From Rhodobiaceae bacterium (GTDB lineage Bacteria; Pseudomonadota; Alphaproteobacteria; Puniceispirillales; Puniceispirillaceae): a DNA stretch of 39,084 nucleotides. Location: assembly GCA_018624035.1 (NCBI GenBank), contig JAAZUU010000006.1, positions 1 to 39,084 on the forward strand, given 5' to 3'. The notes beneath the pieces are model-generated. The model searched no databases and was not told where the DNA came from. It saw only the letters and a list, made by a program, of their open reading frames with translations. The position numbers were made by a program, and so were the translations under genes. Of the stretch, positions 1-39,084 are shown piece by piece; within the stretch, counting starts at the first letter, position 1; the number at the start of each line of letters is the position of its first letter.

Positions 1-105
1 GAAGGTCTTTGGATAACATGAAATATTGTCCACCCCGCCATTGGTATGGGTGTCCGACATGAAAATCAGGCCGCGGGTCAGTTTCAGTGCTACGCAGTAG
101 GACAT
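1..105 (-). CDS. Anbu / proteasome-type peptidase (COG3484-like), N-terminal 35 codons only, cut by the window edge
   Basis: Reverse complement from the ATG at 105 reads MSYCVALKLTRGLIFMSDTHTNGGVDNISCYPKTF, the typical Anbu N-terminus. It follows the transglutaminase-like gene on the same strand. Too short to appear in the ORF track. Confidence 0.85.
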   Translation of the reverse strand, partial: MSYCVALKLTRGLIFMSDTHTNGGVDNISCYPKTF

Positions 106-124
106 GTTACACGGGTCTCGAACA

Positions 125-937
125 TCATTGTTCCATAGTGATCGTTGTGGATATCTGCTCGCCACCGGCACCAAAGCGAACCCCCGACACCGGAACCACA
201 TCGGCATAATCGAACCCGGTGGCCAGCTTGATATAGCGATGATCGGGCGAGATCGCATTGGAAATATCAAATCCGACCCATCCAAGGCCATCAAGATGAA
301 CTTCCGCCCAGGCATGGCTTGCTGTCTGTATGTTCGTGTCATCCATCATGAGATAGCCGCTGACATAGCGCGCCGCAAAACCGAGCCGCCTCGCAATGGT
401 GAGGAATGCATGAACATGGTCCTGGCAAACGCCGGCACCCAGTTCCATCGCCTGCTCGGCTGTGGTCGTCACGTCGGTGACATCCTTGGTGTAGGCTATG
501 CAACCTCGGATCCGCGCTGACAAATCATGCATCAGCGCCGGCTCGCTGAGATCCTCCGACCGCTGCAGGCTTTCCATTTCACGCGCCAGCAGGCGCAGCC
601 GACCTCCTGCCGCGGACAATTGTGTCGGCTGCAGAAACTGGGCCAGTGGCACGTCACCATCATGCTGACCGACGATACCGCCAAGATCATCGACTTCCAA
701 GACGCCGCGGCAAGTGATCGCAACGGAGCCCGCGAAAGGGTCGCATCTGCACAGATGGACCCTGTTGCCATGATAGTCCGCGGTCTCAAGTTCCAGAGAC
801 CCGCCATCAATATCGATTCGCCACTCGACAACCTGCTGGCCGGGAAAATCGCGCGGCGTCAGGTGCAGCCGCTGAATCACGGCTCCGGGGGCTTCGTCAA
901 ATTCAAACCATGTCTTGTGGATGATCGAGTAGCGCAT
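125..937 (-). CDS. Transglutaminase-like family protein
   Basis: 270 aa; Cys-His-Asp transglutaminase core (GAGVCQDHVHAF, SHAWAEVHL, GWVGFDISN); sits in an alpha-E/ATP-grasp/Anbu operon. Confidence 0.92.
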   Translation of the reverse strand: MRYSIIHKTWFEFDEAPGAVIQRLHLTPRDFPGQQVVEWRIDIDGGSLELETADYHGNRVHLCRCDPFAGSVAITCRGVLEVDDLGGIVGQHDGDVPLAQFLQPTQLSAAGGRLRLLAREMESLQRSEDLSEPALMHDLSARIRGCIAYTKDVTDVTTTAEQAMELGAGVCQDHVHAFLTIARRLGFAARYVSGYLMMDDTNIQTASHAWAEVHLDGLGWVGFDISNAISPDHRYIKLATGFDYADVVPVSGVRFGAGGEQISTTITMEQ

Positions 938-1879
938 CTAGGGTGCCAGATTGAAGTCCGCCGCAATCGTCAGGCTGAGGTTGTTGTTGTCGACAATAAA
1001 CCCGTTTATGAAATCCCGAAGACCAATCCTGTGGATGTCCTGTTTCCTGCCATCTTCCAGCTGTTGCATGATGAGGCGGGCGCGCCGGCCGGACTCATGG
1101 GTGCGGCCATATTCTGTCTCCAGATCCGCAAGGTTGGTGTAAATCTCGCGGTAGCAGAAAGACAGTGACCGCGGCATTCTATCGTCAAAGATCAGGAATG
1201 AGGCGACGCCGGAGGGGTCCAGATGCCCACGGTTGAGCCAGTTATAGGAACGCCATGCCGCAAGCGATCGCAGCATGATCTCCCACTGACTCTGGTCGGA
1301 GCCGCCAAGCGCGCCGGCTGCGGTCGGCAACAGGCGTTGATATCTTGCGCCAATGATTCGCGCCGTGTTGTCGGCACGTTCTATGAAGGTCCCGAGCCGG
1401 AGAAAATTGAAGATGTCGTTGTGCAGCATGGTCCCGTAGAGGGCGCCGCGAAACACCGAGCTTCCCTTGATGATATTTTCCAGGATTGACGGCAGGTCAC
1501 GGATGTTGACCGGTCGTTTCAGGGCCGTATTGCCGGTCATCCAGCTTTCATTCAATGACTGCCAGACCTCCTGCGTCAGCGCGGTGCGCACTGAACGGGC
1601 ATTCTGGCGCGCGTTCGCCAGAAGTGAGATGACGCTGTCCTCATTCGACTTGTCGCGCAGCAGATAATCGATCGCGTTCGCCATCGACACCGATTCATGA
1701 CGCCCGGCAAAGGCTTCGGTTTTTCCGGTGCTGCGGATGATGGCGACCCATTCCTCGTTTCCATCAGCCCGCTGGGTAAGCGTATGCAGAAACGCGGATT
1801 GGATCTGCCGCGCCGAATTTTCAGCGCGCTCGAGGTAGCGCGCCATCCAGAACAGATTGTCAGCGTGCCGACCAAGCAT
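938..1879 (-). CDS. Alpha-E domain-containing protein
   Basis: MLGRHADNLFWMARYLERAENSARQI is the alpha-E family N-terminus. Start placed at the internal Met (1879), next to the upstream stop (1881-1883). Confidence 0.9.
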   Translation of the reverse strand: MLGRHADNLFWMARYLERAENSARQIQSAFLHTLTQRADGNEEWVAIIRSTGKTEAFAGRHESVSMANAIDYLLRDKSNEDSVISLLANARQNARSVRTALTQEVWQSLNESWMTGNTALKRPVNIRDLPSILENIIKGSSVFRGALYGTMLHNDIFNFLRLGTFIERADNTARIIGARYQRLLPTAAGALGGSDQSQWEIMLRSLAAWRSYNWLNRGHLDPSGVASFLIFDDRMPRSLSFCYREIYTNLADLETEYGRTHESGRRARLIMQQLEDGRKQDIHRIGLRDFINGFIVDNNNLSLTIAADFNLAP

Positions 1880-1880
1880 C

Positions 1881-3344
1881 CTAAGCCTCCAGCACCCATG
1901 TGTCCTTGGTGCCGCCACCTTGACTTGAATTTACGACAAGCGACCCTTTTTTGAGAGCGACCCGGGTCAGCCCGCCCTGTGTCACCTTGATGCCCTCGGG
2001 CGAAACCAGAACAAAGGGGCGAAGATCGACATGCCGCGGCGCAAGGCCGCTTCGTGTCAGGATCGGCACCGTCGACAGCGACAATGTGGGTTGCGCGACA
2101 TAATTCGCCGGGTTGGCCTTGAGCTTGCGGGAAAAGGCGGCAAGTTCACGCTTGCTTGCGGCTGGCCCGACAAGCATGCCATAGCCGCCTGACCCGTGGA
2201 CCTCCTTGACCACCAGCTCGCAAAGATGCGCCAGCACATAGGCAAGGTTGTCCGGCTCGGAGCAGCGCCATGTAGGGATGTTGTCGAGAAGCGGCTTTTC
2301 ACCCATATAGAATTCGATGATTTCCGGCATATAGGAATAGATCGCCTTGTCATCGGCAATGCCCGCGCCAGGAGCGTTGGCAAGCATGACCGCGCCACTG
2401 CGATAGGCATCGAAAAGCCCAGGCGTGCCAAGCACGCTGTCCGGATTGAATGACAGCGGATCAAGGAACTCATCATCGATCCTTCGGTAGATCACGTCGA
2501 CCGGGGCAGTGCCTTCGGTGGTGCGGATGATGACACGGCCGCCACGCACCTCCAGGTCGGAGCCCTGCAGAAGGTCAACACCCATCTCGTCGGCGAGAAA
2601 GGAATGTTCATAATAGGCGGAATTGTAAATCCCCGGCGTGAGAACGGCGATGTTGGGATTGTCGATGAAAGAGCTGGCGCATTCGGCGAGCGACCTGAAG
2701 AGTTGCTTGGGGTAATCACTTACCGGCTGAACGCGGTGGCTGGCGAACAGTTCGGGAAACATCTGCAACATCGTCGCGCGGTTCTCGATCATGTAGGAAA
2801 CGCCGGACGGCACCCGGGCGTTGTCCTCCAGAACATAGAAATCATCCGGACCCGTTCGAACGATATCTACCCCTACAACATGGGTATAGACGTTGCCCGG
2901 CGGGGTGAACCCGCACATTTGCGGCATGAAGGCCCGGTTGCCATGGACCAGCGCTGATGGAACGATACCGGCGCGAATGATTTCCTGACGATGATAGATG
3001 TCGGCAAGGAAGGCATTGATCGCCGCCACCCTCTGAACGATGCCACGCTCGAGCCGGCGCCATTCATTGCCGGCGATAATCCGCGGGATCAGGTCGAACG
3101 GGATGATCCGCTCCTCGCCGTCGCGCCCTCCATAGACATTGAAGGTAATCCCGATCCGCCGAAAGAGTTCCTCGGCCTGAAGCGACTGTTTCGAGAGCTT
3201 TCTGAAATCCTGTTCGTCAAGCCAGGCCATCAACGAGCGGTAGGGCTCGCGTCCGTCTGGCCCTGATCCGTCTGGCCCCGGTCCGTCTGGCCCCGGTCCG
3301 TCTAGCATTTCGTCAAACATGTGATCTTCAGTGTGCTGCGACAT
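1881..3344 (-). CDS. Circularly permuted ATP-grasp protein (COG2308-like)
   Basis: 487 aa; motifs such as YVLEDNARVPSGVSYMIENR, VNAIDGREDGSGGYGMLVGP-like region (KEVHGSGGYGMLVGPAAS) and LRPFVLVSPEGIKVTQGGLTRVA; operon context. Confidence 0.92.
   Translation of the reverse strand: MSQHTEDHMFDEMLDGPGPDGPGPDGSGPDGREPYRSLMAWLDEQDFRKLSKQSLQAEELFRRIGITFNVYGGRDGEERIIPFDLIPRIIAGNEWRRLERGIVQRVAAINAFLADIYHRQEIIRAGIVPSALVHGNRAFMPQMCGFTPPGNVYTHVVGVDIVRTGPDDFYVLEDNARVPSGVSYMIENRATMLQMFPELFASHRVQPVSDYPKQLFRSLAECASSFIDNPNIAVLTPGIYNSAYYEHSFLADEMGVDLLQGSDLEVRGGRVIIRTTEGTAPVDVIYRRIDDEFLDPLSFNPDSVLGTPGLFDAYRSGAVMLANAPGAGIADDKAIYSYMPEIIEFYMGEKPLLDNIPTWRCSEPDNLAYVLAHLCELVVKEVHGSGGYGMLVGPAASKRELAAFSRKLKANPANYVAQPTLSLSTVPILTRSGLAPRHVDLRPFVLVSPEGIKVTQGGLTRVALKKGSLVVNSSQGGGTKDTWVLEA
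3251..3303 (-). repeat. 15-bp tandem repeat (about 3.5 copies) in the 5' end of the ATP-grasp gene, encoding (D-G-P-G-P)n
   Basis: + strand units gtccgtctggccctg / atccgtctggccccg / gtccgtctggccccg / gtccgtct; protein LDGPGPDGPGPDGSGPDGREP. Confidence 0.9.
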
Positions 3345-3733
3345 GAAATCTGGTCAGGTTCCACCCTACACCTAAAAGACACGACCAAGAAATTGCTAAC
3401 TTTTCACCTGTTCGATGCGTTTTTTGCAGCGGATCAGCCTTGAAGCCGACGAACCGCTGCGGCAATTCGGTGGATCGCTACCGGATCGTCATGCCTGATG
3501 ATTCCGTTTGTTGGACACGGCTCCGGCTTTCGGATTTGCTTGCAGCCCCCCGACAACCGTTGAAAACAGCGCCGGTCTCGCTGCGCAAGCGGGAACTTGA
3601 ACAGATTCTTCCGGACTCGAATGTTTTCATTCAGGTGCCGGAATATTCATTGGCCACATGCACAACAGGGCAGAGAATGAAGACTTTCGCACCATCAAGG
3701 CAGAGTACGGGCTGCCTTCAGGAGACTGGAGGC

Positions 3734-4078
3734 CTAACTTGTTTTCGGTTTCTGAATTTGGCGGAGGCGCTCTGAGAGAACACCGATGACTGCACGAATG
3801 AAAATGTTCGATTCCTGAAGCATTTTCTCGAACTCGTCCCTGCCCAGCGAGACCAGCTCGCATTCTTCCATGGCCCTTGCATCAGCCATGCGAAGCGTGT
3901 CGTCGATGACCCCCATCTCGCCAAAAATCTCGTTCTCCTTGATAAAGAAATTGGGATCCTTGGTGTCATTGTCCGGAAGAAAAATGCCGACAGAGCCATT
4001 CACCAGAAGATAGACTTTTCCGGCCTTGTCTCCAGCCTTGAATATCGTTTGAAACTGACGGAAATGTTCCTTCTGCAT
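3734..4078 (-). CDS. Stand-alone cyclic nucleotide-binding (CNB) domain protein
   Basis: 114 aa; FKAGDKAGKVYLLVNGSVGIFL...ENEIFGEMGVIDDTLRMADARAMEECELVSLGRDEFEKML matches the CAP_ED fold, including the phosphate-binding-cassette-like region FGEMGVIDDTLRMADARA. Confidence 0.88.
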   Translation of the reverse strand: MQKEHFRQFQTIFKAGDKAGKVYLLVNGSVGIFLPDNDTKDPNFFIKENEIFGEMGVIDDTLRMADARAMEECELVSLGRDEFEKMLQESNIFIRAVIGVLSERLRQIQKPKTS

Positions 4079-4108
4079 GTCTGCCGCTTTCTTTCTTTCT
4101 CTTGACTG

Positions 4109-4909
4109 CTAGATGGTGAGCTTTTGGTTCTCTCTGGCAAAGAAAGAGCCTGAGGTTAGAAGTGTGTCGGCCAAGGCATCTATCTGCTGGTCGGTGCGCG
4201 ACGGCGCATGATGCGTGATGGCAAGCTTGGCAGACCCTGTGTTGCCTCGCAGCTGCTGCAAGAAATTCACCCCTTCCTCTATCGAAGAATGACCCCAGCC
4301 GCGCCGCGACGGCATCTCCTCGTCAAGGAACATGCCGTCCCAGACCACAAGAGACGCATCAGCCACGAAATCCTGCAGTTCCGTTCTTTGATCAGGTTCG
4401 AATTCATTGTCGAAAAGTGTCGAGACATGTGATCCGCCAGCGCCAAACCGATAGGCAGCGCATCCCCCGGGATGGTTCAACGGCATGGTATGACAGTCCA
4501 GAACGCCTCGGAAAAGCTGCGGCATCTCGGTGAATTCGACAAAATGGAGTTGATGTTTCAGGCCTATGAGATCGATTGGAAAATAGGCACCGTGAAAATA
4601 ATTCTGGAGGTGATCCTTCACAATATGTGGGCCGCACAGCCCGGATGTGACAAAGATTTCACGATTCTGGCGCAGAAGGTCAACGTTGAAGGCGAGCCCC
4701 TGAATGTGGTCGTGATGGAAATGGCTGAATACCAGGATCACCGGTCCATCATCAGCAATTGTCACATTCTGGAAGCCGCTTCCGGCATCAACGATGATCT
4801 GGATTTCCGGCGTCCGGATCTCGAGGCATGTGGTGTGACCGCCATAGGTCGAGAATTCAGCACCGGAGACAGGTACCGATCCCCTCACGCCATGGAATGT
4901 GACCTGCAT
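4109..4909 (-). CDS. MBL-fold metallo-hydrolase (PhnP / COG1235-like)
   Basis: MQVTFHGVRGSVPVSGAEFSTYGGHTTCLEI; HxHxDH motif in VFSHFHHDHIQGLAF; DGMFLDEE and THHAP metal ligands. Start set at the internal Met; the ORF-track extension to 5104 looks non-coding. Confidence 0.88.
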   Translation of the reverse strand: MQVTFHGVRGSVPVSGAEFSTYGGHTTCLEIRTPEIQIIVDAGSGFQNVTIADDGPVILVFSHFHHDHIQGLAFNVDLLRQNREIFVTSGLCGPHIVKDHLQNYFHGAYFPIDLIGLKHQLHFVEFTEMPQLFRGVLDCHTMPLNHPGGCAAYRFGAGGSHVSTLFDNEFEPDQRTELQDFVADASLVVWDGMFLDEEMPSRRGWGHSSIEEGVNFLQQLRGNTGSAKLAITHHAPSRTDQQIDALADTLLTSGSFFARENQKLTI

Positions 4910-5225
4910 CAAACATACACTCCGTCGAGGGTGCTTGCGCTCACAGGATATAGGGCTGTCTCTTTGCCCATTGATGAGCAGGAAAGCGAAACGGTGCCTT
5001 ATTGACGCACTCACGCCAGAGCATGAGGCAACTCCTGTCCGAAGGCAATGCCAAATTCCCATCGCATTTTCAGGCATTCCCCGCGGCCTGCTGGTGGCCA
5101 CCACGCACGGACATCGCCATCATTCCGGAAAAGGCAGGATTATTGCTGCACAGACCGGGACAATGATGTTACCGTCCTTCAAAGAGTTAAATCGACACCG
5201 CAGCTGTCATTCGGAGCAAGGCAAG

Positions 5226-6920
5226 ATGCGTGAAGACCTGAACTCACTTATGCGAAGGACACGGATTATTTCCGGGGTGGTTCTTTTCGCTTACGCCTCA
5301 ACACATCTTCTCAACCATTCTGTCGCGACTGTTTCAATCGCGGCAGCCGACGCGGCGCGCGAGTATTTCATTGCCGCCTGGCGTAATCCGGTCGCTGAAA
5401 TCCTGTTGTTCGCGTCACTTGCGCTTCACATCATTTTAGGGGTTCAGTCCGTATTGCGGCGCAAGTCCTTCAAGATGACAGCCCGCGAGTGGATGCAGAT
5501 GGTCTTCCCCTTCATGGCGCTTCTGGTGCTGATTCCTCATGTTCTCACCACAGCCACACTCTCCAGGGTTTTCGGGGTTGAGGACAATTATGAGCTGATC
5601 TTTGCGGGCACGCTGGTCGATCCGTCCCTTGCCACCAAATATACCGTGTTCTATTCGCTGATAATCGTCATGATCTGGACGCACGGCGTCATCGGGATGA
5701 ACGGTTTACTTGCCTACCGCCCCTTCTATGTGAGGTTCAGGCGTCTGTTCATCGGATTCTTCTGGGCCGTTCCGATCCTGGCGCTGGCCGGGTTCATCTC
5801 GGGGGTAAAGGAGATGACCCTGATCACCTACGCCCAAAGCCAGATAAGCGACGAATACTACATGCTCACGATTTTGATGAAAGCGATTCCCGAGGACGCA
5901 TTCCCGATTGTGACGCAGATCGACCAGATGACACAGGCATATTATCCGATTGTGGTTCTGGTGCTTGTAGCCCTGGCTGTCGGCAATGTTCTTCGGGCCC
6001 GTTTTTTCGGCCAGGTGACGATAACATATCCAAACGGACGTAAAGTACGGGTCTCTCGAGGCACCACAATTCTCGAGGCAAGCAGGATTGGCAAGATCCC
6101 GCATCAATCTGTGTGCGGCGGCAAGGGTCGTTGCACCACCTGCCGTGTGCGCATTGTGTCAAACGATGGCGAACTGCCAGTGCCGAACGCCCATGAGATC
6201 AAGGCGATCGAACGTGTCGGGATTGACGATGATATGCGCCTTGCCTGCCAGCTTCGACCAACCGGCGACCTGTCTGTCGCCCCTCTGCTGAACCCGGAAA
6301 ACAGTCTTGAGGGGATCACCAGCGCCCGTGCCCTGACCGGCAAGGAACAGGAGACCGTCATTCTGTTTGTTGATGTCCGTGAATTCACCAAGATTGCGGA
6401 ACATAAGCTGCCATTCGATGTCGTCTATATCCTCAACAAATATTACGCGGTGTGCGGTGAAATCATCGAGGCAAATGGCGGCCGGCTTGATAAATTCATC
6501 GGCGACGGCATCATGGCAATTTTCGACGCCACAAGCGAAATCGAGGAGAATTGCCGGAATGCGGTTCTCGCAGCATCCCGTATTTCACAACGGATGAAGG
6601 AGTTGAATGCCGAGATGCGCATGGATTTCGATGAAGAGATGCGCTTTGGCATGGGAATTCACGCTGGTGAGACGATTGTTGGCATGATGGGCTATGGCAG
6701 GACCGTTTCCGAGACGGCAGTCGGCGATAACGTCAATGTCGCGGCGCGCCTCGAAGAGCTGAGCAAATCCTACAAATGTCAGCTGGTCATCTCAAAATCC
6801 GTTGCGGAAACAGCGAAAATCGATATCAAGCAATTCACCGGTGATCTGGTGAATATCCGCGGCCGGTCGGAGAAGCTTGAGATTCTGTATATGGGTAACG
6901 CCTCGGAACTTGTTGTCTAG
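5226..6920 (+). CDS. Membrane-anchored class III adenylate/guanylate cyclase with a [2Fe-2S] ferredoxin domain
   Basis: N-terminal TM segments (VVLFAYASTHLLNHS...), plant-type ferredoxin motif SVCGGKGRCTTCRVRI...RLACQ, CHD domain LFVDVREFTKIAE...RLDKFIGDGIMAIFD...VGDNVNVAARLEEL. Start chosen at MREDLNSL (5226), not the upstream ORF Met at 4899. Confidence 0.93.
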   Translation: MREDLNSLMRRTRIISGVVLFAYASTHLLNHSVATVSIAAADAAREYFIAAWRNPVAEILLFASLALHIILGVQSVLRRKSFKMTAREWMQMVFPFMALLVLIPHVLTTATLSRVFGVEDNYELIFAGTLVDPSLATKYTVFYSLIIVMIWTHGVIGMNGLLAYRPFYVRFRRLFIGFFWAVPILALAGFISGVKEMTLITYAQSQISDEYYMLTILMKAIPEDAFPIVTQIDQMTQAYYPIVVLVLVALAVGNVLRARFFGQVTITYPNGRKVRVSRGTTILEASRIGKIPHQSVCGGKGRCTTCRVRIVSNDGELPVPNAHEIKAIERVGIDDDMRLACQLRPTGDLSVAPLLNPENSLEGITSARALTGKEQETVILFVDVREFTKIAEHKLPFDVVYILNKYYAVCGEIIEANGGRLDKFIGDGIMAIFDATSEIEENCRNAVLAASRISQRMKELNAEMRMDFDEEMRFGMGIHAGETIVGMMGYGRTVSETAVGDNVNVAARLEELSKSYKCQLVISKSVAETAKIDIKQFTGDLVNIRGRSEKLEILYMGNASELVV

Positions 6921-6945
6921 ACGAAGAACTTGTTGTCCAGGCGGA
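6906..6945. repeat. 20-bp imperfect tandem duplication spanning the stop codon of the cyclase gene
   Basis: GAACTTGTTGTCTAGACGAA followed directly by GAACTTGTTGTCCAGGCGGA (17/20 identical); the TAG stop lies in copy 1. Confidence 0.85.
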
Positions 6946-7012
6946 GACGGGCGGCAGATCGGCTGGCGAAAGGCCATCTGACTTCATCAAAGATATCTGA
7001 AGGGAATACAGG

Positions 7013-7204
7013 TCAGGCCATATCCTGCTCATAACCAAGGCCGGGCGCATTGCCACGACGCGTCATTCCCATCTGTCAGCGCGGCAAATCGCCAACAAGT
7101 TCGCTTTGCCGCGGGTTGGTGTTGATATTCACCTCCAGCATGCCACCGCCGCCAACGATAGCCAGCGCCCGCACCGATGCCTCCCGCCGGTTGATTCCGA
7201 TCAT
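7013..7204 (-). pseudogene. Decayed C-terminal fragment of an enolase-superfamily (mandelate racemase / muconate lactonizing) protein
   Basis: One minus frame reads MIGINRREASVRALAIVGGGGMLEVNINTNPRQSELVGDLPR*QMGMTRRGNAPGLGYEQDMA*, like the family C-terminus (AxVGxxGxLExDxNxNPxRexL...GPGLGxexDxx), with an in-frame TGA at 7076-7078. Not in the ORF track. Confidence 0.72.
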
Positions 7205-7938
7205 ATCTTCAGCTCCATCCTGTATTGAATACAATCATGCCGGTAATGCACCTCGGCAGAGTAGACCAGCCTGTTCGCATTGTCGGTGATATGGCGTTTC
7301 ACCCTGGCAACGGGATCACCCGGCGGAATTTTCAGCGCGGTTGCCACCACATGATCAGCCTTTTCGATCTGCAGCGTCTGCCAGGCCCTTCCGATTTTCA
7401 GATCCATATTTTCAAACAGCACCGGCAATGCCAGCCTCTGGCGGAAATCCGTCTCATTCCCGCGGAACAGCTCCTCCTCGATATGGAGGGTGATCAGACA
7501 GTATCTCATGCCGTCGCGAATATGCGCCCGTTTCATGAAATAATAGGACTGGCAAAGGGTGAAATCAGCCGCAGACAGGGCCGGCATGGCGACACCCTCA
7601 TCCAGCGGCTCCTGCTCCGGACTGTCATCCGCATAGAGCCGGATCAGGTCATTGACCGTCGATTCAAGGTGCAGTGGCCCGGTGTCCGCCCGGCCCGCCA
7701 ATACCGATGTGCCGCGGCCGCGTTCAGAAAGAACAAGCCCATCCTCGCGCAACAGTTCAAGTGCCTGACGAATGGTCACCACCGAAACGCTGAAACGCGC
7801 GGCCAGGTCGGGGATCGGCGGCAGAAAATCGCCGGCCTTCCAGACGCCGTCCGCAAGCTGCGCGCGCAGGACTTCATAGACCTGATAATAAAGCGGCAAT
7901 GGCTGTGCCCGATCAAGGGAAGAGGCGGCACGTGTCAT
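7201..7938 (-). CDS. GntR-family transcriptional regulator (HutC/UTRA type)
   Basis: wHTH PLYYQVYEVLRAQLADGVWKAGDFLPPIPDLAARFSVSVVTIRQALELLREDGLVLSERGRGTSV plus UTRA domain. Start at an internal Met; the longer ORF starts at 8028. Confidence 0.93.
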   Translation of the reverse strand: MTRAASSLDRAQPLPLYYQVYEVLRAQLADGVWKAGDFLPPIPDLAARFSVSVVTIRQALELLREDGLVLSERGRGTSVLAGRADTGPLHLESTVNDLIRLYADDSPEQEPLDEGVAMPALSAADFTLCQSYYFMKRAHIRDGMRYCLITLHIEEELFRGNETDFRQRLALPVLFENMDLKIGRAWQTLQIEKADHVVATALKIPPGDPVARVKRHITDNANRLVYSAEVHYRHDCIQYRMELKI

Positions 7939-8048
7939 CCTGGAACCCTCCCGACGCGGCGTTCTGCCCGGTATTTCTCGACGCGACCCGCGTCCGGCCC
8001 GGCTTGCTTGTGACAGGACCCTTGCCAACCGGCCATGCAGGATTTAAA

Positions 8049-8056
8049 GTTATAAC
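8049..8056. promoter_or_regulatory. Candidate GntR operator (short palindrome GTTATAAC in an AT-rich divergent promoter)
   Basis: Perfect 8-bp palindrome between divergent gntR and GMC genes, in tttaaaGTTATAACataataaata. Short, so weak. Confidence 0.35.
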
Positions 8057-8088
8057 ATAATAAATATAGAATGTTTAGGAATTTCAAG

Positions 8089-9696
8089 ATGGATCCCGCA
8101 AACACGTCTTTCACGCATGTCATTGTTGGCGCGGGATCAGCCGGATGCCTTCTTGCGAACAGGTTGTCGGCACATCCGGACAATCATGTTCTGGTTCTTG
8201 AAGCCGGTGGCTGGGATCGGGATTTCTGGCTGAAATTGCCGGTGGGATATTTCAGATCAATCAACAACCCGTCGGTCTCACGTCATTTTGCAACCTTGCC
8301 CGGCGAAGGCACCGCCGGCCGGTCGATCGACTGGCCCCGTGGCAAGGTGGTCGGCGGGTCGAGCAGCATCAATGGGCTGATCTTCATTCGTGGCCAGAAG
8401 GACACGTTTGATGAATGGGCGGCACTGGGAAACGAGGGATGGTCCTTCAATGAGGTGCTCCCCTATTTTCGGCGCTTCGAATCATTTGCCGGTCCGCCAT
8501 CCCAATATCATGGCGGCCATGGCGAGCTTCAGGTCTCGCAGCTTCGCAATGATCATCCCTATTGCGAGGCCTGGCTGCGCTCGGCCAGCCAGTTCGGCCT
8601 GCCCCGCAATGATGACTTCAACGGTGTCACGACACATGGTGTTGGCGCCTATCACCTCTCGATCGGGCGCCGCTGGCGCAGCAGCGCCGCAAAGGCGTTC
8701 CTCAAGCCGGCCATGAAGCGGCCAAACCTGACGGTGATGACCAACGTGCTGGTGGAAAAAATCATCATCAATGACAGGCAGGCCAAAGGCGTGCGGCTTC
8801 GCCGCGATGGCAACGCCATCGACATCATGGCAAGCCGGGAAGTCATACTTTGCGCCGGCGCCATCCAGTCACCGCAAATCCTGCAGCTTTCCGGAATCGG
8901 TCCCGGCAAACTTCTGAAAGACCTCGATATCCCGGTCATCATCGACCGGCCTGGCGTTGGCGGCAATCTGCAGGATCATTACCAGATGCGCACAATAGTC
9001 AGGATGAAGACCCGGGATTCGCTCAATAATCAGGTCCGCAACCCAATTTCCCTGGCAAGGATGGGGCTGGACTGGGCCATTTGGGGGCGTGGGGCGCTGA
9101 CCGTCGGTGCCGGCCAGATTGGCGGCGGTGCCCGTACCGAACATGCGCCGACCCAGGCACCCGACATCCAGTTCAATGTGATGCCGCTTTCGGTCGACAA
9201 GCCCGGCGACCCGCTGCACCGCTATTCGGGATTCACCGCCGCGGTCTGGCAGTGTCACCCGGACTCCCGCGGGCGGGTGGATATCGTCTCGAACGATCCT
9301 GCCGCCGACCCACGGATTGATCCGAATTACCTGAGTGCCGAGCGTGACCGGAAAACCATCGTCGCCGGCGTCAAGATGCTGCGCGACATTTACCAGCAGG
9401 CCGAGTTCCGCCATCTGTGGGATGTCGAGATGGTGCCTGGACCGGATGTCAGGACCGACGATGAAATCCTCGATGCGGCGCGGCGCGGCGGCGGTACGGT
9501 CTATCACTGCAGCGGCACCTGTCGCATGGGCGTTGATGAGGATGCGGTTGTCACACCTGATCTGAAGGTGCGCGGCATCGACGGGTTGCGGGTTGTCGAC
9601 GCATCTGTCATGCCGGTCATCACATCGGCAAATACCAACGCCCCCACCTATATGATCGCCGAAAAGGCAGCCGACATCATGTTGTCTCAATCATAG
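8089..9696 (+). CDS. GMC-family FAD-dependent oxidoreductase (choline dehydrogenase-like), paralogue 1
   Basis: VGAGSAGCLLANRLS dinucleotide motif, GGSSSINGLIFIRG, GAIQSPQILQLSGIGP, and C-terminal YHCSGTCRMG...VVDASVMPVITSANTNAPTYMIAEKAAD. Start 8089 or 8071. Confidence 0.95.
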   Translation: MDPANTSFTHVIVGAGSAGCLLANRLSAHPDNHVLVLEAGGWDRDFWLKLPVGYFRSINNPSVSRHFATLPGEGTAGRSIDWPRGKVVGGSSSINGLIFIRGQKDTFDEWAALGNEGWSFNEVLPYFRRFESFAGPPSQYHGGHGELQVSQLRNDHPYCEAWLRSASQFGLPRNDDFNGVTTHGVGAYHLSIGRRWRSSAAKAFLKPAMKRPNLTVMTNVLVEKIIINDRQAKGVRLRRDGNAIDIMASREVILCAGAIQSPQILQLSGIGPGKLLKDLDIPVIIDRPGVGGNLQDHYQMRTIVRMKTRDSLNNQVRNPISLARMGLDWAIWGRGALTVGAGQIGGGARTEHAPTQAPDIQFNVMPLSVDKPGDPLHRYSGFTAAVWQCHPDSRGRVDIVSNDPAADPRIDPNYLSAERDRKTIVAGVKMLRDIYQQAEFRHLWDVEMVPGPDVRTDDEILDAARRGGGTVYHCSGTCRMGVDEDAVVTPDLKVRGIDGLRVVDASVMPVITSANTNAPTYMIAEKAADIMLSQS

Positions 9697-9750
9697 CATG
9701 CGCTGCCAATCAGGCGTATCAATCACCGTGGAAACACAGAGGAGTCCCGA

Positions 9751-11187
9751 ATGCCCTATCCAGATTTGAAAATGCTCATTGCCGGTGAGTGGACCGATGG
9801 AAGCTCGGTCAAGAGCGAGCCGGTCATCTGCCCGGCAGATGGCAGCACCATCGGGACCCTGCCACATGCCAGCCCGGCCGATCTCGACGCGGCGTTGCAG
9901 AGCAGCCTTGACGGATTCAATGTCTGGCGAAAGATGACCCCGCACAGCCGCCAGGCGGTTCTGGAAAAGGCCGCCGGTCATCTTGAGGACAGGTTCGAGG
10001 ATATCAGTGCCAATCTGACGCGCGAAATGGGCAAGCCAATCGGTGAATCCCGGATCGAGCTTCGCGTCGCCATCGACCTGTTGCGCTGGTATGCCGAGGA
10101 AGGCAAGCGGGTCTATGGCCGGATCATCCCGTCACGCTTTCCGAATATGCAGCATGAGGCCCGCAAGGAGCCGGTTGGACCGGTGGTCGCTTTTGTTGCC
10201 TGGAATTTCCCGGCAACCAACACCATGCGGAAAGTTGCCGGCGCGCTGGCTGCAGGCTGCTCGATCACCATCAAACCAAGCGAGGAAACCCCGGCAACGG
10301 CCATTGCCATCGGCCGCGCCCTGACGGATGCGGGCCTGCCGGCCGGTGTTCTGAACATCGTCTTCGGAGTGCCACCGGAAGTCTCGGAACATCTTCTCGC
10401 CTCGCCGATCCCGCGCAAGCTCAGCTTTACAGGAAGCGTTCCCGTCGGCATTCATCTTCAGCAGCTGGCGGCACGGAACATGATCCGCTGCACCATGGAG
10501 CTTGGTGGCCATTCACCGGTGATGGTGTTCGAGGATTGCGACATCGAGGCAGCCGCGAAACTCTGCGCAGCCGGTAAGTTCCGCAACGCCGGACAGGTCT
10601 GTATTTCACCCACGCGGTTCTTTGTTCAGGACAGCATCCATGACAGGTTCCTTGCCCTGTTCACCGAACAGGTCGAGGCGGTAAAGGTTGGTAACGGCCT
10701 TGATGAAGAGGTGAATATGGGACCGCTGGTGGCAGAGCGTCGTATCGACATCATGGATGGCTTCGTCTCGGATGCCGTCAGTAACGGTGCCGAACTTCTG
10801 GTTGGCGGATCACGCATCCAGAGCGAGGGGTCCTTCTTTGCCCCGACATTGCTTCAGGAGGTGCCGGACACCGCCAGAATCATGACCGAAGAGCCGTTCG
10901 GGCCTATCGCGCCCACGGCCCGGTTCTCCTCGCTTGAAGAGGTGATCGACCGGGCCAACAGCCTGCCCTTTGGACTGGCCGCCTACGCCTTTACCGGCAG
11001 CGCGAGAACCGCCGGTGTCCTGAAGCAGGAAATCGAGGCTGGCATGCTGGCCATCAACTCGCTGCATGTGCATTCGGTTGAAACACCCTTCGGGGGCCTG
11101 AAATCCAGCGGCTATGGACATGAGGGCGGTATCGAGGGGCTGGAGGTGTTCCTCGCCACCCGATATTCAAGCGAGATCTACAGCTGA
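9751..11187 (+). CDS. NAD(P)-dependent aldehyde dehydrogenase (succinate-semialdehyde dehydrogenase-like)
   Basis: Catalytic Glu in TMELGGHSPV and Cys in NAGQVCISPTR; GFAAYAFT-like and PFGGLKSSGYGHEGG C-terminal motifs. Confidence 0.95.
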   Translation: MPYPDLKMLIAGEWTDGSSVKSEPVICPADGSTIGTLPHASPADLDAALQSSLDGFNVWRKMTPHSRQAVLEKAAGHLEDRFEDISANLTREMGKPIGESRIELRVAIDLLRWYAEEGKRVYGRIIPSRFPNMQHEARKEPVGPVVAFVAWNFPATNTMRKVAGALAAGCSITIKPSEETPATAIAIGRALTDAGLPAGVLNIVFGVPPEVSEHLLASPIPRKLSFTGSVPVGIHLQQLAARNMIRCTMELGGHSPVMVFEDCDIEAAAKLCAAGKFRNAGQVCISPTRFFVQDSIHDRFLALFTEQVEAVKVGNGLDEEVNMGPLVAERRIDIMDGFVSDAVSNGAELLVGGSRIQSEGSFFAPTLLQEVPDTARIMTEEPFGPIAPTARFSSLEEVIDRANSLPFGLAAYAFTGSARTAGVLKQEIEAGMLAINSLHVHSVETPFGGLKSSGYGHEGGIEGLEVFLATRYSSEIYS

Positions 11188-11221
11188 TGTCAGCTGCCCG
11201 CAGGCGCGTTGACAGGCCCGC

Positions 11222-12781
11222 CTAGGTTGGCCGGCGCGGGGTTTGCGGCGGGGTTGTCGGCACGAATGGAAAACGCTTGCGGGCCTTTGTCGCGGTCGTG
11301 TTCGGGTCGATTGCACCGCGCACATAGGCCCGACTGGCGTCAAATGGCGGCGTGTAGTCCCAGGACGGAAACTCTCCGTTCTTCATCGCCTCCTGCACAA
11401 AAAGGCGGGTCTTCTGTGATGCCACGACCCGCTGGCCAAGCGCGGCCTCATCCCAGCGATTGGCGACGCGTTCCCGCATCGCCCTGATGATGTCGGCGGA
11501 GGCCGGCTCTTGCGCAAGATTCCGTTCTTCATCCGGATCAGCGGCGAGATCGAAGAGCATTTCCGGGTCCGTGCCACACCGCACATATTTCATGTTACGG
11601 TGGCGGCACATCAATGCCGGATGGTGCACGCCCTCGCCGCAATATTCAAAGAAGACACAATCATCGTCACCTCCCGCCGCTGGAAGATCGAACAGGCTTC
11701 TGCCATCAATGGGCGCAACATAGTCTGAGTAGCTTCCGCCATTCGCGATATCGGCAAAGGTTGGCAGCAGATCAACAAGGGTGGTCAGTGCGGTTTCGCA
11801 ATGGCCCTGTTTCAGATCTGGCCCCATCGCAATCATGGGGACACGCACCGACCCCTCATAGGGGTTGAATTTGTACCACATGCCGCGCTCGCCAATCATG
11901 TCACCATGATCGGAGATGACAAACACGCAGGTGTTTTCAAGCTGACCGACCTTTTCAAGTGTCTCGACCAGCCCGCCAACAAGCGAGTCAAAATAGCTTG
12001 TCATGGCAAAATAGGCATGTCGCGCCTTGCGGAGCTGGTCATCGGTGATGTTGAATTCATCCTGCCTTATGGTCATGAAGTATCGCTGCGACCATGGATC
12101 GCGTTCCTCATAGGGGATGAAATCCACCCGCGGCATGGCGATCGCCTCATGGTCGTAGAGTTCCCAGAATTCCCGGGTGGTCACAAAGGGATTGTGCGGA
12201 TGGGTGAATGAGGCATGAACAAGGAACGGCCTTTCATCGGCTGAACGGGCAATATCAAAAAGCTCCTGTCTTGCCATGTTGAAAACATGGTCGTCATAAT
12301 CGATCTGCAGGCTGCGCTCGCATATGCCGGCCTCGACAACGCTGTGAAGGCTCATGCGTGAGGGGGAATACTCCTCGTCATATTGTGACCAGTCGGCTGT
12401 CCACCCGTAATCCGACGGATAGATATCGGTTGTCAGGCGCCGTTCGAACCCGTGAAGCTGGTCAGGTCCCACGAAATGCATCTTTCCGACAAGGCTGGTC
12501 TGATATCCGAGCATGCGCAGATAATGCGCGTAGGTCGGCTCGGAAGACAGGAACTCGCCGGCATTGTCATAGACACCGATATTCGATGGCAGCCGTCCCG
12601 TCATCATGGAAGCGCGTGACGGGCCGCATACCGGGCTGTTGCAATAGCTGTTGCGAAAGGTGGTGCCGCGCTCGGCGATCCGGTCGATATGCGGCGTCAG
12701 CGCATAGGGCGTGCCATAGGCCTGCAAGCACAAGGCGGTGAGCTGGTCCGCCTGGATGACCAGAATATTCGGTTTTGACAC
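11222..12781 (-). CDS. Type I sulfatase, choline-sulfatase (BetC)-like
   Basis: FGly motif C-x-P-S-R in NSPVCGPSRASMMTGR; GKMHFVGPDQLHGFERRLTTDIYPSDYGWT is typical of choline-sulfatase-like proteins; SDHGDMIGERGMWYK. Confidence 0.93.
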   Translation of the reverse strand: MSKPNILVIQADQLTALCLQAYGTPYALTPHIDRIAERGTTFRNSYCNSPVCGPSRASMMTGRLPSNIGVYDNAGEFLSSEPTYAHYLRMLGYQTSLVGKMHFVGPDQLHGFERRLTTDIYPSDYGWTADWSQYDEEYSPSRMSLHSVVEAGICERSLQIDYDDHVFNMARQELFDIARSADERPFLVHASFTHPHNPFVTTREFWELYDHEAIAMPRVDFIPYEERDPWSQRYFMTIRQDEFNITDDQLRKARHAYFAMTSYFDSLVGGLVETLEKVGQLENTCVFVISDHGDMIGERGMWYKFNPYEGSVRVPMIAMGPDLKQGHCETALTTLVDLLPTFADIANGGSYSDYVAPIDGRSLFDLPAAGGDDDCVFFEYCGEGVHHPALMCRHRNMKYVRCGTDPEMLFDLAADPDEERNLAQEPASADIIRAMRERVANRWDEAALGQRVVASQKTRLFVQEAMKNGEFPSWDYTPPFDASRAYVRGAIDPNTTATKARKRFPFVPTTPPQTPRRPT

Positions 12782-12903
12782 AACCCGTTTCCCTTTTACC
12801 GTTTGGTGACGCCCTTGATGTAACAGACCCTTTTGATATTCCAGCGTCCCGTTGATATCTCAAAGCAAGAATACTGGCGGACCGTTATAATTTGCCTTGA
12901 CTT

Positions 12904-12926
12904 ATTATTTAATTAACTAAAATAAT
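12904..12926. promoter_or_regulatory. Candidate ROK-regulator operator (AT-rich inverted repeat resembling NagC/Mlc sites)
   Basis: ATTATTTAATTAACTAAAATAAT, 9 of 11 arm positions complementary, TTATTT-N9-AAATAA, between divergent sulfatase and ROK genes. Confidence 0.6.
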
Positions 12927-12957
12927 AAAATCAATATATAGCTTTTTTCGGACCCGA

Positions 12958-14208
12958 ATGGCGTCGCCGATGCGTTTTGACATGTCAACCAGTGATGGAG
13001 TGCGCAAGACCAATCGCGCAAGGGTCATGCGGTTGATCCATGACTCCCCCGGTGTTGACCGCACGGAACTCGCCCTGTCTGTCGGGGTCAGCAACGCCGC
13101 CATCACCAACATTGTCAATGAGCTGCTTCGTGTCGGCCTTGTGCGGGAAATCGACTCGCAACACAGTTCAGGCACCCGCGGCCGCAAACGTGTCGGTTTG
13201 CAGATCGACGGCACCGGCGGCTATGTGATGGGCGTGAACGTTCTTGCCACCAATGTCAGCATTGTTCTTGCTGATATCTGCGGTAGCGTGATTGATGAGA
13301 CTGACGTCAATCCAACGCAGCTTCGCAACCCCGACCACACGCTTTCAGAAATACAGAAAACCGCCGATGTCGTTCTGGAAAGGCATGCTGTGCCGGCGGA
13401 GCGGCTCTTCGGCGTCGGCTTCTCGTTTGCCGGATATCTTGACTCCGAAAGCCGCAGTCTCCAGCGAGCCCCCTATCTTGGCTGGCCGAGTTTTGATCTG
13501 AAGAAACGCCTGCGGGGCATCTTTGGAGACATTGTCACGATCGAGAATGTGACGCGGTGTATCGCGCTGGCAGAAAACAGATTTGGTGTTCTGTCCGGCA
13601 TCAATGACATGGTGCTGATCCGCTCTGCCCTTGGCCTTGGCGGCGCTGTCATCACGGCTGGCCAATTGCTTCGCGGCAGCCAGAATTTTGGCGGTGACAT
13701 GGGACATCTTCTGGCTGTGCCGGAGGGCACTGTCTGTTCATGTGGCAAGCGCGGTTGTCTGAACACGGTGGCATCCGGATGGGCCGTCATGCACAAGCTT
13801 GGCACCACCAGCAGATCCTATGAAACGGTGAACCAGTTCCGCACCCAGAATGCCCAGCTTGGCCTTCTTCTGGATGCCGACAACGCCGAGGCCGACGCGG
13901 TTGCACGGGCCATGAGAGACGCCGGCACCGCATTGGCAAGGCACATCATGACAACACTTCAGGCATTGAACCCCGAGGCTGTCTGCCTGACAGGCCCGCT
14001 TGGCCGCCATGATGCCTATTCGCAGGCATTTCGCAGCGCGCTGACCACAATGGGGCTGGATTCGAGAATCATCCTTGCCAGCGAGACCGAGATCATCACC
14101 CCGGCGATGGCCTCGGTGTATCTTGCGCTTTCCGACATGGTGTATTCGCCGCAATTCAATTTCAGCCGGATATCTGACGTCGACCGGGTCGAGGCGGCAT
14201 CCAGATGA
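12958..14208 (+). CDS. ROK-family transcriptional regulator
   Basis: N-terminal wHTH (RARVMRLIHDSPGVDRTELALSVGVSNAAITNIVNELLRVGLV) plus ROK domain with zinc motif CSCGKRGCLNTVASG. Confidence 0.93.
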   Translation: MASPMRFDMSTSDGVRKTNRARVMRLIHDSPGVDRTELALSVGVSNAAITNIVNELLRVGLVREIDSQHSSGTRGRKRVGLQIDGTGGYVMGVNVLATNVSIVLADICGSVIDETDVNPTQLRNPDHTLSEIQKTADVVLERHAVPAERLFGVGFSFAGYLDSESRSLQRAPYLGWPSFDLKKRLRGIFGDIVTIENVTRCIALAENRFGVLSGINDMVLIRSALGLGGAVITAGQLLRGSQNFGGDMGHLLAVPEGTVCSCGKRGCLNTVASGWAVMHKLGTTSRSYETVNQFRTQNAQLGLLLDADNAEADAVARAMRDAGTALARHIMTTLQALNPEAVCLTGPLGRHDAYSQAFRSALTTMGLDSRIILASETEIITPAMASVYLALSDMVYSPQFNFSRISDVDRVEAASR

Positions 14209-16097
14209 GCACGACCTCGAACCCGCAGCTGGACGGCTTGCCCGGAATGGCGTTCGCCCTTGTCAGCATCGCCCTGGTTTCATTTTCGCTGTATACGGCG
14301 ATGTTCGGTGTATTCCCGGACATGATCCAGCGCGGCGTCCATCTCTCGGCGGTGATCGCGCTTGTCTATATCCGTTTCTTCGGCTTTGCGACCTCCGGAG
14401 CGGGGCCGTTCGGGCTTGGCTGGAGCCGCGTCAAATTTCTTGTCCTTGGCGCGGTTGGTGTCGGCGTCGCCGGCTATCAGTTCTTTTTCTATGAGGATGT
14501 CACCTCGCGATATGGCTCGATCACCGGTTATGAAATGCCGATCGCCATCCTCGCCATCATATTGCTTCTTGATGCGACCCGCAGAACCATCGGTTGGTCG
14601 ATGGTCGGACTTGCCGTATTTTTCCTGATCTATGCGCATTTCGGCCGGCAGTTCCCCGGCCTTCTGGCCCACCGGGGATATGATGTGGTCCGTATTCTGG
14701 AACAGGTCTATCTCGGGGCGGACGGGATCTACGGTACACCGCTTGGCGTCAGCGCCACCTTTGTCATCATCATTGTCGTTCTGGGAGCGTTGCTGGAGAA
14801 AACCGGTGCCAGCGGGGTCTTGATGGATATCGCGGTTGCGATGACCAGAAGGTCACGCGGTGGCCCGGCAAAGGCGGCAGTAGTCGGCAGCAGTCTGATG
14901 GGAATGATTTCGGGAACGGCTGTGGCGAATGTTCTGACCACCGGCACGATCAGCATTCCACTCATGCGCCGGGCCGGCTATCGCCCCGCAGTGGCAGGTG
15001 CTGTCGAGGCGGTGGCCTCGACCGGCGGGCAGTTGATGCCGCCAATCATGGGGGCGGCGGCCTTCCTGATGGCGGATATCATGGAGGTGCCCTATCTCGA
15101 AATCACCAAGGCGGCGCTGCTGCCGGCCTTGCTTTTCTACATCGCGGTCTTCTGTTCCGTCCATCTCGAGGCCTTGAAATCAGGCCTGCAGCCGCTTGAT
15201 GATCTTGACGTTCCGAATGTTGGCCAGTCGCTTCGCCAGAGCGGCCATGTGCTGTTGGCGATTCCGGTATTCATCGGCGCGCTCGTCTCCGGCTATTCGG
15301 TGATGTATTCATCGCTTGCCGGCATATTATGTGTGCTGGGCCTGTCGTTGCTGCGGCGATCCAGTCGGATGAACCCGCGCCAACTCGCAGCGGCGGCGGT
15401 GTCGGCATCCGAGGCCATTCTGCCGGTGGCGCTGGCCACAGCGACGGCGGGCATCATCATCGGCGTGGTGACGCTGACCGGAATGGGGCTCAAATTCAGC
15501 TCCTTCATCATATCGATCTCCGGAAACAATCTGGTGGTGGCACTGGTGCTGACGATGGCCTCGTCGCTGATCCTCGGAATGGGATTGCCGACGGCCGCCG
15601 CCTATATCCTTGTCGCCACATTGACCGCCCCGGCGCTTGTCACCATGGGTGTCGATCTGATGGCGGCGCATATGTTCGTCTTCTATTCCGCCATGCTGTC
15701 ATCGATTACCCCGCCGGTTGCCCTGGCGGCCTTCGCTGCCGCGGCCATCTGTCGTGAGCCACCAATGCGTGTTGCCATGATTTCGGTGAAATACGGGTTT
15801 GTGGCCTTCCTGCTCCCCTACTTCTTCGTGCTGGAGCCACGCCTGCTGGCGGTGGGCAGTTTTGGTGAAATAGCCGGCGTGTTTGTCATGGCGACCATTG
15901 GCATCATTGCTCTTGCCTGCGTTCTCCAGGGTTACGCGCTGGGTCGCCTGTCCTGGGCGATGCGCCTCATTCTGGCAGTGGCATCGCTCAGCCTTCTGAT
16001 GCCTGAAATGACGTTTAAATTCCTGGGAATAGCTATCATTCTGGCCACCTTGATAGCTTGGAAAATTGGCCAAACCATGAAGTCTGGCGCTGCCTGA
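14205..16097 (+). CDS. TRAP transporter fused permease (DctQM / 4TM-12TM type)
   Basis: 630 aa, many TM segments; TRAP permease motifs MGMISGTAVANVLTTGTISIPLMRRAGY and GAVEAVASTGGQLMPPIMGAAAFLMADIMEVPY. ATGA overlap with the ROK gene. Confidence 0.94.
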   Translation: MSTTSNPQLDGLPGMAFALVSIALVSFSLYTAMFGVFPDMIQRGVHLSAVIALVYIRFFGFATSGAGPFGLGWSRVKFLVLGAVGVGVAGYQFFFYEDVTSRYGSITGYEMPIAILAIILLLDATRRTIGWSMVGLAVFFLIYAHFGRQFPGLLAHRGYDVVRILEQVYLGADGIYGTPLGVSATFVIIIVVLGALLEKTGASGVLMDIAVAMTRRSRGGPAKAAVVGSSLMGMISGTAVANVLTTGTISIPLMRRAGYRPAVAGAVEAVASTGGQLMPPIMGAAAFLMADIMEVPYLEITKAALLPALLFYIAVFCSVHLEALKSGLQPLDDLDVPNVGQSLRQSGHVLLAIPVFIGALVSGYSVMYSSLAGILCVLGLSLLRRSSRMNPRQLAAAAVSASEAILPVALATATAGIIIGVVTLTGMGLKFSSFIISISGNNLVVALVLTMASSLILGMGLPTAAAYILVATLTAPALVTMGVDLMAAHMFVFYSAMLSSITPPVALAAFAAAAICREPPMRVAMISVKYGFVAFLLPYFFVLEPRLLAVGSFGEIAGVFVMATIGIIALACVLQGYALGRLSWAMRLILAVASLSLLMPEMTFKFLGIAIILATLIAWKIGQTMKSGAA

Positions 16098-16145
16098 ATC
16101 CCGACCTCGGGGTGATAATCGCCAGCAGACAAAGAGGAGGAAACA

Positions 16146-17132
16146 ATGCGTTACTCAAGATTAGCAGCAGCTGTGGCTGTGACCGGCGGTATGTTCATGT
16201 CGGCGCAGCTGCAGGCAGATACATATCTGTCCATCGGCTCCAACCCGGTCGGCAACACCGCCTATCAATGGGCGGCCGGAATTTCCGAGGTTGTGAACAA
16301 GAATGTCGAGGGTGTGAATGCCGCCGCTGAAGGCACAAAGGGATATGTCGCGAATGTGCAATTGATGCTTGATGGCAAGGTCGAGGCCGGCTTTTCCAAT
16401 ACGAAGCTTGCCTATGAGGCGCACCATGCCGAAGGCGATTACGCCGGCCAGAAGCCTGGACAGATTGTCGGCTGGATGTCGATCAAGCCGATCATCATGC
16501 ATGTCATTGTCATGGAAGATTCCGATATCAAATCGGTGACCGACCTGAAGGGGAAGCGCGTCGGCATGGGTCAACCCGGCGGCACATCAATGCTTGATGC
16601 CGATTTTCTGATGCGCACGGCAGGCCTTGAACCCGGAAAGGACTTCAAGGATTTCCGTGTGAAGCTGCCGGCCATGGTCGACATGCTTGGCGATGGCCAG
16701 CTTGACGCGCTGATCTGGAACGGCTCGCCGCCAATGCCGCCGGTCATCAAGTTGAAGTCGCAGCACAAGGTCAGGATCCTGGACATTCCACGTGACCTGT
16801 CGGCCACCATCCGCAAGGCATCACCTGCCTATACAGAGGGCGACCTTCCGGCCAACACCTATGCCGACCAACCCAATGACGTGATGTCCTATCGTCTTGG
16901 AAATGTGCTGCTGATCAAGTCGGATGTGCCCGAGGACATTGTCTATCAGGCAACCAAGGCGGTGATGGAGAATCTCGACTTCATGGGAACCGTGCATCCG
17001 GCCTGGAAGAAGGTCGGCAAGGATGGAATCATCAACGGGTTCACCATCCCGCTGCATCCCGGCGCGTTGCGCTACTACCGCGAGGCCGGCGTCCCCGGCA
17101 TCGAGGCATTCGCCAAGAGTGTCGGTAACTGA
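16146..17132 (+). CDS. TAXI-family TRAP transporter solute-binding protein
   Basis: Signal peptide (MRYSRLAAAVAVTGGMFMSAQLQA), LSIGSNPVGNTAYQWAAGISEVVNK...; preceded by aaagaggagg RBS; follows the fused permease. Confidence 0.93.
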   Translation: MRYSRLAAAVAVTGGMFMSAQLQADTYLSIGSNPVGNTAYQWAAGISEVVNKNVEGVNAAAEGTKGYVANVQLMLDGKVEAGFSNTKLAYEAHHAEGDYAGQKPGQIVGWMSIKPIIMHVIVMEDSDIKSVTDLKGKRVGMGQPGGTSMLDADFLMRTAGLEPGKDFKDFRVKLPAMVDMLGDGQLDALIWNGSPPMPPVIKLKSQHKVRILDIPRDLSATIRKASPAYTEGDLPANTYADQPNDVMSYRLGNVLLIKSDVPEDIVYQATKAVMENLDFMGTVHPAWKKVGKDGIINGFTIPLHPGALRYYREAGVPGIEAFAKSVGN

Positions 17133-17140
17133 CAAACTGT

Positions 17141-17166
17141 GCCACACGCCCGCACGGGCGTGTGGC
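17141..17166 (+). terminator. Strong intercistronic hairpin, 11-bp perfect stem with GCAC loop and no T-tract
   Basis: GCCACACGCCC-gcac-GGGCGTGTGGC immediately after the TAXI gene stop. Confidence 0.75.
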
Positions 17167-17201
17167 TCTCATATGATTGCAACCTTCAGAAACGTCATCA
17201 G

Positions 17202-18716
17202 ATGAAAACCGTCTTCGTACTTCTGGACTCACTCAACCGCAATGCCATGGAACCCTATGGCTCGCAGACGGTCCATACACCGAATTTCACCCGGTTCCAG
17301 CAGCGGGCGGTCACCTTTGACAATCATTATGTCGGCAGCCTGCCCTGCATGCCGGCACGCCGCGATCTGCATACCGGTCGCAGCCATTTCCTGCATCGCA
17401 GCTGGGGACCGCTGGAGCCCTTTGACGACTCCTTTCCGGAGATCATGAAACAGCATGGCGTCTACACCCACCTGGTCACCGACCACCATCATTATTTCGC
17501 CGATGGCGGGGCGACCTATCACCAGCGCTATTCGTCCTGGGACCTTGTCAGGGGGCAGGCCATAGACCGTTGGAAAGCCGAGGTCGCACCCGATCTTGAG
17601 GCGTTGAAATCAGCCTTTCATCCGGTGCAACGACATCGCACCAACTACATGATCAACAGGCAATTCATGGTGGATGAGGAGGATTACTGCTCACCGCAGC
17701 TTTTCAGGCTTGCCGATGAATTCCTGCAACGCAATCACCGGTCCGATAACTGGCTTCTCCAGCTTGAATGCTTTGACCCGCATGAGCCGTTCCATGCGCC
17801 ACCCCGGTTCCGTGACCGATACAAAACCTCCTATGACGGTCCGATTCTGGACTGGCCCATCTATGACCGGGTCAAGGAGACACCCGAGGAAATTGCCGAG
17901 TTGAGGGCGAATTATGCCGCCCTTGTCACCATGACAGATGAATATTTCGGCAAGCTTCTGGATATCTTTGACCAGCATGATCTGTGGGCCGACACCGCCC
18001 TTGTCCTGACCACGGACCATGGGTTCCTGCTTGGCGAGCATGACTGGTGGGCGAAGAACCGGATGCCGGTCTATGACGAAATCGCGCATATCCCGCTAAT
18101 GATCTATCACCCCGATTTCGCCAGCGAGGGCGGCACCAGACGACAGGCCCTGACCCAGACAACGGACCTGATGCCGACCTTTCTGGATATGGCCGGGCTG
18201 GCGATTCCGGCGGATGTCAGCGGCCATTCCCTGATGCCTGTTCTTGGCGGCGATGAAGGCAAACGTGACAGCGTGATCTTCGGCTATTTCGGTGCCGCCG
18301 TGAATGTATGTGACGGGCGATACAGCTATTTCCGCTACCCCGCCGTATCGGGGGCCGAATCCCTGCATGAATACACATTGATGCCGACACGCATGACAGC
18401 GCGCTTTTCCATTCGCGATCTTGCCGGCGCGACACTGCACCCGTCCTTTTCCTTCACCAAGGGTGTGCCGGTGTTGAAACTTGACCCGAAAACCGATGAT
18501 GAGGGGCAACCCGTTGAAGTTCAGGGCATGGGCTTTGAAGACTGGCGCTCGGCCCTGTACGATCTTGATACCGACCCCGGCCAGACAACACCGCTCGACA
18601 GGCCCGAAATCGAAATGCATCTTTGCCAGCAGATCATCGAAAACATGACAAGGCTGGATGCGCCATATGAAGCCTACCGGCGATTTGGTCTGCCGGCGCC
18701 CGGGGAGACCGCATGA
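17202..18716 (+). CDS. Type I sulfatase / alkaline-phosphatase-superfamily hydrolase with C-M-P-A-R motif
   Basis: MKTVFVLLDSLNRNAMEPYG; FGly-type motif in GSLPCMPARRDLHTGR; TTDHGFLLGEHDWWAKN. Start set at 17202. Confidence 0.92.
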   Translation: MKTVFVLLDSLNRNAMEPYGSQTVHTPNFTRFQQRAVTFDNHYVGSLPCMPARRDLHTGRSHFLHRSWGPLEPFDDSFPEIMKQHGVYTHLVTDHHHYFADGGATYHQRYSSWDLVRGQAIDRWKAEVAPDLEALKSAFHPVQRHRTNYMINRQFMVDEEDYCSPQLFRLADEFLQRNHRSDNWLLQLECFDPHEPFHAPPRFRDRYKTSYDGPILDWPIYDRVKETPEEIAELRANYAALVTMTDEYFGKLLDIFDQHDLWADTALVLTTDHGFLLGEHDWWAKNRMPVYDEIAHIPLMIYHPDFASEGGTRRQALTQTTDLMPTFLDMAGLAIPADVSGHSLMPVLGGDEGKRDSVIFGYFGAAVNVCDGRYSYFRYPAVSGAESLHEYTLMPTRMTARFSIRDLAGATLHPSFSFTKGVPVLKLDPKTDDEGQPVEVQGMGFEDWRSALYDLDTDPGQTTPLDRPEIEMHLCQQIIENMTRLDAPYEAYRRFGLPAPGETA

Positions 18717-20392
18717 TGACCGACAAACCCAATATCCTGCTGATCATGGCCGATCAGCTGGCAGCCCAGGCTCTGTCGCTCTATGGCAACAGGATCTGCA
18801 AGACTCCCAATCTGGAACGGCTCGCATCCGAAGGCGTCACCTTTGCCAATAATTATTCGAACAATCCCTTATGTGTGCCAAGCCGCGCCTCGATGATGAC
18901 CGGCCGACACAGCCCCGACATTAGGGTGTATGACAACGCCAACGAAATCCCCTCATCGCTTCCGACCATGGCGCATTTCATGCGGGCGCTCGGCTATCAG
19001 ACCTTCCTGTCGGGGAAAATGCATTTCATTGGTCCCGACCAATTGCACGGTTTCGAGGAGCGCCTGACGACAGATGTCTATCCTGCTGACTATCAATGGA
19101 TTGCCGACTGGTCGGCGGGACCGGCGTTTGTTCCCTCGGGAACGGCGCTGAACGGCGTTGTCGAGGCCGGCCCGTGTGTTCGCACGATGCAGGAGGATTA
19201 CGACGATGATGTCGAGTTTCAGGCCCGCCGCAAGATTTTCGATCTTGCCAGAGAGGATCGGGCCAGAGAGGATGGGGCCAGACAGGACGGGGCCAGACAG
19301 GACGGGGCCAGACAGGACGGGACCGGACAGGACGGGGCAAAACCGTTCTTCGGGGTTGTCTCCTTCACCAGCCCGCATACCCCGTTCAATGTCGCGCAAC
19401 AATATTGGGATCTCTATGATCATGACGAAATAGGTCTGCCCGATGTACCGGCGATCCCTTTTGCCGAGCTTGATTATTTCTCCAAAGCCCTGTTCTTTGC
19501 CCATGGTCGGCACCGGCACAGTGTGACCGAGGAGCATCTGCGCAAGACGCGCCATGCCTATTTCGCGATGATTTCCTATATCGACGAGAAAATCGGCAGG
19601 CTTTTGGACCAGCTTGAGGAAACCGGCCTGCGAAATGACACGGTGGTCATTTTCACCTCTGATCATGGCGAGATGCTTGGTGAACGCGGCATGTGGTTCA
19701 AACAATGTTTCTGGGAATGGTCCGCAAGGGTTCCGCTCATTGTGTCCGCACCGAATGGTCGGCGCGGCGCGCGGGTCGAGGCCAATACATCACTGGTGGA
19801 TCTGGCGCCGACGCTGATCGAAATGGGTGGTGGCGCGGCAAAGCTTCCTGAACAGATGGGCGCCGAACTGGCCGGCAACGCGGTCACGGCTTTGCTTGAC
19901 GGCGAGGATGGCGACTGGCCGGATATCGCGGTCAGCGACTATCTGGCGATCGGGCCGTGCGTGCCCTGCCGGATGGTCAGGAAGGGGCAATACAAATATA
20001 TCTTCACCCATGGGCAGCCCGACCTGCTGTTCAATCTGGTTTCTGACCCCGATGAACTGCAGAATCTCGCTGACGAACCGGCACATGCCGCAATTCTCGT
20101 CGAGCTGCGCCGGATTGCAATGCAGGATTATGATCCTGAAGCGCTGATGTCGGAGGTGATTGCCAGCCAGCGGCGGCGGCGCTTTATCGCCACGGTCCCC
20201 GGAACAAACCCGCCATGGGATTATGTGGCCTATCAGGGTGATGCGGACCGCTATGTCCGCCGCGACGGAGTCGACGCGACAAAGTCACGCCTGCGCCTGC
20301 CCCGCATTGCGCCGGTGGCTCCGGACATGCCCGAACTGTCGGCCGAGACCATCGAGCGTATGATGCAGGGCGAGATGGACTTTCCAGCCTGA
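18713..20392 (+). CDS. Type I sulfatase, choline-sulfatase (BetC)-like, paralogue of the 11222-12781 gene, with internal repeat insertion
   Basis: NNPLCVPSRASMMTGRHS; GKMHFIGPDQLHGFEERLTTDVYPADY; TSDHGEMLGERGMWFK. ATGA overlap with the preceding sulfatase. Confidence 0.94.
   Translation: MMTDKPNILLIMADQLAAQALSLYGNRICKTPNLERLASEGVTFANNYSNNPLCVPSRASMMTGRHSPDIRVYDNANEIPSSLPTMAHFMRALGYQTFLSGKMHFIGPDQLHGFEERLTTDVYPADYQWIADWSAGPAFVPSGTALNGVVEAGPCVRTMQEDYDDDVEFQARRKIFDLAREDRAREDGARQDGARQDGARQDGTGQDGAKPFFGVVSFTSPHTPFNVAQQYWDLYDHDEIGLPDVPAIPFAELDYFSKALFFAHGRHRHSVTEEHLRKTRHAYFAMISYIDEKIGRLLDQLEETGLRNDTVVIFTSDHGEMLGERGMWFKQCFWEWSARVPLIVSAPNGRRGARVEANTSLVDLAPTLIEMGGGAAKLPEQMGAELAGNAVTALLDGEDGDWPDIAVSDYLAIGPCVPCRMVRKGQYKYIFTHGQPDLLFNLVSDPDELQNLADEPAHAAILVELRRIAMQDYDPEALMSEVIASQRRRRFIATVPGTNPPWDYVAYQGDADRYVRRDGVDATKSRLRLPRIAPVAPDMPELSAETIERMMQGEMDFPA
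19247..19336 (+). repeat. 15-bp tandem repeat, 6 copies, in frame inside the sulfatase (AREDR-AREDG-ARQDG-ARQDG-ARQDG-TGQDG)
   Basis: Consensus gccagacaggacggg; three central units identical. Confidence 0.95.
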
Positions 20393-20434
20393 CCCGGCAT
20401 CACCCGCAAAAGTCACTAGAAGATCGCTGTGGGA

Positions 20435-21460
20435 TCACATGCCATCATAGCCGTGTCGAAATGTTTCGTCGGCAGGCTGGAAGATCGCGCCACCGTCGGC
20501 ATAGCAGGGGTGGTGATGCCATGGATGGGCGCTGCGATCAGCCATGCCGGCGATATCCTGAAGATAGCCAAGCCCGTCCCCGGCAAGCCCTTCAACAATT
20601 CGGTCCCAGTCCGGATAGGACGTGAACGCATCCAGCCAGATCGCCCGACCGGCAAGAAACCCTGATGCACCCGCCTTGAACGCATGCGCAAGAATATCAC
20701 GAAATGCCTCTTTGCCGGCCCCGGCAGACAACATCACCCAGGGCCGTCCGGCAAGACGCCCCATTTCATCAAACAAGGCCTGCACATTGGCTGACCCGTC
20801 TATGGCGTCCGCATTCACCGGACTTTCCAGTTTGAAAACATCGACACCATAATCAGGTCTGGCAAATTCCTCGACAGAGGCCAGCACCTGGTCACTCGCC
20901 TTTGCCTGCATTTCGACATAACCGCGTGATGCGGCTGCCTCGCTGGCGAACGGATATAGCAACAGCTCGAGAAGAAACGGAATGTCATATTGGGCACATT
21001 CATCCCCGATCCGTTTCACATAGTCCTGCTGGAAGGCAATATTTGCCGGCGAGGCGTCCGGACGGTACCAGGCAAGAACCTTGACCGCGTCGCCACCAAG
21101 CCTTTTGATCTTGCTGACTGACCAGTTATCGATACTGGCCGAAAACCGCCCCTCGCCGGTCTCGGTGAAGATCGAGTCTTCAAGTGTTACAACCAGGCCC
21201 TTGTCCGATGCCAGCGAATCGAACGCCGCCGGAATGCCATAATGCGGATCCAGCAGAACGGCGGAGCCCGGCCCCTGAAGCTGGCGCACGATTTCCAATT
21301 TGAGTCTGGCAACTTCAGCCCACGGCGCCTCGGGAAGATTCAATTGCCTGGCAATCGGGTCCTTGATTGGTGGGCGCTGATCGGCTGCGACCATTTTGAA
21401 CAACCCGTTCTTATCCGCCATGCGGCGCATACCCAAAAGCTTTCCGGGAGTTAATTGCAT
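20435..21460 (-). CDS. Class I aldolase of the LacD/YihT type (tagatose-bisphosphate / sulfofructose-1-phosphate aldolase-like)
   Basis: MVAADQRPPIKDP, VLLDPHYGIPA, DVFKLESPVNA (Schiff-base Lys context), WVMLSAGAGKEAF and AGASGFLAGRAIW. Start at MQLTPGKLLGM. Confidence 0.88.
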   Translation of the reverse strand: MQLTPGKLLGMRRMADKNGLFKMVAADQRPPIKDPIARQLNLPEAPWAEVARLKLEIVRQLQGPGSAVLLDPHYGIPAAFDSLASDKGLVVTLEDSIFTETGEGRFSASIDNWSVSKIKRLGGDAVKVLAWYRPDASPANIAFQQDYVKRIGDECAQYDIPFLLELLLYPFASEAAASRGYVEMQAKASDQVLASVEEFARPDYGVDVFKLESPVNADAIDGSANVQALFDEMGRLAGRPWVMLSAGAGKEAFRDILAHAFKAGASGFLAGRAIWLDAFTSYPDWDRIVEGLAGDGLGYLQDIAGMADRSAHPWHHHPCYADGGAIFQPADETFRHGYDGM

Positions 21461-21461
21461 A

Positions 21462-22352
21462 TCAGTATTCCTCCATAAAGGCGGTGCAGCTTTGTCGGTC
21501 CGGCGACGCGCTGATGCCGCCAAATTTCAGACATTTCATCGCGGCAGCGGCGTTTGCCGTCGTAATTGCCGAGGTTTCATCCATTCCCTCACCAAGACAA
21601 AGAGCGAAAATGCCATGCCAGACATCACCGGCGGCGATCGTGTCGACAGCCTCGACGGCGAAGGCCGGAACATTGACCAGCTCGTTGTCATGGAGGTGCC
21701 AGACGCCATTTTCACCATCTGTCACACATACCCAGCAACCCGTAGCTTCGCGCGCCCGCAACAATCCATCCTCGATGCAGCCATCGGGCGCGAATGAATC
21801 CAGCCCCTGTTTTGAAAAGGCCAGATGGGTGGCACCGCGTGCATGATCTGCCGAAAAGGGCGCTTCGGCATCAATGATGATTGGAACATGTTGCTCATCG
21901 CCAAGTTCAATGGCCCAACTCGTCAATTCGGGATGACGGTTATCCGCCAGAACCGCACAGGGCATCGAGGGCGGTCTGGTCGATTTGAGCATCCTGGAGA
22001 ATCCCCGACCCGCATAATTGAATGTCTGGCGTTCCCCCTGATGATTCACGAATGCGGCCGAGACGGATGATTGTGCTTGCGGGGCAAGCGGGCTCATCGA
22101 CATATCCACCAACTCATCGCTCAGCGCCTGATGGATAAAGCGCCCCATCATATCGTCACCAAGATAGGTCGCAAGCATGGGCCGCCCGCCAAATCTGGCT
22201 ATGGCGATGCTTGCGTTTGCCGCGGGGCCGCCAACAACAAAACGCGAATCATGGGCGCGCATTTTTTCGCCCCGCGCCGAGAATTGATCGACATTCATGA
22301 TCAGATCGACAGTGGCCCGGCCCGCCACGATTATTGTGGCGGCGCTATTCAT
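21462..22352 (-). CDS. PfkB-family carbohydrate kinase, YihV (6-deoxy-6-sulfofructose kinase)-like
   Basis: GGPAANASIAIARFG, DTIAAGDVWHGIFA, ALKC-like MKCLKFGG...PD. Start set at MNSAATIIVAGRATVDLIM (approximate); ORF-track start is 22514. Confidence 0.85.
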   Translation of the reverse strand: MNSAATIIVAGRATVDLIMNVDQFSARGEKMRAHDSRFVVGGPAANASIAIARFGGRPMLATYLGDDMMGRFIHQALSDELVDMSMSPLAPQAQSSVSAAFVNHQGERQTFNYAGRGFSRMLKSTRPPSMPCAVLADNRHPELTSWAIELGDEQHVPIIIDAEAPFSADHARGATHLAFSKQGLDSFAPDGCIEDGLLRAREATGCWVCVTDGENGVWHLHDNELVNVPAFAVEAVDTIAAGDVWHGIFALCLGEGMDETSAITTANAAAAMKCLKFGGISASPDRQSCTAFMEEY

Positions 22353-23955
22353 TGGCAAAAGTCGGGGCGGCAAGCCCATGGATCCTGACATTGATACATG
22401 CCGGCCTGCCGCTGGCGAGCGCGCGTTCAAAAGCCGGAGCGAGTTCGGCAAGGCTGGTGACATATTCACCATGTCCACCCATTGCCAATGCCACCTCGTC
22501 ATATCGGGCGTCACTCAATCCACAGGCAAAAACACGGTCCGGACCGAAATCCCGCTCCTGAATCCTGACCTCGGCATTCCACTGCAGATCATTGCCAATG
22601 ACCACCACCACCGGCAGTTTCTCGCGCACTGCCGTTTCAAACTCGGCAAGATGAAAGCCGACGGTTCCATCACCCATAAATGCCAGAACATGCCTGTCAG
22701 GAAGGGCCAGCTTTATCGCCATGGCATAACTCAGACTGCCGCCAATAGCCCCCGACACGCCATTTATCATCACCAGATGACGTGTCAGCATACTCTGAAC
22801 CCATTGGCCAATCTCAGCACCATCGGACACCGCGGCGATATTTTGGTGTGAGGCCAGAATGTCACTGACAGCACTGACAAAGGAAAAAGAGTTCAATTCC
22901 TGCCTGTCGCCCGCATGATCAGCCGCTGGAATGTCACGGCGTGCGATTTCATCCTGCAGCGATTCGTGCCAGTTCGCGGCGACATTGCTGGTGGGTGCCA
23001 GTTGCTCCAGCATGGCGATGGACTCTGTGGCAGAGAGGTCGGCCATTTCCTGTAATCGATCACCAAGATTGCCGCGCGCCTGCGCCAGAATCCGTTCATC
23101 ACCGATATAGGCACACCATTTGGCCTCGGCACTGAATGGCCCGACCGCCCCATAGGCAAGTGAGAAATCGACCGGCTTGCCGACAAGGATGATGACATCG
23201 GCAAGGCGCGCCATGGATTTGAAATTGCCAAGCCGCGGATCGTTCAGGCCTCGTGGACTGTCCATCAGCACGACAGGCACCTGCAACCGCTTCTCAAGCG
23301 CTCGTAACGTCGCCGCATGATGCGGCATGCCAAGTGATGGTCCCGCAATGATCAATGGCCTTTTCGCCGCCGCCAGCATGGCTGCGAGCCGGTCCGAAGG
23401 AGAGGCCGGTTCAGTCGCGAACGCAGGATCCTGCGGTTCGGCGGAGAACATGTCATCCAGATCACTGGTCAGAACATCCGCCGCGAGTGCCAGATGCGCC
23501 GGGCCCGGCATCCCCGTCCTGGCCGCCGCAATGGCGGCAAATGTATATTCTGCAAGGTCGCTGGTCTTGCATAGCCGCTGCGAATATTTGGTCACCGCTT
23601 TGGTAATCTGTACCTGGTCCATTTCCTGGAAGCTGCCTTTATTATCAAGGCTTGCCTCGGAATCTCCACTCAGCAGCAGCACCGGTGTTTGTGACTGACT
23701 TGCCGTGAATAACGGGGCAATGGCGTTACACAGGCCGGCCCCCGCCGTCACCATGGCAACGCCGAGGCCGCCGGTAATGCGGGCATGGGCCTCTGCCATA
23801 TAGAGCGCGGCTGCTTCGTGGCGCACATGAACAATCCGGATATTCTCATCAAGACAGGCATCGAAGAGCGGCATGATCTGATTGCCCGAGAGCGCGAAAA
23901 TCGTTCTCACACCTGCGCTCTTCAAGATCCTGATCAATGCAGCCGACGCCTTCAT
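22345..23955 (-). CDS. Thiamine diphosphate-dependent enzyme, acetolactate-synthase-like superfamily, substrate unknown
   Basis: MKASAALIRILKSAGVRTIFALSGNQIMPLFDACLD; catalytic Glu in VHVRHEAAALYMAEAHAR; ThDP motif GDGTVGFHLAEFETAVREKLPVVVVIGNDLQWN. Start approximate. Confidence 0.9.
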   Translation of the reverse strand: MKASAALIRILKSAGVRTIFALSGNQIMPLFDACLDENIRIVHVRHEAAALYMAEAHARITGGLGVAMVTAGAGLCNAIAPLFTASQSQTPVLLLSGDSEASLDNKGSFQEMDQVQITKAVTKYSQRLCKTSDLAEYTFAAIAAARTGMPGPAHLALAADVLTSDLDDMFSAEPQDPAFATEPASPSDRLAAMLAAAKRPLIIAGPSLGMPHHAATLRALEKRLQVPVVLMDSPRGLNDPRLGNFKSMARLADVIILVGKPVDFSLAYGAVGPFSAEAKWCAYIGDERILAQARGNLGDRLQEMADLSATESIAMLEQLAPTSNVAANWHESLQDEIARRDIPAADHAGDRQELNSFSFVSAVSDILASHQNIAAVSDGAEIGQWVQSMLTRHLVMINGVSGAIGGSLSYAMAIKLALPDRHVLAFMGDGTVGFHLAEFETAVREKLPVVVVIGNDLQWNAEVRIQERDFGPDRVFACGLSDARYDEVALAMGGHGEYVTSLAELAPAFERALASGRPACINVRIHGLAAPTFANE

Positions 23956-24018
23956 GGTCCGGCCTTCCCACGCCGGCAGACTGCCCTTCCATCCAAACAA
24001 ACAGGAAATTGCGGCGCG

Positions 24019-24732
24019 CTAGCCAATTGAATATCCCCCGTCAACAACGAGTGTTTGTCCGGTGACGAACTCCGCCTGCTTGCTGGCCAGAAACAACGCC
24101 GGCCCGGCAATGTCGTCAGGCTGGCCCCACCGCCCGAATGGCGTGCGGGAAATGACCGCATCATAATGCACGGTATCGGCGCGACCTCGCCTAGTCTGTT
24201 CGGTAACAACGAAGCCGGGGGCGATTGCATTGACCCTGACACCATGCGGCGCATATTTCAGCGCCAATGATTTCGTCAGCTGATGGATCGCCGCCTTGCT
24301 TGCCCCATAGGCTGGCACTTTTGGACTGCCAAAAAAGCTGTACATGGAGGCAATGTTGATCACGACACCCCCGGCCGCGATCAACGCACCTTCGAAATGC
24401 CTCACAACATCAAAATTTCCGATCAGATTGACGTCGATGACCTGACGAAACACATCAAGATCATCTTCCAGGTTACGGCGCGATATCGCCGCGCAATTGA
24501 CCAGAACATCCAGACGCGAAAACTGGCTGGCAAGCGCGGAAATCGCGCCGGTGTCACAAACATCAAGCTGATGATAAACCGCCACGCCCTCGGGCATCGA
24601 CAGCGGTTCAGCTTCAACGCCTGTGATGATCACCCTGTCTCCTTGCGCGGCGGCTGCCCTCGCAATGGCAGCGCCAATGCCATCAAGGCTTGCGCCAACC
24701 ACAAGCCAAACACGCTGGTCCGTCTCATTCAT
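24019..24732 (-). CDS. Short-chain dehydrogenase/reductase 1
   Basis: VVGASLDGIGAAIARAAAAQGDRV, NCAAISRR, SMYSFFGSPKVPAYGASKAAIHQL (S-Y-K), C-terminal TGQTLVVDGGYSIG. Confidence 0.93.
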   Translation of the reverse strand: MNETDQRVWLVVGASLDGIGAAIARAAAAQGDRVIITGVEAEPLSMPEGVAVYHQLDVCDTGAISALASQFSRLDVLVNCAAISRRNLEDDLDVFRQVIDVNLIGNFDVVRHFEGALIAAGGVVINIASMYSFFGSPKVPAYGASKAAIHQLTKSLALKYAPHGVRVNAIAPGFVVTEQTRRGRADTVHYDAVISRTPFGRWGQPDDIAGPALFLASKQAEFVTGQTLVVDGGYSIG

Positions 24733-24748
24733 CACGCACTCCCGCCCC

Positions 24749-25498
24749 TCATGTGATAAAGCCGCCGCCGCCAAGATTAAGCATGGACCCGCTTGCATAA
24801 TTGAATTTTCCGGAAATCAGGTCGATGACCGGCATCGCGATATCCACCGGGTCCGCCACCGCGCCGCAGGCGATTGTGGCCTCAATTGCCGCTCTGGTTG
24901 CAGGGTCGGCAAGCATGGTGCCGGTCATATCGGTGCGGGTCACCCCCGGACGCACCGAAAACACGGAAATGCCATGTGGCGCAAATTCCTTTGCGGCACC
25001 GATGGTGAACACATCAACAGCCCCTTTACTGGCGGCATAGACGCTCTTTTGCGCCCGCCCGCCAATGGTGGCTGCCATTGAGGACATATTGACGATCACC
25101 CCGGAATCGCCTTTCGCCATGGCGCGTGCGGCAAATTCCCGGCAACACATGATCAGGCCAACGACATTGACCGCGAATGTCGAATGCACAAAATCATGAT
25201 CAACGTCAGTGATGGCCCGCGGTCCATTGTCGATTCCGGCAGCGGTCACCAGCGCCTGCGCTGGTCCCATCGACAGCTCAATTTCCTCGAAAAAATGCGC
25301 AACACTGTGGGGGGCGGCCACATCCAGCGCAAATGCCTCTATCCGGCTATCGGACGCCGCCACCACATCATCTGCCGCTTTTCGGTTGCTGCCATAACTT
25401 ATCGCCACACGCCAACCGGCGTCCACGGCCGACAGGGCAATTTGCCTGCCGATGCCCCTGTTTCCCCCGGTAACGATTAACAGCCTGCTTTCACTCAT
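24749..25498 (-). CDS. Short-chain dehydrogenase/reductase 2
   Basis: TGGNRGIGRQIALSAVDAGWRVAI, MSSMAATIGGRAQKSVYAASKGAVDVFT, SVRPGVTRTDM. Confidence 0.93.
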   Translation of the reverse strand: MSESRLLIVTGGNRGIGRQIALSAVDAGWRVAISYGSNRKAADDVVAASDSRIEAFALDVAAPHSVAHFFEEIELSMGPAQALVTAAGIDNGPRAITDVDHDFVHSTFAVNVVGLIMCCREFAARAMAKGDSGVIVNMSSMAATIGGRAQKSVYAASKGAVDVFTIGAAKEFAPHGISVFSVRPGVTRTDMTGTMLADPATRAAIEATIACGAVADPVDIAMPVIDLISGKFNYASGSMLNLGGGGFIT

Positions 25499-26700
25499 AG
25501 CGCATCCTTCAATCTTGGCAGCATGAACTGGCCCTCCCCGACTATTTCTGACGCCGTTTCCGCGCCATTGAACACCGCATTCATCCTCGCCAGCACTGCC
25601 TGTTGCGCACCGCCACGGTCAAGCTCACCGGTAAAATAGCCATCCAGTTCAACATCGATATCCTCACGCCAGTGCCGCAATGTCTGCGGGTTGCCGCAGA
25701 TTTTTATGATCGGACATAAGGGGTTCCCGGAAGGATTGAACACACCCATCGCAAACAGCCCGAGGTTGCATCCCGCCATCATCATGCCGGTCAGCGAAAC
25801 CGGGCTGAAAAAGGGCGTGTCCATGAAATGCAGGCCAGGCGCGCCGGCAGGCATTCCAAATTCCAGAGCGGAAACAAAATCGGTTGTGCCTGTCTTGCTT
25901 ACCGCCCCCATTGATTTCTCGATCAACGTGGTCAGCCCGCCATCGATATTCTCGCGGGTAGGGTTGGTGCCACGATAATCCTTGCCACTGTCCTGTTCCA
26001 TCAATCTGGCACGGTAGCTAATGAAATCCAGCACCATCTGTCTTGTCGCCGGGTCGGGGCACCGGTCCTCGAACACCGCTTCCGCGCCGATGAATTCTGC
26101 TGTCTCCGAGACCACAGCCGACCCGCCGACAGCTATGGTGAGATCGCAGATATCACCAATCACCGGATTGCTGCAGATGCTGCTGGAAACATCACTGCCG
26201 CCACATTCAAGCGCCAGCGCGACAGCATCTTGCCCGACCATGGTCCGGCGCTGCTCAAGCTTGTTTTGACGGCTGGCGAGCATCTGCAACTTTTCACCGC
26301 CTTCAGCCACGGCCCGAGCCCGCCCGGCGCATTGCATGAAGGCGAGATATTCAATCGGGATTGCCGCGTCGATTTCCCTGGCGAGCCGCTCGGCTGTCGC
26401 GCGGTCATGTGTCAATACCAGCGCCGCTCCCACATTCGGATGGGTCAGCACGCTCCGGATAAAGCGCTCGACCATCACCTCGTCAATTTTCTGCAACCCG
26501 CGGGAAAACGCCCCCATGACGCACAGCGAGTCTGTATCGGTGGCGGCAATGGCGGCGGCTAGGCGATCGGTCAGCGCCACGGTGGAGAGCACGATTCTAT
26601 GATTTCGGATACCCACCCTGCCATCGGATCGGCGATACCCATGCCATTCGAGACTGCTAGCAAAGTCAAAAAGGTCAGTGCTACTCACAGTTATGGACAT
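25495..26700 (-). CDS. UxaA-family hydro-lyase large subunit: altronate dehydratase-like or (2R)-sulfolactate sulfo-lyase beta (SuyB)-like
   Basis: GYRRSDGRVGIRNHRIVLSTV, ALECGGSDVSSSICSNPVIG, GGLTTLIEKSMGAVSKTGTT, HFMDTP, SGNPLCPIIKICGNPQTLRHWREDIDVELDG. Confidence 0.85.
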   Translation of the reverse strand: MSITVSSTDLFDFASSLEWHGYRRSDGRVGIRNHRIVLSTVALTDRLAAAIAATDTDSLCVMGAFSRGLQKIDEVMVERFIRSVLTHPNVGAALVLTHDRATAERLAREIDAAIPIEYLAFMQCAGRARAVAEGGEKLQMLASRQNKLEQRRTMVGQDAVALALECGGSDVSSSICSNPVIGDICDLTIAVGGSAVVSETAEFIGAEAVFEDRCPDPATRQMVLDFISYRARLMEQDSGKDYRGTNPTRENIDGGLTTLIEKSMGAVSKTGTTDFVSALEFGMPAGAPGLHFMDTPFFSPVSLTGMMMAGCNLGLFAMGVFNPSGNPLCPIIKICGNPQTLRHWREDIDVELDGYFTGELDRGGAQQAVLARMNAVFNGAETASEIVGEGQFMLPRLKDAL

Positions 26701-26941
26701 GCACATGCTCACCCTGTTCGATGGGATGCGTCGCCACGCCGATGCTTATGCCGTATTTGACAACCGCCTCGCCAGGGGCGATGGCCCGCAAACTTACCTT
26801 GTGCCCGAACGGCACCTTGTCCGCGATTGTCATGCCATCGCTCAGGCAAGCGATCCCGGCATCCTCATCCATCAAGGTTGCTACATTGTCAGCCGGACTC
26901 AGGACCAGAAACCGCCTTCCTCGCTGCGTTCCTAGTTGCAT
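26681..26941 (-). CDS. UxaA-family SAF-domain small subunit (altronate dehydratase N-domain or SuyA-like)
   Basis: 86 aa; ADKVPFGHKVSLRAIAPGEAVVKYGISIGVATHPIEQGEHVHVHN; overlaps the large subunit gene. Confidence 0.85.
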   Translation of the reverse strand: MQLGTQRGRRFLVLSPADNVATLMDEDAGIACLSDGMTIADKVPFGHKVSLRAIAPGEAVVKYGISIGVATHPIEQGEHVHVHNCE

Positions 26942-27660
26942 ACGATCCCCCCGTCCACATTGATCACCTGACCGGTGATATATGCGGAGTCAGGACCAAG
27001 AAGGAACTGGATTACGCTCGCCACCTCGTCCGCTGTGCCAAGGCGCTTCATCGGCACCTCGCCCAGTACTTTATCGATGCCGCGCCTGGCGATGATCTGT
27101 TGCGGCATGCTTGTGTCGATAAATCCGGGAGCCACAACATTCACCAGAACCTGAGGCGCTTCCTTTCTTGCCAGGGATCGCGCCATCCCGACCAAGGCTC
27201 CCTTGGCTGCGCTATAGGCGGTATGCCCCGGCGCGCCTCGTCTGTAGGCCAGCGAGCTGACCAGCACGACACGCGCACCGGTTTCATTCAACAAGGCCTG
27301 ACGAGCGGTCGCGTATAGCGCATAGACATTGCGAATATTTGCCGCCATGACGGGATCATAGACCGTCTCGACATCACCTGAAGCCATATCATCAGGCACG
27401 AAAATACCGGCCAGATGAACCAGTCCATACAGATGGTCTTCCCGGCCCAGAATTGCGCGGCATGCCGCCTCATCCTCCAGTCCGGAGCAGTGATAGACTA
27501 GGCGGCTGGTGTCCGATATCGCGGCTTCCAGAATTTCCGCACCCCGGGGATTGACATCTATGGCGATAACCCGCGCGCCCAGATCGATCAGGCGGTTGAC
27601 AAGAGGGAGTCCAATGCCACCCGATGCGCCTGTAACAATTATTGTTTTTCCATCGAACAT
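26932..27660 (-). CDS. Short-chain dehydrogenase/reductase 3
   Basis: MFDGKTIIVTGASGGIGLPLVNRLIDLGARVIAIDV, VSSLAYRRGAPGHTAYSAAKGALVGM, TGQVINVDGGIVCN. Confidence 0.93.
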   Translation of the reverse strand: MFDGKTIIVTGASGGIGLPLVNRLIDLGARVIAIDVNPRGAEILEAAISDTSRLVYHCSGLEDEAACRAILGREDHLYGLVHLAGIFVPDDMASGDVETVYDPVMAANIRNVYALYATARQALLNETGARVVLVSSLAYRRGAPGHTAYSAAKGALVGMARSLARKEAPQVLVNVVAPGFIDTSMPQQIIARRGIDKVLGEVPMKRLGTADEVASVIQFLLGPDSAYITGQVINVDGGIVCN

Positions 27661-27699
27661 AAAGAACCACCAACAAGCAGGTTGCAACGCAAAGATATA

Positions 27700-27738
27700 C
27701 AAAAACGAAAGGCGGGCCCATGGTTCCACAGGCCCGCC
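27700..27738 (-). terminator. Rho-independent terminator downstream of dctP
   Basis: Minus strand: GGCGGGCC-TG-TGG-AA-CCA-TG-GGCCCGCC then TTTCGTTTTT; starts about 33 bp after the dctP stop. Confidence 0.88.
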
Positions 27739-27770
27739 AACAATCCATGGTTATGATTGCCTTGGGAGAA

Positions 27771-28817
27771 TTAGCGGCCTATAACCCGGTTGTTCCTGTC
27801 GGCAAGGTCGGCTTCCGCCTCGGCAACGGCCTTTTCGAATTTCTTCAGCCATTTGTCACCATATTTATCGGCGAACCAGACCTTCATCTTGTCGCGCGCC
27901 TCTACGAAAGTTGCCTTTTCTTTGGCTGACGGCACATAAATCTCACCGCCGAAACCAACAAACTCCTTCAAGGCTCGTGCGTCATACTCCTTGTTCCAGT
28001 CGGACTGGATCATCGATGCCTGCTGAACACCATCGATCACCAAATCCTGGAGGTCGGCAGGCAAGCTCTGCAACCACGCATCCGACATCCACCAGAAAGC
28101 AAAGAGATATGCATGCTCGTCAAGCGTGACATATTTCACGGCTTCATACATCTTCGTCGGGACGATGTCGGTTGCCGCGTTCTTCGTGCCTTCGACAACG
28201 CCTGTTTGCAGCGAGGTATACAGCTCACCCCAGGCAACCGGTGTCGGGTTGCCACCAAGAGACTTGATGAATTCGATCTGCAATGGCGAGTTGATGGTTC
28301 TCATCTTCACGCCCTTCATGTCAGCAGCCGACTTGATCAGCTTGTTGGTGGTGAAGAAATTCCGCCACCGACCGGTGTTGCCAACAGCCACAAGCCGTAC
28401 ATTGCCGGTCGCCGTCAAAATCTCGTCGCGAACCTCATCAAAGAATGAGCTTTGCGCGATACGCTCGGCAATCGAGTCACCATTCATCATGTAGGGGATG
28501 TCCGTGACCTGCAACTCGGGCCAGAAGCTGGCAATACCACCAACTGTTGTGTGGGTCAGCTCCAGCGTGTTCAGCTGCACCTGTTCGATCTGATCGCGGA
28601 AGTTGCCAAGCTGCGCGCCGGGATAAATCTCCACGGTGATCCGCCCATTCGAACGGCTCTCAAGGAATGATTTGAGGAATTCACCGGGCACCTGATCATC
28701 TGATGTCACCGGGCCAACATGGCCATATTTCAGCGTGAACTCAGCCGCAAACGAGGCCGCCGGCAGGCACACAGCCAACAGGCCCGCCATAATGGTTTTG
28801 CTAATGATAGACTTCAT
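27771..28817 (-). CDS. TRAP transporter solute-binding protein, DctP family
   Basis: Signal peptide; EFTLKYGHVGPVTSDDQVPGEFLKSFLESRSNGRITVEIYPGAQLGN; ADMKGVKMRTINSPLQIEFIKSLGGNPTPVAWGELYTSLQTGVVEG. Confidence 0.95.
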   Translation of the reverse strand: MKSIISKTIMAGLLAVCLPAASFAAEFTLKYGHVGPVTSDDQVPGEFLKSFLESRSNGRITVEIYPGAQLGNFRDQIEQVQLNTLELTHTTVGGIASFWPELQVTDIPYMMNGDSIAERIAQSSFFDEVRDEILTATGNVRLVAVGNTGRWRNFFTTNKLIKSAADMKGVKMRTINSPLQIEFIKSLGGNPTPVAWGELYTSLQTGVVEGTKNAATDIVPTKMYEAVKYVTLDEHAYLFAFWWMSDAWLQSLPADLQDLVIDGVQQASMIQSDWNKEYDARALKEFVGFGGEIYVPSAKEKATFVEARDKMKVWFADKYGDKWLKKFEKAVAEAEADLADRNNRVIGR

Positions 28818-28850
28818 GATTTTCCTCCGACTTTTCTAGGTTGAAAAAAT

Positions 28851-28868
28851 AATGACATCGGTATCATT
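28851..28868. promoter_or_regulatory. LacI/GntR-type operator copy 1, upstream of dctP
   Basis: AATGACATCGGTATCATT; identical to 32091-32108, 16/18 to the reverse complement of 35165-35182. Confidence 0.85.
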
Positions 28869-28901
28869 GCTTGTAAACGAAATTCAGAGCTTACCGGGCC
28901 A

Positions 28902-30203
28902 CTATCCAAATCCGAGCAGCCTCGGCACCGTCATCGAGATCGCGGGCACGTAGGTGACCAGCGCGATAATCGCGATATGGACGATATAGAAAGGCAACAT
29001 TTCCGACACCACCGATTCGATCCTCTCGCGGCTGACCGCCGAGGCAACAAACAGGATCAGCCCCATTGGCGGCGTCGCTAGACCAATTGTCAGATTGACG
29101 CACATGATGATGGCAAAGTGTAACGGGTCCACACCGACAGCCATCGCGGTCGGGGTCAGAATCGGCCCCAGGATCAGGATCGCCGGGCCGGCATCGAGAA
29201 ACATGCCGACAACCACGAGCAGCAGGTTGATCAGCAGCAGCACAACATATTTGTTGTCGGTATATTCAAACAGAAAGGCCGTCAGCAGTTTCGGCACACC
29301 GGACAGGGTGGCGATCCAGGCAAAGACGCTGGCCATTCCGACAGCCAGCAATATCACACTGGATGAAACCGCTGTGCGGAACAGCATGTTCTTCACCCGT
29401 GTCAGCGGCAGACTTTTCATAAAGATGCACAATATTATGGCATAGACCACAGCGGCACCGGCTGCCTCGGTCGGGGTGAACACCCCGGACAGGATTCCCC
29501 CCATGATGATAATGGGTGTGAGAAGCGGCCAGAAGGCATCAAGACCGGCGCGCGCTGCCACGCGCATTCCCGGAAACCGGTCGGCAACCGGATATTCGCG
29601 GCGCCGCGCGATGATCGACACCACTGTCATGAGGCCGACGCCGGTAAGCAACCCCGGAACAACACCCGCAAGGAACAGCGCGGCAACGGATATCTCCATG
29701 ATATAGGCATAGACCACCATGATGATGCTTGGTGGAATGATCGGCCCGATCACTGATGACGCCGCTGTTACCGCGGCGGAAAATTTCCGGGAATAACCCT
29801 GTTTTTCCATTGCCGGTATCAGCATTGAACCAAGTGCCGATGTGTCGGCAACGGCCGAGCCACTCAGACCTGCAAAGAAAATCGACGAGATGATGTTCAC
29901 ATGTGCAAGGCCACCCCGCAGATGCCCGACAAGTACGCGCGCGAAATATACAAGCCGTTCGGTGATACCACCCACATTCATGATTTCCCCGGCAAGGATG
30001 AACATGGGTATGGCAAGCAGGGGGAATTGATTGATCCCGATATAGAGCTTCTGGGCAATGATCGCCAGAAAGACCTCTTTGTCAGCCAGCACAAGGCCGA
30101 GCATAGGTGCCGCGCCCAGAGCGAACACTATCGGCATGCCAACACTGATCAAGCCCAGCAAGATCCAGATAAATGTCACGGGTATCATCTCACGCCCCCA
30201 CAA
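28902..30203 (-). CDS. TRAP transporter large permease (DctM)
   Basis: 433 aa, multiple TM segments; FFAGLSGSAVADTSALGSMLIPAMEKQGYSRKFSAAVTAASSVIGPIIPPSIIMVVYA. Confidence 0.95.
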   Translation of the reverse strand: MWGREMIPVTFIWILLGLISVGMPIVFALGAAPMLGLVLADKEVFLAIIAQKLYIGINQFPLLAIPMFILAGEIMNVGGITERLVYFARVLVGHLRGGLAHVNIISSIFFAGLSGSAVADTSALGSMLIPAMEKQGYSRKFSAAVTAASSVIGPIIPPSIIMVVYAYIMEISVAALFLAGVVPGLLTGVGLMTVVSIIARRREYPVADRFPGMRVAARAGLDAFWPLLTPIIIMGGILSGVFTPTEAAGAAVVYAIILCIFMKSLPLTRVKNMLFRTAVSSSVILLAVGMASVFAWIATLSGVPKLLTAFLFEYTDNKYVVLLLINLLLVVVGMFLDAGPAILILGPILTPTAMAVGVDPLHFAIIMCVNLTIGLATPPMGLILFVASAVSRERIESVVSEMLPFYIVHIAIIALVTYVPAISMTVPRLLGFG

Positions 30204-30236
30204 AAATCCCTAAAATGATCCCCAAATAACCAACCA

Positions 30237-30791
30237 CTAGAACTCGTCCAGAACCGGGCGATGTTTGGTAACAAAAGCATCCTGCTGTGCCGGCTTGCCA
30301 GCAATCAGGAAGGACATGTCTTCCAAAAATTGCTGCAATGACACGAGCGCCATGCTGGCCATACCAATGGGAATCGACACAAAAAACCAATACATCGAGA
30401 CATCGCCAACCGAAATGGCCACCTGCGTTCTGCCATTCCAGGCGAAGTCATGGCTCTTCATGGCAAGGAAACCGCAAAAAACGCATACGGCCAGATGCAT
30501 GACCGCAAGAATGAACCGCGTCACCCGTGACGGAAATCTGGAAATGACAATTTCGATATTCGGATGGACGCCAAGGCGCAGAGCAATCGGCGCGCCCAGA
30601 AACACCAGCCAGAGCATCGCATATTTGGCCAGTTCCTCGGACCAGGAGAGGCTGTCATTGAGGACATAGCGGAAGAACACGCCAGCCGAAACAATCGCCG
30701 CAACCGCCAGCACAAGGAACATGGCGCCCCATCGGAATGCGCCCAACTGCACCACATTAATGGCTGACAGACATCTGATTGCCAAATTCAT
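30237..30791 (-). CDS. TRAP transporter small permease (DctQ)
   Basis: 4 TM segments; SLSWSEELAKYAMLWLVFLGAPIALRLGVHPNIEI is characteristic. Start at MNLAIRCL. Confidence 0.93.
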   Translation of the reverse strand: MNLAIRCLSAINVVQLGAFRWGAMFLVLAVAAIVSAGVFFRYVLNDSLSWSEELAKYAMLWLVFLGAPIALRLGVHPNIEIVISRFPSRVTRFILAVMHLAVCVFCGFLAMKSHDFAWNGRTQVAISVGDVSMYWFFVSIPIGMASMALVSLQQFLEDMSFLIAGKPAQQDAFVTKHRPVLDEF

Positions 30792-30831
30792 GACTGCACC
30801 TACCCCCCCTTGGTCGTCCACTATCCCGGCA

Positions 30832-32079
30832 CTATCCCGGCATTATCGTGACTTGCACACCATGCTCTTTCATTGCTGGCAAATCAGGGATGATGCCGAT
30901 GCCATCATCCTCGGGCAACGCTATGCGCCCGCCTGTCGATGGCCGCAAATCCCAATCCGCCAGACTTTCCCTGATCGGGTTATCATTCACGTCGACTTCC
31001 AGCAAACCAGCGTCGCCAATAACAGTCAACATATGTGCCGATGCAGCAAGACCAACCATCCCGCCAAGCCAGTGCGGACAATAGACAGATTTTGGCGGCG
31101 ACTGCACGGCATCACGGCCGCCAAAAATGCGGAGCAGCCCTGTAAACCCGCCGATTTTTCCGATATCCGGTTGCACGAAGGCAAATAATGCCTGTGCCTG
31201 ATAGGCGTCGACAGCATCCAATGTCGGCAGATTTTCACCGCCTGCGAGCGGCACACTGATCATATTGGCCAGTTCTCGCCACTGTGCCTGCGCCGCACTG
31301 GCCCGCAGCGGCTCCTCAATCCACTTCAGATCAAACCGGCTCAAGGCATTGATATTGTCGGCTGCCTGTTGCGGCGACATCCAGGCCTGATTGGCATCAA
31401 TCATCAACTGATGATCTTCATCGATCAATTGACGGGCGACAGCAAGACCGTCCCGGTCAACATCTTCACCAAACCCCACCTTGACCTTGAACGCTGTAAA
31501 TCCGCGTTCGCTTGCGAGCTGCACGCGTTCTCTCGCCTCTTTGGGATGAATGCCGCTGGCATAGGCCCTTACCACATCACCCGACGCACCAAACAGAGCG
31601 CAAAGCCTCATCCCCTGTCGGCGCGCCACCATATCCCACAAGGCCTGATCCACACCGGCAATCACCTGCAACAAGGTGCCGGGGTCGGCAGTCTGCAAGC
31701 CAAGCACCGAAAAGGCGGCGGTCAGACCATCAAAAATCTCTGCTGGGGAGCTGAAATGACGCCCCTTGAGCCAATAGGCGAATTCATTGACCAGCAGGTT
31801 GGCCTTATATTCAGCGCCACGCGACGGAAAATTGCACCATATCTCGCCATGCCCGACACACCCATCAGCGTCGGTGATCCGGACAAGCAATGCGGGGCGG
31901 TCATACATCGTGCCAAATGACGTCTGCACCGGCACATCGATCCCGGCGCGGAGAAGAATTGCCTCGACATGCCTGATCTCATGCCTCTGGTCAGCAAGCC
32001 GCCGCGCCACATCGTCGAGCATTCCGATTTGATCAGCATTCCTCATATTGGTCTTCATTTTGACATGTTGGCAGGCCAT
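30832..32079 (-). CDS. Enolase-superfamily dehydratase (mandelate racemase subgroup)
   Basis: KxK in AFKVKVGFG, metal ligands in MIDANQAW, KWIEEPL, LAGGENL; QPDIGKIGG and PHWLGGMVG for the likely His-Asp dyad. Start uncertain among several N-terminal Mets. Confidence 0.92.
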   Translation of the reverse strand: MACQHVKMKTNMRNADQIGMLDDVARRLADQRHEIRHVEAILLRAGIDVPVQTSFGTMYDRPALLVRITDADGCVGHGEIWCNFPSRGAEYKANLLVNEFAYWLKGRHFSSPAEIFDGLTAAFSVLGLQTADPGTLLQVIAGVDQALWDMVARRQGMRLCALFGASGDVVRAYASGIHPKEARERVQLASERGFTAFKVKVGFGEDVDRDGLAVARQLIDEDHQLMIDANQAWMSPQQAADNINALSRFDLKWIEEPLRASAAQAQWRELANMISVPLAGGENLPTLDAVDAYQAQALFAFVQPDIGKIGGFTGLLRIFGGRDAVQSPPKSVYCPHWLGGMVGLAASAHMLTVIGDAGLLEVDVNDNPIRESLADWDLRPSTGGRIALPEDDGIGIIPDLPAMKEHGVQVTIMPG

Positions 32080-32090
32080 TTCAGAAACAT

Positions 32091-32108
32091 AATGACATCG
32101 GTATCATT
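32091..32108. promoter_or_regulatory. LacI/GntR-type operator copy 2, in the divergent enolase-superfamily / GMC2 promoter
   Basis: AATGACATCGGTATCATT, identical to copy 1, 38 bp before the GMC2 ATG. Confidence 0.87.
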
Positions 32109-32145
32109 CCAACGTATTTTCGAAAAGTCAACGTTATCCGTCGGG

Positions 32146-33765
32146 ATGCAGAAGTTGGGCGACAAGACTAAAAAATACGATTTTATCATTATCGGCGCCG
32201 GCTCTGCGGGGTGTCTTCTTGCCAACAGATTGTCAGCCAACCCTGCCCATAATGTTCTTTTGGTTGAGGCTGGAGGCTCCGATCGCCGCTTTTGGTCACG
32301 CCTGCCGATTGGCTATTACAAAACCATATACAATCAGGCATTTTCACGCATTTTCCAGACAGAGCCATGCCACGGTAGCGGCGGCCGCGCGATAAAATGG
32401 CCACGTGGACGGATCATTGGCGGCTCCAGCAGCATAAACGGCCTGATCTTTATCCGCGGTCAAAAGGAAGATTTTGACGATTGGCAATCACTTGGAGCCC
32501 GCGGATGGGATTATCAGACGGTGTTGCCCTTTTTCAGGAAACTGGAGGGCTATAAGGGCGGCGAAAGTCAATTCCGAGGCAGCCTTGGGGAGCTGAAGGT
32601 GGATGACCTTCGGTTACGCCATCCCGCCTGCGAGGCGTGGCTGAAGGCGGCGTGTGAATGGGGCCTGCCTCCGATTGACGATTTCAATGGCAATGACTCG
32701 TTTGGCGCGAGCAGATACCAGCTCACTCTCGACGGGAGGTGGCGATCAAGTTCCGCTCGCGCCTTCCTCCACCCCATCGCTCACAGGCAAAATCTGACTG
32801 TTATTTCCAGCGCCCTTGTTGAAAAAATACTTTTTTCGGACAAACGGGCAACCGGCATCATCGCCCGGCGCAAAGGCGTCCGGGAAACCTATGAGGCCGA
32901 CAAGATCATAGTGAGTGCCGGTGCCCTTCAATCACCGCAGATACTGCAATTGTCCGGCATTGGCCCGACGGCGCTGCTGCGCAAGCACGGCATCCCGGTT
33001 ATCCATAGTGCCAGTCAGGTGGGACAGAATCTTCAGGACCACTACCAGATGCGAACCATCGTGCAGATGCGTAATGGCCTGTCGCTGAACAAGGACAGCC
33101 GCAATCCGCTGAAGATGGCCCTGCATGGTCTTAGATGGCTGAAGGACGGGTCCGGTGTTTTGTCTGTCGGCGCTGGCCAGGCGGGTGCCGGCGCGTGCAC
33201 GAAATATGCCGAGAATGGTCGGCCCGACATACAGCTTCTTATTATGCCACTGTCTGTAGATAAACCGGGGGAGCCACTGCATGATTATCCCGGCTTCACC
33301 GCAACCGTCTGGCAATGTCATCCGAAATCCCGCGGGTCCGTTGAAATACGATCTGCCGACCCTGCCGCGGACCCGAAGATACAGCCAAACTATATCTCTG
33401 AGGAACATGACCAGAAAGTCATGATTGAAGGCGTTAAAATAATGCGTGAAATCTATCACATGGCTTCCTTCCGGGATTTGTGGGACACCGAAATTGTTCC
33501 CGGGGCCGATATCGACAATGATGAAAAGATTCTCGATTGCATCCGCAACAATGGGGGCACTGTTTTTCATCCTGTGGGGACCTGCCGGATGGGTGATGAT
33601 GCGGGCGCGGTTGTCGATTCTGAATTGCGGGTGAATGGCGTTAAGGGGCTGTATGTTGCTGACGCTTCGGTAATGCCGAAGATCACATCCGCCAATACCA
33701 ATGCGCCATCGCTGATGATTGGCGAAAAGGCAGCCCATCACATTCTGCAACATCACTCCGGGTAG
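32146..33765 (+). CDS. GMC-family FAD-dependent oxidoreductase, paralogue 2
   Basis: FIIIGAGSAGCLLANRLSANP, GGSSSINGLIFIRGQKEDF, GALQSPQILQLSGIGP, VGTCRMG...VADASVMPKITSANTNAPSLMIGEKAAH; clear paralogue of 8089-9696. Confidence 0.95.
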   Translation: MQKLGDKTKKYDFIIIGAGSAGCLLANRLSANPAHNVLLVEAGGSDRRFWSRLPIGYYKTIYNQAFSRIFQTEPCHGSGGRAIKWPRGRIIGGSSSINGLIFIRGQKEDFDDWQSLGARGWDYQTVLPFFRKLEGYKGGESQFRGSLGELKVDDLRLRHPACEAWLKAACEWGLPPIDDFNGNDSFGASRYQLTLDGRWRSSSARAFLHPIAHRQNLTVISSALVEKILFSDKRATGIIARRKGVRETYEADKIIVSAGALQSPQILQLSGIGPTALLRKHGIPVIHSASQVGQNLQDHYQMRTIVQMRNGLSLNKDSRNPLKMALHGLRWLKDGSGVLSVGAGQAGAGACTKYAENGRPDIQLLIMPLSVDKPGEPLHDYPGFTATVWQCHPKSRGSVEIRSADPAADPKIQPNYISEEHDQKVMIEGVKIMREIYHMASFRDLWDTEIVPGADIDNDEKILDCIRNNGGTVFHPVGTCRMGDDAGAVVDSELRVNGVKGLYVADASVMPKITSANTNAPSLMIGEKAAHHILQHHSG

Positions 33766-33969
33766 CGTTTTCGCAGCCATCGCGGGGCAGCCTCACCCAC
33801 ACCCCTGCAGCAAGGCTTCACATCATCATCAGCTATGTTATCTTTGCCGCACTTATCCATGCGTCCAGGCAAGAGGCACTTGCATTGCCCGCTGGCGGTC
33901 AGACGTCAGGCCCTGGGTGGTTGGACCTTGAGTTGGTTAGACCCCATGCGGCCATGGGCCTGAAGGCGA

Positions 33970-35004
33970 ATGAAGAGCGAGGCCAATGTGCCCTTAAAGT
34001 CAGACCACAAACTGATTACCATCCGCGACGTGGCCCGACTTGCGGGCGTCTCGCCGATCACCGCCTCCCGCGCGCTGAACAAATCGCACCTGGTAAAGCC
34101 GGAAACACGACAGAAAGTCGAGGCCGCAGCGGCCGAATTGAAATTTATCGGCAACAGTGCGGCAGGCAGCCTGTCAAACAAGCGCAGTAACATCGTGGGC
34201 ATCATAGTACCCACACTCTCAAATTCGATCTTCGCAGACACGATCCAGTCAATCACCAGCCGTCTGATGCCGGAGGGTTTTCAGGCTTTGATCGGCAGCA
34301 ATGAATATTGCTTGCAACGCGAAGAGGACATCATTCGGACATTTATCTCGCATCGTGCTGATGCGCTGATACTGACCGGTAACATCCACAGCAAGGTGGC
34401 CGAAGAGCTGATTGAGCAATACCGGATACCAACAGTTGAAATCTGGAATATTTCAGAACGAAGCAAGCATATCAGTGTTGGTATGTCGAATTATCAGGCT
34501 GCATTTGAAATGACATCATTTCTGATCAGCCGAGGTTATGAAAAGATTGGCTATATTGGTGGCCCCTTGGAAAACAATGACAGATCACAAGACCGCATGC
34601 AGGGTTACAGAGATGCTCTTGAAAAACATGACTGGTCTTTCGATCCCGCACTCACACGCGAGTCCCCACTGGAATTCGCCAGCGGCGGGGCCGCGATGCA
34701 GAGCCTTCTGAGCAAAAGCCAGAGCATCGATTGCGTTTTTGCATCCTCGGATATCATTGCCTTCGGGGCGCTGATGGAATGTCACCGAAACGAAATCAAG
34801 GTGCCCCGGGATATCGCTTTAGCGGGTTTCGACAACACAGCCATTGGGGCCATTTTTTCACCAGCCTTGACAACTATATCTGTCCCCCGCCAACGCATTG
34901 GTTTGAAGGCAGCTGAAATTACATTGAAATTGATTCGCGGTGAAACCGACATCAACAGACGTAATGATCTGGGGTTTGATTTGAAGATCCGCGAGACAAC
35001 CTGA
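33970..35004 (+). CDS. LacI-family transcriptional regulator (gluconate-repressor GntR-like)
   Basis: HTH TIRDVARLAGVSPITASRALNKSHLVKPETRQKVEAAAAELKF; periplasmic-binding-like domain with GIIVPTLSNSIFADTIQSI and DIALAGFDNTAIG. Confidence 0.94.
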   Translation: MKSEANVPLKSDHKLITIRDVARLAGVSPITASRALNKSHLVKPETRQKVEAAAAELKFIGNSAAGSLSNKRSNIVGIIVPTLSNSIFADTIQSITSRLMPEGFQALIGSNEYCLQREEDIIRTFISHRADALILTGNIHSKVAEELIEQYRIPTVEIWNISERSKHISVGMSNYQAAFEMTSFLISRGYEKIGYIGGPLENNDRSQDRMQGYRDALEKHDWSFDPALTRESPLEFASGGAAMQSLLSKSQSIDCVFASSDIIAFGALMECHRNEIKVPRDIALAGFDNTAIGAIFSPALTTISVPRQRIGLKAAEITLKLIRGETDINRRNDLGFDLKIRETT

Positions 35005-35164
35005 CCGGCGATGCCTTTATAATCTCATGATTGCCGATGGAGCGGTTGACCGATCATTATGGGCAGTCTTTGCCATCTACTACGTCCCTGTCTGCCACTC
35101 ACCTGACATGTCTGACGACCCTGTCTCGGCATGATGTCGCCTGGAAAATGAACTTGCATTGATT

Positions 35165-35182
35165 AATGATACCGATAACATT
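35165..35182. promoter_or_regulatory. LacI/GntR-type operator copy 3, upstream of the split transketolase operon
   Basis: AATGATACCGATAACATT; 16/18 to the reverse complement of copies 1 and 2; about 92 bp before the transketolase ATG. Confidence 0.82.
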
Positions 35183-35273
35183 CAGGTGTCCTGTGGCGAG
35201 AAAAGCACAGACAACGCAGGTTCCCGCCTCACATATCGGCGCACATGGCTCAGACGCAAGAGGGCACTCTCGA

Positions 35274-36110
35274 ATGCAGACCGGCAACCGAACAAGCCTG
35301 AAACAGCTGAGAGACACAGCCACGCTCATCCGCAAGGATGTGATCCGCATGGTTGCCCGCCATGGCCAGGGCTACGTCCAGCAAGGCCTCGGGGCGGCCG
35401 ATCTTTTCAGCTATCTCTATTTCCAGGAACTGCGGTTTGACACGGCGAACCTCAACTGGGCGGACCGTGACAGATTCATCCTTTCAACAGCGCATAACAC
35501 GGCGGTCTTTTACGCCACCCTTGCCAGAGCAGGATTACTGGACCCGGAAACACTTACCGAATATTGCCTTGACGGCTCATCATTGGAGATCAATGCCTCC
35601 GAACGGTTGGGGCCATTGGTCGAATGCACCTGCGGCTCGCTCGGTCAGGGCTTGTCGGTTGCCGCCGGGCTGGCCATGGGAAGCCGGCGTCAACAGCGGG
35701 ATGCGAACATCTGTTTGATGCTCGGTGATGGTGAACTCGAGGAAGGACAGGTATGGGAGGCGGCGATGTTCGCAGCCACGCACAAGCTGTCGAATCTCAC
35801 CATGATCATCGATCTCAACTATATGCAGGTTGAAGGAGACGCGCGCGACGTGGCCGCCATTGATCCGGTTGATGCAAAGCTGGAAAGTTTCGGCTGGCAG
35901 ACAATCATCATAGACGGACATGATTTCGAGGCGATGTTTGCCAGCTTTGTGGCGGCAAGGGCCGATACCGACCGACCATCCTGCATCATTGCACACACAA
36001 CCCCCGGCAAGGGCGTGCCCTTTCTTGAAGGACAGAAAAGCCACAATATGGTTCTGCCGGAAGACACCGCCGGCGATGCCCTGCAATGGCTGGAGGCGGA
36101 TCATGGCTGA
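35274..36110 (+). CDS. Transketolase N-terminal (ThDP-binding) subunit
   Basis: GSLGQGLSVAAGLAMGSRR...CLMLGDGELEEGQVWEAAMFAATHKLSNLTMIIDLNYMQVEGD. Start at MQTGNRTSL. Confidence 0.94.
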   Translation: MQTGNRTSLKQLRDTATLIRKDVIRMVARHGQGYVQQGLGAADLFSYLYFQELRFDTANLNWADRDRFILSTAHNTAVFYATLARAGLLDPETLTEYCLDGSSLEINASERLGPLVECTCGSLGQGLSVAAGLAMGSRRQQRDANICLMLGDGELEEGQVWEAAMFAATHKLSNLTMIIDLNYMQVEGDARDVAAIDPVDAKLESFGWQTIIIDGHDFEAMFASFVAARADTDRPSCIIAHTTPGKGVPFLEGQKSHNMVLPEDTAGDALQWLEADHG

Positions 36111-37110
36111 AACCGATGACAACCCTCTCAAGTCCGACGCTCTTCATCTTGATGATTTCTCGGTCAAGCAACGGCCCCATCAACAGGCGGTTCCGAAATA
36201 TTATGGCGAGGCGCTTCTTGCCGCCGCCCGCGCCGACACATCGATTCTGGCACTCACCGCCGATTTGACGGCACCAACGGAAACCGACCTTGTGCGTGAC
36301 CATCTGCCTGACCAGTTTGTCATGGCCGGCATTGCCGAGGCGAATATGGTTGGCGTGGGTGCCGGCCTTGCCCGTGCCGGCTTCATCCCCTTTGTTCATT
36401 CCTTTTCGGTTTTCCTGTCGCGTCGCAGTTTTGACCAGATCGCGATGCAAATTGCCTATCCGAAAACCAATGTAAAGCTGGTTGGCTTCATGCCCGGAAT
36501 CGACTCATTGCTTGGCGTTTCCCATCAGGCGATCGACGATATCGCCCTGATGCGCGCGCTGCCAAACATGACAATATTGGAACCCGCCAGCCCGGCAGAT
36601 TATCAGGATGCCGTGGCGGCGGCGCTGGCGCATGAGGGGCCGGTATATCTGCGCCTGTATCGGGCGACGGCACCAGCGACGCCTCTGGACGGCGTGCCCT
36701 CGTTACAAGCTGGCAAGATCAGGTGCCTGCATCACGGCAATGACGCAGCCATCTTTGCCACCGGCCTGATGGTGGAACAGGCATTGCTCGCCGCCGAAGA
36801 TCTGAAGGCACAGTCTATAAACGCGTCCGTGATCGATTGTGCCAGCATCAAACCGCTTGATGTCGAGGGCATCCTCGACATCATCAGCCAAAGCAAAAGC
36901 GTTGTCACCGCGGAAAACCACACAATCATCGGCGGCCTCGGGTCAGCAATCGCAGAAATCATGGCCGGCAACAATATCGCGCGGCCATTTTTTCGGATCG
37001 GCGTTCAGGATTGTTTCGCCGAGGGCGGCAGCCGACCATTCTTGTTTGGCAAATATGGCCTGTCGGCAAAGGATATCGCTGCCGCCGTCAAACAGGGTCT
37101 GGCATCGTGA
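36103..37110 (+). CDS. Transketolase C-terminal (pyrimidine-binding) subunit
   Basis: MAETDDNPL...FVMAGIAEANMVGVGAGLARAGFIPFVHSFSVFLSRRSFDQI; overlaps the N-subunit gene by 8 bp. Confidence 0.94.
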   Translation: MAETDDNPLKSDALHLDDFSVKQRPHQQAVPKYYGEALLAAARADTSILALTADLTAPTETDLVRDHLPDQFVMAGIAEANMVGVGAGLARAGFIPFVHSFSVFLSRRSFDQIAMQIAYPKTNVKLVGFMPGIDSLLGVSHQAIDDIALMRALPNMTILEPASPADYQDAVAAALAHEGPVYLRLYRATAPATPLDGVPSLQAGKIRCLHHGNDAAIFATGLMVEQALLAAEDLKAQSINASVIDCASIKPLDVEGILDIISQSKSVVTAENHTIIGGLGSAIAEIMAGNNIARPFFRIGVQDCFAEGGSRPFLFGKYGLSAKDIAAAVKQGLAS

Positions 37111-38030
37111 CGGAACGCCATGAACATGTCGGCTTGATCGGACTTGGCACCATGGGCGCTGCGATGGCCACACATCTTCTGAACAAGGGATGGAGCCTTG
37201 TTCTGTTCGATGTTGACGAGACAAAGCTCGCCCCGTTCGAAAGTTACGCAAAATGCGCGATTGCCGGCTCGCCGGCCGAGACGATGCGCCTGTGCAACCG
37301 GCTGGTGACCATGTTGCCGACCAGCGATCATGTCGAACAGGTTCTGTTTGGCGCTACAGGCGCCATTGCCGAGATCAGGACCGGCGATCTGGTGATCGAG
37401 ATGTCAACAGGCCAGCTCGACATGCTGGAGCAACAGGCCCAACAGCTTGAAAAGGCGGGCGCGGCCATGATCGATGCGCCTGTATGCCTCTCGCCGGCCG
37501 AGGCGGCATCCGGTGATTTGATCGCCCTTGTTGGTGGAAGAACAGAGGACCTCGCCCGCGCTGCCGACCTTCTTGAGGCCCTGTCACAACGTGTCATTCA
37601 TGCCGGTCCGATCGGCTATGGGTTGCGATTGAAGTTGGTCAACAATTACATGAGCATGATAAATCACGTCCTGACTGGCGAGGTGCTGGCACTGGCAAGC
37701 GCCGCAGGACTTGATCGCCAGCTGACCATAGACCTGCTGCAGAACACGTCGGCAGGGCGCGGCCAGCTGCTTACCAACTATCCAAAGAAGGTCCTGCGCG
37801 GCGACATCTCTGCCGATTTTCCGATCACTATGGGTATCAAGGATTTGTCCATGGCCATCAACATGTTTGAGGCGATGAAGGGTGACGCTTGCTTTGGCGC
37901 ATTGGCAAGGCAGCTGTTCGATGATGCCGCCAGAGCGGGGCATGGTGCTCAGGATTGCACGGCGATGCTTGAGTATTTTGACAATAAGCTGGCCGGAAAA
38001 CCCCAGCCGGACGGGATGCATGTGCGTTAG
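37107..38030 (+). CDS. Beta-hydroxyacid dehydrogenase family oxidoreductase, YihU (sulfolactaldehyde reductase)-like
   Basis: GTG start (GTGA overlap with the transketolase stop); VGLIGLGTMGAAMATHLLNKG; LRLKLVNNYMSM...NTSAGRGQLLTNYPKKVLRGDISADFPITMGIKDLSMAIN. Confidence 0.85.
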   Translation: MTERHEHVGLIGLGTMGAAMATHLLNKGWSLVLFDVDETKLAPFESYAKCAIAGSPAETMRLCNRLVTMLPTSDHVEQVLFGATGAIAEIRTGDLVIEMSTGQLDMLEQQAQQLEKAGAAMIDAPVCLSPAEAASGDLIALVGGRTEDLARAADLLEALSQRVIHAGPIGYGLRLKLVNNYMSMINHVLTGEVLALASAAGLDRQLTIDLLQNTSAGRGQLLTNYPKKVLRGDISADFPITMGIKDLSMAINMFEAMKGDACFGALARQLFDDAARAGHGAQDCTAMLEYFDNKLAGKPQPDGMHVR

Positions 38031-38135
38031 TAACCCGACAGGAATCCCAAAGCACCGGGGTGTGCATACAGGTGACTATTGCGGCCCGGCTCTCACAGGC
38101 ACGGTCAAATGAAACAAGGAACCGGAAGCCATCGC

Positions 38136-39026
38136 ATGAAGCGTGTTTTCTTTACCGGCGGCAGTGGCAAGGCTGGCCGCCATGTGGTGAGCTATCTCGC
38201 CGACAGGGGGCACAAGGTTCTCAACGCCGACATTATCAATATGCCGCAGGACGGTGTCGATTTTCTGCGGGTCGATGTCACCGACCCGGGGCAGGTGTTT
38301 TCTGCGATGTCGAGCCACATGAACCGGGATGAGCTTCGCCAGCACCAATGGCCCCTTGGCTATGATGCGGTGGTCCATTTCGCCGCCATTCCCCGCATAT
38401 TGCAAGCGTCCGATGTCGAGACCTATCAGACGAATGTGATGGGCACATATAATGTGCTGGAGGCGGCCGCGAAGCTGAACATCAGAAAGGTGATCTTCGC
38501 CTCGTCAGAAACGGTCTATGGGCTGTGCTTTTCACATGACAGGCCAAAACCGCTGAGCCTTCCCGTGGAGGAGGATGACCAGACACGTCCGATGGACAGC
38601 TACGCCATGGCAAAAGTGGTCAATGAAGAGACAGCCAGGGCGTTCCAGCGCCGTACAAATCACGATATTTACGGCCTGCGGATCGGCAATGTCATTGAAC
38701 CCGATGAATATGAGCTGTTTGACGGCTTCTGTGCAAAGCCCGAGGTCCGTCTTCCGAATGCGTTCAATTATATCGATGCGCGTGATCTCGGCCAGGCGGT
38801 CGATCTGTGCCTGCAGCATGACGGTCTTGGCTACGAAGTTTTCAACGTATCGAATGACCAGAATTCAGTTGATCTGGACAATGTGGACATCATTTCAAGA
38901 TTCTATCAGGGCGTGCCTCTCAAGCGCGACATTGATCCGACAGAGTGTCTGTTCTCTAACCGGAAGATAAAAAGCATGCTTGGTTTCAAGCCAATATATG
39001 ACTGGCGCAACAAAGCAGAACGTTAA
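38136..39026 (+). CDS. NAD(P)-dependent sugar epimerase/dehydratase-family protein (extended SDR)
   Basis: FFTGGSGKAGRHVVSYLADRGHKV, HFAAIPRI, SSETVYG, SYAMAKVVNE (YxxxK). Confidence 0.92.
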   Translation: MKRVFFTGGSGKAGRHVVSYLADRGHKVLNADIINMPQDGVDFLRVDVTDPGQVFSAMSSHMNRDELRQHQWPLGYDAVVHFAAIPRILQASDVETYQTNVMGTYNVLEAAAKLNIRKVIFASSETVYGLCFSHDRPKPLSLPVEEDDQTRPMDSYAMAKVVNEETARAFQRRTNHDIYGLRIGNVIEPDEYELFDGFCAKPEVRLPNAFNYIDARDLGQAVDLCLQHDGLGYEVFNVSNDQNSVDLDNVDIISRFYQGVPLKRDIDPTECLFSNRKIKSMLGFKPIYDWRNKAER

Positions 39027-39084
39027 GCAAGGCGGGTAAGACAGGTGCCGGCCCCGGGGGTGAAATATGCTGTCCTATACGCTC

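Follow-up and report, generated by a model that had tools for sequence, protein, structure and literature searches.

Which sugar is phosphorylated by the PfkB-type kinase encoded at 21462..22352 of the window (the whole stretch of 39 084 nucleotides analysed here, from an alphaproteobacterial genome of 2.75 Mb), and do a lysine, an asparagine and an arginine in this kinase tell us that the sugar is sulfonated? According to the original prediction they do, and constitute the most specific single clue to a sulfonated substrate. We address the question by considering the kinase itself, its relatives, its partner aldolase and the genes that accompany the pair.

The kinase and its retained residues

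The kinase is encoded on the minus strand, from an ATG at 22352 to a stop codon at 21462, as a protein of 296 aa, which scores 112.8 bits against PF00294 (Pfam gathering score 25.8) and carries the catalytic GAGD-type motif in the form AAGDVWHG. Ribokinase, KDG kinase and IolC were each rejected as its identity, given NCBIfam scores far under every equivalog cut-off. For the AlphaFold model (pLDDT 94.8) the top fold matches in the PDB are YihV with sulfofructose and ADP (TM 0.92), YihV–AMPPNP and YihV–SFP; 2rbc is also among the best matches, and ribokinase comes after. Membership of the YihV (sulfofructose kinase) subfamily is established, and the earlier assignment of the protein to the sulfofructose-kinase type finds support both in the YihV complexes as best PDB folds and in the nesting of the protein, in the tree described below, among kinases from clusters for the plant sulfosugar sulfoquinovose (SQ). 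With YihV (PDB 7ag6, 7agh, 7agk), which phosphorylates 6-deoxy-6-sulfofructose in the sulfo-EMP pathway of E. coli, the window kinase has in common the fold, the K/N/R positions, GGPAA, GER, AFSxxGL, VDTxxAGDVxHG and an aldolase partner, but the two proteins are 29% identical, and W139 and R281 of YihV are His and Ile, respectively, in the window kinase. Moreover, unlike YihV, the window kinase has no yihS, yihQ or yihR nearby, and its partner aldolase is of the LacD type, not the YihT type.

The trio itself is real: phmmer, MAFFT and BLASTP agree in placing K30, N112 and R139 of the window kinase on K27, N109 and R138 of YihV, which we take to be the sulfonate-binding residues of that enzyme. 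The spacings claimed previously match YihV exactly (11 from the lysine to GGPAA and 4 from GER to the asparagine), as do the motifs AFSxxGL and VDTxxAGDVxHG, both exact in the window kinase; the third motif read from the sequence, LKCxxxGGxxxxPD, is present except for its first letter, which is M and not L (MKCLKFGGISASPD). The trio is more than chance, since it is absent from all 29 other PfkB kinases (ribokinase-like, IolC-like and others) drawn from the window genome and ten relatives and from E. coli RbsK, KdgK, FruK, PsuK, FrlD and YdjH, bearing in mind that the alignments are gappy at the trio columns for distant PfkB members and that absolute residue assignments there are soft. The 30th PfkB locus drawn from these eleven genomes sits in an SQ cluster and does carry the trio.

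The K/N/R trio across the YihV subfamily

Whether the trio speaks for a sulfonated substrate was considered across 106 loci encoding YihV-subfamily kinases, taken with their flanks from the named loci, from genomes of the order and the class and from annotated plasmids, near-duplicates being omitted. SQ context was defined as the presence within the locus of SqgA, a Fucose_iso-type isomerase, YihS or YihQ. The lysine is found in 106 of the 106 kinases and the arginine in 104, and both are near-invariant whatever the neighbourhood, including in members without nearby sulfosugar genes; the asparagine is found in 67. Among the 44 kinases in SQ context, 33 have the asparagine and the other 11 have Ala (5), Ser (4), Val (1) or Gly (1). 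Where no SQ marker is nearby, the asparagine, and hence the complete trio, is still present in 21 of 46 kinases, although the flanks extend to about 10 kb at most and some contigs are cut, and 'no marker' does not prove a different substrate. The difference in asparagine frequency between the two groups gives a Fisher p of 0.005, which ignores shared ancestry. Some of the trio-bearing kinases have no sulfosugar gene in view at all, their neighbours being TRAP transporter genes, DapA-like lyases (L087) or signalling genes (L050).

Considering that K and R are near-invariant in any neighbourhood, that N is variable, and that the trio occurs in none of the 29 other PfkB kinases, we argue that it is a mark of the YihV subfamily and not of the substrate, being neither necessary nor sufficient for an SQ context. 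The claim that no other single clue points more specifically to a sulfonate is consequently not upheld. A case that would refute that claim, the same trio in kinases of non-sulfosugars, may be represented by the 21 marker-less trio kinases, although a missing marker does not establish another substrate. Since the trio marks a subfamily and a quarter of the SQ-cluster kinases lack part of it, the K/N/R signature alone should not serve to annotate sulfofructose kinases.

Five SQ-cluster kinases (L069, L073, L089, L110 and L121) have Ala at YihV position 109, and a kinase can therefore belong to an SQ cluster without having the asparagine. Separately, a marine clade of trio-bearing kinases (L076, L081, L087, L091 and L103) is found with a TRAP transporter; in L087 the kinase gene stands beside two genes for DapA-like lyases, an ABC transporter and a GH4-like gene, with no SQ gene there.

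The operon and the genes around it

The kinase gene is the next-to-last of a tight minus-strand operon of 12 genes (~32079 to 20435), which is kept, complete or to the contig ends, in G001, G002, G013, G054 and G061. The first gene encodes a mandelate racemase (MR)/enolase-superfamily dehydratase (30832..32079) and is followed by those for a TRAP transporter, comprising the small permease DctQ (30237..30821), the large permease DctM (28902..30188; 57–65% identical to SQ-cluster DctM) and the solute-binding protein DctP (27771..28817; 36–47% to SQ-cluster DctP and about 25% to unrelated TRAP DctP). Next come a short-chain dehydrogenase, SDR_A (26932..27660), an 86 aa SAF-domain small subunit (26681..26941) located just upstream of, and in a frame slightly overlapping with, the large subunit of a UxaA/GD_AH-type lyase (25495..26712), two further short-chain dehydrogenases, SDR_B (24749..25498) and SDR_C (24019..24732; 42–44% to the SDR of a Shinella kinase–aldolase cluster), and a ThDP-dependent enzyme of the acetolactate synthase/benzaldehyde lyase superfamily (22345..23955), the stop of which overlaps the kinase start. 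The last gene, with its start directly after the kinase stop, encodes a LacD-type class I aldolase (20435..21460) that keeps the FKLESP Schiff-base Lys region and that we propose to be a sulfoketose-1-phosphate aldolase.

None of the upper-half enzymes is a known sulfosugar enzyme, which counts against a sulfosugar as substrate. The UxaA-like protein and its SAF partner have the SuyAB-like two-subunit architecture of a split lyase. As an ortholog of SuyB (sulfolactate sulfo-lyase) the UxaA-like protein was rejected, since it is 28–31% identical to the SuyB-like proteins found in SQ clusters, which are 65–91% identical among themselves, and is no closer to them than to E. coli UxaA (31%). The ThDP enzyme was likewise rejected as the sulfoacetaldehyde acetyltransferase Xsc (177 bits versus a 676-bit cut-off), and its relatives at 40–48% identity occur in mixed contexts that reveal no function. 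In other clusters, such as L082, L107, L128 and L141, the gene for a UxaA-type protein is accompanied by those for a GntR regulator and for a 2-hydroxyacid dehydrogenase, and in L082 a SAF subunit is encoded upstream of it; these UxaA-type genes probably serve SuyAB sulfolactate cleavage beside sulfo-EMP genes.

On the plus strand, divergent from the operon, lies a gene for GMC oxidoreductase 2 (31969..33765), and on the same strand are those for a LacI-family regulator (33970..35004), a split transketolase with N and C subunits (35166..37110) and a beta-hydroxyacid dehydrogenase (HIBADH; 37011..38030). On the other side of the operon are GMC oxidoreductase 1 with an aldehyde dehydrogenase (8071..11187, plus), sulfatase 1, of the choline-sulfatase type with the motif CGPSR (11222..12781, minus; locus-conserved in G061), and sulfatases 2 and 3 (17139..20392, plus; kept alongside the operon in both G001 and G061). 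All three sulfatases are without evident signal peptides, their motifs are CGPSR, CMPAR and CVPSR, and two of them score above the choline-sulfatase cut-off; sulfatase loci are also seen in L041 and L218. Since the companions recur with the operon in the complete genome G061 in a different order (the aldehyde dehydrogenase at 88% and sulfatase 1 at 84% identity, a ROK protein, a fused TRAP, a TAXI protein, sulfatases 2 and 3, the HIBADH, the transketolase C subunit, LacI and GMC oxidoreductase 2), the operon and its accompanying genes are likely to be one functional unit.

For the SLA reductase/dehydrogenase step two proteins come into consideration, namely the HIBADH, at 36% identity to YihU, and a 52% homolog of SlaB encoded elsewhere in the genome; no dedicated SlaB gene was found beside the operon. 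At the GRTS motif of YihU the HIBADH gives no support for being a true YihU (PVGRTSAN of YihU is PVCLSPAE here). The missing motif and the missing neighbouring SlaB both count against a sulfosugar pathway. At 4899-6920 (plus strand) the window also encodes a predicted fusion of a succinate-dehydrogenase-cytochrome-like membrane part, a 2Fe-2S ferredoxin domain and an adenylate/guanylate cyclase domain.

Kinship of the kinase–aldolase pair and the choice of substrate

The kinases of the window clade form one branch of their tree (support 100), within a 44-row set that includes 23 SQ-context kinases (SH-aLRT 96), and the stem of the clade is long, at 1.01 changes per column. All of the window-clade kinases change residues that are conserved in SQ-context kinases, namely W139→H (beside R138), R60→Y, R281→I and A41→G (YihV numbers). 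The aldolases of the window clade are nested deeper among SQ-cluster aldolases (20 rows, 13 of them SQ, SH-aLRT 99), in a tree that was built quickly and has several long basal branches; the window aldolase is about 59–67% identical to SQ-cluster aldolases and differs from them at only four SQ-conserved sites, all conservatively (L58I, A76G, V169L and T179S). An aldolase with the predicted activity of sulfo-EMP thus stands beside the kinase. Given this deeper nesting and the four conservative changes, we suggest that the aldolase is a stronger clue than the trio that a sulfoketose 1-phosphate is cleaved here. The kinase, in turn, seems to have been adapted to a sugar that is somewhat different, and its substrate may differ more than was assumed, considering its long stem together with W139→H, R60→Y and R281→I.

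The alphaproteobacterial SQ clusters (e.g. L054–L056 and L070, with TRAP, LacD-type aldolase, Fucose_iso isomerase and GH188 SqgA) have the same kinase–aldolase order as the window, and the window proteins are about 40% (kinase), about 66% (aldolase) and 62–65% (DctM) identical to theirs. Reference SQ clusters carry the GH188 sulfoquinovosidase, the Fucose_iso_C isomerase, an aldose epimerase and an SSADH-like dehydrogenase; the reference SqgA matches 8QC2/8QC3 (E about 1e-118), which are sulfoquinovosidases (PMC10755693). By comparison, the window operon is without the isomerase, SqgA, the mutarotase, the SSADH/SlaB-like protein and MauG, and has in their place the MR protein, the SAF/UxaA pair, three SDRs and the ThDP enzyme; neither an SQ isomerase nor a glycosidase is encoded in it, and YihS had no match within the loci around the operon, to which that search was limited. 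In the genus of the window a separate SQ-type locus is found (L216 on contig 36 of G000 and L217 on contig 2 of G001), with an SqgA homolog, an aldo/keto reductase and an alkanesulfonate-monooxygenase-like LLM enzyme, and in G001 also with MauG and a DctP that is 88% identical to an SQ-cluster DctP. From its gene content this locus resembles the sulfolytic monooxygenase pathway, being SmoC/SmoB-like and having its own transporter. Given this locus and a window DctP that is only 36–47% identical to SQ-cluster DctPs, SQ appears to be served by a locus of its own and the window operon to serve another substrate.

It is against this background that ordinary SQ sulfo-EMP, with the window kinase as the sulfofructose kinase of the organism and the isomerase encoded elsewhere, must be judged. 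Such an arrangement would agree with the nesting of the kinase and the aldolase in SQ clades and with the SqgA homolog (about 51%) that G000 and G001 carry away from the operon, but G013 and G061 have the operon and no SqgA match, the Fucose_iso-type SQ isomerase has no homolog in any of four operon-bearing genomes (G000, G001, G013 and the complete G061), SQ is apparently handled by the SmoC/SmoB-like locus, and the remaining genes of the operon would be superfluous; we regard it as very improbable. A sulfate ester is hardly better placed, and we consider it improbable too. An O-sulfated sugar (e.g. a hexose 6-sulfate) would fit the K/N/R pocket, the glyceraldehyde 3-sulfate released from it would be desulfated by a cytosolic sulfatase, and the cytosolic-type sulfatases of the conserved locus, kept in G061 in spite of the different gene order, would suit a sulfate ester as well as a sulfonate. 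Sulfatases 1 and 3, however, belong to the choline-sulfatase family and may therefore act on a different compound, taken up by the adjoining TAXI–TRAP system, sulfatases 2 and 3 lie on the strand opposite to the operon, and we know of no precedent for such a route.

A carboxylate in place of the sulfonate is the alternative to be taken most seriously, although we still find it unlikely. A uronate- or inositol-derived ketose or deoxyketose acid would be converted to its 1-phosphate and cleaved to DHAP and a carboxylic semialdehyde, as with YdjH/YdjI and IolC/IolJ; the dehydratase, the UxaA-like lyase, the SDRs and the ThDP enzyme resemble enzymes that break down acid sugars or inositol, the galactarate dehydratase model gives a score with the UxaA pair, YdjH/YdjI of E. 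coli is annotated as an octuluronate kinase–aldolase pair, and the full-trio kinase of L087 adjoins DapA-like lyases in a locus with no SQ genes. What speaks against a carboxylate is that the trio is missing from YdjH and from the IolC-like kinase of the same genome, that the aldolase is nearly unchanged from SQ-cluster aldolases at the conserved sites, and that the TRAP proteins fall together with their SQ-cluster counterparts.

Because SQ sulfo-EMP appears to be the source from which the kinase and the aldolase were taken as a pair, to be combined with another import system and another upper half (the TRAP transporter, the MR dehydratase, the UxaA/SAF pair, three SDRs and the ThDP enzyme as new partners), we favour a sulfosugar other than SQ, or a derivative of one, as the substrate of this YihV-type 1-kinase and its sulfo-EMP-derived aldolase, and give this reading an even chance. 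The TRAP transporter would import an anionic sugar, which the SDRs, the MR protein and the UxaA-like lyase would oxidise and dehydrate and the ThDP enzyme would rearrange; the kinase would then phosphorylate C1 of a ketose with an anionic far end, most likely a 6-sulfonate, held in the K30/N112/R139 pocket, and retro-aldol cleavage of the 1-phosphate by the aldolase would yield DHAP and a C3 aldehyde, most likely sulfolactaldehyde. We put forward, somewhat more tentatively, that the operon represents an undescribed sulfoglycolytic route of marine bacteria, in which an upper half of dehydration, oxidation and ThDP chemistry supplies the sulfoketose on which a YihV-type kinase and then an SFP-type aldolase act; that some operon-bearing bacteria also degrade SQ itself through the separate sulfolytic locus, which is part of the same proposal, is put forward with similar reserve. 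If true, sulfoglycolysis in the ocean would extend beyond sulfoquinovose, with a marine group having a dedicated pathway for another sulfosugar. The compactness of the kinase–aldolase pair makes the question of substrate directly testable with two purified enzymes.

Comparable combinations of genes are known from other clusters. In the sulfofucose cluster of Paracoccus wurundjeri, a PF00294 kinase and a PF01791 aldolase occur with an SDR and an enolase-superfamily dehydratase, the demonstrated route being of the ED type, with a lactonase and a KDSGal aldolase, and the kinase and aldolase not being induced (PMC12421959); the kinase, aldolase, SDR and dehydratase are common to the window, whereas the lactonase and the KDSGal aldolase are absent from it. 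Clusters of Shinella HZN7 and Bradyrhizobium (L035, L137 and L146) have in common with the window the families of the kinase, the LacD aldolase, the SDR (42–44%) and the MR protein (40–46%), but have an ABC and not a TRAP transporter and an ADH, and no ThDP or UxaA gene; the Shinella cluster, unlike the window operon, also has a TSUP exporter and an SSADH. The cluster type made up of kinase, LacD aldolase, ADH and MR protein is seen in these bacteria and in a Granulosicoccaceae MAG (L130), where homologs of GMC oxidoreductase 1 and of the aldehyde dehydrogenase (61% each) are added, and it is likely to represent another undescribed route for a sulfosugar or an acid sugar.
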